Both the position numbers and the translations under genes were made by a program. Of a DNA stretch of 64,000 nucleotides, positions 1 to 64,000 are shown one piece after another (position 1 is the first letter of the stretch; each line of letters starts with the position of its first letter). Source of the DNA: Bacillota bacterium (GTDB taxonomy: Bacteria; Bacillota; Clostridia; Ch29); the NCBI GenBank assembly GCA_013540605.1, contig JABVCK010000009.1, positions 226,341 through 290,340 on the forward strand, read 5' to 3'. The notes beneath the pieces were generated by a model. That model did no database searches, had not been told where the DNA came from, and was given only the letters and a program-made list of their open reading frames with translations.

Positions 1-2
1 AA

Positions 3-1283
3 GCATCCCTGGATGGAGTCCTTCAAAGGATTAAGGAGGAGGCGCCGAAATATTCAGGAAGCACAGTCATCCGGGGCATAGGCTATGACGAGGATAAACT
101 AAAAGAAAAAAGACCGCCAAACCGGTGGGAGCTTGACCGGGTTTGCCCTGATAAGCCCCTCTGGCTGTGCAGGGTAGACAGTCATTCGTGCGTAGTGAAT
201 ACAAGAATGCTGCAGCTAATTGACCTTGAGGGCGTGGACGGAGTATCTGCCGATGGCAGTGGTCAGCCCGACGGAGTGCTCAGGGGCAAAGCCAACAATC
301 GGGTAAGAAATATAGTCTACGATATGATTGATGATGATACACGGAGAAAAGCGGCATTCTATGCCCAGGAGAAAGCATTTGAGGTGGGAATCACCACCTT
401 GAACGCCCTTGAGGGAGGCAAGCTTTTTCATGATAATGATTTTATCGTTTTAAACAGAATGAAGGATGAGCTTACACTGGATGTTGAAATATTTTTTCAG
501 ACTGTTGATGTGGAGAAGGCTGTGGCGATGGGGGCCAACCGGGTCGGTGGCTGCATCATACTCGACGGGTCAATAGGATCCAGGACCGCTGCTATAATAG
601 ATGATTACCTGGACGAAGCGGGAAACAACGGCGTGCTGTATTATACCCAGGAGGAAATTGATGAATTTGTGAGAAAGGCGCACCGGGCAGGTCTTCAGAT
701 GAGTGTGCATGCGATAGGCGAAAGGGCGATTGACCAGATACTGCAAGCATACAGTAGAGTGCTCGCTGAAAACCCGGCAAAGGATCATCGCTACAGGATT
801 GAACACTTCGAACTGCCTACCTGTGAACAAATAGCACTCGCAGCACAACTGGGGATTATTCCGTCGACACAGCCTGCCTTTGATTTCTACTGGGGCGGTG
901 AAAATGGAATGTATGCAATGCGCCTTGGCAGGGATAGGGCTTTGAGAATGAATCCGCTGAACAGTATCATAAAGGGCGGGTGTATAATACTGGGAGGTTC
1001 CGACAGCGACGTAACCCCCATGAACCCGCTGCTCGGGATACATGCGGCGGTGAATCATACAAATCCTGCGCAGAGATTATCTGTAATCGATGCAATAAGA
1101 ATGTTCACAATAAACGGTGCATATGGTGTGTTCAAGGAAGATGAAGTAGGCACCATAGAAAAGGGAAAAATTGCAGACCTTGTGGTGCTTGAAGAAAACC
1201 CTCTGAAAGTTGACGCCAGCAGGATAAAGGATATAACGGCACGCTCCACGGTTAAGAGAGGGTTCGATGTATATACCGCCTGA
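3..1283 (+). CDS. YtcJ-like amidohydrolase, 5' end outside window
   Basis: The frame is open from the left edge, so only the C-terminal part of a metal-dependent hydrolase of the amidohydrolase_3 (YtcJ-like) family is present. Visible family marks are DGSIGSRTA, the metal-binding HAIGERAI, RIEHFELP and the GGSDSDVTPMNPL segment near the C-terminus, followed by the usual GTIEKGKIADLVVLEENP end that packs back on the small beta-domain. Members hydrolyse amide or related bonds; the substrate cannot be told from sequence. An ATG at 195 is internal: the upstream codons (RVDSHSCVVNTRM) match the family's conserved D-H-S segment, so it should not be taken as the start. A strong terminator overlaps the stop codon, so this is the last gene of its unit. 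Confidence 0.88.
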   Translation, partial: ASLDGVLQRIKEEAPKYSGSTVIRGIGYDEDKLKEKRPPNRWELDRVCPDKPLWLCRVDSHSCVVNTRMLQLIDLEGVDGVSADGSGQPDGVLRGKANNRVRNIVYDMIDDDTRRKAAFYAQEKAFEVGITTLNALEGGKLFHDNDFIVLNRMKDELTLDVEIFFQTVDVEKAVAMGANRVGGCIILDGSIGSRTAAIIDDYLDEAGNNGVLYYTQEEIDEFVRKAHRAGLQMSVHAIGERAIDQILQAYSRVLAENPAKDHRYRIEHFELPTCEQIALAAQLGIIPSTQPAFDFYWGGENGMYAMRLGRDRALRMNPLNSIIKGGCIILGGSDSDVTPMNPLLGIHAAVNHTNPAQRLSVIDAIRMFTINGAYGVFKEDEVGTIEKGKIADLVVLEENPLKVDASRIKDITARSTVKRGFDVYTA

Positions 1284-1303
1284 TTTTCAGGCGGTTTTTT
1301 TTT
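1276..1303 (+). terminator. Rho-independent terminator of amidohydrolase gene
   Basis: Seven-base-pair GC-rich stem (CCGCCTG / CAGGCGG) with a 5-nt loop followed by an uninterrupted run of T. The stop codon lies inside the left arm. Confidence 0.9.
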
Positions 1304-1350
1304 ATTTTATTGCAGTGATAATATGTTTATAAACGTCTATATTAAGGAAA

Positions 1351-1398
1351 GGGGACACACCGCTGCTGCGCAGGTATTCCTTGTTGCGGAATGTCCCC
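1351..1398 (-). repeat. Family A repeat, reverse orientation
   Basis: A 48-bp unit with ends GGGGACACACC and GGAATGTCCCC. Read on the minus strand it is nearly identical to the copy at 23773-23819 (ends GGGGACATTCC and GGTGTGTCCCC, with AAGGAATACC inside). It ends about 25 bp before the sigma-factor start. This is the only copy seen in this orientation. Confidence 0.8.
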
Positions 1399-1422
1399 GA
1401 TCGGAAGGAAAGGGAGGGAGAG

Positions 1423-1971
1423 ATGAATCCAGAAGAACTCCTAATCAAAAAGGCAGCCGAGGGTAGCAAGGCAGCGTTTGAAGAGCTGGTTGAGAGGTAT
1501 AAGGCTTATGTATTCGCAATAATACTGAATTTTATCAGGGACAGTCATCAGGCTGAAAACGTTGCCCAGGAAGTGTTCCTCCAGGTATACATCTCTTTAC
1601 CCCGGTACAGGTATGAGGGATTCAGAACATGGATAGGCAGGATAGCCACCCATAAAGCAATAGACTGGAAAAGAAAAGAGGGAAGGGTGGCGGAGAGGGA
1701 GAAGCCCGTTGACATGCAGCAGTTTTCACAAAGGGAGAATGTGTCCGGTAGACTTGAAGACGAGCTAGTTTTAAACGAGGACAGGGAAAGGTTAAAGGTC
1801 CTGTGCGATGGTCTCCCCCCCAGGTACAGAACCATTGTCAGGGATTTCTATTATGAAGGGAAGAGTTACAGGCAGATTGCCGAAGAAGAAGGCATAGCTG
1901 AAAAGACGGTGGAATCAAGGCTTTACAGGGCCAGAAAAATCCTCAAGGAAAAGTGGAAGGAGGGAGATTAA
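1423..1971 (+). CDS. ECF-type RNA polymerase sigma factor
   Basis: A 182-residue sigma-70 family factor of the extracytoplasmic-function type. Region 2 occupies about residues 12-80 (FEELVERYKAYVFAI, then the QVYISLPRYRYEGFRTWIGRIATHKAIDWKR stretch that binds the -10 element). Region 4 occupies about residues 120-178 with a clear helix-turn-helix (YRQIAEEEGIAEKTVESRLYRARKILKEKW). The ATG at 1423 is chosen because AAGGGAGGGAG precedes it; the frame runs 42 bases further upstream from a TTG that lacks a ribosome binding site. The next gene, 3 bp downstream, is a candidate anti-sigma factor, which fits the standard ECF/anti-sigma pair. The inducing signal is unknown. Confidence 0.93.
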   Translation: MNPEELLIKKAAEGSKAAFEELVERYKAYVFAIILNFIRDSHQAENVAQEVFLQVYISLPRYRYEGFRTWIGRIATHKAIDWKRKEGRVAEREKPVDMQQFSQRENVSGRLEDELVLNEDRERLKVLCDGLPPRYRTIVRDFYYEGKSYRQIAEEEGIAEKTVESRLYRARKILKEKWKEGD

Positions 1972-1974
1972 AGG

Positions 1975-2448
1975 ATGCACTTTACGGAACAGGAATGGGT
2001 TGAGTTTGTAAATGGACGTACGGAAGAGAGAAAAAGGAGAGCCATGGAAGAGCACCTGTATGAATGCGGCGAGTGCATGGAAACGTTCTTGTCCTGTATT
2101 ACCAAGCGGCATATAGAAAGTGCAGAGAATACGCTCTCTCCGGAATTTACCCGGAACGTGATGGCCAAAGTGGAATGGGGAGAAAGAAAAAAGGAAACCA
2201 GCGTCGGGAGATACAACGCATTTTGCTATTATGCAGCGGCGGCCTGTATCACCATAATGCTTATGGGTGCGGGGGTATTTGAAGGACTCGCAAAAACCAT
2301 ACCCCATATTTCTAAGCTACAGGTTGATAACAAGGACGTTATCCGCCTGGAAACGGGCGATCTGGTGAAGTTTGGGTGGTCTGACACATTGATGGATAAA
2401 ACACTATCTGTATTTGATGCAATAAAACCGAAGGAGGTTTTACCTTGA
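1975..2448 (+). CDS. Putative zinc-finger membrane anti-sigma factor
   Basis: 157 residues. The N-terminal part contains H-x3-C-x2-C (EEHLYECGECME, about residues 26-37), the signature of zinc-binding anti-sigma domains that hold an ECF sigma factor at the membrane. One hydrophobic segment follows (CYYAAAACITIMLMGAGVF, about residues 83-101), and then about 55 residues predicted to be outside the cell. It starts 3 bp after the sigma gene stop, and the following gene overlaps it by 4 bp, so translation is probably coupled. The anti-sigma role is inferred from motif plus position; direct similarity to a characterised member was not tested. Confidence 0.8.
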   Translation: MHFTEQEWVEFVNGRTEERKRRAMEEHLYECGECMETFLSCITKRHIESAENTLSPEFTRNVMAKVEWGERKKETSVGRYNAFCYYAAAACITIMLMGAGVFEGLAKTIPHISKLQVDNKDVIRLETGDLVKFGWSDTLMDKTLSVFDAIKPKEVLP

Positions 2449-3290
2449 AAAGAAAGAGTAAGCTTGTGGTATTTCTGTTATCCGTTATACCGGGTTTAAG
2501 CCATTTTTACCTGGGGCTGATGTACAGGGGATATATATTCCTGGGAGCGGCTGCGGCTAATGTTTTTGTTGTTATGGGCCTTACCATACTTATGCATAAT
2601 GACGATCCACTGGTACTGCTCCTGGGACTGCCCATAATCTGGTTTGCTGCACTGGTGGATAGTATAATGCTCACGGACAGGGTCAATATGAAGCTTATAG
2701 GAGAAAACAATAATGGTGAATTAGTATATCATGGAGAAGAGCAAATAGGTAAAGATTACAGCGGAGATGATATGAAAGTACAGAACAAAAAGATACTCAC
2801 CTGTTTATTTTCGGTTGTTCCGGGCGCCGGGCACATGTACCTGGGCTATCAAAAGCAGGGGCTGGAATTGATGACATTGTTTTTCTTTTCGTTCTTCTTC
2901 ATCGATTGGCTCAGGATCAGTTTTTTCATGTTCACCATTCCGGTAATCTGGTTCTACAGCATGTTTGATGCTCTGGGCAAGGTGAGCAGGGAGGAAACTA
3001 TGGAGGATGATAAATACCAGGTTTCGCTGTTCGATTTCATAAAGGATAACAGTTCAGGAATAACCGGTTCAAAGGTGCTTGGGTTTGGGCTGGTCGGGAT
3101 AGGGCTGCTGTTAATCTTCGACAGGATAATATCGCCCCTGATAACCTATCAGGTTAGAAACTACCTGCAGACGGGCATAGTGTCCTTCCTTTTCATATTC
3201 GGAGGGATCCGGATACTGTTGAGCGGCAGACGGCAGGATGCTGAAGCCAAGGAAAAGGAGGGTGAGGAAAAATGCGAAGATGTAGAGTAG
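2445..3290 (+). CDS. Multi-spanning membrane protein with two TM2-like repeats
   Basis: 281 residues beginning at a TTG that overlaps the preceding stop and is served by AAGGAGGT. Two related modules start with FLLSVIPGLSHFYLG (about residue 11) and CLFSVVPGAGHMYLG (about residue 119); each resembles the PG-G-H-Y-LG start of TM2-type domains and is followed by paired hydrophobic helices. The last 60 residues hold two more helices (KVLGFGLVGIGLLLIFD and TGIVSFLFIFGGIRILLSG) like LiaF/DUF5668-type membrane segments, then a charged tail. It belongs to the ECF operon and may help sense envelope state, but that is inference; no enzymatic motif is seen. Confidence 0.75.
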   Translation: MKRKSKLVVFLLSVIPGLSHFYLGLMYRGYIFLGAAAANVFVVMGLTILMHNDDPLVLLLGLPIIWFAALVDSIMLTDRVNMKLIGENNNGELVYHGEEQIGKDYSGDDMKVQNKKILTCLFSVVPGAGHMYLGYQKQGLELMTLFFFSFFFIDWLRISFFMFTIPVIWFYSMFDALGKVSREETMEDDKYQVSLFDFIKDNSSGITGSKVLGFGLVGIGLLLIFDRIISPLITYQVRNYLQTGIVSFLFIFGGIRILLSGRRQDAEAKEKEGEEKCEDVE

Positions 3291-3481
3291 GAACCCTCTC
3301 TCTGGGAGTTCTGCTGCCAGACCCAAAGCAACTGGGGGGAAATGCCGGATGGCATGTGAACGAGTACCAGCCGGATAGCTCCAATGGGCAGGCACGGTTT
3401 AAGGGAACCGTGCAGTGGGGCGATGGCCGCCACAGGATTACCATATTGAATGGCGGTGAAGTTCTGGTGGATGAAATATAG
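3272..3481 (+). CDS. 69-residue protein, probable internally deleted remnant
   Basis: The start overlaps the preceding gene by 19 bp and has a good GGAGG about 9 bp upstream, so translation is plausible. The first 15 residues (MRRCRVGTLSLGVLL) look like the beginning of a membrane anchor, but the hydrophobic stretch stops abruptly at PDPKQLGG and the rest (GWHVNEYQP...GTVQWGDGRHRI) looks like the end of a beta-rich domain. The simplest reading is an in-frame deletion that fused the two ends of a longer LiaF/DUF4097-like gene. It may still be expressed. No function is assigned. Confidence 0.5.
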   Translation: MRRCRVGTLSLGVLLPDPKQLGGNAGWHVNEYQPDSSNGQARFKGTVQWGDGRHRITILNGGEVLVDEI

Positions 3482-3493
3482 CACAAATTAAAG

Positions 3494-3523
3494 GATCCTC
3501 AACGACATAGTTGAGGATCTTTG
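3494..3523 (+). terminator. Terminator of ECF operon
   Basis: Stem GATCCTCAA / TTGAGGATC with an 8-nt loop, followed by a short T run. It sits just after the last small gene of the ECF operon and before the converging LysM gene, so it may act in both directions. Confidence 0.7.
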
Positions 3524-3546
3524 ATTCAGAATAGGGACATCAGCGA

Positions 3547-3912
3547 TTATACCTCTTCTTCCGCCGGTATGCATATTCTCTGTCCTATGAAAAGAGCATC
3601 GGGGTTAATACCGGGATTGGCGCTCAGCAGCACATCCAACCTGACATTGAACCTCCTTGCTATTGAATAAAAGGTATCGCCCCTCTGGACTGTGTAAGGC
3701 TCGGTACCTTCCGGGCAGGGAGGATAGACCTGTTGCCGGGGTATACATATGGTTTGGCCTATTTGAAGGAACATAGGATTCACCATCGGGTTCGCCGATA
3801 TAATTGCCTGTACGGTCGTATTAAATTGTTGAGCCAGCCTATAGAAGGTATCTCCGGCTCTGATAGTATATGCGATAGTGTTTGGAGGGCATTGTCTCCA
3901 GAAGCTATACAC
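3547..3912 (-). CDS. Two-LysM-domain protein (SafA-like)
   Basis: 121 residues made of two LysM modules: YTIRAGDTFYRLAQQFN (about residues 15-60) and YTVQRGDTFYSIARRFN (about 73-117), each ending in IGQ-ICIP. LysM binds N-acetylglucosamine-containing polymers. No signal peptide or transmembrane segment is visible, which resembles the short LysM proteins of clostridial spore coats/cortex rather than secreted hydrolases; that link is inference. The start is a GTG preceded by GAGGAGGTG. It lies 78 bp downstream of ftsX on the same strand and could be read from the ftsEX transcript. Confidence 0.85.
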   Translation of the reverse strand: MYSFWRQCPPNTIAYTIRAGDTFYRLAQQFNTTVQAIISANPMVNPMFLQIGQTICIPRQQVYPPCPEGTEPYTVQRGDTFYSIARRFNVRLDVLLSANPGINPDALFIGQRICIPAEEEV

Positions 3913-3990
3913 TTATACTTCACCTCCTCATTATAGGGTATTCACGCGGTCACAATATGTTAAATCTGCATATAAAATTATGCTATTGAC

Positions 3991-4878
3991 CTAATTGCTT
4001 TTTGCCGATGACAGTCCGAACAGGCTTCCCACAATCCCCAGGATTGCGCTCAGGGACATAACCACAATGATCATTCCGGAAACAAGCGCTTCACGGGGCG
4101 GCAAGGGAATGAAGGGAAGGGGACCTGCCATCTGGATATAAACATGCTTCAATGCGAATGCTGCCAGAGCCGCCGCCAGCATACCGCCGCCTAAGGTTAA
4201 CAGCAATCCCACCAGCAAAAACGGGAATGCGATAAAAAATTCAGGCGCACCTAACAGCCTCAGCGTGTCTATTGGCTCCTGGTTGTTGAATATCCCCAGC
4301 CTGATGATATGGGATATGATAACCAGTGTGGATATGCCCACAGCAGCTACAACCAGGTATCCCAAAGAGTTCAATACGCCCGCGATATTACGCAGACGGT
4401 CCAAAACCGCCCTGTTATCCCTGACATGTTGAATACCCGTCAAGGTACCTAACTCTTCCAGGACAGTATCCATTTTCTCCAGGTAGATTTTCACCTCGAT
4501 GAAAGGACTGAAGGGATTATCATCAAAAAATTCCAGGACACGGGCTTCTTTCCCCAGGATTGCCGCCATCCTGTCGTAGGCTTCATCTTCAGCAACCACC
4601 CGCACCTCTCTCACACCCTCAATACCTTTAATTTTCCCTAACAACTGCATCACATCGCCATCACCAATGCTTTCATCAAAAAAAACATTTATTTCGGCCT
4701 CCTCCTGGATGGCTTTAACAACTTGAGCGCTTATCCACCAGCAGGAAATGACCATGGCAAGAATAAAGAAAATGAGGCCGGTACTGAAAAGAGAAAAAAT
4801 ATTAGACAACAAGTTCAACCGGATTACCGTTTTCGCTTCTTTGAGGAAGTAAGCTGCATTATAAAAAAAGTTCTTCAT
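3991..4878 (-). CDS. ftsX: FtsX-like cell-division permease
   Basis: 295 residues with the FtsX layout: a cytoplasmic N-terminus, a first membrane helix (about residues 26-50), a large external loop (about 55-165), and three C-terminal helices (about 172-195, 215-245, 265-285). The loop includes the INVFFDE segment and the ERAYD-like DEAYDRM segment of the external domain that touches cell-wall hydrolase partners. It is the permease of the FtsEX complex, which uses ATP hydrolysis by FtsE to switch on peptidoglycan hydrolases at the septum or sidewall. The gene starts 7 bp after ftsE. Confidence 0.93.
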   Translation of the reverse strand: MKNFFYNAAYFLKEAKTVIRLNLLSNIFSLFSTGLIFFILAMVISCWWISAQVVKAIQEEAEINVFFDESIGDGDVMQLLGKIKGIEGVREVRVVAEDEAYDRMAAILGKEARVLEFFDDNPFSPFIEVKIYLEKMDTVLEELGTLTGIQHVRDNRAVLDRLRNIAGVLNSLGYLVVAAVGISTLVIISHIIRLGIFNNQEPIDTLRLLGAPEFFIAFPFLLVGLLLTLGGGMLAAALAAFALKHVYIQMAGPLPFIPLPPREALVSGMIIVVMSLSAILGIVGSLFGLSSAKSN

Positions 4879-4885
4879 CTTATGT

Positions 4886-5554
4886 TCATCCCAACCTTTC
4901 CCAGTTCATGCTTCCTTTTTCCATCCGTATATGCTTGGCATCTTTTTCACCCTCAATCAAATGGGGTGCATGGGTGGTAATAATAACCGCCGTTTTTTTA
5001 TCTTTGAAGGAAGTCAAAAGCTCCAATATTTTCAAGGCATTGTCCTTATCCAAATTACCTGTGGGTTCGTCCGCCAGTATCAATGCCGGCTTTCTGGCCA
5101 CTGCCCGGGCTATGGCGACCCTCTGGCTCTCCCCCCATGACAGGTTTTCTACAAGCGAATGCGCCTTGTGCTCCAACCCCACCTTTACCAAGGCGTCACC
5201 GGCGTTTTTCTTTAACTGGCCGGGAGGAATATCTAGAAACCGCATACCCAACATGACATTTTCCATAGCTGTTCTGCCTTTTATCAGCCTGAATTCCTGG
5301 AAGACGGGTCCGATCGCCATCCGGAGCTGCCTGATTGCCGCAGCCTGACCTTTAACAACAGGCTGTCCCAGCACCTTTAAGGAACCCATTGTCGGATACT
5401 CAGCTCCCATGAAAAGCTTTAAGAGGCTGGTTTTCCCAGAACCGTTGGAACCCGTGATATACACTATCTCACCGGGTTCAACCCGTAGGTCAATATTTTT
5501 TAAAGCCAAGGTACCGTCAGGATACCTCAAGCCGACGTCTTTTGCTTCAATCAT
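4886..5554 (-). CDS. ftsE: FtsE-like ABC ATPase
   Basis: 222 residues. Walker A is GSNGSGKT (about residues 35-42), the Q-loop is in GPVFQEFRLI, Walker B is [12 protein letters not shown], and the H-loop is ITTHAPH. It pairs with ftsX immediately downstream. The ABC signature reads [14 protein letters not shown] instead of the usual LSGGEQQR: the second G is replaced by W and Q by S. The lysine, Walker B acid and switch histidine are all present, so ATP binding is expected. The start ATG has AGGAGGCGACG just upstream. Confidence 0.93.
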   Translation of the reverse strand: MIEAKDVGLRYPDGTLALKNIDLRVEPGEIVYITGSNGSGKTSLLKLFMGAEYPTMGSLKVLGQPVVKGQAAAIRQLRMAIGPVFQEFRLIKGRTAMENVMLGMRFLDIPPGQLKKNAGDALVKVGLEHKAHSLVENLSWGESQRVAIARAVARKPALILADEPTGNLDKDNALKILELLTSFKDKKTAVIITTHAPHLIEGEKDAKHIRMEKGSMNWERLG

Positions 5555-5577
5555 TTTCGTCGCCTCCTAACCATGCG

Positions 5578-6699
5578 CTAGAATAAAACCGGTTCAATCA
5601 GCAATTCCAAATAACCATCGTGAATCTCTATGGAACGTACGATGCTGTTGCCCAGCAGCGGCTTAAGATCCAGCTCAGGGTAACCTTCCCGAAACAATGC
5701 TTCGATGGACCCGCTCTCCAGCGGCATCCCATAAAAACTGCCTTCTTTCACCTCGAATTTTAAGGTGTGCCCATCTGGAATCACAAAAGTCCCTGCCATG
5801 ACAAGATTTTTTTCTGGCATTCTCATTTCAACTCTACCCTGTGAAAAGTGGAATACCATCTCCGGGAGACGGGGATCCCCTGCCATTATATCATTAAATG
5901 CTTTCTCATCCATGGTCCCCTTGATGTTATAGAAAGAAAAAGTTGTTTTCAATGCATAGGCTGGCAAGTCGCCCTCTTCAATGACACGGGAGAACTCCTT
6001 CATAGTTTCGGAAAACGTAGGCTTAAGCTCGTCCCACATCTGCTGTAAGCCGGTTAGAAACGTTTGGTAATACTCCCTTTCTTCAGCCAGGGATACCAGG
6101 TATGCCTCCTGTTCCTCTTTTAATTGCATTTTCTTATTTCGGGATTCTTTCAACTGTTCCTGTTTCTCCTTCATCAACGCAAGTTTTTCAGCCTGTTTTG
6201 TTTTTTCAGCCAATAGCTTATCTTTACTTGCTTCCAGCAGATCCAAAAGCTCTCCCGTGTTGCGGGTGAGATCCATCAAGATATTTACGCGCCTAAGAAA
6301 AGCAGCCAGGCTGTCTGAATCCAGAATGATTTCAAGATAAGAGCTCGGCCCTCTCCTCTGATAACTCTTTAGAACCTGTTTCAGGCCTTCCTTGTTTTTT
6401 TCAAAGGCGATTTCTTCGCTTGCAATTGCCGCTGCCAAACTGTTCATCTCCCAGTTTATAGCTTCTATCTCCTCTGCAAGCTCCTTTTCCGCCCTCTCCA
6501 TCTCTTCAATCTCTTGTACCAGGCCAAATAGCTTTTGGAGGATTTCTTTCTCTTCTTTAGAAATAGCAACGAGTTTTTCTTCGATTTTCGGAAAGGATTC
6601 TGCTTGCCCGGTAACCATGCTTGCGGAAAAAAGTACCCAGACAAAAGCAATTGCCAGGCCAGGAATCAAAATTGTCATCATCTTTCCTGTCTTGAACAT
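5578..6699 (-). CDS. Secreted coiled-coil protein, likely FtsEX partner without hydrolase domain
   Basis: 373 residues from the ATG at 6699, chosen because CGGAAGGAGGG stands 5 bp upstream; the frame extends 9 codons further without a comparable site. An N-terminal hydrophobic segment (MTILIPGLAIAFVWVLFSA) looks like an export signal. Two long coiled coils follow (about residues 35-110 and 140-215), broken by YQRRGPSSYLEIILDSDSLAAFLRRV, a segment typical of the EnvC/PcsB/CwlO family that binds FtsX. Those proteins normally end in a LytM, CHAP or NlpC/P60 hydrolase. Here the last 150 residues (from about GDLPAYALKTTFSFYN) carry no such motif and are beta-rich and unrecognised. First gene of an operon with ftsE and ftsX. 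Confidence 0.8.
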   Translation of the reverse strand: MFKTGKMMTILIPGLAIAFVWVLFSASMVTGQAESFPKIEEKLVAISKEEKEILQKLFGLVQEIEEMERAEKELAEEIEAINWEMNSLAAAIASEEIAFEKNKEGLKQVLKSYQRRGPSSYLEIILDSDSLAAFLRRVNILMDLTRNTGELLDLLEASKDKLLAEKTKQAEKLALMKEKQEQLKESRNKKMQLKEEQEAYLVSLAEEREYYQTFLTGLQQMWDELKPTFSETMKEFSRVIEEGDLPAYALKTTFSFYNIKGTMDEKAFNDIMAGDPRLPEMVFHFSQGRVEMRMPEKNLVMAGTFVIPDGHTLKFEVKEGSFYGMPLESGSIEALFREGYPELDLKPLLGNSIVRSIEIHDGYLELLIEPVLF

Positions 6700-6743
6700 A
6701 TAATCCCTCCTTCCGTTTACCTTCATCGGCTTTCATATCTTTA

Positions 6744-6772
6744 ATTAAATAGAACTATCCTGTTTTTTGCAA
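6744..6772 (-). promoter_or_regulatory. Candidate sigma-A promoter for ftsEX operon
   Basis: On the minus strand TTGCAA and TTTAAT are 17 bp apart, about 45 bp upstream of the coiled-coil gene start. It is the only reasonable -35/-10 pair seen in that leader. Confidence 0.5.
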
Positions 6773-6912
6773 GCGTTTATTTTATAAATGACATTCTATA
6801 AAAGGTTCAGAATTAGCATCCCATGTTTACATTTTTAACAGCGTTAGTGTATAATCCAACCTTAGAAGGGTGAGTTGCTCTTAATTATTTCCATATTACT
6901 GCCTTATTCCAA

Positions 6913-6930
6913 GCAGATACAAGCATCTGC
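6913..6930. promoter_or_regulatory. Inverted repeat, candidate activator site upstream of ptb
   Basis: GCAGAT-N6-ATCTGC centred about 45 bp upstream of the -24 element of the sigma-54 promoter. Enhancer-binding proteins bind such dyads, usually somewhat further upstream. The assignment to the PrpR-like activator encoded nearby is inference. Confidence 0.4.
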
Positions 6931-6965
6931 AGGCACGGTAGTTTTAAGTGTGAAAGATCAATTAA

Positions 6966-6981
6966 TGGCATACAATTTGCT
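6966..6981 (+). promoter_or_regulatory. Sigma-54 (-24/-12) promoter of ptb-buk
   Basis: TGGCATACAATTTGCT has GG and GC separated by exactly 10 bp and matches the TGGCAY-N5-TTGCW consensus. It lies 41 bp upstream of the ptb start. A sigma-54 activator is encoded downstream of buk, which supports it. Confidence 0.85.
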
Positions 6982-7021
6982 TATATACTTATAAAGGATA
7001 TACTTACTGTGGGGTGATAAG

Positions 7022-7924
7022 ATGATAAGGACATTTGAAGAAATACTCAGCAAAGCAAGGGAGAAAGGGCCGAAGACCATCGCCGTGGCAGTGGCTCAGG
7101 ATGAGGATGTTCTTAAGGCTGTGTATGCTGCCTACAAGTATGGCATAATCAATGCCGTTTTTGTTGGTGATAAGGAGATAATCGAGAGCATTGCCCGGGA
7201 AAACGGTATCGACCTTGACGGTTTTGAGATTATCGATGTGAAGGACAAGGCTGAGGCGTGCAGGATAGCAGTGGAGCAGGTGAGAAAGGGCAAGGCCTCT
7301 ATGCTCATGAAGGGATTTGTAGACACGTCGGTTGTACTGAAGGCGGTACTGGATAAAGAAGCCGGATTGATGTCAGGCAGCCTTTTAAGCCACGTGGGGG
7401 TGCTTAAGGTGGAGGGATACGACAGGCTGTTCATTTTAAGCGATGCGGCGATGAATATTGCGCCGACCCTGGAGGAAAAGGTCAAAATCATTGAGAATGC
7501 CGTGAAGGTGGCGCATGCCCTGGGCAACGACAACCCAAAGGTTGCGGTGCTCTGCGCCGTGGAAAAGGTTAACCCGAAGATGCAGGCTACCCTGGACGCG
7601 GACGAGCTGGCGAAGATGAATGAAAGGGGAGAGATCAGGGGTTGTACTGTCGGAGGGCCCTTTGCCCTTGACAACGCCGTATCGGTTGAAGCCGCAAATC
7701 ACAAAGGGATAAAACACCCCGTTGCGGGTCATGCCGATGTACTCATCACACCGGATATAGAGGCCGGGAACCTGCTGAACAAGTCCATGGAATACTTCGG
7801 GAGGGCTGAGAAAGCCGGGATAATTATGGGTGCAGGGGCCCCGATTGTGCTTACTTCAAGGGCAAGCTCGGATGAATCAAAATTGAATTCCATAGCTCTG
7901 GCAGTGTTGATTTCCAGCAAATAA
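7022..7924 (+). CDS. ptb: Phosphate butyryl/acyltransferase
   Basis: 300 residues, full length for Ptb. It moves the acyl group from acyl-CoA to phosphate, making acyl phosphate for the kinase next door. Family marks include LMKGFVDTSVVLKAVLDKEAG, LSHVGVL, SDAAMNIAPTLEEK, VEKVNPKMQATLDA and the C-terminal GADVLITPDIEAGN-like segment. The ATG follows GTGGGGTGATAAG. Transcription is probably from the sigma-54 promoter upstream. In this cluster the acyl group probably comes from Kor-generated acyl-CoA (isobutyryl, isovaleryl or similar) rather than classical butyrate synthesis, because no crotonase-type genes are present. Confidence 0.93.
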   Translation: MIRTFEEILSKAREKGPKTIAVAVAQDEDVLKAVYAAYKYGIINAVFVGDKEIIESIARENGIDLDGFEIIDVKDKAEACRIAVEQVRKGKASMLMKGFVDTSVVLKAVLDKEAGLMSGSLLSHVGVLKVEGYDRLFILSDAAMNIAPTLEEKVKIIENAVKVAHALGNDNPKVAVLCAVEKVNPKMQATLDADELAKMNERGEIRGCTVGGPFALDNAVSVEAANHKGIKHPVAGHADVLITPDIEAGNLLNKSMEYFGRAEKAGIIMGAGAPIVLTSRASSDESKLNSIALAVLISSK

Positions 7925-7931
7925 ATAATAG

Positions 7932-8039
7932 GGGGACATTCCGCGGCAAGGAACTTTAATTGGGACATTCCTTGGCCATAAAGGAATACCAAATATGAAG
8001 GTGTGTCCCATGGCCTTATAGGCGCAGCGGTGTGTCCCA
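7932..8039 (+). repeat. Two nested family A repeats between ptb and buk
   Basis: An outer copy (left end 7932, right end GCAGCGGTGTGTCCC at about 8039, followed by TACATTAAAA) is interrupted by a complete inner copy at 7962-8009, which is 48 bp with ends GGGACATTCC and GGTGTGTCCC. The right flank continues into the buk ribosome binding site. The nesting shows that one unit inserted into another. Confidence 0.75.
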
Positions 8040-8065
8040 TTACATTAAAAAAAGGGGGACGCATG

Positions 8066-9142
8066 ATGAAAGAAACCTATAGGATTTTAGCTGTCAATCC
8101 TGGCTCAACATCAACAAAGATAGCTGTATACGATAATGAGCAGCCGGTTTTTGAAGAGGTGCTCCGGCATCCCGTTGAAGAGATTAAAAAGTATGCAGCC
8201 ATCTGTGACCAGTTTGGCTTTAGAAAGGAAGTAATAGTCAACACCTTAAAGGAAAAGAAAATCAGCCTTGATTCCCTGGATGCGGTGGTAGGCAGGGGAG
8301 GCAATATGAAGCCGGTTGAAGGCGGTACATATAAGGTCAATCCGCAGATGGTGGAGGACCTTAAGGTAGGGGTGATGGGACAGCACGCTTCCAACCTTGG
8401 CGGCGTTATAGCCTTTGATATAGCAAACCAGCTCGGTCTGGAAGCTTTCGTTGTAGACCCTGTTGTGGTGGATGAGTTCGAGGATCTGGCAAGGGTATCC
8501 GGTATGCCTGAGATTCAGAGGAAATCCAAGGACCACCCGTTGAATCAGAAGGCTGCAGCAAGACAGGCAGCTTCGGAACTCGGTGGTGAGTACAGCCAGT
8601 TCAATTTTATTGTTGGGCATCTGGGAGGCGGGATTTCAGTAGGGATACACAGGAAGGGCAGGATTATCGACGTAAACAACGCGCTGGACGGAGACGGCCC
8701 GTTTTCCCCTGAGAGAACAGGCGGCCTCCCTGTCGGGTCGCTTATAGATATGTGCTACTCAGGCAAATATACGAAAGAGGAGCTCAGGAAGAAGATAGTC
8801 GGAGGCGGCGGATTGGTTGCGTACCTCGGAACAAACGACGGCCGCGAGGTTCAGAAGATGATCAAGGCCGGGGACCAGAAAGCGCGGTTGATATATGAAG
8901 CCATGGCATACCAGATAGCCAAGGAAATAGGGGCAGGGGCTACTGTTCTCAAGGGTGAAGTGGATGCAATCATTCTGACCGGAGGGCTGGCCTACGATGA
9001 TGAACTTATGAACTGGATCAAAGAACGGGTAGGGTTTATTGCCAGGGTTATGGTGTATCCCGGGGAGTTTGAGATGCTGGCAATGGTTCAGGGTGTGCTC
9101 AGGGTCTTCCGGGGACAGGAAGAAGTAAAGATATATAAGTAA
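8066..9142 (+). CDS. buk: Butyrate kinase-family acyl kinase
   Basis: 358 residues of the acetokinase superfamily, Buk type. N-terminal phosphate-binding ILAVNPGSTSTKIAVYD, the VVGRGGNMKPVEGGTY segment, GHLGGGISVG, and the ADENOSINE-site region ILTGGLAYDDELMNWI are all present. It makes ATP from acyl phosphate and ADP. The start is taken at the second of two adjacent ATGs; AAAAGGGGGAC, supplied by the right flank of the family A repeat, is the ribosome binding site. Frame upstream of this comes from the repeat itself and is not expected to be translated. Together with ptb it is the substrate-level phosphorylation step. Confidence 0.93.
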   Translation: MKETYRILAVNPGSTSTKIAVYDNEQPVFEEVLRHPVEEIKKYAAICDQFGFRKEVIVNTLKEKKISLDSLDAVVGRGGNMKPVEGGTYKVNPQMVEDLKVGVMGQHASNLGGVIAFDIANQLGLEAFVVDPVVVDEFEDLARVSGMPEIQRKSKDHPLNQKAAARQAASELGGEYSQFNFIVGHLGGGISVGIHRKGRIIDVNNALDGDGPFSPERTGGLPVGSLIDMCYSGKYTKEELRKKIVGGGGLVAYLGTNDGREVQKMIKAGDQKARLIYEAMAYQIAKEIGAGATVLKGEVDAIILTGGLAYDDELMNWIKERVGFIARVMVYPGEFEMLAMVQGVLRVFRGQEEVKIYK

Positions 9143-9190
9143 ATATTTCTAGAGGGAATTACGTGGCGTTCACAGAATATATATATACTA

Positions 9191-9219
9191 TTGCAATTAA
9201 ACGGTTTCTTGGCTATTAT
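9191..9219 (+). promoter_or_regulatory. Candidate sigma-A promoter of the sigma-54 activator gene
   Basis: TTGCAA-N17-TATTAT. A start about 7 bp downstream would fall on the GGAGGT at 9224-9229, which argues that the ATG at 9274 rather than the TTG at 9238 is used for the regulator. Confidence 0.5.
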
Positions 9220-9273
9220 TAATGGAGGTAGGAACTGTTGCCGGATACTATTATTAGGAAAGGCAGGTACGCC

Positions 9274-11199
9274 ATGGATTCCCGAATTTTATTCATTTCA
9301 ACATACCCTGAGCTAACCGATATGGCAAAGGAATTATCACAGGAACTTGGAATACCCATGAAGGTGCACGAAGGGGGAATTATGAGAAATGGGCATCTAT
9401 ATGCCAAAAAGATGGAGAAAGACCTCGATGTTATAATAAGCTGCGGCGGAACTGCCGCAGCGATAAAAGAACTTGTGAGCATTCCTGTAGTGTCGATAGA
9501 AATCAGCACGGTGGATTTTCTCAATGCGCTGATAAAGGCCAGAGAATACGGAGATAAAATCGGATTGGTCAGCTACAAGTCGGAGAAACTGGAGAACATA
9601 GAAAGCATGAGAAATGTATTGAACATGGATTTCAGCGTATTTCCGTACAGCGATAGAAGCGAACTGGAAGCAAGGATAGAAGATGCTACCGCCTTAGGGA
9701 AACTGACGATTGTAAGCATGGGCAGCTGTGTAATAGAGATAGCAAAAAACAAGAATCTCAACGGGGTTTTGGTTAAGAGCAGCAGGAGGGCAGTTGAACA
9801 GGCGATACTATCCGCAAAGAACATCAGCGATTTCGGAAAAAGGGAAAAGGAAAGGGCAGAACGGCTGAAGGCAATAATCGACTACTCCGGGGAAGGCATT
9901 ATCGCCATAGACAAACAGGATGTGATTACAACATTCAACCCTGCTGCCGAGAAGATTTTTGAAACCAATGCACAGTCGGTTATAGGACAAAAAATTTCGA
10001 AGCTTAGACTTGGCAACGGCCAGAGTCTTGTCAACGGCGACCGCGGCTATGAGCTTGGAAAGGTAATGAAGGTAAACAATATTCAGGTAATACTTAACCG
10101 GGTCCCTATAATAGTGGATAAGGAACATGTCGGCATAATATTTACCATACAAGAGGTTTCAAAGCTGCAAAAACTGGAGCAGAAGGTCAGGACGGAACTG
10201 TATACAAAGGGTCTTGTCGCCAAACACCATTTTGAAGGAATTATCGGCGAAAGCCGGGTAATGGAAGAGGCAAAGGATAAGGCTGCGAAATTCGGCAGAA
10301 CCTCAACCACTATATTGATAGAAGGAGAGACGGGCAGCGGAAAAGAGCTGTTTGCTCAGAGCATACACAATATAAGCGACAGGCGGGAGGGTCCCTTTGT
10401 AGCGATAAACTGCGCAGCCCTCCCGGAAAACCTGCTCGAAAGTGAGCTTTTCGGGTACGAGGAAGGGGCTTTTACAGGGGCCAAAAAAGGGGGGAAGCCC
10501 GGTCTTTTTGAGCTGGCCCACAGGGGAACAATTTTTCTGGATGAGATCGGAGGTATATCCCCAAGGCTCCAAAGCAGGCTTCTCAGGGTGCTCCAGGAGA
10601 AGGAAGTGCTGAGGATTGGGGGAGACTATATTCTGAACATCGACGTCAGGGTAATCGCTGCAACCAATACCAGCTTATACGAATTGGTGCAAAAAGGGAA
10701 ATTCAGGGAAGACCTGTTCTTCAGGATTAACATACTGAATCTTAAAGTGCCGCCTTTGAGGGAAAGGAAAGAGGATATCCCTCTGCTGGTGAAGCACTTT
10801 GTTGAAATTATGAACCACGAACACAACACGGGCATCAAAGGAATTACCGAAGCCGGAATAGAAGTTTTAAAGAGGTATGATTGGCCGGGCAATGTAAGAG
10901 AACTGGAAAACTTTACGGAAAAAATGGTTATACTGGCGGAGAGCCCTGTTATAGAGGCCGATTTTGCCGAACAACTGCTTGCCGAACACGCCGTTTACAA
11001 AAACATAAACGCAAAACGGGGAAGCGTGTCTGATGATAGCATTATGATAAAGCTAGGGCAACTCAAGGATATGGAGCTTCAGATTATCGAAACGGTGAAC
11101 AAACGCGTTAAGGGTGATAAGGCCCTGCTTGCCGAGAAGCTGGGTATCAGCCGGACAACGCTGTGGAAGAGGCTGAAGGATTTGGAGAATAGTAATTAG
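9274..11199 (+). CDS. PrpR-type sigma-54-dependent transcriptional activator
   Basis: 641 residues from ATG 9274; an alternative TTG at 9238 with GGAGGT 8 bp upstream would add 12. Order: PrpR_N sensor domain (about 1-180, [18 protein letters not shown]...[13 protein letters not shown]), PAS domain (about 195-300, [15 protein letters not shown]), sigma-54 AAA+ domain (about 320-550) with Walker A GETGSGKE, the GAFTGA loop that contacts sigma-54, and Walker B GTIFLDEI, then a Fis-type helix-turn-helix at the C-terminus ([19 protein letters not shown]). PrpR_N domains sense small molecules, often a pathway intermediate. It sits between ptb-buk and the symporter, each preceded by a -24/-12 promoter, so it very likely controls both units. 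Confidence 0.93.
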
Positions 11200-11216
11200 A
11201 ATGTTTTGTGACCTTT

Positions 11217-11240
11217 CGCTGTTGATTTTTATCGACAGCG
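11217..11240 (+). terminator. Terminator-like hairpin after the activator gene
   Basis: CGCTGTTGAT / ATCGACAGCG, ten pairs including one G-T, with a TTTT loop. The T run after it is interrupted (CTATTGTTTT), so it is weak. Confidence 0.6.
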
Positions 11241-11396
11241 CTATTGTTTTAATCATGTTAAAATAATTAACGGAAATTAAGATAGTTATTCAAAATAGAA
11301 ACATATCCCTGTCTAAAACTTGAATGGAACGGTTAAAGAGTGTCTCAGGCTTATGCATGATAGGGTTTTAAGGGAATTCCACAAACGGGTCAAAAG

Positions 11397-11412
11397 TGGT
11401 ATGGATTTTGCT
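11397..11412 (+). promoter_or_regulatory. Sigma-54 (-24/-12) promoter of the symporter-kor operon
   Basis: TGGTATGGATTTTGCT, with GG and GC separated by exactly 10 bp, 80 bp upstream of the symporter start. It is the second such site flanking the activator gene. Confidence 0.75.
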
Positions 11413-11492
11413 TGTATATAATGAATTGTAGAGGGGCTGAATAAAAAGCCTACACATAAACATAAACACAGCAGAAGGAGGAAGTAAAGAAT

Positions 11493-12908
11493 ATGTCTGT
11501 TCAATTTATGATTATAGTTGCATATTTTGCTTTAACCGTGGGTATAGGTGTATACGCCAAAAAAAAATCGACCAGTTCTGATGCGTTTCACGGTGCCAAA
11601 CTGGGCGTCCTGATGTGCGTCGCAGCCGGAACCGGTGAATGGCTGGGTGGAACTTCCACAACGGGGGTATCGGAATACGGCTATGCTTTTGGGCTATCGG
11701 GCGCATGGTATACGATATCAAATGGTATAGGTGTCATGGTGCTTGCCCTGCTGTTTGCCAAGCTATACAGGAGCCTGGAGACGGTAACGGTACCCGGAAT
11801 AGTAGAGAAATTCATAGGTGTCAGGGCAAGGGTAGTTGCCAGCGTGCTGCTCACATTTGTAATGATAGTCGTGGGAACATCCCAGATTATTGCCGCCGGA
11901 ACGCTGGGTGTCTCAGTGCTCGGCCTGAATTTTAATGTCTCGGTTATCGTTTTGGGTATAGGCTTTATTATTTATACTCTGGCCGGGGGCATGACAGCCG
12001 TCGGGTATACAAATATGCTGCACCTGGTTGCTATGTACGGAGGTGTAATACTTGCTCTGTTCTTAGTTGGGGGGGATATCGGAGGTCTAGCCGCTCTACA
12101 GACGGCGCTGCCGGCAAACCCATATTTCAGTTGGTTTGGTATAGGCACCCCAAAGGTTACCTCATGGATAATAGCCTCAATCCTTGGAGCTTGTACGGCC
12201 CAGGCGGGAATACAGCCTATACTTGCGGCAAGGGATGTCAAGGTGGCAAAGACAGCAGCAGTGCTAACCGCGTTTGCGGTAGCACCCTTTGGAATACTTA
12301 CTGCACTTCTTGGGATGGCTGCAAAGGTTAGATTCCCGGAACTGGCTAATGCCAAGCTTGCACTTCCCACCCTTATGATGAACCTGCAGCCGGTTGCGGG
12401 CGGCATTGTCCTGGCATCGATAATGGCTGCAATACTTTCGACCGTATCGCCGATAATCCTTGCATCGGGAACCATGTTTACAAAGGATATATATCACAGG
12501 ATATTGAAACCAAATGCAACGGACAAGGAAGTATTGTTCATGTCGAGGTTCTCAACCGGTATTTCCGGGGTGCTGTGCATAGTGCTCTCGGTGTTCATGT
12601 ACGGGAGCACCAGGATTCTGGATATGGTTTACTTTGCGTATACATTGAGGGGTTCGCTGTTCGTTATACTTCTTCTGGCAATCTACTGGAAGGGTACATC
12701 ATCCAAGGGTGCGGTCTGGGCTATGGTAGCCACCGGATTCATCGGCTTCTTCTGGGTTGCCTACAAGGCCGTAGTCGGGCAGTTTCCGATACACCCTGAG
12801 CTTAACGAGACATATGCTGCGGTAATCGTTGCATTCATCACGACAATACTGTTCAGTTTAATGTTCAAGGACGGGAATGAAAGGACCGGAAATAATCTAT
12901 CCGCATAG
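11493..12908 (+). CDS. Sodium:solute symporter (SSS family)
   Basis: 471 residues with about 12-13 hydrophobic helices and the SSS layout: FALTVGIGVYAKKKS after the first helix, GTGEWLGGTSTTGVSEYGYAFGLSGAWY in the substrate/Na+ region, the LAGGMTAVGYTNMLHL stretch, and ILSTVSPIILASGTMFTKDIY. Such carriers import organic solutes with sodium. In this operon, with an aminotransferase and 2-oxoacid oxidoreductase downstream, the likely cargo is the fermented amino acid or its 2-oxoacid; this is inference. GAAGGAGGAAG precedes the ATG. First gene of a sigma-54-driven operon. Confidence 0.9.
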   Translation: MSVQFMIIVAYFALTVGIGVYAKKKSTSSDAFHGAKLGVLMCVAAGTGEWLGGTSTTGVSEYGYAFGLSGAWYTISNGIGVMVLALLFAKLYRSLETVTVPGIVEKFIGVRARVVASVLLTFVMIVVGTSQIIAAGTLGVSVLGLNFNVSVIVLGIGFIIYTLAGGMTAVGYTNMLHLVAMYGGVILALFLVGGDIGGLAALQTALPANPYFSWFGIGTPKVTSWIIASILGACTAQAGIQPILAARDVKVAKTAAVLTAFAVAPFGILTALLGMAAKVRFPELANAKLALPTLMMNLQPVAGGIVLASIMAAILSTVSPIILASGTMFTKDIYHRILKPNATDKEVLFMSRFSTGISGVLCIVLSVFMYGSTRILDMVYFAYTLRGSLFVILLLAIYWKGTSSKGAVWAMVATGFIGFFWVAYKAVVGQFPIHPELNETYAAVIVAFITTILFSLMFKDGNERTGNNLSA

Positions 12909-12922
12909 AAAGAGGTAATCAG

Positions 12923-13447
12923 ATGAAAGGGAAAAACGCAGCAGTATATATGCTAACGCTCCTCTTATCCGTTGCAATACTGGCCGGCTGCGGAGACAGC
13001 GGCATCAAGAAGGTAAAGGAAAATGCAGATATAGTAAAAGAGTATAACGATGCGATCGGGACATATAACAAGCTGGCGTTATCCTTTACCTCGCTGGCGA
13101 GGTTGGTGGACGATGAGATTAAAAAAGGCGCAGCCTTCGACAAAGCGTTTTGGGATAAGTTCACGGAAGAAGAGAAAAAGGTGCTCACCCGTAAAAACGC
13201 TATGGAGAGCTATACTTTTAATTACAGGGAGATAGAAGCGGTTATGGATGAAATACGCCCGTTCATCGCCAATGTTGAGAGATACCTCAAAGCTGCTTCC
13301 GAGTACAGGGAAGGTGGGGGTGACGCGGATAGGGAGAAGTTTGCAGCATCCCACCGGCAGTTGTATAACGATATGATGGAGCAGAGTTCCAGGATAGTAA
13401 ATAAATTCGACGGGATATATAACAGCTTTGTCGTGGGAAACGACTAG
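12923..13447 (+). CDS. Small lipoprotein of unknown function
   Basis: 174 residues. The signal (VYMLTLLLSVAILAGCGDSG) has a clear lipobox LAGC, so it should be anchored outside the membrane at Cys 22. The rest is helical and charged (VKENADIVKEYNDAIGTYNKLA, FTEEEKKVLTRKNAMESY), without a recognised domain. It starts 14 bp after the symporter stop and precedes korD by 45 bp. Its place between a transporter and the enzyme genes suggests a role in uptake, or simply a passenger; neither can be shown. Confidence 0.8.
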   Translation: MKGKNAAVYMLTLLLSVAILAGCGDSGIKKVKENADIVKEYNDAIGTYNKLALSFTSLARLVDDEIKKGAAFDKAFWDKFTEEEKKVLTRKNAMESYTFNYREIEAVMDEIRPFIANVERYLKAASEYREGGGDADREKFAASHRQLYNDMMEQSSRIVNKFDGIYNSFVVGND

Positions 13448-13492
13448 ATCTCAGTTGCAGAAAGAATATCCCTGATGAAAGGAGTATGAGAC

Positions 13493-13696
13493 ATGAATAG
13501 GGTAATTGTCAACACCGACTGGTGTAAAAGGTGCGGCATTTGCGTAGAGTTCTGCCCTGTAGAGGTCTTTACACAGGAGGTAGACGGGACGCCTGTGCCT
13601 GAGCACCTTGAAAAATGCACGGGGTGCAGGATGTGTGTCCTGAGGTGCCCGGACTTCGCAGTGGAAGTGGAGGTGGATAAGGATGGAACAAAATAG
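13493..13696 (+). CDS. korD: 2-oxoacid:ferredoxin oxidoreductase, delta (ferredoxin-like) subunit
   Basis: 67 residues with two complete 4Fe-4S motifs: Cys 11, 14, 17, 21 and Cys 42, 45, 48, 52, each ending in CP. It passes electrons from the TPP active site of the beta subunit to ferredoxin. AAAGGAGTATGAG precedes the ATG. It overlaps korA by 14 bp, with the order delta-alpha-beta-gamma typical of Kor/Vor complexes. Confidence 0.9.
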   Translation: MNRVIVNTDWCKRCGICVEFCPVEVFTQEVDGTPVPEHLEKCTGCRMCVLRCPDFAVEVEVDKDGTK

Positions 13697-14825
13697 AAGA
13701 ATAAGATTTATTCAGGGCAACGAGGCTATAGCCGAAGGGGCTATAGCTGCCGGGGCAAGGTTTTATGCGGGCTATCCGATAACTCCTTCATCGGAGGTGG
13801 CGGAAGTATCATCGGTACGCCTGCCGCAGGTAGGCGGCTTATATGTGCAGATGGAAGATGAGATAGGCAGTATAGCCGCAATAATAGGGGCCTCGGTTGC
13901 CGGTAAAAAATCATATACTGCCACCAGCGGTCCGGGTTTCTCGCTTATGCAGGAAAACCTGGGTGTTGCGGTAATGGCCGAAGTGCCTTGTGTGATCATC
14001 GACGTGCAGAGGTCCGGACCCAGTACCGGCCTGGCTACAAAACCCGCCCAGGGTGATGTCATGCAAAGCCGCTGGGGCACCCATGGCGACCATGGCATTA
14101 TAGTAATCTCACCATCGTCTGTGCAGGATTGCTATGACCTTACAATACAGGCGTTCAACCTTTCGGAAAAATACAGGACGCCCGTGATTTTCCTGGCCGA
14201 CGAGATCGTTGGTCATATGAGGGAAAAGGCAGTCCTGTGGGAGCCATCCCCGGATCAGATCATCAATAGAAAGAAACCGACCTGTGATCCCAAGGATTAC
14301 AAACCTTTTAAACCCGACGAAGACGGGATTGCACCCCTGGCGGCTTACGGCAGCGAATACGTATTCAGGGTTTCAGGGTCAACTCACGATGAGACGGGAT
14401 TTGCCAATAGCAAGCCGGACAACGCCGATAGGTTTATAAGGCATTATACGGATAAGATAGAGAAGAACAAAAAAGATATTGTTATACTGAGAAGGTTCAA
14501 CCTTGAAGATGCCGAGTACGCGATAGTTACCTTCGGCTGTTCAACCAGGTCGGCCCTGGAAGCGATGAAGATTGCAAGGAACATGGGTAAGAAGGTAGGG
14601 GTACTGCAGCTTGTCACGCTGTGGCCCTTCGCGGATGACGGAGTCAGGGAGCTGTGCCGCAAGGTCAAAGGTGTAGTTGTGCCCGAGATGAACCTCGGCC
14701 AGGTTATCCGGGAGGTCAAACGGGTAAACGAGAACAATATACCTATCGTAGGCGTAAACAAAGTGAACAGTGAAGCAATCACTCCCTTTGAAATACTTGC
14801 CGGAATCGAGGAGGTGGAGAGATGA
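13683..14825 (+). CDS. korA: 2-oxoacid:ferredoxin oxidoreductase, alpha subunit
   Basis: 380 residues. The N-terminal pyrimidine-binding domain shows GNEAIAEGAIAAGARFYAGYPITPSSEV and YVQMEDEIGSIAAIIGASVAGKKSYTATSGPGFSLM, then GPSTGLATKPAQGD; domain II ends with GVVVPEMNLGQ. It works with the beta subunit in oxidative CoA-dependent decarboxylation of a 2-oxoacid. Kor (2-oxoglutarate), Vor (branched-chain) and Ior-like enzymes cannot be told apart here; the Ptb/Buk pair in the same regulon favours branched-chain or short-chain 2-oxoacids. Overlaps korD and is followed by korB with an ATGA overlap. Confidence 0.9.
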   Translation: MEQNRRIRFIQGNEAIAEGAIAAGARFYAGYPITPSSEVAEVSSVRLPQVGGLYVQMEDEIGSIAAIIGASVAGKKSYTATSGPGFSLMQENLGVAVMAEVPCVIIDVQRSGPSTGLATKPAQGDVMQSRWGTHGDHGIIVISPSSVQDCYDLTIQAFNLSEKYRTPVIFLADEIVGHMREKAVLWEPSPDQIINRKKPTCDPKDYKPFKPDEDGIAPLAAYGSEYVFRVSGSTHDETGFANSKPDNADRFIRHYTDKIEKNKKDIVILRRFNLEDAEYAIVTFGCSTRSALEAMKIARNMGKKVGVLQLVTLWPFADDGVRELCRKVKGVVVPEMNLGQVIREVKRVNENNIPIVGVNKVNSEAITPFEILAGIEEVER

Positions 14826-15643
14826 GCAATATGAAATTTGACGATTACTTGGTTAAGAACAAATTTCCACTATTCTGGTGCGGAGGATGCGGAAATGGAA
14901 ACGTACTGGGAGCAATAGTCAGGGCCTTTGAGGAACTGCAGCTTGACAGGAAGAATACGGTGGTAGTTACCGGGATCGGATGCTGGGGAAAAGCCGATGA
15001 TTACATCAATACAAACGCATTTCACGGGACTCATGGGAGGGCGCTGGCCTTTGCTACCGGTATAAAGCTTGCCAACCCTGAGCTTAAGGTGCTGGTCCTC
15101 ATGGGGGACGGCGACGGAGCAACGATAGGAGGAAATCACCTCATCCACGCAGCAAGGAGAAATGTAGACCTTACCGCAATAGTCGTTAATAATCTCAACT
15201 ATGGCATGACAGGAGGCCAGTATTCGGGTACGACACCGGAGGCAAGCTACACCAGCACCTCGCCCTATGGACACATTGAGCAGGGTTTTGACCTCTGCAA
15301 GCTGGTTGAAGGAGCGGGCGCGCCCTATGTGGCGCGGGGCAGCGTGTACAATATCGTTCAACTGCAAAAGTTGATCGTTGAAGCGCTGAACAAGAAAGGG
15401 TTTTCCTTTGTTGAAGCGATTGCTCCCTGCCCAACGCATTTCGGCCGCCGCAACGGCATGAAAACCGGACCCAAAATGCTGAATTGGATTAAGGAGAACT
15501 CGGTCAATATTAAACAGGCTGAAAAACTATCTCCCGAGGAGAGGGAGAAGAAGTTTGTGCTTGGAAAGTTTGTAGACAGGGACAAGGAAGACTACAGCAC
15601 AAAGTACGAGAAAATATTCGCAATAGCTGAGAATGCTGAATAG
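14822..15643 (+). CDS. korB: 2-oxoacid:ferredoxin oxidoreductase, beta (TPP-binding) subunit
   Basis: 273 residues. Cysteines in FWCGGCGNGNVLGA coordinate the proximal cluster or sit near TPP, and TPP binding is marked by GDGDGATIGGNHLIHAARRNVDLTAIVVNNLNYGMTGGQYS, the GDG...N-x-YGMTGGQ pattern of the family. The ATGA start overlaps the korA stop. It holds the active-site thiamine diphosphate of the KorDABC complex. Confidence 0.92.
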   Translation: MSNMKFDDYLVKNKFPLFWCGGCGNGNVLGAIVRAFEELQLDRKNTVVVTGIGCWGKADDYINTNAFHGTHGRALAFATGIKLANPELKVLVLMGDGDGATIGGNHLIHAARRNVDLTAIVVNNLNYGMTGGQYSGTTPEASYTSTSPYGHIEQGFDLCKLVEGAGAPYVARGSVYNIVQLQKLIVEALNKKGFSFVEAIAPCPTHFGRRNGMKTGPKMLNWIKENSVNIKQAEKLSPEEREKKFVLGKFVDRDKEDYSTKYEKIFAIAENAE

Positions 15644-15657
15644 AGGGGGGACAGTAC

Positions 15658-16200
15658 ATGAAGGAGAGATGGGAAATAATCCTGAGCGGGGTTGGAGGAC
15701 AGGGCCTCATTGTAAGCGGGTCAATACTCGGTGAAGCTGCTACGATTTATGAAAACAAGAACGCCACTTTGACCTCCTCCTATGGTACTGAAACCAGGGG
15801 AACGTTTACAAAATCAGACATTATAATAAGCGATGGGGACATATATTACCCTGAGGTTATGAAGGAAGATGCCGTATTGGCCCTTGCCCAGGTAGCCTAT
15901 AACAGGTATGTGGGAAGTTTGGATGAAGAAGCGGTGCTCATTTACGACAGCGGTCTTGTTGAGGATGTGAAGGCGTCCAGGGCAAAACAGCTCGGGTTCC
16001 CGATAACCGATATTGCCAGGGAACTGGGGAATCCGGCCGTTGCAAACATCGTTGCCCTTGGGATAATTGTAAAGCTGACCGGTGTCGTTTCACCGGAAGC
16101 TGTGGTCAAAGCCATAGAAGGCAGGTTCATTAAAAAACCTAGGGTTGTTGAACTGAATACAAAGGCGTTCAACCGCGGGATGGAATTGGTTAAAGACTAG
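15658..16200 (+). CDS. korC: 2-oxoacid:ferredoxin oxidoreductase, gamma subunit
   Basis: 180 residues of the POR gamma-type fold: ILSGVGGQGLIVSGSILGEAA at the N-terminus, SSYGTETRGTFTKSDIIISD, and NIVALGIIVKLTGVVSPEAVVKAIEGRF near the end. Fourteen bp after korB with AGAGGGGGGAC as the ribosome binding site. It completes the four-subunit complex. Confidence 0.92.
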   Translation: MKERWEIILSGVGGQGLIVSGSILGEAATIYENKNATLTSSYGTETRGTFTKSDIIISDGDIYYPEVMKEDAVLALAQVAYNRYVGSLDEEAVLIYDSGLVEDVKASRAKQLGFPITDIARELGNPAVANIVALGIIVKLTGVVSPEAVVKAIEGRFIKKPRVVELNTKAFNRGMELVKD

Positions 16201-16216
16201 TTGGAGGTGTTAATGT

Positions 16217-17398
16217 ATGAATATCAGGTTTGCCGATAGGATGGAAGAGGTAAAACCATCAGCAATCCGTGAGATCTCCAGGCTGATACAGCAGACACCG
16301 GGCACAATCTCGTTCGCAGGGGGGTGGCCGGCGCCCGAGCTCTTCCCCACCGAGGAGATGAAGGCTGTATGCGTAAATATAATCGACGAAGATGGAAGAG
16401 AGGCGCTTCAGTATACATCCACCGAAGGATACCTGCCGTTAAGGGAATTCATAGCAAAAAGGATGGGAGCATCGGGAGTGGATATTGACCCGAAGGACAT
16501 CCTTATAACCAACGGCTCCCAGCAGGGGTTGGATTTTTCGGGAAAGCTTTTCGTTAATGAGGGTGATGTGGTAATTTGCGAAAGCCCGAGCTATGTGGGG
16601 GCACTAAGCGCGTTCAGGGCTTATCTGCCAAGGTTTGTCGAGGTCCCAATGGATGAGGACGGTATGATTATTGAGGAGCTGGAGAAGGCACTGGCGCAGA
16701 ATCCGGGTGCGAAGTTCATATACACCATACCGGATTTCCAGAACCCCACAGGCAGGACGCTTAGCCTTGAAAGGCGGAAGAGGCTGGTAGAGCTTGCCGT
16801 TAAATACGGTGTACCAGTAATAGAAGACAACCCGTACGGGGAACTCAGGTTCGAAGGGGAGCGACTCCCGGCAGTCAAGCATTTTGATACCGAGGGTATC
16901 GTCATTTACTTGGGGACAACTTCAAAAACCTTCTGTCCCGGTTTAAGGGTGGGATGGGTTGCAGCAAGCTCGGACATAATCAGGAAATATGTGCTGATAA
17001 AACAGGGTGCCGACCTGCAGGCCAATACCCTTTCCCAGAGACAGATAGCCAAATTCGCCGAGATGTATGACTACGACGCCCATGTCAGGGGTATTATCGA
17101 TGTCTACAGGAAACGAAGGGACTTGATGATGGATATGATAAGAAAGGAGTTCCCGCTGAACATCAGCTATACCTACCCGAAGGGCGGCCTGTTTACATGG
17201 GTTGACCTTCCCGAGGGCATGGATGCCGCGGAGGTGCTGAAAAAAGCCCTTGAGCAGGGTGTCGCCTTTGTACCCGGCGAAGCATTCTATCCGAATGGCG
17301 GCAATGCAAACCACTTCAGGCTGAACTACTGCACCTCTTCGGATGAAAAAATTGTTGAGGGCATTAAGAGGCTGGGAAGGGTGTTGAAGGGACTGTAA
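16217..17398 (+). CDS. PLP-dependent aminotransferase (class I fold, LysN/2-aminoadipate type)
   Basis: 393 residues of fold-type I. Marks: ISFAGGWPAPELFPTEEM, YTSTEGYLPLREFIAKRM, DILITNGSQQGLDF, YTIPDFQNPTGRTLS, the aspartate-containing VIEDNPYGELRF, and the PLP lysine in LGTTSKTFCPGLRVGW. It resembles LysN and the catalytic half of MocR proteins, which are broad aminotransferases for aromatic, branched-chain and aminoadipate substrates. As last gene of the kor operon it probably makes the 2-oxoacid that KorDABC oxidises. TTGGAGGTG precedes the start. Confidence 0.9.
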   Translation: MNIRFADRMEEVKPSAIREISRLIQQTPGTISFAGGWPAPELFPTEEMKAVCVNIIDEDGREALQYTSTEGYLPLREFIAKRMGASGVDIDPKDILITNGSQQGLDFSGKLFVNEGDVVICESPSYVGALSAFRAYLPRFVEVPMDEDGMIIEELEKALAQNPGAKFIYTIPDFQNPTGRTLSLERRKRLVELAVKYGVPVIEDNPYGELRFEGERLPAVKHFDTEGIVIYLGTTSKTFCPGLRVGWVAASSDIIRKYVLIKQGADLQANTLSQRQIAKFAEMYDYDAHVRGIIDVYRKRRDLMMDMIRKEFPLNISYTYPKGGLFTWVDLPEGMDAAEVLKKALEQGVAFVPGEAFYPNGGNANHFRLNYCTSSDEKIVEGIKRLGRVLKGL

Positions 17399-17433
17399 AG
17401 GCTTGGCAAGAGCATAATATGCTTTATAAACCA

Positions 17434-17477
17434 AGGTGCCATCCGGTTTGCGGAATAAACCGAATGGCACTTTTTTT
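17434..17477 (+). terminator. Strong terminator of the kor-aminotransferase operon
   Basis: Stem of about 14 pairs (GTGCCATCCGGTTT against AAACCGAATGGCAC, one mismatch) followed by seven T. It separates this operon from the converging blaR1-like gene. Confidence 0.9.
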
Positions 17478-17484
17478 CTTCCGC

Positions 17485-19464
17485 TCACGTTAAAGGCACC
17501 AATTCGTCGGTGACTCGTTTGAGAATAATGCCTTTTTGATCATTGGACTTTAAGTGCTCTACAAGATTCTCCATGAGCAATTCCGAGCGGTTCTTATGGT
17601 CTCCATAGTCATCCAAGATTTTATCGGAAAGTCCCCTTATTTCTTTTTTTGATACCGGCATTACGCAGTATTCCTTTATGGATTTGGGGAAAAATGAACC
17701 GTCCATAGCCTCCAGGTATTCATCCAGCGTATAGCTGCCGTCCGCGTTTTTGGTAAAGGTGATTGCCGCCGGAACAATACCGCCGCTGACCTCGGAGAGG
17801 GTTTTGCCGTAAAGCCTGTATCTCATATTGAAAACAGTTACAAAGACTTTAAGTTTATTCCCTTCCTCATAGCTGCCGAATATTGTAGGCGCAACAACGG
17901 TAAATCCGTCATTGGGCCGAGAGTATTGCTTAACCGCCGCATCGTAAACAAGCTGTTCTATGGGGTCTGAAACGTTCGCCTTAAAATCCGGCAGCTTTAT
18001 TTCCTTCTGCTCATCTTTTGATGTTCGCTCAGCATCAAAGGACATGCCGTTTAGCCGGTCAATAAGGTTTTTAAGAGTACCGGCGCTGCCCGCATAGGAG
18101 CGGACATCCTCACCTATCAGTCTCTCAGTCATTTCTCTTGTGTATGTAAAAGTATACGATGCGTCATCATACTTGCCGGTGTTGTCCGAGATTTTGCAGT
18201 TTATGATGTCAACATTATCAATTAGACTAAACAGCAGTATGGAATTCCGGTAGAAAGCATCCCCGCTTATGACTCCCTGCACAGTAACATCGGAAGCGTC
18301 AGTCATAACCAAATTGATTGTTATTTCATAGGGCTGATTGGCCGTATGAAGCTCTACCGTACCGCGTACAATGCCTGCCGGCAGCGGCAGGGCATCGATG
18401 AGCGCGACGACCTTGCTGTTATTGCCCACATAGGGAGTTTTATTGGCAATTAGAACCTCAGCATCGTATTCCGGGTAGGTAATTGGCGCAGAAACATCCT
18501 CATTTTTCGGATTTGCCGTAAACGATACAATCAGGACAGCGGTTATAACAATTGCAGCCGCAACAACCCAAAATTCAGGCTTTTTATAGGCCAGGATATT
18601 TTTTATCCTTGATTTAATATTGCTCTCTCCAAAGGCAAGGGGACTGCCCATCAGCAAACCGCTTCTTTTAACCGAAAGTGAAAGCAGAGAATTCGAGTAG
18701 CTGCCTTTAATATCGTTGCCCAGTTTTTTAAGGACGCTTTCGTCGCAGGACATCTCCATATCCTTGCTCATCAATGCAAACGACAACCACATTAAAGGAT
18801 TGAACCAATGGAAAATCAGCGCTAAAAACGCAAAGGGTTTCACAAGATAGTCCAGCCTTTTTATATGGGTATGCTCATGCGCCAGGATATAGGGAAGCTC
18901 GCTCCCGCCTATACCGACCGGAAGGATTATCTTTGGCCTGAGAAGGCCGCATACAAAGGGTGTGGCAATCCTGTCGGTTTCAAAAATATTGTCCCTTACA
19001 AGAGTTGCGGTTTTTACAGTTTTCATCACCTTTAGATATGAAACGATGCTATATATAAGCAGTAAAACTACGCCGGCAATCCATACGCTTCCGGCAAATC
19101 CCATTGCGATCTGCATGGGATTTGCACTGGCTGTAGGCGCCGCCGACGGAAGCGATGAATTAACGGCATTGCTTATACTACCAATTCCCACATCAACCGC
19201 AGGGTCCTGCATGAAGCCGATGTTGTAGGGAACATACTCCATTGCTCCTGAGCTTAATCGAGGATTATGCTGAAGGAAATTCAAAAAGCTAAAGGCGGAG
19301 TTGAAGCTAAAGGGGCAAACAAGCCTTATAAATACCGGCAGCCACAACACATAGGAGAAAATTTTGGGCGCTTTTATCAAGAGCATTCTTGCTGCAATTG
19401 CTGCAAGAGCCACATAGCTCGCGGTAATGCTCATATTAAGTACGGCAGTAAATAAGTCTGTCAT
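17485..19464 (-). CDS. BlaR1/MecR1-type M56 membrane peptidase and sensor
   Basis: 659 residues. Membrane helices lie at about 10-30, 36-52, 120-143 and 205-225. The zinc peptidase motif HEHTH is at residues 196-200, with a downstream EMSCDES segment that supplies the third ligand region. A further helix (VVAAAIVITAVLIVSF, about 352-367) precedes an extracellular C-terminal half that has no penicillin-binding transpeptidase motif; it looks like DUF4825-type sensor material instead. Family members cleave or trigger loss of the partner repressor. It overlaps the BlaI-like gene by 4 bp. The inducer is probably not a beta-lactam, since the beta-lactam-binding domain is absent. Confidence 0.88.
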   Translation of the reverse strand: MTDLFTAVLNMSITASYVALAAIAARMLLIKAPKIFSYVLWLPVFIRLVCPFSFNSAFSFLNFLQHNPRLSSGAMEYVPYNIGFMQDPAVDVGIGSISNAVNSSLPSAAPTASANPMQIAMGFAGSVWIAGVVLLLIYSIVSYLKVMKTVKTATLVRDNIFETDRIATPFVCGLLRPKIILPVGIGGSELPYILAHEHTHIKRLDYLVKPFAFLALIFHWFNPLMWLSFALMSKDMEMSCDESVLKKLGNDIKGSYSNSLLSLSVKRSGLLMGSPLAFGESNIKSRIKNILAYKKPEFWVVAAAIVITAVLIVSFTANPKNEDVSAPITYPEYDAEVLIANKTPYVGNNSKVVALIDALPLPAGIVRGTVELHTANQPYEITINLVMTDASDVTVQGVISGDAFYRNSILLFSLIDNVDIINCKISDNTGKYDDASYTFTYTREMTERLIGEDVRSYAGSAGTLKNLIDRLNGMSFDAERTSKDEQKEIKLPDFKANVSDPIEQLVYDAAVKQYSRPNDGFTVVAPTIFGSYEEGNKLKVFVTVFNMRYRLYGKTLSEVSGGIVPAAITFTKNADGSYTLDEYLEAMDGSFFPKSIKEYCVMPVSKKEIRGLSDKILDDYGDHKNRSELLMENLVEHLKSNDQKGIILKRVTDELVPLT

Positions 19465-19820
19465 TTTGTGGCCTCCTCTATGATACGTTTAAGTTCCTCG
19501 GCTTCCCTTTCGGTAATCTTCCTTTCACCCAAAAATGCCGTTAAAAACTGCGGCAGGGAGCCGTCGAAGACCTTTTCTATTACCGTCTGGCTTTCGTATT
19601 TTTGAGCATCCTCCTTTTTAACAATCGCTGAGACCGTTGCATCTTCATTTTTAAGTATTCCGCGTTCGCAAAGCTTTCTTAAGACCGTGTATGTCGTGGA
19701 CTTTTTCCAGCCAAGCTTGTCACGGCTAAGCTTTACGAGTTCAGTTGAATTGATGGGTTCATTTTCCCAGACTAAACTGGCAAATTTATATTCGGCGTCG
19801 AATAATTTGTACTGTTCCAC
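19461..19820 (-). CDS. BlaI/MecI/CopY-family repressor
   Basis: 119 residues from the GTG at 19820, chosen because TGGAGGT stands 8 bp upstream and family members start with an almost identical (M)EQYKLFDAEYKFA segment; the open frame extends 34 codons further but those codons cover the promoter. The winged helix reads INSTELVKLSRDKLGWKKSTTYTVLRKLCERGIL, and the C-terminal dimer part follows (ESQTVIEKVFDGSLPQFLTAFL). Members repress their own operon and are removed on signal from the BlaR1-like partner, which is encoded immediately downstream. Confidence 0.9.
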   Translation of the reverse strand: MEQYKLFDAEYKFASLVWENEPINSTELVKLSRDKLGWKKSTTYTVLRKLCERGILKNEDATVSAIVKKEDAQKYESQTVIEKVFDGSLPQFLTAFLGERKITEREAEELKRIIEEATK

Positions 19821-19832
19821 AGCGGCCAACCT

Positions 19833-19895
19833 CCATAAGTTTATTGCAGTAGACCTTATATGCCTAAGTTTATCGGAATAGACCTGATTTGTCAA
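19833..19895 (-). promoter_or_regulatory. Promoter and putative operators of the blaI-blaR1-like operon
   Basis: On the minus strand TTGACA (19890-19895) and TAAACT (19867-19872) are 17 bp apart. Two direct copies of a 14-bp motif (CMTAAGTTTATYGS on the plus strand) lie at 19833-19846 and 19863-19876, spaced 30 bp start to start; one overlaps the -10. That placement suits repressor binding, although the motif is not the classical TACA/TGTA dyad. Confidence 0.6.
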
Positions 19896-19940
19896 TATGG
19901 TTCTTTTTTCTTTTTGGGGCATACTAATTTCATCAAATTA

Positions 19941-20073
19941 CATCAGATGACAGATGACAGACGTCAGGGCAAGGCTAGAGGGTAAAACCCCAAAGGCATA
20001 ACCCGGATGCCTGTGATCTGTGATCTGTGAACTGTGATCTAGTACCTAGCACCTGCGATCTGCCATCTGCGAA
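19941..20073 (+). repeat. Family B heptad repeat element, copy 1
   Basis: Left arm of CAGATGA-type heptads, a core (CAGGGCAAGGCTAGAGGGTA ... CATAACCCGGATGCCTG), and a right arm of ATCTGTG/ATCTGCG-type heptads ending GCGAACTA. Its right edge touches the stop codon of the RocB-like gene. Core and heptads match the copies at 40659, 52553 (inverted) and 54383. Confidence 0.8.
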
Positions 20074-21720
20074 CTAATGATTGAGGTTCAGCAGGGTATC
20101 CACATAGAATCTGAGGAGTGCCGGTGTTGTAACAAGGTAGGATTCCAGATTAAGCCTCTCGGTAAACTTGTGGAGGTCCTTTCCCCACGGTCCCAGTATG
20201 ACGGCGGGCACGTCCAGCTTTTTGATTTCATCAACCGGGACCAAATAGGGATGTCCCCACACAGGCATATTGGGCTTGAGCAGGCCGATAACCTCTTCCG
20301 CATCCTGCACTCCGCAATAGCTCAAATCTGAAATACCGTTGAAAAACCTGTTTACTTTAAGGTCTATACCGAAATTTCCGGCGCAAAACTGCGAAAGCCT
20401 TTCAACGGCATGCAGCGTGTTTGCCTCCTTTTTGTCCTTCCCCGTTACGGTGACATGGGGGTAATAGGGGGGTGAAAAGGCTATTACCACCTTGGGGTTC
20501 CTGTCAGGACAGAAGGAATGCACTTCTTTGATAATTTTGACCGTCAGGTCCCTTTCATCTGCAGCTTTTCCTGCCTCTGTCCCTATGAAATCCTCCATAT
20601 GCTTGGTGAAGGGCTCTCCGTGCCTTTCAAGGCATAGATTATACATCTCCATGTAGGTATACACCCTGGGCTTCCATTCCAGCTCTCCGATGCTGGTTCC
20701 GGACGCGGATGAGTATTCCCGGATCCTGCCGTTGATGATCTCCAGCGCCCTGCTGAAGGAGGCTGAGGCTGTTTCTTTCAGCAGTGATACGATTTCCTGG
20801 GGTGAGCGCCGGTAGGTGAGCATATTGAAAAAGGCTATGGAGGCAGGCGGGGTGGATGCGGAATAAACGTCCTTCAGATCCATGGCCTTGAGGTTGGCCG
20901 GCGGCATTGTAATATCGTCCCCGTATTTATCGGAAAGCCTTGCATTTCCTTCGATGGCCCTGATCAGTTCGGCCATTATCAAGTTGGCGTTAACTCCCGC
21001 GTAGGGCTCCCGTGCGTGCGCTTCCCTGCCGAAGCAGAAAACCGCGGGGAGAAGCTTGCCTATCGAGCCGATGTACATGTTGTATGTCCCGTCGGGATTG
21101 AAGCTGCAGGGTTCAGAATTCACCAGGCCTATGTATTCCAGGCCCCTTGAACAGGCAAATTGGTTGAGGAAGGCTACCGATCCGGTCATGCCCGCAGAGT
21201 TGGTCTCCTCATCGGGCACCGAAAGAAAAAGGATGTTGCCCCGGAGGCCCTCCCGGGCGCTGCTCATCTCATCCATCAGGCTGATGAAGAGGGCTATCCC
21301 GGCCTTCATGTCGGCGACTCCCCGGCCGAATATCCATCCGCCGGAAGCCCTGTCGGCAAGCGTTTCGGGGTCAAGGGTGGACGGGTCCAGGCTTGAAGCC
21401 AGCCTGTCCGGGTTCAGGGCGTGCTCCCTGATGGGGCCGTAGTCTGCCGTATCGACAACATCGTGATGGCTGAGAAGAATCACGGTTTTCTCACCTTTGC
21501 CCTTCACAAGGCCCGCAACTGCGCACCGGCCATGCCTGTCACCGGGGATGGGGTGCAGCATAAGGTTTTCAGGGTGATTCTTAAAGTACTCCATTTCGGA
21601 CAATATATTGAAGAGCTCCTTTTCCACGCCCACCTCTTCGGCAGTGCCGGTGGTGCTGGGGCAGGATACAAGGCGGTACAACAGGGACAGCGGTTTTGAG
21701 TCTTTGCACTGGTTGTTCAT
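20074..21720 (-). CDS. RocB-like M20 family metallopeptidase/deacylase
   Basis: 548 residues, the size of RocB (arginine utilisation, function unproven) and longer than common M20 enzymes. Metal-site segments: LLSHHDVVDT, FGRGVADMKAGIALFISLM and SVPDEETNSAGM, the H-x-D, G-x-x-D-M-K and E-E pattern of dinuclear zinc M20 hydrolases. A glycine-rich dimer domain follows (HAREPYAGVNANLIMAELI). It probably cleaves an acyl-amino acid or peptide. The stop codon lies at the edge of a family B repeat, so the last residues may have been altered by its insertion. The start is the ATG after GGAGGTATA. Confidence 0.88.
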   Translation of the reverse strand: MNNQCKDSKPLSLLYRLVSCPSTTGTAEEVGVEKELFNILSEMEYFKNHPENLMLHPIPGDRHGRCAVAGLVKGKGEKTVILLSHHDVVDTADYGPIREHALNPDRLASSLDPSTLDPETLADRASGGWIFGRGVADMKAGIALFISLMDEMSSAREGLRGNILFLSVPDEETNSAGMTGSVAFLNQFACSRGLEYIGLVNSEPCSFNPDGTYNMYIGSIGKLLPAVFCFGREAHAREPYAGVNANLIMAELIRAIEGNARLSDKYGDDITMPPANLKAMDLKDVYSASTPPASIAFFNMLTYRRSPQEIVSLLKETASASFSRALEIINGRIREYSSASGTSIGELEWKPRVYTYMEMYNLCLERHGEPFTKHMEDFIGTEAGKAADERDLTVKIIKEVHSFCPDRNPKVVIAFSPPYYPHVTVTGKDKKEANTLHAVERLSQFCAGNFGIDLKVNRFFNGISDLSYCGVQDAEEVIGLLKPNMPVWGHPYLVPVDEIKKLDVPAVILGPWGKDLHKFTERLNLESYLVTTPALLRFYVDTLLNLNH

Positions 21721-21878
21721 TATATACCTCCGGAATCATATATTGCGTCAAAACAGCAACTCGTTTCAGCGCTTAAGGAATATTTCATCGTAAATCGCAA
21801 ACATCATCCCTGAATAACAGAAAAAATGAACCGGGAAGCAAGGATAAGCAAAAGAGCCTACCCATGCTCCGTTATCTT

Positions 21879-23534
21879 TTACCAGGTTTGCATGGCCCCG
21901 CCTTCATCAGCCGTACGGCATGTATTTGCATAAACAGCCAGTATTCCCTTAGTTACTTTTGGTTCAGGGCGTACCCATGCGGCACGGCGTTTTTCAAGCT
22001 CTTCGTCCGACAATTCAACGCTTACACTTCCGCCAATTGTGTCAACCGTTATAATATCTCCATCCTCTACTAAGGCAATAGGACCGCCATCAAAGGCTTC
22101 AGGACACACATGCCCTACTATAGGACCGTGGTTAAAGCCTGAAAATCTGGCATCCGTCACAAGTCCTACACTTTTATGTAATCCAAAAGCCACCAGAGCA
22201 TCCGTCGAAAGCATAACTTCTTTCATGCCTGGAGCGCCTTTACAGCCTTCATAGCGGAGCACTATAACATCACCCGGTTTTATTTCTCCGCTTTGAATGG
22301 CTTTTAGGGCATCAAAGTCATTGCTGTATACCTTTGCAGTACCCCTAAAGTATTTCATGTCCTCCGGGACCCCGCTGGGCCTGATGATAGCTCCCTTTGG
22401 CGCTAAATTCCCTCTCAGGACCTTTAAGCCCGCTTCTTTGTGGAGAGGATTTTCCAAAGAACTCAAGACGGCGCTGGGCTCTACCCTGACATCAGCCAAT
22501 TCTTCCTTCCATGTCTTACCCGTAATTGTCGGGACCGAAGTATGCAGCTTGCCCTCCAGCATCTTCATGACCGCAGGAAGTCCGCCTATATTATGCAGAT
22601 CAACTACATTATAGGGACCGTTGGGCCTTACACCGCATATGCATGGAATCTCCGCACTCAGTTTATCAAAATCGTCAAGGGTTATGTCTATCCCAAGGTC
22701 CCTTGCTATTGAAAGGATATGAAGCACGGCATTTGTTGAACCGCCTATTGCCATATCCACCATAATAGCATTTAGAAGCGTTTCCCTTGTAATTAAATCG
22801 CTTGGCTTAAGGTCCATTTTAACTAATTCTATGATATGTCTGCCCGCGTCTCTTGCTGATCTGACCTTTCTGAGGTCCGGTGCCGGAATGGTGGCGGTTC
22901 CCGGAATAACCAAGTTAAGAGTTTCTCCAAGAATTTGCATTGTGTTGGCTGTTCCCATCACCGCACATGCCCCATAAGAAGGACACACACACTCTTCCAT
23001 GTCCGTTAAGTCTTCATTGTTTCCTGACAATATGGCCACATCCACATCCGGAGCCAATACCTGCTTGCCTTTCCAATTACCCGGCACCATAGAACCACCC
23101 GTAACAACTATTGAAGGAATGTTTAGCCTTGCTGCAGCAAGGTAAGTTCCTGCTATGATGTTGTCACAGGATGCAAGCATTACCAGCCCATCAAAGTGGT
23201 GCACTTTTGTTACGAACTCTACGGACATAGAGACAACATCGCGCCCTGCCAGTTCATATTTTAATTCTTCGGCGCCGTTGCTGAGATTTCCGCAGGTAGC
23301 CGGTATCCCAAATTCTATCGGCACCCCGCCTGCCTGCCAGATACCCTGTTTTACAGCTTCAGCCAGCGTTCTTAAATGAGCGCTTCCCGGTGAGCCTTCC
23401 ATGAAGGAGTTGGCAATCCCTATATGAGGCTTGGTTTTTATATCGGCATCGGAAAACCCTGCCCCTTTATACATTACACGTCTGTGAGCCGCATTAGGCC
23501 CTTGCCAGTAACTTCTGTCCAACTCTTTTCCCAT
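21879..23534 (-). CDS. ilvD: Dihydroxy-acid dehydratase
   Basis: 551 residues, standard length for IlvD. It converts 2,3-dihydroxy-isovalerate and -methylvalerate to the 2-oxoacid precursors of valine and isoleucine. Marks are ATCGNLSNGAEELKYEL, MLASCDNIIAGTYLAA with a cluster cysteine, ECVCPSYGACAVMGTANTMQIL, NAIMVDMAIGGSTNAVLH and TDARFSGFNHGPIVGHVCPEA. Transcribed alone from its own promoter; no other ilv genes are adjacent. AGGGAGGTCTTATAA precedes the ATG. Confidence 0.95.
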   Translation of the reverse strand: MGKELDRSYWQGPNAAHRRVMYKGAGFSDADIKTKPHIGIANSFMEGSPGSAHLRTLAEAVKQGIWQAGGVPIEFGIPATCGNLSNGAEELKYELAGRDVVSMSVEFVTKVHHFDGLVMLASCDNIIAGTYLAAARLNIPSIVVTGGSMVPGNWKGKQVLAPDVDVAILSGNNEDLTDMEECVCPSYGACAVMGTANTMQILGETLNLVIPGTATIPAPDLRKVRSARDAGRHIIELVKMDLKPSDLITRETLLNAIMVDMAIGGSTNAVLHILSIARDLGIDITLDDFDKLSAEIPCICGVRPNGPYNVVDLHNIGGLPAVMKMLEGKLHTSVPTITGKTWKEELADVRVEPSAVLSSLENPLHKEAGLKVLRGNLAPKGAIIRPSGVPEDMKYFRGTAKVYSNDFDALKAIQSGEIKPGDVIVLRYEGCKGAPGMKEVMLSTDALVAFGLHKSVGLVTDARFSGFNHGPIVGHVCPEAFDGGPIALVEDGDIITVDTIGGSVSVELSDEELEKRRAAWVRPEPKVTKGILAVYANTCRTADEGGAMQTW

Positions 23535-23639
23535 TTATAAGACCTCCCTGTATAATAATCTCATATACAACGCATCGGCGTTTATGCCTTGAGTGCCTTA
23601 AACAGCGGCTATACACTTATCGCCCTTGGGCTTATCTTT

Positions 23640-23668
23640 ATAATATCTATAAAAATTGATCTATGCAA
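23640..23668 (-). promoter_or_regulatory. Sigma-A promoter of ilvD
   Basis: On the minus strand TTGCAT-N17-TATTAT. It implies a leader of about 100 nt, in which AGTGCCTT upstream of the promoter and AAGGCACT inside the leader are complementary. No T-box sequence (AGGGTGGNACC) is present. Confidence 0.6.
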
Positions 23669-23772
23669 TCTTCTCTGCAAGGCACTTCATATTAATTTTA
23701 CCACTCGGTTTTATCGGATGGCTGCGGGGTAAATGCTACTAATAGGGAAGCCGCATACTAAAAGAATCAAAA

Positions 23773-23819
23773 GGGGACATTCCACGGCAAGGAATACCCG
23801 CAAGCAGCGGTGTGTCCCC
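23773..23819 (+). repeat. Family A repeat, simple copy
   Basis: 47 bp, ends GGGGACATTCC and GGTGTGTCCCC, followed by ATACATTAAAAGGAGGT, so the repeat flank leads straight into the ribosome binding site of the next gene. This is the cleanest copy and can serve as the reference unit. Confidence 0.85.
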
Positions 23820-23841
23820 ATACATTAAAAGGAGGTATATC

Positions 23842-25065
23842 ATGAGTGAAGCAATAAACAACCGGGAGTACAGACAAAGGGTATTGAAGGAGCTTATAAT
23901 GGAGCTTCACAACGGGAAAAGCGTCGGCGAAGTAAAGGAGAGGTTCGCAAAACTCATCGAAGGGGTCACGGCATCGGAGATCTCCGAGATGGAGCAGAAT
24001 CTCATCATGGAGGGTATGCCCGTTGAGGAAGTGCAGAGGCTGTGCGATGTCCACGCCGAAGTGTTCAAGGGCTCCATCGAGCATATACATAAGCCGTCAA
24101 GGGCCGAAGAAATGCCCGGCCACCCGGTGCATACAATCAGGCTTGAGAACAAAGAGGTTAAAAAGCTGATAGAGGAAGACATCAATCCCATACTGGCCGG
24201 CCTGGAGGAAGCAGGGGACGAAGCCAAACTGCCAGAACTGGCTCAATTGCTCGATCTGCTGTGGCAGATTGATAAACATTACAGCCGTAAAGAAAACCTG
24301 CTCTTCCCGTATCTCGAAAAATACGGGATAACCGCCCCGCCAAAGGTAATGTGGGGTGTGGACGATGAGATACGAAACGGCATCAAGGAACTGAAAAAAC
24401 TGCTGGAAGAGGGCGGCATTTCAGCCCGGGCCTTGGCGCAGAAGTTCCGGGAGGTGGTGAACAAGGCCGTTGAAATGATTTTCAAGGAGGAGAACATCCT
24501 CATACCCATGGCCATGGATACCCTGACCGAGGATGAATGGCTGAATATCGCTGAGGAAAGCGGGGAGATCGGATATACGCTCATTGACCCTCCCCCCAAG
24601 TGGGCGCCCTATCGCACAGACGCAGCCCGGGATATGAAGAAGGACAGGACCGAGCTGCCCAAGGATAATATCAGGTTCGAGACGGGCATCCTCAGGCAGG
24701 AAGAAATGGAGGCCATGTTCAATACCATGCCGGTTGATATTACCTTTATAGACAAGGACGACGTGGTGAAGTTTTTCTCCAACAACCAGGATAGGATTTT
24801 TGCCAGGACAAAGGCGGTCATAGGCAGGACGGTGCAGAACTGCCATCCGCCGGCCAGCGTGCACATAGTGAACAAGATGCTGCAGGACTTCAAAGAGGGC
24901 AGAAAAGACCACGAGGACTTTTGGATAAGGATGGGCGACCGGTACGTATATATCCGCTATTTCGCCGTGCGCGGCAGCAGCGGCGAATACCTCGGCACAA
25001 TGGAGGTATCGCAGGACATAAAACCTATACAGCAAATACAGGGCGAGAAGAGGCTTATGAGTTAA
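23842..25065 (+). CDS. DUF438 / hemerythrin-like / PAS protein
   Basis: 407 residues from ATG 23842, with GGAGGTATATC upstream. Order: DUF438 domain (about 1-95, REYRQRVLKELIMELHNGKSVGEVKERFAKLIEGV), hemerythrin-like HHE helix bundle (about 100-240) with HYSRKENLLFPYLEKYG and MIFKEENILIPMAMDTL supplying candidate di-iron ligands, and a PAS domain (about 285-395, NTMPVDITFIDKDDVVKFFS). Proteins of this build are common in anaerobes and are thought to sense oxygen, NO or redox state; no output domain is present. It is monocistronic and bounded by a family A repeat and a large hairpin. Confidence 0.88.
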   Translation: MSEAINNREYRQRVLKELIMELHNGKSVGEVKERFAKLIEGVTASEISEMEQNLIMEGMPVEEVQRLCDVHAEVFKGSIEHIHKPSRAEEMPGHPVHTIRLENKEVKKLIEEDINPILAGLEEAGDEAKLPELAQLLDLLWQIDKHYSRKENLLFPYLEKYGITAPPKVMWGVDDEIRNGIKELKKLLEEGGISARALAQKFREVVNKAVEMIFKEENILIPMAMDTLTEDEWLNIAEESGEIGYTLIDPPPKWAPYRTDAARDMKKDRTELPKDNIRFETGILRQEEMEAMFNTMPVDITFIDKDDVVKFFSNNQDRIFARTKAVIGRTVQNCHPPASVHIVNKMLQDFKEGRKDHEDFWIRMGDRYVYIRYFAVRGSSGEYLGTMEVSQDIKPIQQIQGEKRLMS

Positions 25066-25070
25066 CGAGG

Positions 25071-25115
25071 CCATTAAATATACCCTCCGGTGGATACGGA
25101 GGGTATATTTAATGG
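25071..25115. terminator. 19-bp perfect hairpin between two plus-strand genes
   Basis: A perfect stem of 19 pairs with a 7-nt loop (GTGGATA), from CCATTAAATATACC through CCTCCG and back. AT-rich outer and GC-rich inner pairs suit a bidirectional terminator, although there is no separate T run. Confidence 0.7.
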
Positions 25116-25154
25116 GCTATGTATGCTAGAATATAGGAAATGGAGGTGTTCAGG

Positions 25155-26111
25155 TTGGTCAAGTTTGATGATGTAGTATTGGCAAGGAGACGCATCAGGG
25201 ATTACATTTATCTTACACCGCTGGAGCTGTCCCTGAGCTTGAGCAGCGGTAAAACCAAGGTTTTTCTTAAGCTGGAATGCCAGCAAAGGCTGAAGAGCTT
25301 TAAAATCAGGGGGGCCTTGAGCAAGGTAACCATGCTTTCGGAGGAAAAGAAGAGCAGGGGTATTCTTGCTGTGTCCTCGGGAAACCACGGCGCAGCGGTA
25401 AGCTATGCGGCGAATATCTTTGGAGGCATTGAAACTAAGGTTTTCGTTCCCAGGGGAACTCCGGAATCCAAGGTAAAGAAGATAAGCTTCTTCGGGGCAC
25501 AGGTGAACACTGTGGGGGATAGTTATGATGAGACCCACGCTATAGCGATGGAAGTGCTGGAAAGGGAAAAGCAGACCTACATAGACCCGTGCTCCGATGT
25601 GGAGGTTATCGCGGGCCAGGGTACCGCGGCCCTTGAGATACTGGAGCAGCATCCCGATATAGATACAATAGTGGCTCCCATAGGGGGCGGAGGACTGATA
25701 ACCGGCCTGGGCCTGGCCGCAAAAAGCATTAAACCCGGGGTGCAGATAATAGGAGTGCAGACCCGCGCCTGCCCGGCCATGGTTCATGCCCTCCGGGACG
25801 GTGTATGCTATGCCGAGTATGCCTCTGCTCCGTCCATATGCGACGCAGTAATAGGTGGTGTGGGTGAAATACCTTTCAGCATGGCAGGAGAATGCATAGA
25901 TAATATTATAGAAGTGGATGAAAGTACAGTGGCAAGGGCCGTTGCCCAGCTGATGAAGCAGGAAAAGGTGATAGCGGAACCGTCGGGGGCGCTGGGTGTA
26001 GCGGCCTTTATGGAGCAGCCCCAGTTGTTTGAGGGCAAAAATGCTGCCATAGTGATTTCAGGAGGCAACCTGGACGGGAAGCTGATGAGGGAATTAATAA
26101 TGAGGGAATAG
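25155..26111 (+). CDS. Threonine dehydratase-like PLP enzyme (fold II)
   Basis: 318 residues from a TTG at 25155. The ATG at 25140 overlaps the ribosome binding site GGAGGT, so the TTG 7 bp downstream of it is preferred. The PLP lysine is in RLKSFKIRGALSKV, followed by SSGNHGAAVSYAA and the phosphate-binding VAPIGGGGLITGL. The length and lack of an ACT domain match catabolic threonine/serine dehydratases, serine racemase and EutB-type proteins of ectoine utilisation. First gene of a three-gene operon with an ornithine-cyclodeaminase-like and an aminotransferase gene; the substrate is unknown. Confidence 0.88.
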   Translation: MVKFDDVVLARRRIRDYIYLTPLELSLSLSSGKTKVFLKLECQQRLKSFKIRGALSKVTMLSEEKKSRGILAVSSGNHGAAVSYAANIFGGIETKVFVPRGTPESKVKKISFFGAQVNTVGDSYDETHAIAMEVLEREKQTYIDPCSDVEVIAGQGTAALEILEQHPDIDTIVAPIGGGGLITGLGLAAKSIKPGVQIIGVQTRACPAMVHALRDGVCYAEYASAPSICDAVIGGVGEIPFSMAGECIDNIIEVDESTVARAVAQLMKQEKVIAEPSGALGVAAFMEQPQLFEGKNAAIVISGGNLDGKLMRELIMRE

Positions 26112-26129
26112 GAACAGGGAGGCGTATAT

Positions 26130-27185
26130 ATGGCAAAACTGAGGGTTTTAAACCAGGAGGCAATCGAAGGGGCAATCGACATGAGAAGCGTTATTAAGGC
26201 TGTGGAGGATGCGTATGTTCAGAAGTCTTCAGGGGAGGCCGTCGTATTTCCCCTGATCTTCTATGAGTTCGAGCCGGGAAAGGCGGATATGGATATAAAA
26301 TCCGGGTACCTGAAGGGGGCGGACATATTCGGCCTGAAGCTTGTGTCCTGGTTCGGAGAGAACACCGGGAAAGGCCTTCCGGCCCTTGTAGGCACGGTAA
26401 TGGTGCTGGACAGCAGGACAGGGATGCCGCTGGGCATCCTGAACGGGGAATACATAACATGCATGCGCACAGGCGCAGCAGGGGGTATAGGAGCTAAGTA
26501 CCTGGCGAGGAAGGATTCAAGGAACCTGCTCATGGTTGGTTCCGGGCACCAGGCTCCCTTCCAGATAGCAGCAACTCTTGAGATAATGGAAGGAATTGAG
26601 AGGGTTATGGTATACAACCCGAATTCCCTGGATAGGGCAAAGGGGTTTTGCCGGAAGGTTCCGCAAATTCTAAGGAATAAATTCCTGGATAAATATTCCG
26701 ATGACAGGGAGCATTATGAACTGATCCGGGAAAGATACGAAGTTGAGTTTGAAGCGGTAGAGGATATTGAGAAGGCTGCAGGGGAAGCGGATATAATAAT
26801 TACCGCCACACCGTCCCGAAAACCACTGATTATGAAAGAGTGGATTAAGGGAGGTACTCACATAAGCTGTATAGGAGCGGATATGGAAGGAAAGCAGGAG
26901 CTGGATGAGGGCCTTTTCCAAAATGCCAGAGTGTTTGCGGATGACATCACCCAGGCCGTTAATGTAGGGGAGTGCGAAGTTCCTATAAAGAAAGGAATAA
27001 TATCGGAGGAAGACATAGCAGGAGAAATCGGCCGCCTGATAATGGGCAGCATACCCGGGAGGCTTAGCGACGATGATATTACAATATACGATAGTACAGG
27101 TATAGCACTGCAGGATTTGATCACAGCCAATCTGGTCATAGGCAAGGCCGAAGCCATGGGCCTGGGCGTGGTGGTTGACCTGTAA
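26130..27185 (+). CDS. Ornithine cyclodeaminase / mu-crystallin family protein
   Basis: 351 residues. VFPLIFYEF and DIKSGYLKGADIFGLKLVSWF belong to the substrate domain, with an NAD-binding Rossmann segment LLMVGSGHQAPFQIAATLEI and ADIIITATPSRKPLI. Family members deaminate ornithine to proline or reduce cyclic imines and 2-oxo acids with amines; EutC of ectoine utilisation is a relative. An insertion at about residues 178-210 (VPQILRNKFLDKYSDDREHYELIRERYEVEF region) is longer than in many members. It starts 18 bp after the dehydratase-like gene. Confidence 0.88.
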   Translation: MAKLRVLNQEAIEGAIDMRSVIKAVEDAYVQKSSGEAVVFPLIFYEFEPGKADMDIKSGYLKGADIFGLKLVSWFGENTGKGLPALVGTVMVLDSRTGMPLGILNGEYITCMRTGAAGGIGAKYLARKDSRNLLMVGSGHQAPFQIAATLEIMEGIERVMVYNPNSLDRAKGFCRKVPQILRNKFLDKYSDDREHYELIRERYEVEFEAVEDIEKAAGEADIIITATPSRKPLIMKEWIKGGTHISCIGADMEGKQELDEGLFQNARVFADDITQAVNVGECEVPIKKGIISEEDIAGEIGRLIMGSIPGRLSDDDITIYDSTGIALQDLITANLVIGKAEAMGLGVVVDL

Positions 27186-27218
27186 ATGATAAGAAATGTA
27201 CCAAGAGGAGGCGACGAC

Positions 27219-28337
27219 ATGAACGTGAAACCTTTTTTGGTTGAAGAATGGATGAACAAATATGAAATGGATGCTGTTTACAATATCGCTGAGACCTGTG
27301 TGGATTCCCTAACCCTGGGAGAACTGCTTTCCCTCTCGGAGGATCCCATGGATTTTCTTGGAGGGCTGCAGGATATGAAACTAACGTACGGGCATATAGA
27401 GGGGTCTCCGGAGCTTCGCACCCTGATTGCCGGACTGTACAAAGGCCTGGACAGTGGAAACGTGATAGTAACCCATGGAGGTATTGGAGCCAACTTCCTT
27501 TTGCATTATTCAATAGTAGATCCGGGGGACAGGGTGATCTGCGTACATCCCACCTACCAGCAGCTGTATTCCGTACCGGAAGGCTTTGGGGCTGAGGTGA
27601 AGCTTCTGCCGCTAAGGCCGGAGAACGGCTTCCTCCCCGATATTGATGAGTTGAAGGGATTGATAAATGAGACGACAAAGCTTATCGTAATAAACAACCC
27701 GAATAACCCGACGGGGGCTCTGATGGAAGAAGAGCACCTGAAACAGGTGGCAGATATTGCCCGTTCCTGCGGTGCTTACGTTCACTGCGATGAAGTGTAC
27801 AGGGGACTTTATCATGAGATAAACACAGCGGTCCCATCAATAGCTGATGTTTACGAAAAGGGGATCAGCACCAGCAGCATGTCCAAAGCATTCTCGCTGG
27901 CCGGACTGAGACTTGGATGGATTGCCGGACCGGAAGATATTATAGAGGAGTGCTTCAAGCACAGGGATTATACCACCATAAGCTGTGGCATGCTGGACGA
28001 TATTCTGGCTGTCCATGCGCTGAAGAACTATCACAGGATAATGGAAAGGAATCTCAAGATTGTGCGGGGGAACGCACGCATACTTGATGAATGGGTCCGG
28101 AGGGAAGAACAGATAAGCTATATCAAACCGAAGGCGGGTACCACGGCCTTCCTGAAATATGACCTGCCGGTATCCTCCGAGGAGTTTTGCCTGGGCCTTT
28201 TCAAAAAAGACGGTACTTTTCTGGTCCCCGGCAAATGCTTTGATATGGAAGGCTGGCTGCGGATAGGGTTCGCATGCAGCCCCGATGTGCTGGAACGGGG
28301 CTTGAAGAATATATCCGAATACATCCGAACCCTTTGA
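27219..28337 (+). CDS. Class I/II aminotransferase (VioD/capreomycidine-synthase-like)
   Basis: 372 residues from the ATG at 27219 with AAGAGGAGGCGACGAC upstream. Fold-type I marks: LTYGHIEGSPELRTLIAGLY, VVTHGGIGANFL-like IVTHGGIGANFLLHY, INNPNNPTGALM, VHCDEVYRGLY and the PLP lysine in STSSMSKAFSLAGLRLGW. The overall pattern recalls the capreomycidine synthase/VioD branch of aminotransferases, which act on arginine-derived compounds; this is a resemblance, not a proven function. Last gene of the three-gene operon. Confidence 0.85.
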   Translation: MNVKPFLVEEWMNKYEMDAVYNIAETCVDSLTLGELLSLSEDPMDFLGGLQDMKLTYGHIEGSPELRTLIAGLYKGLDSGNVIVTHGGIGANFLLHYSIVDPGDRVICVHPTYQQLYSVPEGFGAEVKLLPLRPENGFLPDIDELKGLINETTKLIVINNPNNPTGALMEEEHLKQVADIARSCGAYVHCDEVYRGLYHEINTAVPSIADVYEKGISTSSMSKAFSLAGLRLGWIAGPEDIIEECFKHRDYTTISCGMLDDILAVHALKNYHRIMERNLKIVRGNARILDEWVRREEQISYIKPKAGTTAFLKYDLPVSSEEFCLGLFKKDGTFLVPGKCFDMEGWLRIGFACSPDVLERGLKNISEYIRTL

Positions 28338-28348
28338 TAAAAAGAAAA

Positions 28349-28398
28349 GGAGCAAGGGGAAGGAGCAAGGGGACGGTTCTCTTGCTTACCCTTGCTTC
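28349..28398. terminator. Nested hairpin with GGGGACGGTTCTC repeat
   Basis: Outer stem AGCAAGGG / CCCTTGCT and inner stem AGCAAG / CTTGCT around GGGGACGGTTCT. It lies between converging genes. The GGGGACGGTTCTC core recurs in reverse at 36118-36141 and is distantly like the family A ends. Confidence 0.6.
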
Positions 28399-28851
28399 CT
28401 ATAGTTCTTCTTTAAGCCACTGGCTGACCTGGCGTAGTATTGGTATACAAACAGTGTTTCTTACCCGCTCCTTATTCCTGTCTATGCTTTCCGGATCGTT
28501 GGGATCAAATCCTGTGAGTTCGGTACAGTTGACCGTGCCGTATTTCCCAACGAATTTTTCAACCAGTCTATCGGTCCTGCTGTAGGACGGGTCCCTTTCC
28601 TGGGTGCTATCATCCCTGCCGTATTTTATTCCCAATACCATTATTGCACCCGTCAGAGCACCGCACATGTATTTCCTGTTGCTTATCCCCCCGCCGAAGG
28701 GCGTAGCAATCCGGGGGATGATGCCCGTGTCGATATGCAGCTGTTCACTGAAGCCCTTGAGTATTGATTCGCAGCAGTTAAAATCCTGAGAAAAATAGCG
28801 CTCACATTTTTCTGCTGTCGGGTCCTTCGAGTCACAGTACCCGCTTGCCAT
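28399..28851 (-). CDS. C_GCAxxG_C_C family redox protein
   Basis: 150 residues. Conserved cysteines occur in FNCCESILKGF, the central YMCGALTGAIMVLG (the GCAxxG-type motif), VNCTELTGFD and NTVCIPI. The family is common in anaerobes and often encoded near selenium- or redox-related proteins; it may carry a metal or cluster, but no reaction is established. It lies downstream of the DppC-like permease on the same strand with a gap of 108 bp. Confidence 0.82.
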   Translation of the reverse strand: MASGYCDSKDPTAEKCERYFSQDFNCCESILKGFSEQLHIDTGIIPRIATPFGGGISNRKYMCGALTGAIMVLGIKYGRDDSTQERDPSYSRTDRLVEKFVGKYGTVNCTELTGFDPNDPESIDRNKERVRNTVCIPILRQVSQWLKEEL

Positions 28852-28959
28852 ATCCCGTTCACCCCTTTCATTGTTATCAACCGTATATTTAACAATATCA
28901 GATGATTATCATGTTTTCCATATATTTATCGCATTTGCACGCTCCGGGTTTGTGATAAC

Positions 28960-29835
28960 TTATCCCTGCTTGCCTGTTTTCTGTATCCTTTCCAGACTGA
29001 TTCCAAGCAGGTTTGACGATATTATAACCAATATAAGGGCAATTCCGGGCAGTATGCTTTCCCACCAGTAGAGCGTTAGGAACCGGTACCCTGCCGCCAC
29101 CAGCTGTCCCAGATCAACCGGGGACAGGTCCGAAAAAAAGTTTACCCCCAGGAAACTGAGGCTTGATGAAATGAGGAGAACCTCGCTGAACACGTCTGTA
29201 CTTAGGGCGAGTACCGTTGAAAAGAGGTTAGGCACTATATGCCTGACTGCTATGTATATATCTTCGCCGCCAATACTGATTGCCGACAGTACAAATTCAT
29301 ACTCCTTCAGTTTCAAAACCTCGCCCCTGACTACCCTGGCAACCGGAACCCAGTTTGTTATGCTGAGCACTAAAACGAAGGTGACTATGCCCGGAGAGAG
29401 GACCATAAGAAGAAACATCAGCATAGCAAGGTTCGAGAACGGCTGCACAATACTGCAAAAACTCATGACGAGGCTGTCCGCCCTGCTGCCGAAATATCCC
29501 GCCACCAGGCCCATAAGAGTTCCAACTATTATTATTACTATCATCGCAAGGGTAGCGATGATAAGCGTCGGTCTTAGCCCCCACAGGGTAAGGGCCAGCA
29601 GATCCAGGCCGACATGGTTCGTACCCATAGGATGCTTTAAAGAAGGAGGGGCCGCCGTCACCGTATAACCGGATTCGACGTTCCTCGCAGCTATATTACC
29701 CACCGCCAGTACGGTGGACCTCGCAGCCCTGATTTCATCATAGCTCAACGGATATATCACCGGGGCCAGAAGTCCGCCCAGCACCATGAGCCCAAGAACC
29801 AGCAGAGAGACAATGAACAGCCATCTGTTTTTCAC
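28960..29835 (-). CDS. DppC-like ABC transporter permease, solitary
   Basis: 291 residues of the DppC/OppC branch: N-terminal helix, an extracytoplasmic stretch ending in HPMGTNHVGLDLLALTLWG (the typical HPxGTD-x-x-GRD-like segment), five further helices, and the EAA loop EYEFVLSAISIGGEDIYIAVRHIVPNL that contacts an ATPase. The GTG start directly follows the TAG of the 862-residue gene with no gap, so translation is probably coupled. No DppB-type partner, binding protein or ATPase is nearby, which is unusual for this transporter class. It may use subunits encoded elsewhere or work with its fused-adaptor neighbour. Confidence 0.85.
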   Translation of the reverse strand: MKNRWLFIVSLLVLGLMVLGGLLAPVIYPLSYDEIRAARSTVLAVGNIAARNVESGYTVTAAPPSLKHPMGTNHVGLDLLALTLWGLRPTLIIATLAMIVIIIVGTLMGLVAGYFGSRADSLVMSFCSIVQPFSNLAMLMFLLMVLSPGIVTFVLVLSITNWVPVARVVRGEVLKLKEYEFVLSAISIGGEDIYIAVRHIVPNLFSTVLALSTDVFSEVLLISSSLSFLGVNFFSDLSPVDLGQLVAAGYRFLTLYWWESILPGIALILVIISSNLLGISLERIQKTGKQG

Positions 29836-32424
29836 CTAGAATCCCCCTCTGAAAGTGCTTAAGAATGATGCCATAAGGGCACAAACCGTGTCCAGATAAA
29901 GCCATCCCGCAAACAGGCAGCTAAACCTGTCAAGGCGTCCATTTCTCTCCGGCAAGGAAAACTGCACAATGGTGGCGACAGCAAGAAGGGACAGGGTCAC
30001 CGCATTGATGGCAAGAAGCGCCTGGTCGCTTACATTAGCCATCTCGCTGAATATGTCCTTGAACATTAATGCGTTAAAATATTTGACCGGAAGCACGGAT
30101 ATCAGAAAGGCCATGTAATACATCCTGTTTTTTCTTTTTTTGAACACTACAAGGTAGAGGAACAGGCAGAGCAGTAAAAGAGGCAGCAGGTTATACGGTA
30201 TAAAGAACAGTACGGCGCTCGCCATGCTGGTGAACAGGTTGAGAATATGGCCCAATACGCTTTTGCTGAAGTCGGCAATACGGTTTTCCGCTGCAAGCCT
30301 TTGGACAAGGGTAGGGTTGGTTGACATGAAAAGCAGATTGTATCTGTCTCCGTCAAGGTCTACCCAGGATACGATCCTTTTTTGGTCCGGTGAAATGATT
30401 ATACCGGGGAACTTCTGGGTATTTATTTTACCTACTATTGTCTTTGGCAGGGTCATGGAGGCACCGCTGCCGTCAATCTGCTGGTAATAGACGTCGCTGT
30501 TCAGCCTTTTTGAGGTGCGCTCCTGGTCTATCCAGACCGCATGGATGTTATTTGCTCCGTCAACCGCTGTGCTGAGGGCCCCCCTGAAGTTCTCATCCGG
30601 GGTTGTCAGGATTTCCTTTTCCCCGATCATATTACCCGCATAGTCGATCCTTTGCCTCGATATCTGGTAGAACTTATCAATCGGGTTATTGATTTCGGTC
30701 CAGAAAACGTACAAGGCCGAAGGAAGGAACTCAACGGAAAAGTTGTTTCTATAGGGAGATGGTATATAGTACATGAAAACCTCTTTTTTGGGCACAGTAA
30801 GCCTGCCCGCCTCATCAAGCGCAAGAAGATTGAAGTATGCATAGTCAGACTTCTTCTCCACCCAGGCGATAGTATATCCGTTGGAATTTTTTCCGCAGAA
30901 TACATCAAGGATACTGGGGGTAAGGTCAATAAACCCAAGGCTTACGCTTTCGTCAACCAGCACCGTCCCCGTATCAACTGCGAGCGCTATATCATTGCCC
31001 TGGATGCTGTAAATATAGAAGCCAAAATCCCTGGCAGTCTTTCGTATAACCGACAGAAAATTTTCCCCATCCTCAGAGGTGAAAACCGAAGGGTTTACGA
31101 GGTCAAATTCTTCAGATTGTATTTGCCGGGGCTGTGAGAACTGCATATTGTTGTCGATTATTGTGTATTCGATGATCCGCTGTGCCTTTTCCTCAGCTTC
31201 CCAGCATACAAAATAGGCTCCTTCCCTTGTTTTTAGGATTCTTGGATTGGACTTAATCCCCTGCCCACCGCTGAGCTTGGTTTTTCCAATTAATTCACCG
31301 GTCAGTGCGCTGTTCGCCGCAAGGAAGACCTCCGGAGGCGATTCACCGTTTCTATCGGTATAAACTGTCCATATCTGGTCTCCCGTCAGCCCGTATACGT
31401 ATGCCATATCCCTGTCGGGCAGAATGGAAGTGCTTGCGACATCTACTTCATGGCTCCAACGGTCCGGCATTATTTTCGCTTCAACCGGGAACCCAGGCAT
31501 GAACATGCGGTTTCTGTCAATAACCTTTACTGTGACCTCAACAAGGGCATTTGAACTAAGCCCCCTTTCATCAAGCTTAACCATAGGGGAAATGGCATCA
31601 ACCACGCCCCTGTAAGTTTCGTTCTTGGCAGCATCGGTGGTAATCTCAACCTCCTGGCCTATATCAACCCGGGCTATATCTTCAGCCTTGATGTTCAGTT
31701 TGATTTGAAGGTCGGAAAGGTCGGAGACGGCAAATGCCGGTTCCAATGGGTCTGTAAAGGTGCCGTTTTTTACATTTACCCGGGTTACTGTGCCGCCCGC
31801 GGGGCTTCTAATTATAGGGCTGTTCCGGCTAACCTTTTCCTCGGCTTCCCGGGCTCCCAGTTCCGCGAGCTTTATCCGGTTTTCCATGTTTTTGATTTCT
31901 ATGTATGTATATTTCAAATCATCCCTGGTGTTCTCAAGGGAAACGGATGCTTTTTTGAGTTCTGCTTCAGACAGCTCAAGGTCCCTGTCGGAAATTGCGC
32001 CCTGCCCGTACAGTGCCACCGTGTCCCCATATTCCTTTTCCGCCAATTGCAGGTCCAGTTCCGCCTGGGCTATTTCCCTCTCCTTTTCGGGTATGGTTTC
32101 CCTGAGTTTTTCCAGGTCCAGTTCCGCTTGCCTGAGGCTTACCTGCGCCTTCTCAAGTTCAATTGCAAAATCCCCTGATTCCACCAGTGCCAGGGGTTGA
32201 TCCTTCTGAACCCGGTCGCCCTCCCTTACGTTAACGCTTATCACCTTAACCGGGTTTTCCGTATACACTTCGACACTGTTTGCCTCTTCCAGCACACCTT
32301 CGGCTTCTATGTGCGCATCCTTATCCGATTTCCACATCAGAACGAGTTCCACAACCGATGAAAACACAAGCAGAACAAGCACAGACCATAGGATTGCCAT
32401 AAGGTACCTTTTAAGCTTCAGCAT
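29836..32424 (-). CDS. Membrane-fusion-protein / beta-propeller / membrane-domain fusion
   Basis: 862 residues. Residues 8-30 form a membrane anchor. Residues about 45-325 are an HlyD/MacA-type adaptor: lipoyl half (VREGDRVQKDQPLALVESG), paired coiled coil (about 86-200), second lipoyl half (IIRSPAGGTVTRVNVKNG) and beta-barrel (GQEVEITTDA). This part is clearly paralogous to the MacA-like protein at 46785-48047 (shared IRSP-x-G, AF-VSDLS-L, IGQ-VEITTDA). Residues about 385-700 hold repeats of the form PxIL...G-Y-V-W, suggesting a beta-propeller outside the cell. Residues about 730-856 contain four membrane helices. No ATPase motif is present. GGAGGTCAGCT precedes the ATG. I know of no family with this order; the role is unknown. 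Confidence 0.85.
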   Translation of the reverse strand: MLKLKRYLMAILWSVLVLLVFSSVVELVLMWKSDKDAHIEAEGVLEEANSVEVYTENPVKVISVNVREGDRVQKDQPLALVESGDFAIELEKAQVSLRQAELDLEKLRETIPEKEREIAQAELDLQLAEKEYGDTVALYGQGAISDRDLELSEAELKKASVSLENTRDDLKYTYIEIKNMENRIKLAELGAREAEEKVSRNSPIIRSPAGGTVTRVNVKNGTFTDPLEPAFAVSDLSDLQIKLNIKAEDIARVDIGQEVEITTDAAKNETYRGVVDAISPMVKLDERGLSSNALVEVTVKVIDRNRMFMPGFPVEAKIMPDRWSHEVDVASTSILPDRDMAYVYGLTGDQIWTVYTDRNGESPPEVFLAANSALTGELIGKTKLSGGQGIKSNPRILKTREGAYFVCWEAEEKAQRIIEYTIIDNNMQFSQPRQIQSEEFDLVNPSVFTSEDGENFLSVIRKTARDFGFYIYSIQGNDIALAVDTGTVLVDESVSLGFIDLTPSILDVFCGKNSNGYTIAWVEKKSDYAYFNLLALDEAGRLTVPKKEVFMYYIPSPYRNNFSVEFLPSALYVFWTEINNPIDKFYQISRQRIDYAGNMIGEKEILTTPDENFRGALSTAVDGANNIHAVWIDQERTSKRLNSDVYYQQIDGSGASMTLPKTIVGKINTQKFPGIIISPDQKRIVSWVDLDGDRYNLLFMSTNPTLVQRLAAENRIADFSKSVLGHILNLFTSMASAVLFFIPYNLLPLLLLCLFLYLVVFKKRKNRMYYMAFLISVLPVKYFNALMFKDIFSEMANVSDQALLAINAVTLSLLAVATIVQFSLPERNGRLDRFSCLFAGWLYLDTVCALMASFLSTFRGGF

Positions 32425-32561
32425 AGCTGACCTCCCCCTCCGACAGCAAAGAAGCCGAATTATACAATTAGTTGATTATATATCAACTTTATTTATTTTG
32501 TCTTTTTTTCCTATAATAACTTTACACTATGACTGAACAAATTTCCACACTATTTAATTTA

Positions 32562-32623
32562 TCCCCTCTCCTTCAGAAGACTCCCATCCTCTCTATAGGT
32601 GGAGGGAGGTTCACCAGAGGGGA
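32562..32623. other. Inverted-repeat region between divergent operons
   Basis: Outer arms TCCCCTCT (32562-32569) and AGAGGGGA (32616-32623) with inner CTCCC / GGGAG arms. It lies between the divergent adaptor and grdE-like genes, with no T run on either side. It could be an operator, a weak terminator or a folded leader. Confidence 0.45.
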
Positions 32624-32701
32624 ATGGTTATTGCAATATAATGTATTATATAATATAAGAGAGGGTATACCCCCAGGCATTAAAAACAGGAGGTGTGGTG
32701 T

Positions 32702-33988
32702 ATGAGGCTTGAACTGGGCAAGATCAGAATCCGGAGCGCAGCATTTGGAAATGAAACATGCATTCGGGAAGGTAAGCTTTGGATTGACAAGGAGGGGTTA
32801 GTGGCGCTCCTGAAGGAAGACCCAAGGGTAAGGGAAGTTGAAGTTGATCTGGCAAAACCAGGGGACAAAACCAGGATAATACCCGTTAAGGATGTTATCC
32901 AGCCAAGGGTGAAAGTAACGGGCAAGGGACAGGGGTTTCCGGGGCTTACAACCCGTATGGAGACTGTGGGTGACGGAAGGACACACGCCCTGGAGAACGT
33001 AGCCGTAGTGACAACGGGCAGAATCGTCGGTTTTCAGGAAGGAATAATCGATATGTGGGGGCCGGGCGCGCAGTATACACCGTTCTCAAAGACAATCAAC
33101 GTGGTGGTCACCATAGAACCGGTGGAGGGATTGAAAGAACACCAGCATGAGGAATGCGTAAGGCTTGCCGGTTTGAAGGCCGGCTCCTATATCGGACAGG
33201 CGGCAAGGGAGATTGAACCGGATGAAATCCAGGTGTTCGAGCTTGGAACGATAACCGGAAACGCCAAGAAGTATCCGCAGCTGCCCAAGGTGGTCTATAT
33301 CGAGATGCTGATTTCCCAGGGACTCCTGCACGATACATATATCTACGGCGTGGATTCAAAGAAAATCCTTCCAACGCTGATACATCCTAATGAAATACTC
33401 GATGGGGCCGTTGTAAGTGGAAACTGTGTGGCAGCCTGCGACAAGATAACCACATTTCAGCACCTGAACAACTCTGTGGTGCTGGACCTATACAAGAGGC
33501 ACGGCAAGGACCTGAATTTCCTCGGAGTAATACTCACCAATGAGAATGTAACGCTTGACGGGAAACTCCGGGCCTGCGGTTATGCCACGAATATTGCAAA
33601 GATGCTGGGAGCCGATGGAGCGATTATTTCTGAGGAAGGATACGGCAACCCCGATACTGACCTTATGATGAACTGCCGTTTGCTGGAGGATGCGGGGATA
33701 AAAACTGTACTGATCACCGATGAATGCGCGGGACGGGATGGGAGTTCCCAATCCCTTGCCGACTGCGTCCAGCAGGCGAAGGCGATTGTAACCACCGGCA
33801 ACGTCAGTGCCCTTGTGGTTCTGCCCCCGGCGGAAAAGATAATTGGAAGGGCGGAGGCCATTGCAAACCTTGCCGGTGGGTATGACGGAAGCCTGGCAGC
33901 GGACGGGCGCATCACGTGCGAGCTTAATGCGATAATAGGCTCCACTTCAGAAATTGGTTACCACAATGTAACTACAAAGTTGTATTGA
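32702..33988 (+). CDS. Glycine/sarcosine/betaine reductase component B, alpha/beta proprotein
   Basis: 428 residues of the GrdE/GrdG/GrdI family. The proprotein is cut to give two subunits with a pyruvoyl group on the new N-terminus; the conserved processing site is seen as VVSGNCVAACDK, with Cys at residue 242, the same position described for GrdE. Component B binds the amine substrate as a Schiff base and hands a carboxymethyl group to selenoprotein A. The ATG at 32702 follows AGGAGGTGTGGTGT; an upstream in-frame GTG overlaps the ribosome binding site. Sequence alone does not say which of glycine, sarcosine or betaine is used, so no gene symbol is given. Confidence 0.9.
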   Translation: MRLELGKIRIRSAAFGNETCIREGKLWIDKEGLVALLKEDPRVREVEVDLAKPGDKTRIIPVKDVIQPRVKVTGKGQGFPGLTTRMETVGDGRTHALENVAVVTTGRIVGFQEGIIDMWGPGAQYTPFSKTINVVVTIEPVEGLKEHQHEECVRLAGLKAGSYIGQAAREIEPDEIQVFELGTITGNAKKYPQLPKVVYIEMLISQGLLHDTYIYGVDSKKILPTLIHPNEILDGAVVSGNCVAACDKITTFQHLNNSVVLDLYKRHGKDLNFLGVILTNENVTLDGKLRACGYATNIAKMLGADGAIISEEGYGNPDTDLMMNCRLLEDAGIKTVLITDECAGRDGSSQSLADCVQQAKAIVTTGNVSALVVLPPAEKIIGRAEAIANLAGGYDGSLAADGRITCELNAIIGSTSEIGYHNVTTKLY

Positions 33989-34005
33989 TGAGGAGGCGAC
34001 ATACT

Positions 34006-35319
34006 ATGACAGAAAAAAAGATAAGGGTAGTGCACTACCTCAACCAGTTTTTCGGCAACATAGGCGGTGAAGATAAAGCCGGGCAGCCTCCGATTTCCAA
34101 GGATGGAGCCGTTGGGCCGGCTATGGGATTGCAGCAGGCGATGGGCGATAAGGGAGAGGTTGTCGGTACTGTAATCTGCGGAGATAACTACTTCAACGAG
34201 AACACCGCAGAAGCAAAAAAACAGATACTGGAGCTGATAAGAAAATACTCTCCGGATGTGGTGGTTGCCGGTCCGGCCTTCAACGCCGGCAGATACGGCA
34301 TGGCCTGCGGCGAGACGGGGAAGGCGGTAGTCCAGGGTCTGGGCATACCGGTTGTTAGCGGTATGTATAATGAGAATCCCGGGGTGGATGCGAGCAAACT
34401 GGCAGTATATATTGTACCCACCGCTGATTCCGCAGCAGATATGAGGAATGCCCTGCCCAAGATGGCTGCCCTGGCCCTGAAGCTTGGCCGGGGGGAAGAC
34501 CTGGGAACTCCTCAGGAGGAGGGGTATATTCCGCAGGGCAGGAGGGTGACCGTCTTTTCGGACAGGATTGGCTCTACCAGAGCGGTGGAAATGCTGATGA
34601 AGCGGTTCAATGGAGAACCCTTTGAAACGGAACTCCCCATGCCGGAGTTTGATAGGGTGGAGCCGGCGCCGCCCGTGAAGGATATGACGAAGGCCAACAT
34701 CGCATTGGTGTGTACCGGAGGAATAATGCCGGCGGGCAACCCGGACAGGATAGAATCCGCAAGCGCTACAAAGTACGGCAGGTATTCGATTGCTGGTTTG
34801 GATGATTTCCTGCCGGAGGATTATGAGACTATTCACGGGGGATATGATCCGGTATACGCAAACCAGGATCCGGACAGAATCCTGCCCCTCGATGTGCTGA
34901 GAGACATGCAAAAGGAAGGGATAATCGGGAAGGTCCACGATTATTTCTATACAACCGTTGGAACCGGAACATCGGTGGCAAATTCGATGAGATTTGGGCA
35001 GGAAATTGGCAAGCAGCTCAAGGAGGAAGGGGTAGACGCTGTCATCCTCACGTCCACCTGAGGCACCTGTACCCGTTGCGGCGCAACGGTTGTGAAGGAA
35101 ATAGAAAGATACGGCATTCCAATAGTTCACCTGTGCACCATCATCCCAATTTCCCAGGCGGTCGGTGCAAACAGGATAGTACCGGGTGTCGCCATACCTT
35201 ACCCGCTGGGCAATCCGGATAAAACACCCGAGGAGGAAAAGGCCATCAGGCGAAAACTGGTTGAGACAGCCATTAAGGCGCTTCAGACTGAGGTAGAAAC
35301 GCAGACGGTATTTGAATAG
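34006..35319 (+). CDS. Selenocysteine-containing reductase component B, gamma subunit (GrdB/F/H)
   Basis: 437 residues when the in-frame TGA at 35059-35061 is read as selenocysteine (residue 352). The frame continues unbroken with the family-typical U-GTC-TRCGATVVKEIERYGIP, giving a U-x2-C-x2-C motif, and ends at 35319. N-terminal VVHYLNQFFGNIGGEDKAG and VVAGPAFNAGRYG are typical of the family. Stopping at the TGA would remove the catalytic residue and the last 85 amino acids. ATG 34006 follows GAGGAGGCGACATACT. It forms an operon with the alpha/beta gene. Selenoprotein A, component C and thioredoxin genes are not in the window. Confidence 0.93.
35059..35061 (+). other. Selenocysteine codon UGA
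   Basis: In-frame TGA within TCCACC-TGA-GGCACC, between the conserved VILTST and GTCTRCGA segments of the component B selenoprotein family. Confidence 0.93.
35073..35089 (+). promoter_or_regulatory. Candidate bacterial SECIS hairpin
   Basis: Seven-pair stem CCGTTGC / GCAACGG with loop GGC, starting 11 nt after the UGA. This is the distance range expected for a bacterial SECIS recognised by SelB. Confidence 0.7.
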
Positions 35320-35325
35320 GACTAC

Positions 35326-35358
35326 AAAGGGCAGTCCATGCAATAGGGGCTGCTCTTT
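35326..35358 (+). terminator. Terminator of the reductase component B operon
   Basis: AAAGGGCAGTCC against GGGCTGCTCTTT with two G-T type pairs and a 9-nt loop, ending in TTTCGTTT. Confidence 0.75.
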
Positions 35359-35392
35359 CGTTTCCCGTTTAATCGTATATAGCGATGTCCGG

Positions 35393-35995
35393 TTAATTAT
35401 TAGCTTTGGAGAATATTTTTTTTATTCTATCTTGTTCATCTATTACATGCTGGCTTCCCATTATAACAAATACTCTATCGAACTCTTTCAGTTTTTTATC
35501 TATAGTTGATAATAAATGCTCATTTCTAATTTTATATACTTCTTCATATATATCATTAATTTCAGACTCTTCATTATGCACAATAGAATAAGCATCAATT
35601 GTAGTCCAATTACTTTCATCCAATTCAATCTTCAAGTGCGGCTTTAGCAGGCTGCGAATATATTTGAACCTAGTTTGGTTTTCTTTTAAAGGAAAGCCGC
35701 TTTCCGCCATACGAGATACAAACTGTTCTAATAACTGCTGGATCGATCCAGGATTTTCTCCCTGTTGTGTCTGATATTGATGCAGCTGTCTTAATATGTA
35801 CATAGACAGGACTTTTTCTTTGTCATACTTGTCCAGTAGATATTTGTACTGTTCTTCCCATGAAGGCTCTACTGTATCTAATAGAATGCTTTCCTTTTGA
35901 GCTAAGTAAGAGACAAAAGCACTTTCGCCGTGCGATATCGCTTCCTCCGGATCAGCATATAGGCTTTTATTCGCATAACCTTCTACTAATACTAT
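35393..35995 (-). pseudogene. 5'-truncated gene of unknown family
   Basis: The minus-strand frame is open from a stop at 35996-35998 to the stop at 35393, about 200 codons, but has no plausible start near its beginning; the first ATG is at 35803, well inside the homologous-looking stretch. The translation starts abruptly at IVLVEGYANKSLYADPEEA and ends in FDRVFVIMGSQHVIDEQDRIKKIF. The ending resembles the last part of TraB/GumN-like or related hydrolase-like proteins, without certainty. AT-rich composition differs from the neighbours. Best read as the remaining C-terminal two thirds of an acquired, decayed gene. Confidence 0.55.
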
Positions 35996-36117
35996 CTACA
36001 AAGACCTTATTCTCCATCTTACACACTCTTCTACCAATATTAAATCGCTACAAAACATTTCTTCGAAAATCGGCGCATAGTAAAACATTATAAGACAAAT
36101 TGGAAATGCGACAATTT

Positions 36118-36141
36118 GAGAACCGTCCCCTGTCGCGTCCC
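36118..36141 (-). repeat. Fragment of GGGGACGGTTCTC repeat
   Basis: On the minus strand GGGACGCGACAGGGGACGGT continues with TCTC. It shares GGGGACGGTTCTC with the hairpin at 28349-28398. It lies between two decayed genes. Confidence 0.5.
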
Positions 36142-36184
36142 ACAAAAAGGTAATTGAAGAAGAAACCCAAAAGCTACTCAAAAG

Positions 36185-37248
36185 CTACTGAATCGGAACG
36201 GCTTCCCTTTCACTAGTGGGTTTGGGACGCCACATACGGTCGGTGAATATTACGGCCAGCACAACGATCCCAAGTAAAGCATAACAAGTAAAGCATAACA
36301 AGTAAAGCATAACAAGTAAAGCATAAACTGTAAGTTTGGTGCGCGGCAAATAGTCATTAGTCGCGTTCATTGAAGCATGCATTAGAAGTACCGGCAGGAG
36401 GCTTTTCCCTTCAGTCCGGTTATAAAGCCAGGTGAAAAGAATGGCAAGAGGAATATCTCCCAAGCGGATCCAGAACATAAACCAGTTTCCACTTAAATTC
36501 ATGAAATAATATATCCAATGATATGCCCCCAAATAAATCCCAGAATGATACTCGCAACAAGGGGACTGAACCTCTGCTGTAACCGGGGGAGTGCGAAACC
36601 GCGCCAACCGGCTTCCTCGCCTAATGCACCGTTGAAGAATATTGCCCATATAAAGGAAACCAGAATGGCCAGTGGTAAAGGCGCTTCTGGTGTTGAACGC
36701 ATTGCCGGTACGGATAAACCGGCCATTTTACCTATTGCATTACCGGCTAAAGTAATTGCAGGCCAGATTCCAATGGCAACAACATACCATATCCAGGGTA
36801 CTCGCTAATTAAGATAAGGTTTTAGTAAGGAACGTATACCATTGTTAAGTGAGAAAGCACTGGCAACTACAAAGGCTACAAGAAATACTAAGACAAAATT
36901 TCCCGGCAATACAGTCCAACTTAAATCATGATGCCACCATATCCGGCTGATCCAACGTGCTGATCCTGCAATAAGTAAAGTCGAAATAAAAGCTAATAGC
37001 CAGGAACCGAGTTTGCACCCCGATCTTTCAATATTAATGATTGATGAAACAAACATGGCTGACAAAACAGGACCAAAACCTGCAATAAGTGAAAACGTGT
37101 AGGCCTCCTGACCCAAGAGGCCAACCATAAGTAAATTGATTATCCAAGTAAAAGCAAAAGAAAGAATGAAAAACACCATTAATGGTTTGCGTTTAATACT
37201 TTCGGATATATTATGGCAAATTGGCTTTTTCGAGATTCTGGTTAGCAT
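36185..37248 (-). pseudogene. CPBP-family (CAAX-type) intramembrane protease, disrupted
   Basis: Read on the minus strand from 37248, the first 147 codons (MLTRISKKPICHNISESIKR, helices at FFILSFAFTWIINLLMVGLL and onward) end at an in-frame TAG at 36805-36807. The same frame then continues with RVPWIWYVVAIGIWPAITLAG and the family motif GALGEEAGWRGFALPRLQ, whose EExxxR glutamates are intact. After GFIWG the frame is lost at a run of five C (plus strand 36526-36530); one added base restores AYHWIYYFMN and the last motif, VLLMHASMN. Thus one nonsense change and one frameshift break a gene otherwise typical of CPBP proteases. A 14-bp tandem repeat lies in the 3' end. Confidence 0.8.
36272..36327. 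repeat. 14-bp tandem repeat, four copies
   Basis: AAGTAAAGCATAAC repeated four times head to tail (the last ends in A instead of C). Because 14 is not a multiple of three, each copy shifts the frame; it lies inside the final membrane helix of the disrupted protease gene. Confidence 0.9.
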
Positions 37249-37382
37249 GTTATCCCCCCATCCTATAATAATTCCAATTTTTGAAAATTTTTTCTAAGTG
37301 CATTATAACGGTATATTCTTAAACACAAATTAGGGGAAGATTAGAATGCGTATCATATTTTTATACTGTTAGGGGGAGTAGT

Positions 37383-38225
37383 GTGGGTCAGTTTAGTGAA
37401 TTATGGTTGTATTGCAAAGAGACTTTTGGAATTGTAAAGCGCAGGCCTTTCCTGTTCGTTCCCAGGCTTGTTTTCATGGGACTGCTGTTGTCTTCTGTTT
37501 TTTTTGTAGGAGGCATTGCCTTTGTACGGCTGCTCCCGGGCAGGTGGATGAATGTGTTTCCACTGGGCATTTTGGTAATTGGGTTTCTGGTGGGCAATCT
37601 TGTTGTGGAAGGTGGTCAGATTAACCTCTATAAAAAAGCAGCCCTGGGTTACACCGTAGGCATGGATGACTTCGGGGAAGGAGTACGAAAATTTGTTGGC
37701 AGGGTTTTCATTGGAGGGCTGATGTTGCTGCTCCTAATAGCCCTTATGAGTTTTTTAATGGTTGGGTTTGTTACCATTCCGCTTCTGGGGGTTTTGGCGG
37801 GCATTGCCCTTGTAATTGCGATATTTGCAGTGAATGTTCTTCTTAGCGCATGGAAGGCGGCGCTGGCCTTCAAGGATATAGGAGTTATGGACGCTTTCAG
37901 TGACAGTTGGAGGTTTGTTAGGGAGTTTTTCTGGCCTATGGCTCTTGTGGTTTTTGTAAAAGGCCTTTTTGACGGAAACAACAATAACAATTCCGGAAGT
38001 AATCAGGGAAACAATTTCAATATAAACGGTATTAACGTGAACCTGAACATACCGGGTTTGAATATGTTCGGCTTAAATCAAGGCTTCTCTTTTGGCGTGC
38101 GTTCAGCAATGGCGCTTATTGCCCTTATACCCTTTGTTGTGGCTGCCGCAATTATATCCATAGCGGCAACAGTATACATCGAGCAGCTGATTTTTGTAAT
38201 ATATGCACGCCGGGAAAGCTTGTGA
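37383..38225 (+). CDS. Integral membrane protein with Asn-rich loop
   Basis: 280 residues with about six hydrophobic segments (about 25-48, 56-72, 110-135, 137-155, 190-200, 240-270). It resembles DUF4013/DUF7847-type membrane proteins of unknown role (RRPFLFVPRLVFMGLLLSS; LSAWKAALAFKD; DAFSDSWRFVREFFW). An Asn/Gly-rich loop (about 208-240, GNNNNNSGSNQGNNFNING) interrupts the last pair of helices; such loops are often extracellular and low in structure. The start is a GTG after TAGGGGGAGTA. Monocistronic, with a terminator just after it. Confidence 0.75.
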   Translation: MGQFSELWLYCKETFGIVKRRPFLFVPRLVFMGLLLSSVFFVGGIAFVRLLPGRWMNVFPLGILVIGFLVGNLVVEGGQINLYKKAALGYTVGMDDFGEGVRKFVGRVFIGGLMLLLLIALMSFLMVGFVTIPLLGVLAGIALVIAIFAVNVLLSAWKAALAFKDIGVMDAFSDSWRFVREFFWPMALVVFVKGLFDGNNNNNSGSNQGNNFNINGINVNLNIPGLNMFGLNQGFSFGVRSAMALIALIPFVVAAAIISIAATVYIEQLIFVIYARRESL

Positions 38226-38245
38226 GAATATTGCATTTAATAAAA

Positions 38246-38273
38246 AAACCGTCCCTTAAACAGGGGCGGTTTT
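38246..38273 (+). terminator. Terminator after the Asn-loop membrane protein gene
   Basis: Stem AAACCGTCCC / GGGGCGGTTT, ten pairs with one G-T, loop of 7 nt, followed by T residues; the A run on the left would let it act in reverse as well. Confidence 0.85.
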
Positions 38274-38345
38274 ACATTTGTACGCAGGAGAGAGGATAAA
38301 AATAATTCTAATAAGCAGGGATATACTAACCTTGAGGTGATTATA

Positions 38346-39242
38346 TTGAAGAAAAGGATGATGCTTTTAATAATCGCATTTTTGCTTGCCTTTACCTTCG
38401 CAGCAGGATGCAACAGGAAACAGGAGAGGCCGGCGCCCCAGGAAAACAAGGAGAAAATTCCGCAGTCATTGTTAAAAATCCAGGATAATGCCCAAAAAGT
38501 TATGGAAGAAGTAGAAAAGGTTGAAGAAGAAAAGAAAAAACCCGCTGAACAGTTTATGGAGGAAGCAAAACCGAAAGACGGAGGACAGCAGGGCGGGGGG
38601 CAACAGGATGGCGGACAGCAGGGCGGAGGTCAGCAAGGCGGAGGTCAGCAGAGCGGAGGAGGACAACAGGGGGGACAGCAGGCCCAGGACCCTGAAGCAA
38701 AGAAAGAAGAAAAAATTACAAAGATGTGGGACGGGATAACCCAAAAAATTGAACAGATGCACAAGTCGTGGAATGAGTATGAAGTAACAGGTATTAAGGA
38801 TGGAGCCGGGGAGCGGATAATTTCAGGTTTTGAAGAGGCTCTGAACAATATGACCATAGCCGCCCAGGGGAAAAACGCAACGGAAACTCTGGATAAAGCA
38901 AATGAAGTATCATTGTTTGCTGCCGATTTCCTGGACATGTATAAGGGGAATATCGACGGTGAGGTCGAAAGAATGAAGTACTATGTAAGGCAGACATACT
39001 TAGAAGCACAGCGGGAAGACTGGGAGATGGCGCAGTCCGAAATGGAAGAGGGGGGAAACGTCCTTAAACGCTTGAAAAACAGAATAAAGCTTGATAAAAA
39101 GGACCAAAATCTTCTGGATAGGCTGGAGCTTTCCCTTGAAGATATGCGAAAGGCTATTCCGGATAGAGACGTTGAACTGCTCAAGATAAAAAGGGATATA
39201 GCACTGCAGAATCTTGATGCGGTCAAGGAAAAGGCAAAATAG
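38346..39242 (+). CDS. Lipoprotein with Gln/Gly-rich repeat and helical C-terminus
   Basis: 298 residues from a TTG with GAGGTGATTATA upstream. Signal MMLLIIAFLLAFTFAAGC has a lipobox, so the mature protein is tethered outside the membrane at a Cys near residue 22. A charged helix is followed by a GGGQQ-type low-complexity repeat (about residues 78-113, units such as GGGQQ and DGGQQ). The last 170 residues are helical and negatively charged (KMWDGITQKIEQMHKSWNEYE; LLDRLELSLEDMRKAI). No known domain. The repeat probably acts as a flexible linker across the wall. Confidence 0.78.
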   Translation: MKKRMMLLIIAFLLAFTFAAGCNRKQERPAPQENKEKIPQSLLKIQDNAQKVMEEVEKVEEEKKKPAEQFMEEAKPKDGGQQGGGQQDGGQQGGGQQGGGQQSGGGQQGGQQAQDPEAKKEEKITKMWDGITQKIEQMHKSWNEYEVTGIKDGAGERIISGFEEALNNMTIAAQGKNATETLDKANEVSLFAADFLDMYKGNIDGEVERMKYYVRQTYLEAQREDWEMAQSEMEEGGNVLKRLKNRIKLDKKDQNLLDRLELSLEDMRKAIPDRDVELLKIKRDIALQNLDAVKEKAK

Positions 39243-39262
39243 AGCGGGCACAGCTCGTTCTA

Positions 39263-39306
39263 TTTTTTATTGCAAAAGAAAGTATACTTTCTTTTGCAAT
39301 AAAAAA
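39263..39306. terminator. 44-bp perfect palindrome, bidirectional terminator
   Basis: Each half is 22 bp and perfectly complementary with no spacer: TTTTTTATTGCAAAAGAAAG plus TA and its mirror, giving T6 on one side and A6 on the other. A weaker hairpin (GAGC-N7-GCTC) precedes it. Confidence 0.85.
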
Positions 39307-39444
39307 ATCCCTAATCATAATAATACGTTATCCAGAATATGAATAGGACATCGGGGTTGCTGTCGGACAGCTTTAAACGGGATTGAAGAGAAATGAGGTA
39401 CAACGGAGGAGGATTCACAGGGCTGCTGCGGAGAACGGGATGGA

Positions 39445-40587
39445 TTGTGGTTGGCAAGGCTTCCGCTTATTTGCCTTATCCTTGTTATTTGTATGCTGCT
39501 GCTTGTTTCAGCCGAGGCAATAGTTATATATCAAAGCAGTATAAAATCAGTAAGTATAGAAAATCCGGACAGGGGTCCTGCCTCCTTTGAAATGCTGGCG
39601 GAACAGTTGGAGGAAACAGCCAGCATCAATGAGAGGATCCGTGAAGAAAGGAGGGGTTGGGTTTCAATCACAATATCCTTTGCGGGAGACTGCACCCTTG
39701 GGACGGATGAAGCTTTTCCTTATCAAGATTCCCTGCCGCAGCGCTTGGAAAAGGAAGGTTTTGACTACAGCTATTTCTTCAGGGGGGTAAGCAGCGTGTT
39801 TGAAGCGGATGATTTGACCATTGTTAACCTGGAGACCACTCTTACCGAAGCATCAAGCAGCGCTGACAAAAGATTCCGGTTCAGAGGCCATCCGTCCTAT
39901 ACAAATATATTAAAAAGCGGCAGTGTCGAGCTTGTAAATATATCAAACAATCATATATACGATTACCTGGACGAGGGTTTCAACGATACGGTAAAAGCCC
40001 TTGATGAAGCAGGGATCGGCTACTGTGGGGAAGGGCACATCGCATATTTGGAAATCAAGGGGATAAGAATAGCATGTGTAGGCAAAATGGTTTGGAAGCC
40101 CGGGGTAAATGCGGATTTGAAACGTGATATCCGAAATGCCAAAGAAAATGCCGATATCGTTATAGTATCACTTCATTGGGGTATAGAGGGGACGTACTAT
40201 CCGGACGAGTTCCAAAGGCGGCTTGGTTGTCTATGTATTGACGAGGGGGCAGACATAGTTATGGGCCATCATCCCCATGTCATTCAGGGAATAGAGAAGT
40301 ATAAGGAAAGATATATAGTGTACAGCCTTGGCAATTTTTGTTTTGGTGGCAACAGGAACCCTGCCGATAAGGACACATTCATTTTTCAAAGCCATTTCAC
40401 TCTTAAGGATGGCGAAGTTTGCGGTGTGGAAATCAGTGTTATTCCGTGCAGCATATCATCGGTTGACTACATCAATGACTACCAGCCGACCGTATTGGAA
40501 GAGGCAGAAAGAGAGAGAGTCTTGAATAGGATAATAGAATACAGCAAAAAGCTGGAATACGGTATAGGCGTTGAAGATTTGAACTAG
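39445..40587 (+). CDS. CapA-family (poly-gamma-glutamate capsule-type) phosphoesterase-like protein
   Basis: About 380 residues. One N-terminal helix (LPLICLILVICMLLLVSAEA) is followed by the CapA domain: ITISFAGDCTLGTDEA, DDLTIVNLETTLT, FRFRGHPSYTNILK, NISNNHIYDY, VSLHWGIEGTYYPDEFQ and VMGHHPHVIQGIE, the metallophosphatase-like pattern of PgsA/CapA proteins. The start is uncertain: the TTG at 39445 has no good ribosome binding site, while an ATG at 39393 in another frame encodes MRYNGGGFTGLLRRTGWIVV, a plausible cytoplasmic N-terminus running into the helix. A one-base frameshift near 39450-39460 would join them. The role in polymer export or modification is inferred. Confidence 0.82.
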   Translation: MWLARLPLICLILVICMLLLVSAEAIVIYQSSIKSVSIENPDRGPASFEMLAEQLEETASINERIREERRGWVSITISFAGDCTLGTDEAFPYQDSLPQRLEKEGFDYSYFFRGVSSVFEADDLTIVNLETTLTEASSSADKRFRFRGHPSYTNILKSGSVELVNISNNHIYDYLDEGFNDTVKALDEAGIGYCGEGHIAYLEIKGIRIACVGKMVWKPGVNADLKRDIRNAKENADIVIVSLHWGIEGTYYPDEFQRRLGCLCIDEGADIVMGHHPHVIQGIEKYKERYIVYSLGNFCFGGNRNPADKDTFIFQSHFTLKDGEVCGVEISVIPCSISSVDYINDYQPTVLEEAERERVLNRIIEYSKKLEYGIGVEDLN

Positions 40588-40628
40588 ATATTTATGGTGT
40601 ACAGCAGGAATCTTAGGAAAGATAATGA

Positions 40629-40653
40629 ATCCCTATAATTAGGGATATTTCTT
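40629..40653 (+). terminator. Terminator of capA-like gene
   Basis: ATCCCTA / TAGGGAT with TAAT loop, followed by ATTTCTTTT. Confidence 0.7.
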
Positions 40654-40658
40654 TTACG

Positions 40659-40875
40659 CAGTTGCCAGTGATCAGATATCAGTTACCAGTTACCAGTTAT
40701 CAGTTATCAGTTATCAGTTGCCAGTTGCCAGACATCAGGGAAAAGCTAGAGGGTAAAAAAACAAAGACATAACCCGAATGCCTGTGCACTGTGATTTGTG
40801 AACTAGAAACTGAACTGTTGCACCTGCGATCTGTGATCTGTGATCTGCGATCTGCCATCTATATTCTACGAACTA
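40659..40875 (+). repeat. Family B heptad repeat element, copy 2
   Basis: Left arm of nine or so TATCAGT/TACCAGT/TGCCAGT heptads, core CAGGGAAAAGCTAGAGGGTA continuing to CATAACCCGAATGCCTG, and right arm of ATCTGTG/ATCTGCG heptads ending TACGAACTA. It is the longest and most regular copy, and its edge touches the ribosome binding site of the next small gene. Confidence 0.85.
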
Positions 40876-40891
40876 AGGAGGTACTGGATAC

Positions 40892-41092
40892 ATGCTGCTG
40901 CAGAATGGCGACACCCTTTTGATCACGGCGGGAGGCCAGGTACAGAGGTGCAGGATATCAAAGGTCGATGGCAATGTTGTAAAGCTCTTTGATGAAGCCG
41001 GTTCCTACAGACAGATGCCTTACACTATTCTGGCAAAAATGATTGAAGAAGGACAAGCTGTTGTACAAAGGAATAAAGAATACGATTTCTAG
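40892..41092 (+). CDS. Small hypothetical protein
   Basis: 66 residues, MLLQNGDTLLITAGGQVQRC onward, mostly beta-strand in appearance and rich in short hydrophobic strands, without signal or membrane helix. AAGGAGGTACTGGATAC is an excellent ribosome binding site and follows the family B repeat directly. No family is recognised. It ends 55 bp before a transporter gene and may be cotranscribed with it. Confidence 0.65.
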   Translation: MLLQNGDTLLITAGGQVQRCRISKVDGNVVKLFDEAGSYRQMPYTILAKMIEEGQAVVQRNKEYDF

Positions 41093-41146
41093 GCTGAAGA
41101 GCGATCGATGATATAATCCATAATATAAATAGTTAGGGAGATGACC

Positions 41147-42493
41147 ATGGACGAAAAACAGGAAAAGCTGCCGGTAATAAGCAAACTGTTCTTTGGGGCC
41201 GGGGACCTGGGAGGCAGCCTCTCTGCAACCATCGTCGGTCTCTTTTATTTATATTTTTTGACCGACGTAACAGGCTTGCGCCCTGCCCTTGCAGGAACCG
41301 CCATACTGATTGGAAGGGTTTGGGATGCGGTCACCGACCCGGTAATCGGTGCTGTTTCGGACAGGACCGTTTCAAAATGGGGCAGGAGAAGGGTTTATCT
41401 TTTATTCGGTTTCGTACCGTTCGGGATAACCTTTTTTATGCTTTGGGCAATACCGAAGGGATTGGGCCAGCTGGGCCTGTTCCTTTACGCTACCCTCACC
41501 TTTGTCCTTCATATGACCGCATTTACGGTAATTCAAGTCCCTTACCAGACCCTAACTGCAGAAATGACCACAGACTATGATGAAAGAACTTCACTGACCG
41601 CATACCGGATGGCCTTTTCGATTATTGGGGGACTGATTGCTGCGATAATCCCCTGGATGATAATCAGTGGATTTTCCATAAAAGCCTACGGGTTTATGGC
41701 AATGGGTGGCGTATTCAGTATTGCCATAGGAATGGCGCCGCTGTTCCCATTAGTGGGCTGCAGAGAATCCGGCAGCGGGGCATGTGCGTCGTTTTCCCTG
41801 GTTAAAGGTGTCAGGCTGATGTGGAACAACAAGCCCTTCCGTCTTGTACTGGTCATGTTTTTGGTTACCTGGACTGCAATAGACCTGCTCCAGGTTATGT
41901 TCGTATATTTTCTGCAGTATTGGTTAGGTATGGAAGCTCAGCTGGAAAGCATTTTCGGCTTAATATTCATAGTAGCTATATTCTTCTTGCCCATGTGGGT
42001 ATATGTTAGTGGGAGGCTGGGCAAACGGCTCGCATATATCATAGGGGTCGGTTCACTCGGACTCGTTTTGACAGCACTGATATTTCTTAAGCCGGGTATG
42101 GTGGCCATGGTGTACGTTTTGGCTTTTCTCGCCGGTATAGGAGTCTCTGCAGCCCATATTATGCCCCACTCAATCATTCCGGATTGTATCGAATATGACA
42201 GGCTGATGACCGGGCAGAGAAGGGAGGGGCTGTATTACGGATATACCACGTTTTTGCAGAAGGTTGCTACGGCTGTGGCAGTGGGACTTTCGGGCATGAT
42301 ACTTGATAAGGCGGGTTATGTCGCCGGTGCGGACCAGCCGGCCAGGGTTTTATGGACAATAAGGATTTTGCTGGGTCCGGTTCCCGGCATAATGTTTGTT
42401 ATTGGGATTATGAGTATGTACTATTATTCCATAGACAGGAAAAGGCACCATGAGCTTACCTTCGAGCTTATTGCCAGGGAAAAGAACGTATAG
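41147..42493 (+). CDS. GPH/MFS-type transporter
   Basis: 448 residues with 12 predicted helices. N-terminal SKLFFGAGDLGGSLSATIVGLFYLYFLTDVTGL and RVWDAVTDPVIGAVSDRTVSKWGRRRVYLL are characteristic of the glycoside-pentoside-hexuronide:cation symporter family, as is the C-terminal SIIPDCIEYDRLMTGQRREGLYYGYTTFLQKV. Such carriers import sugars or sugar-like compounds with Na+ or H+. The substrate is not predictable here. ATG 41147 is preferred over ATG 41141 because AGGGAG is too close to the latter. Confidence 0.88.
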   Translation: MDEKQEKLPVISKLFFGAGDLGGSLSATIVGLFYLYFLTDVTGLRPALAGTAILIGRVWDAVTDPVIGAVSDRTVSKWGRRRVYLLFGFVPFGITFFMLWAIPKGLGQLGLFLYATLTFVLHMTAFTVIQVPYQTLTAEMTTDYDERTSLTAYRMAFSIIGGLIAAIIPWMIISGFSIKAYGFMAMGGVFSIAIGMAPLFPLVGCRESGSGACASFSLVKGVRLMWNNKPFRLVLVMFLVTWTAIDLLQVMFVYFLQYWLGMEAQLESIFGLIFIVAIFFLPMWVYVSGRLGKRLAYIIGVGSLGLVLTALIFLKPGMVAMVYVLAFLAGIGVSAAHIMPHSIIPDCIEYDRLMTGQRREGLYYGYTTFLQKVATAVAVGLSGMILDKAGYVAGADQPARVLWTIRILLGPVPGIMFVIGIMSMYYYSIDRKRHHELTFELIAREKNV

Positions 42494-42504
42494 GGGGCAA
42501 AAAC

Positions 42505-43638
42505 ATGGTTACTATAGAAGAGGTTAAGGATAGTAACGGCCTGAAGAGGTTTGCTGAGTTCGCATGGTCGGTATACAGGGATGACCCTTATTGGGTTCCC
42601 CCCCTTAAGGGGGAAATATTAAGCACACTGGAGGGCAAGGACAACCCCCTTTTTATGAACGGGCCGCACGCCCTTTTTATTGCTTATAAGGATACGGAAG
42701 TTTCAGGAAGGATATGCGTAGGGATTAATGAGACATTGAACAACAAAAAAAATAAGGCAGAGGGCTATGTATGCATGTTCGAATGCTGTAGCGATTACAA
42801 TGTGGCATCGGCTTTATTTGAAAGGGCGGAGCAATGGCTTGGGGATAGGAACATAGACCTGGTGAAGGGACCGATATCTCCGACCAACGGTGACGATCTC
42901 AGAGGGCTGCTGGTGGAAGGCTTTAACGGCCCTCCGGTACTAATGAATTCATATAACCCGCGGTATTATAGAGATTTTTTTGAAAGGTACGGGTTTGTCA
43001 AGTATCTTGATCTGTACGCGTACTATTGGGACGTTAAAGATATTCCGGAGGAGAGATATCTCAAGGCTGTCGATTATGCGATGAAAAGGTACAGGTTCAG
43101 GGTAGATGCGCTTAGGCTTGATCAATTCGACAGGGAGATGGAAGATATTAAAACAGTAATGGATACTGCAATGCCGGAATGGGATGACCTCACTCCTCCA
43201 ACGCTTGAAGAAGTCAGGGCCATAGGGAGAAAGCTAAGACCCCTTGCCGATCCGGAACTGATATATATAGCCAGATCCGGTGGCTATCCCATAGGGTTTT
43301 CAATAGGACTGCCCGATTATAACCAGGTGCTTAAGCATTTAAACGGCAGGATGTTTCCCTTTGGTTTTCTAAAGTATCTGTGGCTCAAAAACAGGATCAC
43401 GGGTATGAGGGTCTTTGTTCTGTTTGTTATACCGGAATTCAGAAAAAAGGCGGTCAGCGGGACAATGTTTCTTAAGTACATACAAACGGCAAAGAAAAAG
43501 GGATACACCTATGTGGAGGGTTCCACCATAGGCGAAACAAATATGGATATGAGGAGGGACGCAGAGAGAGCAGGGGGGAAGCACTACAGGACGTACCGGA
43601 TTTATTCAAAGCCCGTTGGGCGCTGTGTCAGCTTCTAG
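42505..43638 (+). CDS. GNAT-fold acyltransferase-like protein
   Basis: 377 residues. It resembles the uncharacterised acyl-CoA N-acyltransferase-fold proteins that begin with [31 protein letters not shown] and contain [21 protein letters not shown] and [14 protein letters not shown]. The last third ([31 protein letters not shown]) is the GNAT cofactor region. It begins 11 bp after the transporter and may share its transcript. It converges on, and overlaps by 4 bp, the ABC ATPase gene. Substrate unknown. Confidence 0.78.
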
Positions 43639-44306
43639 CTTACATCCGATATCAGCCGTCCATCCCTGAAGACCAGGGTTCTTTTGGCGTGGCGGGCGAT
43701 ATCGCTCTCATGGGTTACAAGTATTATTGTAACCCCTTCCCTGTTCAGTTGTTCGAATATTTTCATGATCTCTTCCCCGGAGGCAGTATCCAGGTTTCCT
43801 GTGGGTTCATCGGCCAGGATTATTGCCGGGTTGTTCACAAGGGCCCTGGCTATGGCAACCCTCTGCTTTTGTCCGCCCGAAAGCTCGTTTGGCTTATGCT
43901 CCAGCCTGTCTTCCAGGCCAACCCGCCTTAACGCATCGATAGCCCTTTCCCTCCGCTCCCTCATGGGAAGGCCCGCATACATCATTGGCATCTCCACATT
44001 CTTCAGGGCGGTGGTCCTGGAAAGGAGGTTAAAGGCCTGAAAGACAAAGCCGATCTTTTTATTGCGGATTTCCGCCAGTTCATTGTCATTCAGGACGCTG
44101 ACATCAACCCCGTCCAGGATATAGCGGCCACCGGAGGGCCGGTCCAAACAGCCCAGTATGTTCATGAGGGTGGATTTACCGGAGCCGGAAGGTCCCATTA
44201 TTGCCACAAACTCTCCCTTTTTTATTTCAAAAGATACTTCTTCCAACGCAGTAACAGATACAGTACCGGTCTTATAAACCTTGTTCAGGTTCTCTACGTA
44301 CAGCAT
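43635..44306 (-). CDS. MacB-type ABC transporter ATPase (LolD/MacB N-terminal type)
   Basis: 223 residues from the ATG at 44306, preceded by AGGGGGAATAAT. Walker [10 protein letters not shown]-loop VFQAFNLL, signature [15 protein letters not shown], Walker [14 protein letters not shown]-loop VTHESD, all canonical for the MacB/LolD group. It energises the two permeases encoded upstream. Last gene of a four-gene efflux operon in the order adaptor, permease, permease, ATPase. Confidence 0.93.
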
Positions 44307-44316
44307 ATTATTCCCC

Positions 44317-45528
44317 CTATTCATACCTCAAAGCCTCAACCGGGTCCAGTTTGGAAGCCTGGCTGGCAGGATATACTCCGAATACCACTCCGATGCCTAT
44401 CGTTACTACAACCGAAACGGCAGTGGCACCTATTGAAATTACAAAGGGTAATTTAAGAAGCCTTACCACGGTGAAACCCACCGTGCTGCCCAGCAAAAGT
44501 CCCAGGATGCCTCCGATCAATGACAGTATCACGGATTCACATAGGAACTGGTACAATATCGATTTTCTTTTTGCGCCGAGGGCTTTTCTAATGCCAATCT
44601 CCCTGGTCCTTTCAGTAACGGATACAAGCATGATGTTCATTATGCCTATACCCCCAACCACCAGGGAAATTGCCGCAATGCCGCTTACTATCTTTGTAAC
44701 TATACCGAAAACGTTGGTAACCTCATCCATGTTGCTGTTGTAATCAAACAGCCTATATTTATCCGGCGCTTTATGCTTTCTTTCCAAAAACCCGATCAGC
44801 ATATCGCCGATGGTTTTCACATGGAAACTCTGGTCTATGGCGACGGAGATGCGTTCGAGATTGGGGTTGTACGTTATCGTTCGCATTATGGAAACCGGCG
44901 TATAGCCCTTCTTATCGTTTGTCTCATCAAACATCTTTGCCATGGTGGAGTCAAAAACCTTGGTAATGCCGATAATCATCAACTCAAGGGACCGGAACCC
45001 GGAGGAAACGGTCATTGTTTCGCCCAGGCAGTCAACAGTACCGAATATTTCACGGGCGGTCTTTTCATCGAGGACCAGCACGTTTCTCTTTGCCTTCTCA
45101 TCCTGGTCACTGACAAACCTTCCCTTCAGCAGTTCAACCTTTTCAATCTTCAGGAAGTCGGGAGTAACACCGTTAAGCAGGATGGAGTAGTTCTTATTGT
45201 TGCCCTTGACGGTCACGTATCTTGAGATCCTGGGGGATATCGCCTCAACCTGCCCCTGCATACCGGCTATGGTTTCAACGTCATCATAGGTTATATAATC
45301 CCTATAGACCGGTGGGTTTTTGGGGTCCCATTTCATGCTGATATCGGCCCTGTTGAGCCCGTACCTGCTGAATTCGGACTTTATATCTCCCTGGACTCCC
45401 AACCCCAGAGTGGTTATTATCATTACTGAGCTGATTCCTATGATTATCCCCAGCATGGTCAGGAAAGAACGCATCTTGTTCGCCCATATGGAAGAAAAGG
45501 ATACTATAACCGTTTCAAAGATATTCAT
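44317..45528 (-). CDS. MacB-like ABC permease, second copy
   Basis: 403 residues. MacB layout: first helix ([24 protein letters not shown]), large extracellular MacB_PCD domain (about 45-270), and three C-terminal helices with the [25 protein letters not shown] and [20 protein letters not shown] segments. It is clearly paralogous to the gene just upstream, so the pump is probably a heterodimer of the two. Starts 15 bp downstream of the first permease gene; the second of two nearby ATGs is preferred. Confidence 0.9.
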
Positions 45529-45543
45529 CAATATCACCAACCA

Positions 45544-46761
45544 CTATTCGTATCGTAACGCTACTATCGGGTCAAGTTTTGAAGCCTTGCTGGCAGGATA
45601 CACACCGAAAACCAGCCCGATGATCACCGAGAATACAAACGCAATAGCAATATCAACAATGGATATTATGGGGGGGAGCTTCATCAATAGCGATATCAGC
45701 CACGCAATTCCGATTCCCAGGAGTATGCCAAGGATACCTCCGCCCAGGGAAATTATACCGGCTTCGATAAGAAACTGAAATAATACTGCCCGCCTTTTTG
45801 CCCCTATTGCCTTTCTTATACCGATTTCTCTGGTCCTTTCGGTAACCGACACCAGCATTATGTTCATGATGCCAATTCCGCCCACTAGCAGGGCTATGGC
45901 AGCCACCAACGCCAGCACCGTGGTTATCATGCTCATCTGGGCGATTATTGTATCCAGCATTTGCTGTAGGTTGAACGAGCTATATTTCCCGGTAGTATGA
46001 TGCCTTCGCTCCAGCAGAGCGATAATCTTACCGCCTATTTCGTTGATACGCTCCTTTTCCTTTACTTTGATGCTTAAGGCATAGTACCGGTCTTCCCTAT
46101 AGATCTTCATTATTGTGGATATGGGGATATACGCTGCTGCCCTGCCCCCGTTGGTAAAGCTGTTCATAAAGTTGTCCTCATACTTTGTTACCCCCGCAAT
46201 GGTCAGCTCAACAGGTCCCCTCCATGTGTCCAGGGTAACGGGTTTCCCCAGAACATCAACGGTACCGAAAAGCTCCCGGGCATCCTTCTCGCTTATAATT
46301 ACAACATTTCTTTTTGCGAGCATATCTTCCTGGGACACGAATCTCCCGGAAAGCATCTTCACGTTGTCAATCTCCGCTCCAAACTCATTGACGCCGTATA
46401 GAACGATGTCCGAACTCCTGCCCCTGTTTGACAAAGTGAGCCAGTCTCCACCATATAGGGGTGAAACGGCTTCAATATCGCCATCACCGGCCATTCGCCC
46501 CACTACGCTGATGTCCTCCTCAGTCAGGTAATCCCTAAACTTTAGCTCCTCCCACTTGCTCCAATTCATTTGTATGATAAGCCTGTTTGTCCCGAATTGT
46601 TCAAAGGACTTCTCTATCTGCTTTTTACCTCCGTTTGCTATCGCTGATATGGAGACAACCGCAGCTATGCCTATAACAATGCCCAGCATTGTGAGAAAAG
46701 CCCGCATCTTGTTGGCTTTTATGGAAGCGATTGCAACCATGATGTTTTCAAATATGTTCAT
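45544..46761 (-). CDS. MacB-like ABC permease, first copy
   Basis: 405 residues with the same MacB layout as its neighbour: MRAFLTMLGIVIGIAAVVSISAI, the extracellular domain, then [47 protein letters not shown] and GVYPASKASKLDPIVALRYE. The C-terminal thirds of the two permeases are almost interchangeable, whereas the extracellular domains differ, which suits recent duplication followed by divergence of the substrate-facing parts. Starts 23 bp after the adaptor gene. Confidence 0.9.
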   Translation of the reverse strand: MNIFENIMVAIASIKANKMRAFLTMLGIVIGIAAVVSISAIANGGKKQIEKSFEQFGTNRLIIQMNWSKWEELKFRDYLTEEDISVVGRMAGDGDIEAVSPLYGGDWLTLSNRGRSSDIVLYGVNEFGAEIDNVKMLSGRFVSQEDMLAKRNVVIISEKDARELFGTVDVLGKPVTLDTWRGPVELTIAGVTKYEDNFMNSFTNGGRAAAYIPISTIMKIYREDRYYALSIKVKEKERINEIGGKIIALLERRHHTTGKYSSFNLQQMLDTIIAQMSMITTVLALVAAIALLVGGIGIMNIMLVSVTERTREIGIRKAIGAKRRAVLFQFLIEAGIISLGGGILGILLGIGIAWLISLLMKLPPIISIVDIAIAFVFSVIIGLVFGVYPASKASKLDPIVALRYE

Positions 46762-46784
46762 AGGAATCAACCCTTTTTATTTTC

Positions 46785-48047
46785 TCATTTCTGGCCGGTC
46801 TGGACCTTCATTCCATCCTTAAGGTCGGGAGGAGGAGTTAAAATGACCCTGTCCCCTTCATTGAGGCCTTTGGTCACTTCAACCGTAAAGTCGGATTCTA
46901 TTCCGGTCTCAATCTCCCTTTTCCTGGCTGTATTGTTTTCCACGATATAAACTACCTTTGCGCCATTATTCTCGGTGACAATTGCGTCAAAGGGAATAAC
47001 GAGGCAGTTGTCCTTGCTGTCGGCTATGATCCTGGATTTTGCTGAAAAGCCCGGTTTCAGCCCGGTGTCTTTTTCCGTTACGTCAATGGTCACTTCAACC
47101 GCTGTTTCGGTGCTCTGCCCGATCTGGCTGACCCTTGCAACGGGCGCTATTGCTTTTACATTGCCTTTAAAGGTCCTACCTACGACAGCATCGGTTGTTA
47201 TTTCAACATCCTGGCCTATTCTGACATTGGATATGTCATACTCGCTGATATTGACGTTAATTCGCAGGGAAGAAAGGTCGGAGACAACAAAGGCCGGCTG
47301 GGACGGGTTTGTAAGAACACCCTCCTTGGCATTGACAAGGGTAATGACTCCGGCAATCGGGCTTCTGATTTCAGGACCCATCTTTTCAACCTTCTTCTCG
47401 GCTTCAATGACGCTGAGCTCATAGAGAGCGACGTTGTTTTCAAGATTTTTTAGCTCCAGAGAAGAGGTTTCAAACGCGTTTTTCGTCTTTTCATAGGTTT
47501 CCCTGGTTTCTTCAAACCGTATCCTTTCCAGGTCCAACTCGTTTTGGGAGATGGCGCCTTCTTCAAAGAGCATTTCGGCATTGTTCAGGCTCCTTTCCGC
47601 ATGGGCAAAGGCCTGCTTGGAGTTGTTGAAGGCCCTTTCAGCTTCCGCCATACCGTAATCCCTGAATCTCTTAAGCTCGAGCCTGGCCTGTTCAAGGTTG
47701 ACCTTTGCCTTCGCCAGCTCAATCGTATACTCATCCCCTTCCAGGGTGGCAAGGAGCTGGTCCTTTTCAACCCAATCTCCCTCTTGCACCTCAATCTTTC
47801 TGACCAATTGAGGGCTTTGGGTAAATATTTCCTTCCGGGTTACTTCCTCGAGCACCCCGCTGGCAACTATCTGTACTTTGATACTCTCCCTTGAGACCTC
47901 TACCGTGCTTACCGGGATACCTTTACCCTTTGTACTAATGCTGCGGGCGAGAACGGAACCGGTCAGCAGTACCAGGACAAGACAGGCGATAACCACAATC
48001 ATTTGTTTTCGGCTCTTAAATTTTGGTAAAAAGCGAATACTTGCCAC
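46785..48047 (-). CDS. MacA-like efflux adaptor (membrane fusion protein)
   Basis: 420 residues. N-terminal anchor (IVVIACLVLVLLTGSVLA), lipoyl half (VQEGDWVEKDQLLATLEGDEY), coiled-coil hairpin (about 95-205), second lipoyl half (IRSPIAGVITLVNAKEG), beta-barrel (GQDVEITTDAVVG) and C-terminal domain (LNEGDRVILTPPPDLKDG). It links the MacB-type pump to the cell surface. Promoter and a possible operator lie 120-170 bp upstream. Its adaptor part is a clear paralogue of the first 325 residues of the fusion protein at 29836-32424. Confidence 0.92.
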   Translation of the reverse strand: MASIRFLPKFKSRKQMIVVIACLVLVLLTGSVLARSISTKGKGIPVSTVEVSRESIKVQIVASGVLEEVTRKEIFTQSPQLVRKIEVQEGDWVEKDQLLATLEGDEYTIELAKAKVNLEQARLELKRFRDYGMAEAERAFNNSKQAFAHAERSLNNAEMLFEEGAISQNELDLERIRFEETRETYEKTKNAFETSSLELKNLENNVALYELSVIEAEKKVEKMGPEIRSPIAGVITLVNAKEGVLTNPSQPAFVVSDLSSLRINVNISEYDISNVRIGQDVEITTDAVVGRTFKGNVKAIAPVARVSQIGQSTETAVEVTIDVTEKDTGLKPGFSAKSRIIADSKDNCLVIPFDAIVTENNGAKVVYIVENNTARKREIETGIESDFTVEVTKGLNEGDRVILTPPPDLKDGMKVQTGQK

Positions 48048-48166
48048 GAAAATCCCCCCGTTAATTGTTATAAATTAGAGAGTTTTAAAAATATAGACGT
48101 AATCTACCGTAAAATCCCTGCACCTCTTCTAAATTATTTTTAAAACAAACAAGTGCAATAGATAAC

Positions 48167-48214
48167 TAATGCACTAGTACATTAATATTATATAATCATT
48201 TCTAATTATTTCAA
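48167..48214 (-). promoter_or_regulatory. Promoter and palindromic operator of the macA-like operon
   Basis: On the minus strand TTGAAA (48209-48214) and TATAAT (48187-48192) are 16 bp apart. The palindrome TAATGCACTAGTACATTA (48167-48184; one mismatched pair) starts 2 bp after the -10, covering the expected transcription start, as for a repressor site. No cognate regulator is in the window. Confidence 0.65.
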
Positions 48215-48517
48215 GTTATTTTAAAAAATTATAAATATTTGACATAATAATTATTCTACCACGTTAGGCCTTGACAGACAAACTTTTGCTGAGCTAAGCT
48301 GACGCTGCCCGATACGGTGCTTATTTGGATATTATTTGAACTGTTTCCGACAGAACCCGTAATTCTATTTTTTGAAATCTCACCCTGCAAGGTTATTGGG
48401 AAATCAAACCATATATTCAAGTGAAATTCATTATCGATGGACTTGCATCATTGGTTCCCGACCTACATAGGATAAGAGTAAATGGTAATGAATATCAATT
48501 GACAGGGGTATGTTAAC
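48215..48517. other. Intergenic stretch before asnB, no gene seen
   Basis: About 300 bp of AT-rich sequence between the macA-like promoter and the asparagine synthase gene. It must hold the asnB promoter, but no convincing -35/-10 pair, hairpin or small gene was found. Confidence 0.5.
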
Positions 48518-50362
48518 ATGTGTGGAATAGTAGGATGGGTTGATTACGAAAAAGATTTAAAAAACAAAAAAAGTGTGATTGAAAAAATGGCCCAGACACT
48601 TAGCAAAAGAGGTCCGGATGATACCGGGTTTTACGTATCCGAAAATGCTTTAATGGGACACAGAAGACTTATCGTCGTTGATCCGGAGGGCGGCGCGCAG
48701 CCAATGACAAGAACTGTTGGGGACTACGCATATACCATTGTTTATAATGGGGAACTGTACAATACTGAAGATATTAGAAAGTTACTGGTGGGTAAGGGAT
48801 ATGGTTTTAAGTCCTATTCAGATACTGAGGTGCTGCTTGTATCCTATATAGAATGGGGAGAAGAGTGTGTAGATTATTTAAACGGCATTTTCGCCTTTGG
48901 CATTTGGGATGAAAGGGAAGAAAAAATCTTCTTAGCCAGGGACCGTCTGGGGGTCAAACCATTGTTCTATGTGCATAAAGGGTCTTCGTTCATATTTGGG
49001 TCTGAAATAAAAGCGTTGATGGCTCACCCGGAAATCGACGCTGTTATAGACGGTGAGGGCTTGATGGAGGTATTCGGACTTGGCCCTGCCAGGTCTCCGG
49101 GAAGCGGTGTATTCAAGGGAGTGAAAGAGATAAAACCGGGGTATTGCATGAGTTTTAGCCGTAATGGGGAAAAATCCCGCAGATACTGGCAGCTAGAAAG
49201 CAAAAGGCATGCCGAAGACCTACAGACGACAGCAGAGCATGTAAGAGGCCTGTTATTGGATGCGGTTGAAAGGCAGCTTGTTTCAGATGTACCTGTATGT
49301 ACCTTTCTATCCGGCGGATTGGATTCAAGTGCAATTTCATCTATAACATCAAGGGCTTTTAAAAGACAGGGAAAGGGAAGGCTTAAAACCTATTCGATTG
49401 AATACGAAGATAATGATATATACTTTAAGGCCAATGAATACCAGCCTGATTCCGACAGCGAATGGGCCGGTGTTATGGCTGACTGCATAGCATCAGAGCA
49501 CAGGAATGTTGTGGTCGATATTCCGGACCTGGTGAATGCCCTGGAGGATGCTGTGAAGGCAAATGACCTTCCGGGCATGGCCGATGTTGATTCCTCATTG
49601 TTCCTGTTCTGCAGGGAAGTTCGTAAAGATGCCACGGTTGCCCTGTCAGGGGAATGCGCGGATGAAATATTCGGAGGTTACCCGTGGTTCAGGAGATTGG
49701 AAGATATGAATGGTGATACCTTTCCGTGGTCAAGGTCGGTATCAGAGAGGTTGGGGATATTGTCCGGAAAACTGGGGGAGCTGCCCCTTGAGGAATATGT
49801 CAGGTCAAAGTACAGGGAGACCCTTAAAGAAGTACCGCACCTGGACGGGGAAAGCGGCGGACAGAGACGGATGAGGGAATTATTTTATTTGAACTATAAA
49901 TGGTTTATGCTAACTCTACTGAACAGGAAAGATAGGATGAGTATGGCAAACAGCCTGGAAGTCAGGGTTCCCTTTGCAGATCACCGCATCGTTGAATATA
50001 CTTGGAACATTCCCTGGGAAATGAAGTTTTGCGATAATAGGGAGAAGGGGCTGTTGAGAAGGGCGCTTATAGATATCCTCCCTAAAGGGGTGATAGAGAG
50101 GAGAAAAAGCCCATACCCAAAAACCCATCACCCGGAGTACACAAAGAGGGTTCAGGAATGGATGAGGTCGATTCTGAATGATCCGGAATCCCCCATACTT
50201 GAGCTTATCAATGTGCCAAGGGTAAAGGAAATTGTGGAAACAGCAGGTAAATCCTTTGGGAGGCCGTGGTTCGGACAGCTGATGACAGGGCCGCAGATGA
50301 TTGCGTATCTTATCCAGGTAGACCTATGGCTCAGGCATTATAACGTGAACATAAAAATATAA
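48518..50362 (+). CDS. asnB: Asparagine synthase (glutamine-hydrolysing)
   Basis: 614 residues, standard AsnB. Cys 2 (MCGIVGW) is the nucleophile of the glutaminase domain, supported by RGPDDTG, HRRLIVVD and YNGELYN. The synthetase domain has the pyrophosphate loop FLSGGLDSSAISS (about 265-277) and GECADEIFGGYPWF. It makes asparagine from aspartate with ATP and glutamine. The gene sits upstream of an insertion sequence and glnA, so two nitrogen-assimilation genes were probably neighbours before the insertion. Confidence 0.94.
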   Translation: MCGIVGWVDYEKDLKNKKSVIEKMAQTLSKRGPDDTGFYVSENALMGHRRLIVVDPEGGAQPMTRTVGDYAYTIVYNGELYNTEDIRKLLVGKGYGFKSYSDTEVLLVSYIEWGEECVDYLNGIFAFGIWDEREEKIFLARDRLGVKPLFYVHKGSSFIFGSEIKALMAHPEIDAVIDGEGLMEVFGLGPARSPGSGVFKGVKEIKPGYCMSFSRNGEKSRRYWQLESKRHAEDLQTTAEHVRGLLLDAVERQLVSDVPVCTFLSGGLDSSAISSITSRAFKRQGKGRLKTYSIEYEDNDIYFKANEYQPDSDSEWAGVMADCIASEHRNVVVDIPDLVNALEDAVKANDLPGMADVDSSLFLFCREVRKDATVALSGECADEIFGGYPWFRRLEDMNGDTFPWSRSVSERLGILSGKLGELPLEEYVRSKYRETLKEVPHLDGESGGQRRMRELFYLNYKWFMLTLLNRKDRMSMANSLEVRVPFADHRIVEYTWNIPWEMKFCDNREKGLLRRALIDILPKGVIERRKSPYPKTHHPEYTKRVQEWMRSILNDPESPILELINVPRVKEIVETAGKSFGRPWFGQLMTGPQMIAYLIQVDLWLRHYNVNIKI

Positions 50363-50402
50363 GATTATGTAAAAAGTGCTTGAAATGAAATTGAAATGAA
50401 TT

Positions 50403-50435
50403 GGGTATTGCATAATTATGAAAATCTATTATAAT
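50403..50435. repeat. 33-bp direct repeat, left flank of insertion sequence
   Basis: Identical to 52410-52442; the bases outside both copies differ, so the repeat is exactly 33 bp. It contains a copy of the TTGCAT-N16-TATAAT promoter. It is interpreted as the target-site duplication of the insertion sequence. Confidence 0.9.
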
Positions 50436-52409
50436 CCCATGTTTGACACTTGAACGGAAGAATAATCCTGTAGAGCCTTGGTATAAGAGACTTTACAGGA
50501 TTTTATGTTGGTGCGAAAAGTGCGTACTTTTTTATTTTTTCGTTTCTTTAAAAATTTTTTTCATCATATTTGTGCTAACAATCTGGTAATCAGTACGAAA
50601 ACCAAAAGCATCATGTAAAGCATCGGTAAAATCAGTTCTTGTGTAGGTTGGGACATAGCCTTCACATTTAGTATCATAGAATTCCATATTTCGAAGCCCG
50701 GATATAATCTCATGACAAGTGAACTCCTCATTAAGTCTCTTTTCAAGAAGCCTATAGATAATTAACGATATAAAGCAAGTGATAAAATGTGCTTCTATCC
50801 TGTCATCGTTGCTTAAATAAACAGGTCTTGCTTTGAATTCGCTTTTCATGATTCTAAAACATTCTTCGATTTCCCATCTTCTGTGATTCACCTTGATTAT
50901 TTCAGACACATCATCCTCAAGGTTTGTGCAAACCCCATAAAAACCATCAAAGGCTTCTTCCTTGTGGATTAGAGCAGAATTAATGCTGTATATATCGTTT
51001 TCTGCAACTTCCCCATCGGCAGTACAGCTTGTTTTGGTAATAAACCTTTTGTAATCGTTAGCATTGCATTTCTTGATTTTTGTCGGGTTGTTTTCTATTG
51101 CCTTTTGAGCTCTTTCTATTTGAGAATTTCTGATTTTACGCTGATAATCCCTGTATTTGATAGAATACGTTACAATCAATCTTTGTTCAAAACCATTTTC
51201 TTTAATCCAACGTTCCTTGAAAAAGACTTTTGCTCGTATTTTTTCTTTATCTTCAGGATTAGCTTTATCTATCATTTCATCAAGTTTAGAAATATCATAT
51301 GTTTTATCACTACCAGAAAGTTTCCAGCCATCTGGAGCAAGAGCCCATCTTTTAAGATGTTCTTTTAATTTTTTGATAGACTGTGTTGTAATAAACGCCC
51401 GGCCATCTTTGTCGTTAAACCTTCGATTATCTTCTGAAGCTAACCCGGCATCAGTACAGACGATGAATTTAGACAGCTCAAAATCAGATATAATTTTCTT
51501 TTCTAAGGGCTTTAAAGTCAACTGTTCATTCATATTCCCCCTGTTAATGCTAAAAGCCAGAGGAATGCCGTCTCCATCCATAAATAAACCCATTTGAACG
51601 ATTGGATTAGGTTTGTGATCTTTAGAAGGGCCATATTGCTTATTGCCATCCTCCTGTTCAATTTCGAAAAAGTAATTGGTGCAATCATAGTAAAGTATAC
51701 CGGTATTTCTTTTTGAAACTTTCAGGCTGTTTTCATACAAAGAGGACTGAATAAAATCAGTTTCCTTGGCAAGAACTTCAAGGGCTCTGTAGATTTGATG
51801 CAGATCAAAATTCGGCTGTTCTAAAAATTTTTTAGAAAGCTCACAGGTTGCAAGTTTGGAAGAAGGGAAGATCACTCTGCCGTAAATCAGTCTTGATAGA
51901 ATTGAATCTAAATCAAAATCAAATTTATACTTTTGTGATATTTCCTTGCAAATCTTGTGAAGTCCGAGTTCATGGTATATTTTTTGAAGAAATAGATAAC
52001 CACCGTTAAAGGAGCGCTGTTCGTTTTTTGAAATAATTTTTGATTGCTCATAAGGAACAAGTATTTTCCTTGTTTGTTCCTTTTCTTTCTCATTTAATTC
52101 TTTAATATATTCTTTAGCCCACTCGTATGGATCTGCTCCATTAAGTTTTTCTCTGAGTTCAGCTTCGGTTCCAAGTTTTTCTACAGTAATGGTACGTTCT
52201 TTTTTATCTATATAAACAGTTTTTGTAACATAAAATGAAGCTGAATTTTTTGAACGTGATACTTTTAATCTCATAAGCATTCCTCCAAATTACTTATATT
52301 ATACTATATCACGCAATATCACGCAATATGAAAGTGGAAAAATTGACAAAAAAATAAGCCTATTTCAAGGCGTTCAGGGATTTTTTCTTTATTCAACTGT
52401 CAAACTCCC
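50436..52409 (-). mobile_element. IS1634-type insertion sequence, intact
   Basis: 1974 bp with imperfect terminal inverted repeats: left CCCATGTTTGACACTTGAA, right (reverse complement) CGGGAGTTTGACAGTTGAA, sharing GTTTGACA and TTGAA. One full-length transposase gene fills it, and 33-bp direct repeats flank it. Members of the IS1634 family are known for long target duplications of variable length. The element is more AT-rich than its neighbours. It separates asnB from the glnA leader. Confidence 0.88.
50532..52274 (-). CDS. IS1634-family transposase
   Basis: 580 residues, full length. DDE-type catalytic residues are apparent in YYDCTNYFFEIEQ (first Asp), FIVCTDAGLASEDNRRF (second Asp) and the RRWEIEECFRIMKSEFKARPVY stretch (Glu, Y-(2)-R-(3)-E-(6)-K-like region). 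The N-terminal 100 residues are charged and typical of this family. No frameshift or stop is seen, so the element may be active. ATG 52274 is preferred because GGAGGA directly abuts the ATG at 52280. Confidence 0.9.
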   Translation of the reverse strand: MRLKVSRSKNSASFYVTKTVYIDKKERTITVEKLGTEAELREKLNGADPYEWAKEYIKELNEKEKEQTRKILVPYEQSKIISKNEQRSFNGGYLFLQKIYHELGLHKICKEISQKYKFDFDLDSILSRLIYGRVIFPSSKLATCELSKKFLEQPNFDLHQIYRALEVLAKETDFIQSSLYENSLKVSKRNTGILYYDCTNYFFEIEQEDGNKQYGPSKDHKPNPIVQMGLFMDGDGIPLAFSINRGNMNEQLTLKPLEKKIISDFELSKFIVCTDAGLASEDNRRFNDKDGRAFITTQSIKKLKEHLKRWALAPDGWKLSGSDKTYDISKLDEMIDKANPEDKEKIRAKVFFKERWIKENGFEQRLIVTYSIKYRDYQRKIRNSQIERAQKAIENNPTKIKKCNANDYKRFITKTSCTADGEVAENDIYSINSALIHKEEAFDGFYGVCTNLEDDVSEIIKVNHRRWEIEECFRIMKSEFKARPVYLSNDDRIEAHFITCFISLIIYRLLEKRLNEEFTCHEIISGLRNMEFYDTKCEGYVPTYTRTDFTDALHDAFGFRTDYQIVSTNMMKKIFKETKK

Positions 52410-52442
52410 GGGTATTGCATAATTATGAAAATCTATTATAAT
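52410..52442. repeat. 33-bp direct repeat, right flank of insertion sequence
   Basis: Identical to 50403-50435. It ends exactly after the TATAAT of the presumed glnA promoter. Confidence 0.9.
52415..52442 (+). promoter_or_regulatory. Sigma-A promoter of the glnA leader
   Basis: TTGCAT-N16-TATAAT, the only strong pair between the insertion sequence and glnA. It lies wholly inside the 33-bp direct repeat, so a second copy faces the insertion sequence at 50408-50435. Confidence 0.7.
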
Positions 52443-52477
52443 AATAACATAGGTGAATGACAAACATCGGGCAATGG

Positions 52478-52522
52478 CGTCCGCATCCGGAGAGGAGGAG
52501 TCTCTCTGTGCGGACGTTTTTT
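52478..52522 (+). terminator. Leader terminator/attenuator upstream of glnA
   Basis: CGTCCGCA / TGCGGACG outer stem with an inner GAGAG / CTCTC stem, then six T. It starts about 30 nt after the expected transcription start and 275 bp before glnA, so glnA must be expressed by read-through, antitermination or a downstream promoter. Confidence 0.75.
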
Positions 52523-52534
52523 ATTTAATATATT

Positions 52535-52765
52535 GGGGACATTCCTAGAGGATAGATCACAGTTCGCAGATCACAGGTGCTAAAATTCAGTTTCTAGTTC
52601 TCAGTTCTCAGTTCACAGGTATCTGGGTTATGCTCTTGGGTTTTTACACTTTAGCTTTTCCCTGATGTCTGGCAACTGGTAACTGGCATCTGATAGCTGA
52701 TTTCTGACGTCTGTGAACTACGAACTACCAACTACGAACTACGAACTAGCTCGAGGTGTGTCCCC
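52535..52765 (+). repeat. Family A repeat split by a family B element
   Basis: The left end GGGGACATTCC is at 52535 and the right end GGTGTGTCCCC at 52755-52765, followed by TGACATTAAAG. The 200 bp between them are a family B heptad element. Position relative to the glnA start (33 bp) is the same as for other family A copies. Confidence 0.75.
52553..52749 (-). repeat. Family B heptad repeat element, copy 3 (inverted, nested)
   Basis: On the minus strand the core reads CAGGGAAAAGCTAAAGTGTA and continues to CATAACCCAGATACCTG, matching copies 1 and 2. Flanks are CAGATCA/TCTCAGT-type and CGAACTA-type heptads. It lies inside a family A repeat. Confidence 0.8.
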
Positions 52766-52797
52766 TGACATTAAAGTAAAAAGGAGGAGGATGAATT

Positions 52798-54132
52798 ATG
52801 GGTTTAAAACTGAGCAAAGAGGACATTCTAAAAAGGGCTAAGGAATTGGATGTACAGTTTATACACCTGCAGTTCACAGATATTCTGGGTGTAATGAAAA
52901 ATGTGTCAATCACAATAGAACAGCTTGAAAAGGCGCTTGACAATGAGATCATGTTTGACGGGTCCTCAATCGATGGGTTCGTCAGGATTGAAGAATCCGA
53001 CATGTATCTGAGGCCCGACCCTTCTACATTTCAAGTGTTTCCTTGGGCAACACAGGTCAGGGAAGCCCGGCTCATCTGTGATGTGTATACAAAGGACGGA
53101 GAGCCTTTCAGCGGATGTCCAAGAAATACTCTGAAGAGGGTTTTGGCGGAAGCGAAGGAAATGGGATATACAATGAATGTAGGACCTGAGTGTGAATTTT
53201 TCCTTTTCCATACCGATGAGACAGGAAAGCCATCGCTCGAGACCCAGGATAATGCCGGATATTTCGACCTGGCGCCGGTAGACCTTGGTGAAAGCGCGCG
53301 AAGGGATATGGTGTTTACCCTCAAGGAGATGGGGTTTGAAATAGAGGCTTCCCATCATGAGGTCGCTCCGGGACAGCATGAGATAGATTTCAAATATGAC
53401 GATGCCCTTACTACTGCGGACAATATTATGACCTTTAAGATGGCTGTAAGGATTATCGCACAGAGACACGGACTTCACGCAACATTCATGCCTAAACCGG
53501 TATTCGGCATAAACGGTTCAGGCATGCATACCAACATGTCCCTCGCTACCCTTGATGGTAATAACGCATTCTATGACGAGAACGATCCGCTTCAACTCTC
53601 TAAAGTTGCCTATTATTTCCTGGGCGGCGTTCTAAAGCATGCAAGGTCCTTTGCGGCAATAACAAACCCGACTGTTAACTCCTACAAGAGGCTTGTTCCC
53701 GGATACGAGGCGCCGGTGTACGTGGCATGGTCGGCAGCGAACAGGAGCCCCCTTGTCAGGATACCCGCCAAAAGGGGTAATTCTACAAGGCTTGAGCTCA
53801 GGAATCCGGACCCTTCCTCAAACCCCTACCTTGCCCTTGCAGTGATATTGAAGGCGGGTTTGGACGGCATAAGCAACCAGATTGATCCCCCTGAACCGGT
53901 GAACAGCAACATTTACCACATGGACCAGCCGGACAGGGAAGAAAAGGGGATACTGAGCCTGCCGAGCAATTTATACGAAGCATTGAAGGAGCTTTCAAGG
54001 AACAACCTGATAAAGTCCGCGTTAGGGGACCATGTATACAATCGTTTTGTTGAAGCTGCAATGATAGAATGGAATGAATACAGGACAAGGGTTACGGAAT
54101 GGGAAATAGAGAAATACTTGACTAAGTTTTAA
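52798..54132 (+). CDS. glnA: Glutamine synthetase, type I
   Basis: 444 residues, the GSI-alpha length seen in Firmicutes, without the adenylylation region of GSI-beta. Marks: [56 protein letters not shown] and NRSPLVRIP. It makes glutamine from glutamate, ammonia and ATP. AAAAAGGAGGAGGATGAATT precedes the ATG. The leader holds an attenuator-like terminator and nested repeats, and the promoter lies beside an insertion sequence. Confidence 0.95.
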
Positions 54133-54135
54133 ACC

Positions 54136-54158
54136 AGGGGCGGAAATCCGCCCCTTAT
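54136..54158. terminator. Bidirectional terminator between glnA and mop
   Basis: AGGGGCGGA / TCCGCCCCT perfect stem with AA between arms, followed by TATTCTT. It lies between converging genes; its right arm meets the mop stop codon. Confidence 0.8.
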
Positions 54159-54364
54159 TCTTGCATAAACATGACCGATGTGGCCTTTATCAAAGCTGTA
54201 ATTTCATCTCCCTCTTTCAGACCCATATCAACCAGCGAGGTTTTGGTGATCACACCCGCGACCCTGTTGCCGTTTCCGATATCGATTTCCACTTCCGCAG
54301 TCACATCCCCCGGAACTATGCTCAGCACCTTTCCTCTCAGCTTGTTTCTACCGCTTATCTTCAC
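54155..54364 (-). CDS. mop: Molybdopterin/molybdate-binding Mop (TOBE) protein
   Basis: 69 residues, one complete Mop domain: ISGRNKLRGKVLSIVPGDVTAEVEIDIG...VAGVITKTSLVDMGLKEGDEITALIKATSVMF. Such small proteins (molbindins) oligomerise and bind molybdate or tungstate, acting as a store or buffer. The start is GTG with AAGGAGGGTTTAAG upstream. No mod transport genes are adjacent. A family B repeat lies directly upstream. Confidence 0.92.
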   Translation of the reverse strand: MKISGRNKLRGKVLSIVPGDVTAEVEIDIGNGNRVAGVITKTSLVDMGLKEGDEITALIKATSVMFMQE

Positions 54365-54382
54365 CTTAAACCCTCCTTTTCA

Positions 54383-54592
54383 TCAGTGGTCAGTGACCAG
54401 TGGCTAGTGATCAGCTATCAGATGCCTGTTCTCAGTTGCCAGTGCATAGGGTGAGATTAAGGGAAAAGGCCTATAAGGCTAACCCTGACGCCTGCGAACT
54501 GCGATCTGCGACCTGTGATCTAGTATCTAGCACCTGTGATCTGTGAACTGTGATCTGTCAACTACGAACTACCAACTACGAACTACACCAAT
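54383..54592 (+). repeat. Family B heptad repeat element, copy 4 (variant core)
   Basis: CAGTGGT/CAGTGAC and TATCAGA heptads, a shorter core (AGATTAAGGGAAAAGGCCTA then AAGGCTAACCCTGACGCCTG), and ATCTGCG/ATCTGTG plus CTACGAA heptads. The core differs from copies 1-3 but keeps the AACCC-x-GAxGCCTG end. Confidence 0.75.
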
Positions 54593-54742
54593 AGTTATTT
54601 GCACAAGCCTTATTAATTATTCCAATCTGCAGTCAGCCTACCATTAATGACAAATGGCACTGTAAATGAATATTAACTTCCCATTCTTCAAACAATATCC
54701 ATATATTTTACAATATTAACACTACCCAAGAGCCATATATTT

Positions 54743-54822
54743 GGGGACATTCCACAGAAAGGAATACATCGGGGACATTCCTCCTACCCCGGAGTTAAAC
54801 TTCAAAAGGGAGGTGTGTCCCC
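54743..54822 (+). repeat. One and a half family A repeats
   Basis: A left half (GGGGACATTCC ... AAGGAATACATC) is followed directly by a complete unit (54771-54822, right end GGTGTGTCCCC). TTTCATTAAATC follows, as with the other copies. The next start codon is 30 bp downstream. Confidence 0.75.
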
Positions 54823-54852
54823 TTTCATTAAATCAGCCAACTGGATGAAGGA

Positions 54853-57327
54853 GTGATTGTTATTAAAGCTGTAATAATGGCGGGAGGAGAAGGAACCAGG
54901 CTGAGACCGCTGACCTGCGAAGTCCCGAAGCCTATGGTTCCGATTCTCAATAAGCCTGTTATGGAATATGCGATTAAGCTTCTCCGGAAACATGATATAA
55001 AGGATATTGCGGTTACGCTGGCATACCTGCCGGCAGTTATAACTGATTATTTCGGAGACGGTAAAGACTGGGGCGTAAGGCTGAACTATTTTATTGAAGA
55101 GGTGCCCCTTGGTACGGGGGGCAGCGTGAAGAACGCTGATAAGTATCTGGACAGCACATTTGTTGTTGTCAGCGGCGATGCGTTAACGGACATCGACATA
55201 TCCGGCGCTGTCCGGTTCCATAAGGATAAGGCTTCAAAAGCAACCCTTGTTCTGAAAAAAGAATCAATCCCCCTGGAGTACGGTGTGATTATTACCGATG
55301 AGCAAAGCAGGATAATCCGGTTCCTGGAAAAGCCAAGCTGGGGAGAAGTGTTCAGCGATACGATAAATACGGGGATATATATACTGGAACCGGATATACT
55401 GGAGTATTACAATGCAGGCGACAATTTTGATTTCAGCAAGGACCTTTTTCCCAAACTGCTGGAGGATGGAGTTCCCATGTACGGGTATGTTACCGAAGAC
55501 TACTGGAGCGATATAGGAGACCTGAACTCGTATAAGCAGGCCCAGTATGACCTCCTGGCGGGCAAGATCAAGCTGGAAATCGAATGTGCTCAGACCGGAA
55601 ACGGCATATGGATAGAGGATGGGGCAAATATAGCCGGGGACGTCAGGATAGAAGCACCGGCGTATATAGGAAAAAACAGTGTGATAAAAGGTCCGGGCAG
55701 CATAAACGCCTTTACTGTAATCGGGGAAAACTGCGAGATTGAAAAAAATACCAGTATCAAAAAAAGTATTCTTTGGAAAAATGTAAGACTGGGGAAAAAC
55801 TGTCAGCTCAGGGGTGCGGTTATCTGCAGCGGCGCCGGTATAAAGAACAATGTCAACCTCTTTGAAGACTCGGTTGTCGGAAGTGGAAGCACTATTTCCG
55901 ACAGAGTTACGGTTAAACCGGGCATCAAGATATGGCCTGAAAAAAAGGTGGAAGAGGGGACTGTACTTGTACAAAACCTGGTCTGGGGAACCAAGGGAAC
56001 AAAGACGCTCTTCGGTTTCAGAGATGTGACCGGAGATATAAACATAGATATCACGCCTGAATTTGCTTCCCGTCTCGGGTCAGCCTTTGCAACCATCATG
56101 AAGGATGATGCAACGGTAGTTGTCAGCAGTGATTTCAGTGCGGGGGCAGAACTTGTCAAGAATTCCCTTATATGCGGTATACAGTCGACCGGTATAGGGG
56201 TTATCGACATAGAAAATGCAATAATGCCCGTAAACCGCTTTGCTGTAACTTACTACAGGGCGGATGGGAGTATTCACGTGAGGGCGGACCATTATGATGC
56301 CAACAGGGTGCACATAGAGTTTTCCAACCAATACGGAGCAAACATAGACAGGAATACAGAAAGAAAGATAGAGAACCTGTTCAACCGTGATGATTTTGAA
56401 AGATGCAACTCGGACAGGGTCAAGAGCATCATACGGATTAAGAATTTTATATCGCTCTATTTCAAAGATGGGGCTGCTATGCTGAAAAACAAGCCTGAAA
56501 TCAGGAGCAGAAGCCCACGGGTGGTTCTGAGTTCAAGATCAACGGACGTCATTGGTATGGCATCACATTATCTTGAGAGCATAGGCTGCAGGGTTGAAAG
56601 CGACTACTCATTAAATAGGTACTCAACGGCCGGGGAGTTTCTTGATTACATGGTGAGGCAGGTTACTGCAAGCGGTGCCGAAATGGGAATAATTATGGGG
56701 GAAAATGGGGAAAATCTCATACTGATTGATGAAAGAGGCAGGGTTATTGAAGGCGAAAAGTACATAGCCCTGATTTGTCTCATGCTGCTTAAGATGGGAG
56801 AGGGAGATACGCTCATTGTTCCCTACATTGCGCCGCAAATCATAGAGAAAATGGCAGAAGGTTTCGGGAGTAAGGTTATTCGGACCAAATCAGCACCCTC
56901 AAGCATAATGGATAAAATGCTCAGACAAAGCAGTACCGATCGCTCTTCGTATCTGCAGTACATATTGAATTTTGACGCGATTTGGGGCACCGGTATAATA
57001 CTGGATTTCCTGTCGGGAGCAAAAACAACGCTGAGCCGAATGGTAAATGAACTGCCTGATTTCTATTACTTGAAGAAAGAAATAAAGTGTGACTGGAAGG
57101 ATAAGGGCAGGATTATCAGGGAGATAGTATCGGCAAACAGGGACGATAATATAGAGATGTTTGAAGGAGTTAAGATAAGCGACGAAAGGGGTTGGGCCAT
57201 AATGCTGCCTGATTCCGAACGCCCCGTATTTAACGTTTATACGGAAGCTCAGACAGAAGAATTTGCCCAGGAGCTGTCGGTGTTCTTTGTAGAAAAGATA
57301 AAAAACCTGATAAAGAACAATGGATAA
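54853..57327 (+). CDS. NDP-sugar pyrophosphorylase / phosphomannomutase-like two-domain protein
   Basis: 824 residues. N-terminal nucleotidyltransferase domain (about 1-235): VIMAGGEGTRLRPLTCEVPKPMVPILNKPV, VVSGDALTDID, EYGVIITDEQ and FLEKPSWGEVF. Left-handed beta-helix hexapeptide repeats cover about 250-375. The rest is a phosphohexomutase fold (about 385-820) with GSIHVRADHYDANRVHIEF and ERKIENLFNRDDF. In true mutases a TASHNP serine carries phosphate; here that position reads TYYRADGS and the serine motif is absent, so mutase activity is doubtful. Such fused proteins are often called mannose-1-phosphate guanylyltransferase. The GTG start lies only 3 bp after GAAGGA, so the true start may differ slightly. 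Confidence 0.85.
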   Translation: MIVIKAVIMAGGEGTRLRPLTCEVPKPMVPILNKPVMEYAIKLLRKHDIKDIAVTLAYLPAVITDYFGDGKDWGVRLNYFIEEVPLGTGGSVKNADKYLDSTFVVVSGDALTDIDISGAVRFHKDKASKATLVLKKESIPLEYGVIITDEQSRIIRFLEKPSWGEVFSDTINTGIYILEPDILEYYNAGDNFDFSKDLFPKLLEDGVPMYGYVTEDYWSDIGDLNSYKQAQYDLLAGKIKLEIECAQTGNGIWIEDGANIAGDVRIEAPAYIGKNSVIKGPGSINAFTVIGENCEIEKNTSIKKSILWKNVRLGKNCQLRGAVICSGAGIKNNVNLFEDSVVGSGSTISDRVTVKPGIKIWPEKKVEEGTVLVQNLVWGTKGTKTLFGFRDVTGDINIDITPEFASRLGSAFATIMKDDATVVVSSDFSAGAELVKNSLICGIQSTGIGVIDIENAIMPVNRFAVTYYRADGSIHVRADHYDANRVHIEFSNQYGANIDRNTERKIENLFNRDDFERCNSDRVKSIIRIKNFISLYFKDGAAMLKNKPEIRSRSPRVVLSSRSTDVIGMASHYLESIGCRVESDYSLNRYSTAGEFLDYMVRQVTASGAEMGIIMGENGENLILIDERGRVIEGEKYIALICLMLLKMGEGDTLIVPYIAPQIIEKMAEGFGSKVIRTKSAPSSIMDKMLRQSSTDRSSYLQYILNFDAIWGTGIILDFLSGAKTTLSRMVNELPDFYYLKKEIKCDWKDKGRIIREIVSANRDDNIEMFEGVKISDERGWAIMLPDSERPVFNVYTEAQTEEFAQELSVFFVEKIKNLIKNNG

Positions 57328-57379
57328 CGAACGCCTGGCTTAGCATCATCTACCAAGACAATGAGGAAGGAATGACAAT

Positions 57380-60300
57380 ATGGGTATTTTGTTTTTTCTG
57401 ATATTTGCTGTCTTGTTGGGAATTGCGTACGTAAGTTATAAAAATATTTCCGGGAAAGAAGCCCCGCCCGTTGAGGACATCCTGCTCCAGCCTGAGCAGC
57501 TTGAAAAGCACGCCAGGCAGCTTGCCTTGGAACACTCAACAGCAAAGAAAGAGATTTCGCCAAGGATTTTGCTCAGAAGGTTGAACAAAAATTTTGACGT
57601 TATCAGTTCGGTATACAGGTCTGTCAACGAATATGCAAGGAGAGGCAAGGAATTGTCTCCGGCATCCGAATGGCTTCTGGACAACTTCTACAAAATCGAA
57701 GAACAGGTCAAAGAGGTAAGACAGAGCCTGGCAAGGGCGAATCATCTGGAACTGATGGTTCTGGACAAAGGGATACTAAAGGGCTATCCAAGGGTGTATG
57801 CAATCGCCCTTGAACTAATATCCCACACCGACGGAAGGCTTGACGAAAAACTCCTGCTGGGCTTTGTAAAGGCATACCAAACCCATAAAAAGCTTCTTAT
57901 TGCCGAGGTCTGGTCCCTTTCTTTAATGATAAGGCTTGCGCTTATCGAGAATATTCGAAGGATATGTGAAAGGGTACAAAAAACCCAGGAGGAGTGGGAA
58001 GAAGCTGAAAAGCTGCTTAATGAAAATAGGGAAAACCTGAAAGAGGCACTAAATGATTACCTGGACAGGGGGGGCGTTTTGACGCCGTCCTTCGTTGAAC
58101 ATTTGCTCAAAAAGCTGAGGAAAGAAGGCCTGGAGACAGGAGAGCTGACGGCTTGCATAGATAGTTTGCTGGCGGAAAATGACAGGTCTATCGGCGCTGT
58201 CGTGGAGCAAGAGCATCATCAGCAGGCTGCCAAGAAGATTTCCATCGGGAACTCCATTACCAGCCTCAATATTGTCTCCGTACTGGATTGGAACGAGATT
58301 TTTGAATCCCTGTGCGCGGCTGATGAAATCCTAAGGGAAGATCCGGTCCGGATGTATCAAAAAATGGATTTTGAATCGAGGAACTACTACCGGAAGCAGG
58401 TTGAGCTTATCGGCAAAAGGTTGGGCGTTTCACAAACCTCTGTGGCAAGAAAAGCTGTTGAATGCGCGTCGAAAAAACTCTCAGGCGAAAATAATCCGAA
58501 AGCGGGACATGTGGGCTACTACCTCGCAGGACCCGGGAGAGGTGACTTCTTTAGGTATCTGGGTTCGAATAAATCCGGCAGCAGGTTTCACAACTATAGC
58601 CTGTATACATACCTCGGCCCGGTATTCTTAATAACAATCGTAATTGTCTCTGCGGTTTTGGCGTACGTATTCAGAATAACCGGCGGGAAAAACCCGCTGT
58701 TATGCTTATTCTCCGGCCTGGCTGTGCTTGTTCCCGCCAGCGAAATCTCGGTATTGATAGTAAACCTGGCGGTTTCACGCAGGATAGTCCCGGGTTTCTT
58801 GCCCAAGCTTGAGTTTGATAAGGGCATTCCGGAAGAATATGCGACCCTTGTGGTGATTCCTACCCTGCTGACGTCACCCAGGAGGGTGGAGGAGCTTCTG
58901 GAGCAGCTCGAGGTATATTACCTGGCCAACAGGGAAGATAATCTGTATTTCGCCATAGCCGGTGATTTTAAGGATGCCGACAGAAAAGAAATGCCGGGCG
59001 ACGGCCTGATAGTTGAAACAGCCATTGAAGGAGTAAAGCGGCTCAACAGAAAATACCCCGGGGATAAGGAACGTTTTTTCTTTTTCCACAGGCACAGGCA
59101 GTTCAGCAAAGGGCAGAATAAATGGATGGGCTGGGAAAGGAAAAGAGGCGCTCTCATTGAGCTTAACGCAATGCTTCGGGGCGCAAGGGATACGTCCTAT
59201 TCCTTCGTTTCAAGCGATCCTGCCGCTTTAAAGGGCATCAGGTATGTAATAACCCTGGATGCGGACACCAATATACCCATGGACACTGCGAAGGCGCTTA
59301 TAGGGACAATCGCGCACCCCCTGAACAGCGCTTCCTATGATATAGATAAGGGCATAGTTGTGGACGGATACGGTATCATACAACCAAGAATAGGCATAGA
59401 CGTGGAGAGCGCAAACAAGACTCTGTTTACAAGGATTTTTGCCGGACAGGGGGGAATAGACCCCTATTCCGCTGCGGTTTCGGATGTGTACCAGGACATG
59501 TTCGGCGAGGGTATATTCACGGGCAAGGGCATATACGACCTGGAAGCGTTTGACCTGTTGATGAAGGATGCCTTTCCCGATGATGCCATACTCAGCCACG
59601 ACCTTCTGGAAGGGAGCTACATGAGGACCGCCCTCGTCTCCGATATTGAGCTGATCGACGGCTATCCCGCCAGCTATTACTCATATATCATGAGGCTTCA
59701 CCGGTGGGTCAGGGGCGACTGGCAGTTGATCAGGTGGCTGATGCCAAGGGTGAAAGACCGTGAAGGAAGAATGAAAGCGAATCCCCTGGGCAGGCTGTCA
59801 AAATGGAAGATCTTCGATAACATGCGAAGGAGCCTGGTGCCCGTATCCCTGTTTATCCTTATAGTCGCAGGGATTACTGTTTTACCGGGGACACCGTTTT
59901 TATGGCTTGGGATCGCGCTGTTTGTACTGGGCTTTCAGCTGATCCGCACGCTGCCCGCGCTTTTATCTGCCGAAACAAAGAACGCCTTTTATCACATGCT
60001 GCTGACATTGATGCTTCTCCCCCACCAATCCTATATGATGGCGGATGCTATCCTTAGAACGCTGTACAGGGTTTATGTATCGGGGGAAAACCTTCTGGAA
60101 TGGGTGACGGCGGCAGAAACCGAAAGAAATTCTGGGAATGATTTAGGCAGTTATGCCAGGAAGATGAGGAATGCCCTCATAATCTCCTTTATAGCCATAC
60201 TGCCGGTTTGGATCATCAAACCTCAGAATGCTGCCGTTGCAGTATTTTTTATTGTAATCTGGGGTTTATCTCCCCTTGCAGCGTATCGGACCGGTATGGC

Positions 60301-63300
60301 GGTCGACGCCGGCAGGGAAGACATACAACTGTCCTATGAGGAAATCGGCACCCTGAGAAGAATCGCCCGCAAAACCTGGGCATACTATGAGGATTTTGCC
60401 GATGCCGAAAACAATTACCTTCCGCCCGATAACCTTCAGGTGAACCCTCCAAACGGCATTGCCCACAGAACATCCCCTACCAATATTGGGTTCCTGCTTT
60501 TATCTATACTGTCGGCAAGGGATTTCGGCTATATTTCAACCTCCGACATGATTTTGAGGGTGGATAGGACAATATCCTCCATCGAAAGTATGGAGACCTG
60601 GAAGGGACATCTTTACAACTGGTATGATACCAGGAATCTTGAGGTATTGAGGCCCTTTTTCGTTTCAACGGTGGACAGCGGCAATCTTGTAGGTTATCTG
60701 ATTGCCCTAAAGCAGGGGCTGCTTGAATACCTGGACAGGCCTATAGCGGCTAAGGAGCTGGTCCGGGGGCTGGAGGACACTGAAGCCCTGACGGATAATA
60801 GGGATAGGACGGTCTCAACGGTTATTGAGGCTTTCAACGCGAAGGACAGCCTAAACTTAAGTGAATGGAAGGAACTGCTGAACACTCTTTCAGGATACGG
60901 CTATGGCAATAACGGATGGTCCAAAAAGCTGAAGGATAACATTGCAGCCTTTACCGATGAAACAAAGAAATTCTTTCTTGGAAACAACAGCGTAAAACTG
61001 ATAGAGGTCTTTGCGGACAGCGGTGATGAGGTATTTAAATACCTATACGGGAAAATAGAATCTATCGAAACAAACAACTCCCTTGCACAGCTGAGAGGGA
61101 TTTACGGCGATATGGCCGAAGCCATAGACAGCGCTGCCGGACTGCCGTGGGAAGACGCCGGGCTGAAGGACGACATCGCCGGGTTAAGGAATGATGTTTG
61201 CCGGGTGAAGGCCAATGTAGAGGAAACCATATCGCAGGTTATCAAGCTTGTGGAAAGGATACAGAAAATAGTTGACGAGACGGAGTTCACTCCTTTATAT
61301 GACAGGACAAGGCACCTGTTTTCAATCGGATACAACGTGGAAGAGGAAAAGCTGGTCAACTCATACTATGACCTGCTGGCTTCCGAGGCACGGCTTATAA
61401 GCTATATTGCCATAGCCAGGAAGGAGGTGCCCAAAAAACACTGGTTCAAGATGGGGAGGGCGCTTGCCGTGATTAACCGGAAGAAGGGGCTGGTATCCTG
61501 GGGGGGCACCATGTTCGAATACTTCATGCCCCTGCTGGTGATGAAGAATTACGGCAATACCCTCCTGGATGAGACCTATGCTGCGGTTTTATCCGCTCAG
61601 AAGGCATACGGACAAAAACGGAAAGTGCCCTGGGGCACGTCGGAGTCAGGGTATTATGCCTTTGATATGCTGCTGAACTACCAGTACAAAGCCTTCGGGG
61701 TCCCGGATTTCGGGCTGAAGAGAGGGCTGGCCAACGATATGGTGGTTTCTCCATACTCAACCTTGCTGGCCCTTACCGTAAATCCCGGCGATGCCGTTGA
61801 GAACCTGAAGCTGCTGAAAGACGAGGGGCTGGAAGGCGACTATGGGTTTTACGAAGCGGTGGACTATACTCCGAGCAGGCTTCCTCCGGGTGAAAAAAAG
61901 GGTATAGTGCAAAGCTTCATGGCCCATCACCAGGGCATGAGTTTTATTGTGCTGAATAATTATTTGAATGATAATTCGATTCAAAGGAGGTTCCATTCGG
62001 ACCCGGTTATCAGGGCCGCGGAAACCCTGCTGCAGGAAAGAGTGCCTGCGCGGGCCATCATAACCAAAGAGTATAAGGAAAGGATAGAACCCCTGGAAAG
62101 GGAAGAGAAGGAAGACAATAAGGTTGTGAGGATATTCGGCGTCCCGGGTACCGGTTTGCCCAGCTGCCATTTCATTTCCAACGGACGGTTCTCGGTACTG
62201 ATAACCAACGGCGGCAGCGGTTACAGTAAAGTAGAAGACGTATTTCTTACAAGATGGAGAAGGGATATGGCTGCCGGCAGATACGGAGAATTCATATTGT
62301 TAAGGAATCTCAATTCAAACCATACCTGGTCCGCCACCTATGAACCGTTAAGGCAGCAGCCGGACGGCTACATGGCAATATTTACCCAGGATAAGGCCGA
62401 GTTTTACAGGACGGATGACAACGTTGAAACCCACTGTGAGCTGTCTGTTGCCACAGAGGATAATGCGGAAATCAGGAGAGTCACCCTGACCAACCATGGG
62501 AAAAATACGATAACAATAGAGCTTACAAGCTATTTTGAAATCGTGATGGCCCATATCGACTCTGACATAGCGCACCCGGCTTTTAATAACCTGTTTGTAA
62601 GAACCGAGCTAATAGAACAGTATGACGCCCTTATAGCGTCAAGGAGGCCCAGGGAGCACGGGAAAGACGAAGTGTGGGCTGTTCACAAGGTATTATGTGA
62701 AGGGGAAGTGAGCGGAAATCTCCAGTACGAAACAAATAGGGGAAACTTTATCGGACGGGGAAGGGATATATCGAATCCTGCCGCCCTTACGCAGCCCTTG
62801 TCCAATACAACCGGAATAGTCCTTGACCCGATAATGAGCCTTAGAAGAAGGGTTAGGATAGAACCGGGGAGCTCAGCGAGGGTGAGCTTTGTATCAGGCA
62901 TGGCAGGAAGCAGGGAAGAGGCGGTGGACATAGCAAGAAAATACAGCTCCGCCCCATCGGTTACAAGGGCCTTTGAGCTGGCTTATACAAGAAGCCAGGT
63001 TGAGGCATCGTATTTAAATATGAGGGCATCGGAGATAAAGACCTACCAAAATATGATACCCTATGTTATATTCAACAGCCCAACCAGGAGAAAGATGCAG
63101 AGCATTCTGAAGCAAAACAAAAAAGGACAGCCGGGCTTATGGCCGTACGGCATTTCCGGCGATGTGCCGATAGTATTGGTTGCGGTGGATAAGGAAGAGG
63201 ATATAGACCTTGTAAGGGATTGTTTGAGAGCCCACGAGTACTGGAGGACAAAGGGGCTAAAGGTAGACCTTGTCATTCTTAATGAGGACGAGAGCAGTTA

Positions 63301-64000
63301 TTTGCAGCCGCTGCAGGAACTGTTAAATGAGACCGTCCTTACAAGCCCCGGGAGACACTGGCTTGACCATCCCGGCGGGGTTTTTATAAGAAATGCAAAC
63401 GTGATGCCCAAGGAGGACAGGATACTTTTTTACAGCGCAGCGCGTATAGTCCTTAGGGGTGGATGCGGTCCTATAGATTATCAGATGAAGCCGCTGGAGA
63501 TGGATGAGCTGCCGAAGGTTAAAAGCTTTGACAGGTACCAGATAGAATACATCAGCAAAGCTGCACCCTTAGACCTTGAATACTTCAATGGTTACGGGGG
63601 CTTCAGCGATGATGGAAGGAAATATGTAATAAGGCTCAAGGGCTTTAATAATACGCCTGCTCCGTGGATAAACGTCGTTTCAAACGACAGGTTTGGCTTT
63701 CATGTTTCTGAAAGCGGTTCCGGCCTGGTATGGAGCGAGAACAGCAGGGAGAATAAGCTGACGCCGTGGTCTAACGATCCTGTCTCGGATACCCCGGGGG
63801 AGGTTATATATCTGCGGGACGAAGAGAACGGGGATATATGGACGGTAACACCCCTTCCCATAAGAGGGGAGGAAGCATATACGATTGAACATGGGCTAGG
63901 GTATACACAGTTTGTCCACGACAGCCATGGAATAGAGCAAAGGCTATCCGTGTTTGTACCGCTGGAAGACTCCGTCAAGCTGTCCCTTTTAAAGCTTAAG
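57380..64000 (+). CDS. Cyclic beta-1,2-glucan synthase-like protein (GT84/GH94), 3' end outside window
   Basis: At least 2207 codons, open to the right edge. Order: short N-terminal helix; cytoplasmic helical region; membrane helices (about 415-460); glycosyltransferase domain with VITLDADTNIP (DxD), GIFTGKGIYDLEAF, SHDLLEGSYMRTALVSDIEL and HRWVRGDWQLIRWL (QxxRW-type); more helices (about 815-860 and 935-975); a glycoamylase-like domain with SWGGTMFEYFMPLL and WGTSESGYYAFD; and the beginning of the GH94 phosphorylase part (FVHDSHGIEQRLSVFVPLEDSV). In NdvB/ChvB-type enzymes these parts initiate, extend, size and cyclise beta-1,2-glucan. AGGAAGGAATGACAAT precedes the ATG. 52 bp after the sugar nucleotidyltransferase-like gene. 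Confidence 0.92.
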   Translation, partial: MGILFFLIFAVLLGIAYVSYKNISGKEAPPVEDILLQPEQLEKHARQLALEHSTAKKEISPRILLRRLNKNFDVISSVYRSVNEYARRGKELSPASEWLLDNFYKIEEQVKEVRQSLARANHLELMVLDKGILKGYPRVYAIALELISHTDGRLDEKLLLGFVKAYQTHKKLLIAEVWSLSLMIRLALIENIRRICERVQKTQEEWEEAEKLLNENRENLKEALNDYLDRGGVLTPSFVEHLLKKLRKEGLETGELTACIDSLLAENDRSIGAVVEQEHHQQAAKKISIGNSITSLNIVSVLDWNEIFESLCAADEILREDPVRMYQKMDFESRNYYRKQVELIGKRLGVSQTSVARKAVECASKKLSGENNPKAGHVGYYLAGPGRGDFFRYLGSNKSGSRFHNYSLYTYLGPVFLITIVIVSAVLAYVFRITGGKNPLLCLFSGLAVLVPASEISVLIVNLAVSRRIVPGFLPKLEFDKGIPEEYATLVVIPTLLTSPRRVEELLEQLEVYYLANREDNLYFAIAGDFKDADRKEMPGDGLIVETAIEGVKRLNRKYPGDKERFFFFHRHRQFSKGQNKWMGWERKRGALIELNAMLRGARDTSYSFVSSDPAALKGIRYVITLDADTNIPMDTAKALIGTIAHPLNSASYDIDKGIVVDGYGIIQPRIGIDVESANKTLFTRIFAGQGGIDPYSAAVSDVYQDMFGEGIFTGKGIYDLEAFDLLMKDAFPDDAILSHDLLEGSYMRTALVSDIELIDGYPASYYSYIMRLHRWVRGDWQLIRWLMPRVKDREGRMKANPLGRLSKWKIFDNMRRSLVPVSLFILIVAGITVLPGTPFLWLGIALFVLGFQLIRTLPALLSAETKNAFYHMLLTLMLLPHQSYMMADAILRTLYRVYVSGENLLEWVTAAETERNSGNDLGSYARKMRNALIISFIAILPVWIIKPQNAAVAVFFIVIWGLSPLAAYRTGMAVDAGREDIQLSYEEIGTLRRIARKTWAYYEDFADAENNYLPPDNLQVNPPNGIAHRTSPTNIGFLLLSILSARDFGYISTSDMILRVDRTISSIESMETWKGHLYNWYDTRNLEVLRPFFVSTVDSGNLVGYLIALKQGLLEYLDRPIAAKELVRGLEDTEALTDNRDRTVSTVIEAFNAKDSLNLSEWKELLNTLSGYGYGNNGWSKKLKDNIAAFTDETKKFFLGNNSVKLIEVFADSGDEVFKYLYGKIESIETNNSLAQLRGIYGDMAEAIDSAAGLPWEDAGLKDDIAGLRNDVCRVKANVEETISQVIKLVERIQKIVDETEFTPLYDRTRHLFSIGYNVEEEKLVNSYYDLLASEARLISYIAIARKEVPKKHWFKMGRALAVINRKKGLVSWGGTMFEYFMPLLVMKNYGNTLLDETYAAVLSAQKAYGQKRKVPWGTSESGYYAFDMLLNYQYKAFGVPDFGLKRGLANDMVVSPYSTLLALTVNPGDAVENLKLLKDEGLEGDYGFYEAVDYTPSRLPPGEKKGIVQSFMAHHQGMSFIVLNNYLNDNSIQRRFHSDPVIRAAETLLQERVPARAIITKEYKERIEPLEREEKEDNKVVRIFGVPGTGLPSCHFISNGRFSVLITNGGSGYSKVEDVFLTRWRRDMAAGRYGEFILLRNLNSNHTWSATYEPLRQQPDGYMAIFTQDKAEFYRTDDNVETHCELSVATEDNAEIRRVTLTNHGKNTITIELTSYFEIVMAHIDSDIAHPAFNNLFVRTELIEQYDALIASRRPREHGKDEVWAVHKVLCEGEVSGNLQYETNRGNFIGRGRDISNPAALTQPLSNTTGIVLDPIMSLRRRVRIEPGSSARVSFVSGMAGSREEAVDIARKYSSAPSVTRAFELAYTRSQVEASYLNMRASEIKTYQNMIPYVIFNSPTRRKMQSILKQNKKGQPGLWPYGISGDVPIVLVAVDKEEDIDLVRDCLRAHEYWRTKGLKVDLVILNEDESSYLQPLQELLNETVLTSPGRHWLDHPGGVFIRNANVMPKEDRILFYSAARIVLRGGCGPIDYQMKPLEMDELPKVKSFDRYQIEYISKAAPLDLEYFNGYGGFSDDGRKYVIRLKGFNNTPAPWINVVSNDRFGFHVSESGSGLVWSENSRENKLTPWSNDPVSDTPGEVIYLRDEENGDIWTVTPLPIRGEEAYTIEHGLGYTQFVHDSHGIEQRLSVFVPLEDSVKLSLLKLK

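Follow-up and report, generated by a model that had tools for sequence, protein, structure and literature searches.

The Gene Trio and Its Surroundings

The locus described here raises the question of which amino acid is handled by three adjacent genes, and whether they make it or break it down. The genes are located in a 64,000-nucleotide stretch of clostridial DNA, which we refer to as the window. An earlier sequence-only reading had called the trio tightly linked, as confirmed here by three open reading frames on the plus strand with gaps of 18 nucleotides between the first and second and 33 nucleotides between the second and third. The first gene encodes a fold-type-II PLP enzyme that resembles dehydratases and racemases (DHT; 25155..26111, 318 amino acids), the second an NAD(P)-dependent reductase of the ornithine cyclodeaminase/mu-crystallin family (OCD; 26130..27185, 351 amino acids), and the third a class-I aminotransferase of the PRK07324 family, which contains ArcT (AT; 27219..28337, 372 amino acids). 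The Pfam domains PALP (PF00291), OCD_Mu_crystall (PF02423), and Aminotran_1_2 (PF00155), respectively, agreed with the family calls made earlier for the three genes. Judging from the sequence, the TTG at 25155, which has GGAGG on its 5' side, fits better as the start of DHT than the ATG upstream at 25140, and AT most likely starts at the ATG at 27219 behind gaggagg.

An inverted repeat of 22 bp with a 7-nucleotide loop was identified at 25068..25118 (no strand assigned), in the interval that separates DHT from the PAS/hemerythrin gene upstream. Its arms are 95% complementary, with a folding energy of -35.8 kcal/mol (z -8.1), and it may be terminator- or operator-like. It was absent from the list produced by the terminator scan, and the promoter and terminator scans as such yielded numbers close to the shuffle level (4 vs 3.9 and 5 vs 3.3, respectively). 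The flanking genes encode a C_GCAxxG_C_C protein, an Opp-type permease, an HlyD-type protein, the PAS-hemerythrin protein, and IlvD. The genes arcA, arcB, and arcC were not among them, so that the context is not that of an arginine deiminase operon, and neither a hydroxylase nor a peptide synthetase was found among the named immediate neighbors.

The Linkage is Conserved Around the Reductase Gene

We examined 38 OCD relatives with at least 50% identity and 3 kb of sequence present on both sides. A same-strand AT gene was located within 3 kb in 36 of these, and a same-strand DHT gene was found in 21. In a wider set of 80 OCD loci, 62 contained AT, 29 DHT, and 27 both. No same-strand DHT gene was present within 6 kb in 35 of the 62 AT-linked loci, and OCD and AT must therefore have a role that is independent of DHT. 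A search for AT in the phylum sample was positive in 41 of 398 genomes at E <= 1e-60, our own genome included; set against the presence of AT near 36 of the 38 OCD relatives, this indicates that the linkage of OCD and AT exceeds chance. The linkage is one-sided, as AT alone is often unlinked: neither OCD nor DHT was found in any of 20 stretches anchored on AT, which represent 20 of the 41 AT places outside the window, include ATs with 72% and 68% identity, and in several cases end near AT at a contig end. A proposed survey of trio conservation has thus given a divided answer, in that the linkage is retained when viewed from OCD and DHT, but often not when viewed from AT.

OCD relatives are patchily distributed: in a sample of 391 genomes from the class, 24 contained one (E <= 1e-30), mostly with less than 45% identity. 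The operon itself is distributed over Clostridia and Bacilli, plus metagenome-assembled genomes labeled Actinobacteria, Atribacterota, and Aerophobetes. We conclude that the trio is a genuine, compact amino-acid operon, encountered again and again in bacteria of many unrelated lineages. In Proteobacteria, AT is paired with a very different OCD of only 20% to 24% identity, which implies that AT does not fix the specificity of OCD. Some OCD loci instead carry genes for PhzF, a CuyA-like lyase, or creatininase-like or D-aminoacylase-like proteins, so that the substrates may differ between clades. At L211, L212, and L215, genes for substrate-binding proteins are situated beside AT. Phage sequences contributed only OCDs below 60% identity, in 9 records, of which the five shown ranged from 24% to 29%.

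Sarcosine-reductase-like genes are located 4.4 kb from the trio, with minus-strand genes in between, and genes for oxoacid oxidation 8 to 18 kb upstream. The suggestion that the trio may feed Stickland fermentation is contextual only, being drawn from such neighboring genes. The OCD-AT pair is also present in Brevibacillus, Cytobacillus, and Priestia.

Among the literature matches listed, as represented by the titles and abstract starts of open-licence PMC articles, no paper addressed the trio as such; the nearest published relative found was a description of putative ectoine clusters in Bacillales (PMC13188858). The trio matches no described pathway closely, and its substrate is probably a basic amino acid.

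A Putative Pathway for a Cationic Amino Acid

AT scored 534 bits against the PRK07324 model (cut-off 476), and its best match was 3op7. The aminotransferase in an arcA-arcB-arcD-AT-arcC operon (locus L281), which is ArcT by position, belongs to the same family with 597 bits and is 41% identical to the window AT. The ArcT protein of L. lactis has been proposed to be an L-arginine-pyruvate transaminase, in a source which also warns that the name arcT covers unlike proteins in different species (PMC5300872). The family thus contains a protein for which a basic substrate has been suggested, and this is the first of several separate hints that the trio may act on a cationic or diamino acid. Another is that Glu9 of GntC, a relative that acts on hydroxy-arginine (PMC10367076), was retained in 91 of 93 AT-family rows (93 of 111 rows were kept, with BLAST scores above 150 bits and lengths above 330). 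A YfcC-type transporter is encoded at 9 of 108 loci, and the one such protein that was scanned matched "putative basic amino acid antiporter YfcC" with 361 bits, below the cut-off of 500. On an Enterobacter plasmid, the gene after AT encodes a binding protein of the lysine/arginine/ornithine type (TIGR01096, 287 bits against a cut-off of 256). Finally, all 74 OCD rows have Asp55 at the position occupied by Arg52 in alanine dehydrogenase and by Gly in BhcD, whose substrate is anionic. Besides the window, the rows cover 73 of the 80 loci; L107, L132, L170, L173, L177, and L180, for which no OCD open reading frame was called, and L159, truncated to less than 300 amino acids, were left out. The arguments from OCD and AT residues rest on alignments rather than on ligand-bound structures. 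Together, the hints support the diamino side of the earlier proposal of an unusual cyclic or diamino acid; AT is no cyclase of the capreomycidine-synthase type.

Our preferred, if tentative, explanation is that the trio is a single operon serving the breakdown of a cationic alpha-amino acid, either basic or diamino, by elimination (DHT), reduction of the resulting ketimine (OCD), and transamination of what this yields (AT). Starting from the identity of the genes, their recurrent linkage, their family placement, and the retention of general catalytic residues, we infer the substrate class, the catabolic direction, and the following order of steps. With the aid of PLP, DHT would strip the amino acid of a beta-substituent, which is most likely water, and the resulting enamine would tautomerize to a ketimine, which OCD would reduce with NAD(P)H to a saturated L-amino acid. 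The ArcT-type AT would transfer the amino group to pyruvate or 2-oxoglutarate, and the remaining 2-oxo acid would be oxidized. The chemistry of BhcB and BhcD provides a precedent for a dehydratase acting together with an OCD-type imine reductase, and a BhcB/BhcD cluster is annotated at locus L217. Similar precedents are trans-3-hydroxyproline dehydratase with pyrroline-2-carboxylate (Pyr2C) reductase (PMC4113996) and EutB/EutC, as proposed (PMC5924519).

It is conceivable, but rather improbable, that DHT and OCD constitute an undescribed NAD(P)H-consuming reductive branch, with a beta-hydroxy or otherwise beta-substituted basic amino acid as electron sink and the AT product passed on to oxidation, in a module common to amino-acid fermenters and Bacilli.

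Placement of the Reductase and the Dehydratase

The catabolic reading was compared with alternatives in which OCD and DHT have other roles. OCD belongs to the OCD/mu-crystallin family (239 bits, Pfam gathering cut-off 24), and the 25 top structural rows for its model (pLDDT 95.1) were all members of this family, with Z-scores of 33.4 to 45.5. The closest were alanine dehydrogenase 1omo (45.5), Pyr2C reductase 6t3e (44.9), and iminosuccinate reductase 6rqa (44.8), with rmsd values of 1.7 to 2.0 over 319 to 322 aligned residues; with tied scores of 44.6 to 45.5, the search did not separate the three activities. Residues K70 and R113 were present in 74 of 74 rows and D251 in 73. From the motif and the residue numbering, we take these to correspond to Lys69, Arg112, and Asp228 of ornithine cyclodeaminase. 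In that enzyme, the three residues bind the alpha-carboxylate and the alpha-amine (PMC3497308).

According to one alternative, which we consider unlikely, the trio performs a pyruvate-coupled oxidative deamination, whereby a basic amino acid is transaminated by AT with pyruvate as the acceptor, OCD serves as an alanine dehydrogenase that yields pyruvate, ammonia, and NADH, and DHT is a Ser/Thr dehydratase that primes the pool of pyruvate or 2-oxobutyrate. The best NCBIfam match of OCD was indeed archaeal alanine dehydrogenase (TIGR02371), although its 296 bits fall below the cut-off of 409, and the top, if tied, structural Z-score also belongs to this enzyme. A CuyA-like lyase is encoded beside OCD at L141 and L143 (the L141 protein was scanned), and the CuyA family reaction would also yield pyruvate; the role proposed for ArcT also fits (PMC5300872). 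However, Asp55 replaces Arg52 of alanine dehydrogenase in every row, and OCD clustered with BhcD and EutC-type OCDs to the exclusion of alanine dehydrogenase (UFBoot 98).

We regard as equally unlikely that AT alpha-transaminates ornithine or lysine to pyrroline- or piperideine-2-carboxylate, which OCD would reduce to L-proline or L-pipecolate, with DHT being a racemase or functionally separate. OCD-AT loci without DHT are common, as in the 35 cases above, and two proteobacterial OCDs beside AT matched Pyr2C/Pip2C reductase best, with 125 and 132 bits, below the cut-off of 322. The window OCD, however, scored only 201 bits against the same cut-off (PRK06141) and was not sister to 6t3e in the tree. 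The alternative also leaves DHT with no clear role. The model of DHT was structurally closest to TdcB (2gn0; Z 48.4, with 317 residues aligned at an rmsd of 1.8) and to the serine racemase of S. pombe (2zpu; Z 47.3, with 316 residues aligned at an rmsd of 1.5), so that threonine deaminase and serine racemase were only 1.1 Z apart. Of 22 window-type DHT rows, 21 share Ser-Ser-Gly-Asn with the maize serine racemase row, but the Ser-Ser motif also occurs in the BhcB and Variovorax rows and is thus no racemase marker. At the metal site, as aligned, DHT reads GVQTRAC where the maize row reads AAEPKGA. In a tree of 32 of the 33 cluster members (truncated L112 was dropped; L029 and L148 represent one contig), DHT formed a clade of its own with a support of 1.000, and the window-type lineage was separated from a Bacillales lineage that carries SAGN, a TdcB-like motif. 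The DHTs of L131 and L136 are 59% to 60% identical to that of the window. From the tree, DHT has joined OCD-AT at least twice, and such repeated recruitment argues for elimination rather than racemization as the shared role, as the catabolic reading for a cationic amino acid assumes.

Less Probable Pathways

The trio is very unlikely to be a variant beta-hydroxyaspartate module, in which DHT would be the beta-hydroxyaspartate dehydratase, OCD the iminosuccinate reductase, and AT the aspartate:glyoxylate aminotransferase. The bhcABCD cluster links the same three enzyme classes, and OCD was sister to BhcD in the trees, albeit weakly (FastTree 0.859, UFBoot 86). However, DHT did not group with BhcB, Gly stands in BhcD at the position of Asp55, and the scores were far below the cut-offs (DHT, 211 of 550 bits; OCD, 247 of 500 bits). 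No BhcC-like aldolase was found in the same genome, the best match having 22.9 bits and 25% identity over query positions 59 to 195. This pathway was rejected on the absence of BhcC and the low BhcB/BhcD scores.

Still less probable is that the trio builds an unusual amino acid, for example one with a cyclic guanidino group, with AT working as a cyclodehydratase of the VioD/GntC type. After PRK07324, the families that match AT best are GntC and VioD, and Glu9 is common to AT and GntC, but the scores of 322 bits for GntC (cut-off 415) and 272 bits for VioD (cut-off 391) are too low, and the earlier label "VioD/capreomycidine-synthase-like" has become secondary to an ArcT-type assignment. In the alignment rows shown, the window AT has Thr-Cys in place of Ser25-Ser26 of GntC and retains neither Thr84 nor His250; the guanidine-side residues of GntC are not kept in AT. 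A VioD-type cyclase was rejected on the scores and the residue comparison. The lack of a hydroxylase or peptide synthetase among the named immediate neighbors points the same way, and transporters and hydrolases near the relatives suggest catabolism.

That the trio is an ectoine/hydroxyectoine utilization operon (eutBC-atf) is largely refuted and can almost be discarded, even though DHT and OCD resemble an EutB/EutC-type pair, the putative Bacillales ectoine clusters include a PucR regulator, an amidohydrolase, and an "atf" gene (PMC13188858), and one EutD locus (G618/L185) contains an AT with 54% identity. The searches for EutD and the EutD neighborhoods led to its rejection. The best EutD match in the same genome had 79 bits (cut-off 613). 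Among 193 Cytobacillus relatives, 29 genomes were EutD-positive, and the stretches from 20 of these contained an EutC-type gene in 19 cases and AT in none. In the phylum sample, EutD was found in 17 of 398 genomes, and apart from L185, AT was present in none of 17 further stretches (16 of the 17 positive genomes were covered; G504 was left out). The EutC-type genes of the 19 stretches were 48% to 50% identical to S. meliloti EutC and 28% to 33% to the window OCD. DHT scored 263 and 215 bits (EutB cut-off 413) and OCD 198 and 232 bits (cut-offs 472 for EutC and 408 for PRK08291), so that the two proteins recall EutB and EutC, as had been noted, but are distinct from them.

Comparison with Known Systems

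Solving the substrate would allow annotations to be corrected, as the trio proteins are now named by family and are easily taken for ectoine or ornithine enzymes. It would also assign a function to some of the PRK07324/ArcT aminotransferases, and might bring to light another amino acid that fermenters use.

Like bhcABCD, the trio links a fold-II PLP dehydratase, an OCD-family imine reductase, and an aminotransferase, but it lacks the aldolase, contains a PRK07324 protein instead of BhcA, and has Asp55 in OCD. With eutBC it shares the dehydratase-like and OCD-family pair and the Asp-x-Lys motif common to OCD and EutC, but it lacks eutD and belongs to other clades, and AT is missing from 37 of 38 EutD stretches. 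The ATs of the window and of the arc operon both exceed the cut-off of one NCBIfam equivalog, whereas their identity is only 41% and arcABC are not near the trio. The arginine cyclases VioD, OrfR, and GntC share the superfamily, the PLP lysine and, for GntC, Glu9 with AT, which nevertheless remains below their cut-offs and differs in the Ser pair and the guanidine-side residues. The system of trans-3-hydroxyproline dehydratase and Pyr2C reductase follows the same sequence of dehydration, tautomerization, and reduction by an OCD-family enzyme, but its dehydratase is a PLP-independent member of the proline racemase family, unlike DHT.

Organization of the gene trio

The gene for a fold-type-II PLP dehydratase/racemase-like protein (DHT, 25155-26111), the gene for an ornithine-cyclodeaminase-family reductase (OCD, 26130-27185) and the gene for a class-I aminotransferase (AT, 27219-28337) were all located on the plus strand, separated by spacers of 18 nt (DHT-OCD) and 33 nt (OCD-AT). 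The DHT gene has a TTG start codon with GGAGG ahead of it, and the AT gene an ATG start codon with gaggagg ahead. A 22-bp inverted repeat (25068-25118) lies between the DHT gene and the upstream hemerythrin/PAS gene, and a convergent C_GCAxxG_C_C gene follows downstream of the AT gene. Judged from this layout, the genes look like a single three-gene transcription unit.

The DHT and OCD proteins belong to the Pfam families PF00291 and PF02423, respectively. The former did not reach the cut-off of any of the NCBIfam families listed, including the threonine ammonia-lyases, EutB and BhcB, and the latter was likewise below all listed cut-offs, with the best scores to archaeal alanine dehydrogenase (296; cut-off 409) and BhcD (247; cut-off 500). 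The AT protein cleared the cut-off of the NCBIfam family PRK07324 (534 vs. 476). AlphaFold models were confident for both OCD (pLDDT 95.1) and DHT (pLDDT 94.1); these predictions confirm the folds and single out no function.

Conservation of the linkage

Using tblastn, the trio was compared with 80 OCD loci, the top 80 among 218 OCD relatives from named genomes, counting as linked an AT gene at most 3 kb away in the same orientation and a DHT gene within 6 kb; in six loci of this sample, ORF calling gave no OCD reading frame. Among these best 80 relatives, an AT family gene was linked to 62, a DHT gene to 29 and both to 27, leaving 35 AT-linked loci without DHT. The linked trio described in the sequence-only reading as an unassigned amino-acid pathway is real and recurring, and matches no assigned pathway. 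For the 38 OCD relatives of at least 50% identity with 3 kb on both sides, AT was present in 36 (the exceptions being L116 and L156) and DHT in 21, so that the survey which that reading had called for found the linkage conserved from the OCD side; at identities of at least 60%, the numbers were 13/13 and 8/13 with the same flanks. We are highly confident that the operon itself is conserved.

The search was also anchored on AT, by fetching 20 of the 41 non-window AT places found in 398 genomes of the phylum. Neither OCD nor DHT was present in any of these 20 stretches, even those with ATs of 72% and 68% identity, and some of them ended near the AT gene at contig ends. Since OCD loci mostly contain AT and the AT-anchored stretches contained neither partner, OCD relies on AT to a greater degree than AT does on OCD. 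Few OCD relatives occurred in the class sample, with hits in 24 of its 391 genomes at a threshold of E <= 1e-30.

The gene order was DHT-OCD-AT in the window, Marinisporobacter and two MAGs labelled Actinobacteria and Atribacterota, OCD-AT-DHT in Acidaminobacter, Tepidibacter and Clostridiaceae M8S5, AT-DHT-OCD in an Aerophobetes MAG, and OCD-AT-YfcC-M20-DHT in several Brevibacillus. PucR-type regulators were identified in 30 of the 108 loci analysed. A divergent trpB-like tryptophan synthase beta gene was located close to DHT-OCD-AT in loci L053 and L137. In two distant MAGs (L112 and L113), the gene after the trio shared a distinctive N terminus, MGAAGRDFHNFNVYFR, and is perhaps a further conserved neighbour.

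Phylogenetic placement of OCD and DHT

The OCD clade grouped with BhcD with a UFBoot value of 86 in a reduced IQ-TREE analysis and a support of 0.859 in FastTree. Together they grouped with the OCDs of the EutC, Variovorax and PhzF-linked types (UFBoot 98, reduced IQ-TREE). The OCD clade itself had a UFBoot value of only 51 in the reduced IQ-TREE analysis, and BhcD may therefore be nested within it. Residues K70 and R113 were present in 74 of 74 aligned rows and D251 in 73, and by motif and residue numbering these correspond to Lys69, Arg112 and Asp228 of ornithine cyclodeaminase. In PMC3497308, Lys69 and Arg112 are described as binding the alpha-carboxylate and Asp228 the alpha-amine. Asp55 was also present in all 74 rows; the same position is Asp in two EutC rows, Gly in BhcD and Arg52 in alanine dehydrogenase. 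We infer from the alignment that Asp55 may face a positive charge.

A sister arrangement was seen in eight loci (L055, L056, L071, L151, L157, L161, L165 and L174), where the gene after OCD is of the PhzF family rather than DHT, and an aminotransferase or MocR-type regulator lies alongside. A CuyA/D-cysteine-desulfhydrase-like gene was located directly 5' of OCD in L141 (573-1637) and L143, with gaps of -26 and 0 and without AT.

The window-type DHTs formed one clade (support 1.000), separate from EutB, BhcB, serine racemase and TdcB, and had the motif Ser-Ser-Gly-Asn in 21 of 22 rows. The ten Bacillales-type DHTs (Brevibacillus, Cytobacillus and Shimazuella) had Ser-Ala-Gly-Asn, the same as TdcB, and branched away from the window-type clade at a poorly supported position. 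Both lineages have become linked to the same OCD-AT pair. Racemisation requires a second base, which TdcB-type enzymes are considered to lack; elimination is therefore more likely than racemisation to be the role shared by the two DHT lineages.

Fermentation context

The region 7022-17398 contains genes for phosphate butyryltransferase, butyrate kinase, a PrdR-like sigma-54 regulator, an SSS-type symporter, the alpha, beta and gamma subunits of a 2-oxoacid:ferredoxin oxidoreductase and a 393-aa aminotransferase, and is an oxoacid-to-acyl-phosphate module. The aminotransferase was closest to the PdxR and MppQ models. GrdG-like and GrdF-like genes for sarcosine/glycine reductase component B are located at 32693-35319, and the latter contains an in-frame UGA (35059-35061, residue 359) with read-through to a stop at 35317-35319, so its product is likely a selenoprotein. 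The trio had been suggested to feed Stickland fermentation. The genes for phosphate butyryltransferase, butyrate kinase, the PrdR-like regulator and the oxidoreductase (7022-16200), together with GrdG/GrdF, fit an amino-acid fermenter in which the AT product could be oxidised; these are units separate from the trio. OCD-AT is also present in Brevibacillus, Cytobacillus and Priestia, which are aerobes. Other genes in the window encode a BlaR1-like M56 peptidase with DUF4825, adjoining a penicillinase-repressor-like gene (17485-19922), and an 862-aa HlyD-type protein whose long C-terminal part has no assignment, with an OppC-type permease encoded after it in the same direction (28960-32424).

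Comparison with known pathways

Ectoine utilisation was considered as the pathway of the trio, and clusters of the type pucR-eutBCD-atf have been reported in Bacillales in a text from 2026 (PMC13188858). The ectoine hydrolase EutD was not found in the genome of the window. Within the family of Cytobacillus citreus, EutD was present in 29 genomes out of 193. Of the 20 stretches taken, each from a different one of these 29, 19 contained an EutC-type gene closer to S. meliloti EutC (48-50%) than to the window OCD (28-33%), and 18 an EutB-type gene. AT was present in none of these 20 and was absent from 17 further EutD stretches in the phylum sample; one more from that sample, L185, did carry AT. 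A gene of 398-404 aa downstream of EutC or EutD in 19 of the 20 stretches had no BLAST match to the window AT at 1e-8. With EutD lacking in its own genome and AT in 0/20 of the Cytobacillus-family stretches, the trio is very unlikely to serve ectoine utilisation. The L185 locus (genome G618) is an ectoine-type cluster with EutD, a TRAP transporter, M20 and a gamma-lyase-like gene, in which the AT is 54% identical to that of the window and OCD is missing. The beta-hydroxyaspartate cycle is dismissed by low scores and the absence of BhcC from the genome.

Several clues concern cationic substrates. Glu9 was present in 91 of 93 AT family rows and is common to GntC, where it matches OrfR Glu15, a residue linked to the guanidine in PMC10367076. 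A YfcC-type transporter was identified in 9 of the 108 loci, and the single one scanned had a score of 361 bits against a cut-off of 500. In seven proteobacterial plasmid loci fetched, with ATs of 54-57% identity, an OCD of a different subfamily was located nearby in six (not in Ruegeria), in Burkholderia on the strand opposite to AT; an amino-acid-type binding protein was found nearby in five and an M20 or AstE/AspA-type hydrolase in four. On an Enterobacter roggenkampii plasmid (L212), OCD-AT was accompanied by an AstE/AspA-type hydrolase and by a binding protein of the lysine/arginine/ornithine type, and an IS5 transposase gene lay between this region and an ast arginine operon.

The family PRK07324, which had a member above the cut-off in one of the 14 control genomes, also holds a Companilactobacillus aminotransferase encoded between arcD and arcC, in a locus where arcA, arcB, arcD and arcC each scored above a family cut-off and an argS-like gene, judged by eye, comes next. 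This protein, called ArcT by its position in the arc operon, and the window AT share 41% identity. According to PMC5300872, ArcT of L. lactis has been proposed as an arginine-pyruvate transaminase, and the name arcT has been applied to unlike proteins across species. As a tentative account of the whole mechanism, the trio may couple the known theme of a dehydratase and an OCD-type imine reductase to an aminotransferase of the ArcT type, and would most likely act on a basic amino acid.

Follow-up and report, generated by a model that had tools for sequence, protein, structure and literature searches.

The window, the whole 64,000-nucleotide stretch of Bacillota DNA analysed here, contains a two-gene unit in which an efflux-type adaptor, fused to a seven-bladed beta-propeller and a four-helix membrane module, is translationally coupled to a solitary OppC/DppC-type ABC permease. 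Judged by sequence, residues 321-862 of the fused protein are a member of a previously unannotated family, named here PROP-4TM, whose genes adjoin or lie within Opp-type operons at several unrelated places. We propose, with about an even chance of being right, that the protein serves as a propeller-bearing accessory subunit of an Opp-type permease, for which OppDF, and perhaps OppB, would be borrowed. The family, its link with Opp permeases and its fusion to an adaptor appear to be undescribed in the libraries and papers searched.

Organization of the gene pair

The 862-residue gene, encoding adaptor, propeller and four membrane helices, occupies positions 29836-32424 on the minus strand as a single intact open frame with an ATG start, preceded by a good ribosome site (GGGGAGG). 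This domain order, given in the preliminary description, was confirmed by Pfam/NCBIfam matches, an AlphaFold2 model and hydropathy. The stop codon (TAG, 29836-29838) abuts the GTG of the permease gene, which starts at 29835 with 0 nt between, and the permease Shine-Dalgarno sequence, AGAGGGGG, is located at 29843-29850, 7 nt before the GTG and inside the 862-residue gene. The stop/start junction (29836-29850, minus strand), defined from the sequence, thus has the abutting arrangement first described and represents translational coupling. Since the two genes share one reading frame, stop-codon readthrough into a single chain of 862+291 residues was also considered; it is disfavoured, with the C-terminus of the 862-residue protein predicted outside and the OppC N-terminus inside.

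An assembly join of two genes, foreseen in the preliminary description as a possible source of the long frame, would fit the presence of the adaptor-propeller fusion in one genome only. We consider such an artefact very unlikely, to the point of being negligible, because the fusion point coincides exactly with an invariant W-S motif and GC3 is uniform over the modules (0.55-0.60 throughout adaptor, propeller, membrane helices and permease); furthermore, the join is in frame at this domain boundary and is situated within a 334-kb contig.

Other features were observed in the window. Divergent from the 862-residue gene, at 32693-35061 and onward, are sarcosine/glycine reductase component B genes, GrdG-like (32693-33988) and GrdF/GrdB-like (33985-35061); the latter frame (...VILTST-TGA-GTCTRCGAT...) stops at a TGA in the selenocysteine position and reads on. 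An IS1634-family transposase is encoded at 50532-52280.

The adaptor module and its local paralogue

The adaptor module comprises residues 1-320 (31465..32424, minus strand), as delimited by Pfam, NCBIfam and alignment to a local MacA-like protein as far as the W-S motif. It matches HlyD_D23 at residues 48-287 (5e-18), HlyD_3 at residues 205-302 (5.7e-15) and RND_mfp (6e-27), and presents the elements of an HlyD/MacA adaptor: a membrane anchor (~8-30), two lipoyl/barrel-sandwich halves (~45-85 and ~205-235), an alpha-hairpin (~85-200) and a beta-barrel (~235-318), with limits set by analogy with MacA. The C-terminal membrane-proximal domain of usual adaptors is absent from the alignment to the local protein, which extends across the beta-barrel and weakens at the start of the propeller W-S; the propeller therefore replaces this domain.

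The MacA-like protein (46785..48047, minus strand), assigned by its identity and family matches, is the adaptor of a complete MacAB/YknXYZ-like exporter located at 43635-48047, which also encodes two FtsX/MacB-type permeases and an ATPase and has no adjacent YknW-like gene. Situated 15 kb away, it is the best paralogue of the fused adaptor in the genome (39-41% identical; 39% over residues 36-338, E 1.7e-62) and also tops the matches to it among 60 related genomes, in agreement with the earlier suggestion that the adaptor was built from a local paralogue. No other genome searched carries an adaptor-propeller fusion. In the operon itself, neither an FtsX/MacB-type permease nor an ATPase of a MacAB/YknWXYZ pump is encoded, and the partner is of the OppC type.

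The propeller, the membrane module and the PROP-4TM family

Modelling was confined to residues 321-862 and the permease, because full-length mixed alignments of adaptor and propeller misaligned. The AlphaFold2 model of residues 321-862 contains 28 strands (7 x 4) with pLDDT mostly 85-94, and the propeller (residues 321-703; 30316..31464, minus strand) was delimited from this model, Foldseek, alignment A3 and the family profile. The propeller-like region first described is thus present and has seven blades, with a start at ~321 and not at 385. In Foldseek it resembles propeller lyases and sialidases (E 1e-9 to 1e-7). The four membrane helices (residues 704-862; 29839..30315, minus strand) were likewise supported by hydropathy and by the model, where confidence is low (pLDDT 35-68). 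Following the positive-inside rule, the positively charged loops KKRKNR and PERNGRLDR are predicted to be cytoplasmic, which would place the propeller and the C-terminus outside.

Residues 323-862 match, over the whole stretch, a free-standing homologue (L068) from another class of the phylum (E 6e-22), and profile searches seeded from this match found further members across the phylum. These share an N-terminal W-S, a ~380-residue propeller and four C-terminal helices, and the window protein has the invariant W-S, the seven-bladed propeller and the four helices. When the window protein was left out of the profile, its residues 322-854 still scored 102 bits, against 7.7 bits for the best of 200 shuffles. 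Additionally, HHalign of the four-helix part, f217 members against the remainder including the window row, gave 98.9%. The same method indicated that this part is not homologous to OppB or OppC. The view of the propeller-4TM region as a degenerate OppB was rejected, with HHalign at 0.4% (98.6% in the control of OppC against OppB) and with PROP-4TM genes occurring alongside OppB at five loci (L190, L192, L196, L132 and L133).

When 391 genomes of the organism's own class were searched with the single sequence, no PROP-4TM member was recovered, and profile matches within that class were rejected as soluble propellers beside other, unrelated genes. Sialidase-like propellers of a separate family, apparently cytosolic and without membrane helices (L084-L105, and G000:C35:109539 in the organism's own genome), are widespread in this class, usually beside one recurring small gene.

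PROP-4TM stays below the cut-off of every Pfam and NCBIfam model; weak, partial propeller matches were obtained (BNR_4, in three members, and PDIAV_lipo), and since these libraries give no usable name, members are likely annotated as "hypothetical". No PDB chain matches the profile, which leaves the family without a solved homologue. Scans of the genome-contig and viral-contig collections found no relatives, the plasmid scan returned one weak partial match, and none of the phage-defence families matched. A description of PROP-4TM was not found in the literature searched, although such searches cannot prove its absence. Three members (L068, L077 and L079) present, within their N-terminal ~100 residues, a small extra domain between membrane anchor and propeller, a position that is taken by the adaptor in the window protein.

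Genomic neighbourhoods of PROP-4TM genes

The neighbourhood survey, which left out L189 and some weaker profile matches, revealed a recurrent association with Opp-type genes. Complete systems were observed at L192 (SBP-SBP-OppB-OppC-PROP-OppF-OppD), L196 (OppC-PROP-OppD-OppF-SBP-OppB) and L132 (SBP-OppB-OppC-OppD-OppF-PROP). L190 has the order SBP-SBP-OppB-OppC-PROP, L133 encodes OppC-OppB-PROP without an ATPase, and at L130 and L131 the PROP gene is directly downstream of SBP-B-C-D-F. Pairs of OppC and PROP without OppB, binding protein (SBP) or OppD/F were identified at L181 and L182, both in G619, at L185 in G445, and in the window, where the gene order is reversed. The G619 genome consists of one contig and encodes just two OppB genes, both far from its pairs. 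Short stop/start overlaps are the usual mark of translational coupling between partners; they measure 4-14 nt at L133, L181, L182, L185, L190 and L192, and 0 nt in the window.

About 7 of 20 distinct locus types lie beside Opp permease or cassette genes, a hand count with orthologues collapsed that describes a strong pattern and is not a tested statistic. Many members sit elsewhere, so the linkage is common but not universal: they were found in the polA region (L080, L134-L138), at L068, L078, L179, L180, L183 and L184, and in an ABC-2 exporter operon (L079). Some of these positions are stable: at L080, L134, L135, L137 and L138 the gene lies around those for DNA polymerase I and transketolase, and at L179 and L183 it directly follows a pair of M16-like peptidase genes, named by eye. 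Near the OppC+PROP pair of L181 (9223-13666 and 13964-17122), an apparent SPASM/radical-SAM peptide maturase fragment was noted by eye, so that this is possibly a RiPP locus.

These arrangements bear on two ideas from the preliminary description. The adaptor and propeller had been suggested to replace the binding protein; as a general role of the propeller this was rejected, as the propeller genes of L190, L192, L196 and L132 adjoin intact binding-protein genes. It had also been foreseen that homologues might always accompany DppB/DppD/DppF, with the window copy a separated piece. Other PROP-4TM homologues do occur in full Opp operons, and pairs without OppB, binding protein or OppD/F recur (two copies in G619, one in G445), which contradicts the first part. 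Because members recur both in complete operons and in coupled OppC+PROP pairs, the window pair is in all likelihood not a broken cassette fragment. A relic of a decaying Opp operon that lost its other genes would be compatible with the lack of a dedicated OppB, ATPase or binding protein, with a long branch in the OppC tree and with the window pair standing alone among its close relatives. We nevertheless regard this origin as quite improbable, since both frames are intact, with strong ribosome sites and an EAA loop, and similar pairs arise independently in G619, on its single contig, and in G445.

The neighbourhoods also weigh on whether the unit could be an exporter. In that case adaptor, propeller and Opp-type permease would together expel or secrete a small amine or peptide, the adaptor arm would act in the outward direction as usual, and a binding protein would not be required. 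The kinship of the fused adaptor to that of the MacAB/YknXYZ-like exporter points in this direction, as do the ABC-2 exporter operon of L079 and an ABC exporter half directly upstream of the L181 pair. This exporter half could be a partner of that pair, which is therefore solitary only regarding Opp partners. Moreover, SapBCDF, of the Dpp family, is a putrescine exporter (PMC12772348). Against export, the family is found in operons with importer binding proteins (L190, L192, L196 and L132), and the adaptor has no membrane-proximal domain, which normally contacts the exporter. On balance, we consider export unlikely.

The solitary permease and its missing partners

The permease gene (28960..29835, minus strand) encodes 291 residues; Pfam, NCBIfam, a search of PDB sequences and the fold all mark its product as OppC/DppC-like. 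It matches BPD_transp_1 (PF00528, 1e-13) and Opp4C (1e-49), with a weak match to OppC_N. Its model, which resembles the OppC/DppC subunits of OppBCDF and DppBCDF, superposes on E. coli OppC (8z21_B) with a TM score of 0.81-0.85 (E 9e-12) and presents a coupling helix at residues 180-187. In the OppC tree, the solitary permeases appear as fast-evolving long branches, and the tree does not settle their placement or common origin. The novelty proposed in the preliminary description goes too far for the permease, a divergent representative of a known kind; the propeller-4TM family and its Opp link are what appears undescribed.

The EAA loop and coupling helix (residues 167-203; 29227..29337, minus strand), recognised by identity to the OppC consensus, are intact as described. 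The identity of this segment to the canonical OppC consensus is 46%, against 27% elsewhere in the protein (one-sided Fisher p = 0.02), and it is kept in 5/5 permeases compared (the window, L181, L182, L185 and L133), at 46-59% against 27-28% elsewhere. In canonical OppCs, too, no other part is as well conserved, and the pattern therefore indicates coupling that is not relaxed, rather than strengthened. Because the ATPase-coupling loop is kept, the permease most likely works with OppD/OppF-type ATPases.

The absence of dedicated partners held among the window ORFs inspected: OppB, OppD/F and a binding protein, which complete an Opp/Dpp importer, are not encoded with the permease at the locus. 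The genome contains four OppC and three OppB genes, and each of the three OppB genes belongs to another, complete cassette that also encodes a binding protein and OppD/F-type ATPases. The window permease may be energised by an ATPase encoded elsewhere. ATPase sharing is established for MsmX, a multitask ATPase serving incomplete sugar importers (PMC7658222).

A pair that recurs without OppB, binding protein or OppD/F, with a permease sequence divergent outside the EAA loop, might instead be a sensor or regulator, in which a ligand from outside the cell would bind to the propeller, and the permease-like protein would modulate the resident Opp transporters or signal while moving no substrate. 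The complete OppC fold with its EAA loop and coupling helix argues against this role, and no obvious kinase, regulator or signalling gene accompanies the pairs at L182, L185 or in the window. We therefore find a sensory role improbable.

Proposed assembly

In the accessory-subunit reading, which we prefer, both genes would encode one membrane assembly. The 862-residue protein would be an outside-facing accessory subunit, with its four-helix module docking on the Opp/Dpp-type permease and its propeller positioned over the permease mouth, where it may capture ligand, gate the channel or scaffold it. The MacA-like arm, with the propeller in place of the membrane-proximal domain, might form an oligomeric collar or a wall-spanning extension. 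The OppD/OppF-type ATPases, and possibly OppB, would be borrowed from at least one of the three cassettes that the genome encodes in full at other loci. Transport would presumably be inward, and the ligand may be peptide-like. A bolder formulation, which we hold to be possible but doubtful, is that PROP-4TM with a single OppC constitutes a recurrent, unrecognised ABC assembly without OppB or binding protein and with a borrowed ATPase, equipped here with an efflux-type adaptor arm as an importer/adaptor hybrid.

Peptide ABC importers are regarded as complete with five parts (A, B, C, D and F), and PROP-4TM inside several of their operons would add a sixth. The OppC+PROP pairs would lead one to ask what completes a single OppC and what powers it. 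In the window fusion, a propeller of the kind associated with peptide permeases has taken the place of the membrane-proximal domain of an efflux adaptor.

Comparison with known systems

With the type I peptide importers OppBCDF and DppBCDF, the unit shares the permease fold, EAA loop and coupling helix (8z21, 8z1w), and relatives of the propeller protein reside in such operons. In contrast to them, the window locus has no OppB, OppD/F or binding protein, and its permease is coupled to an additional subunit, the adaptor-fused propeller-4TM protein. As in MacA/YknX/HlyD-type adaptors, an anchor, a barrel-sandwich, a hairpin and a beta-barrel are present, whereas the propeller and four membrane helices replace the membrane-proximal domain and the operon lacks a MacB/FtsX partner.

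In the four-component exporter YknWXYZ of Bacillus, the polytopic YknW, of the Yip1 family, aids the assembly of adaptor and ABC transporter (PMC4887032). The combination of an ABC permease, an adaptor and an extra polytopic membrane protein is common to both; however, the YknWXYZ permease is FtsX/MacB-like with its own ATPase, and its extra protein is Yip1, neither propeller-4TM nor fused to the adaptor. MsmX-served sugar importers similarly have permease genes without a dedicated ATPase (PMC7658222), but they possess two permeases and a binding protein, and for the window pair we infer the sharing of an ATPase. Finally, sialidase/PL24-PL25 lyase-like and BNR propellers resemble the window propeller in fold alone (Foldseek E 1e-9 to 1e-7), while the latter differs from sialidases and PL24-PL25 lyases in being membrane-anchored and has ~10% identity to them.
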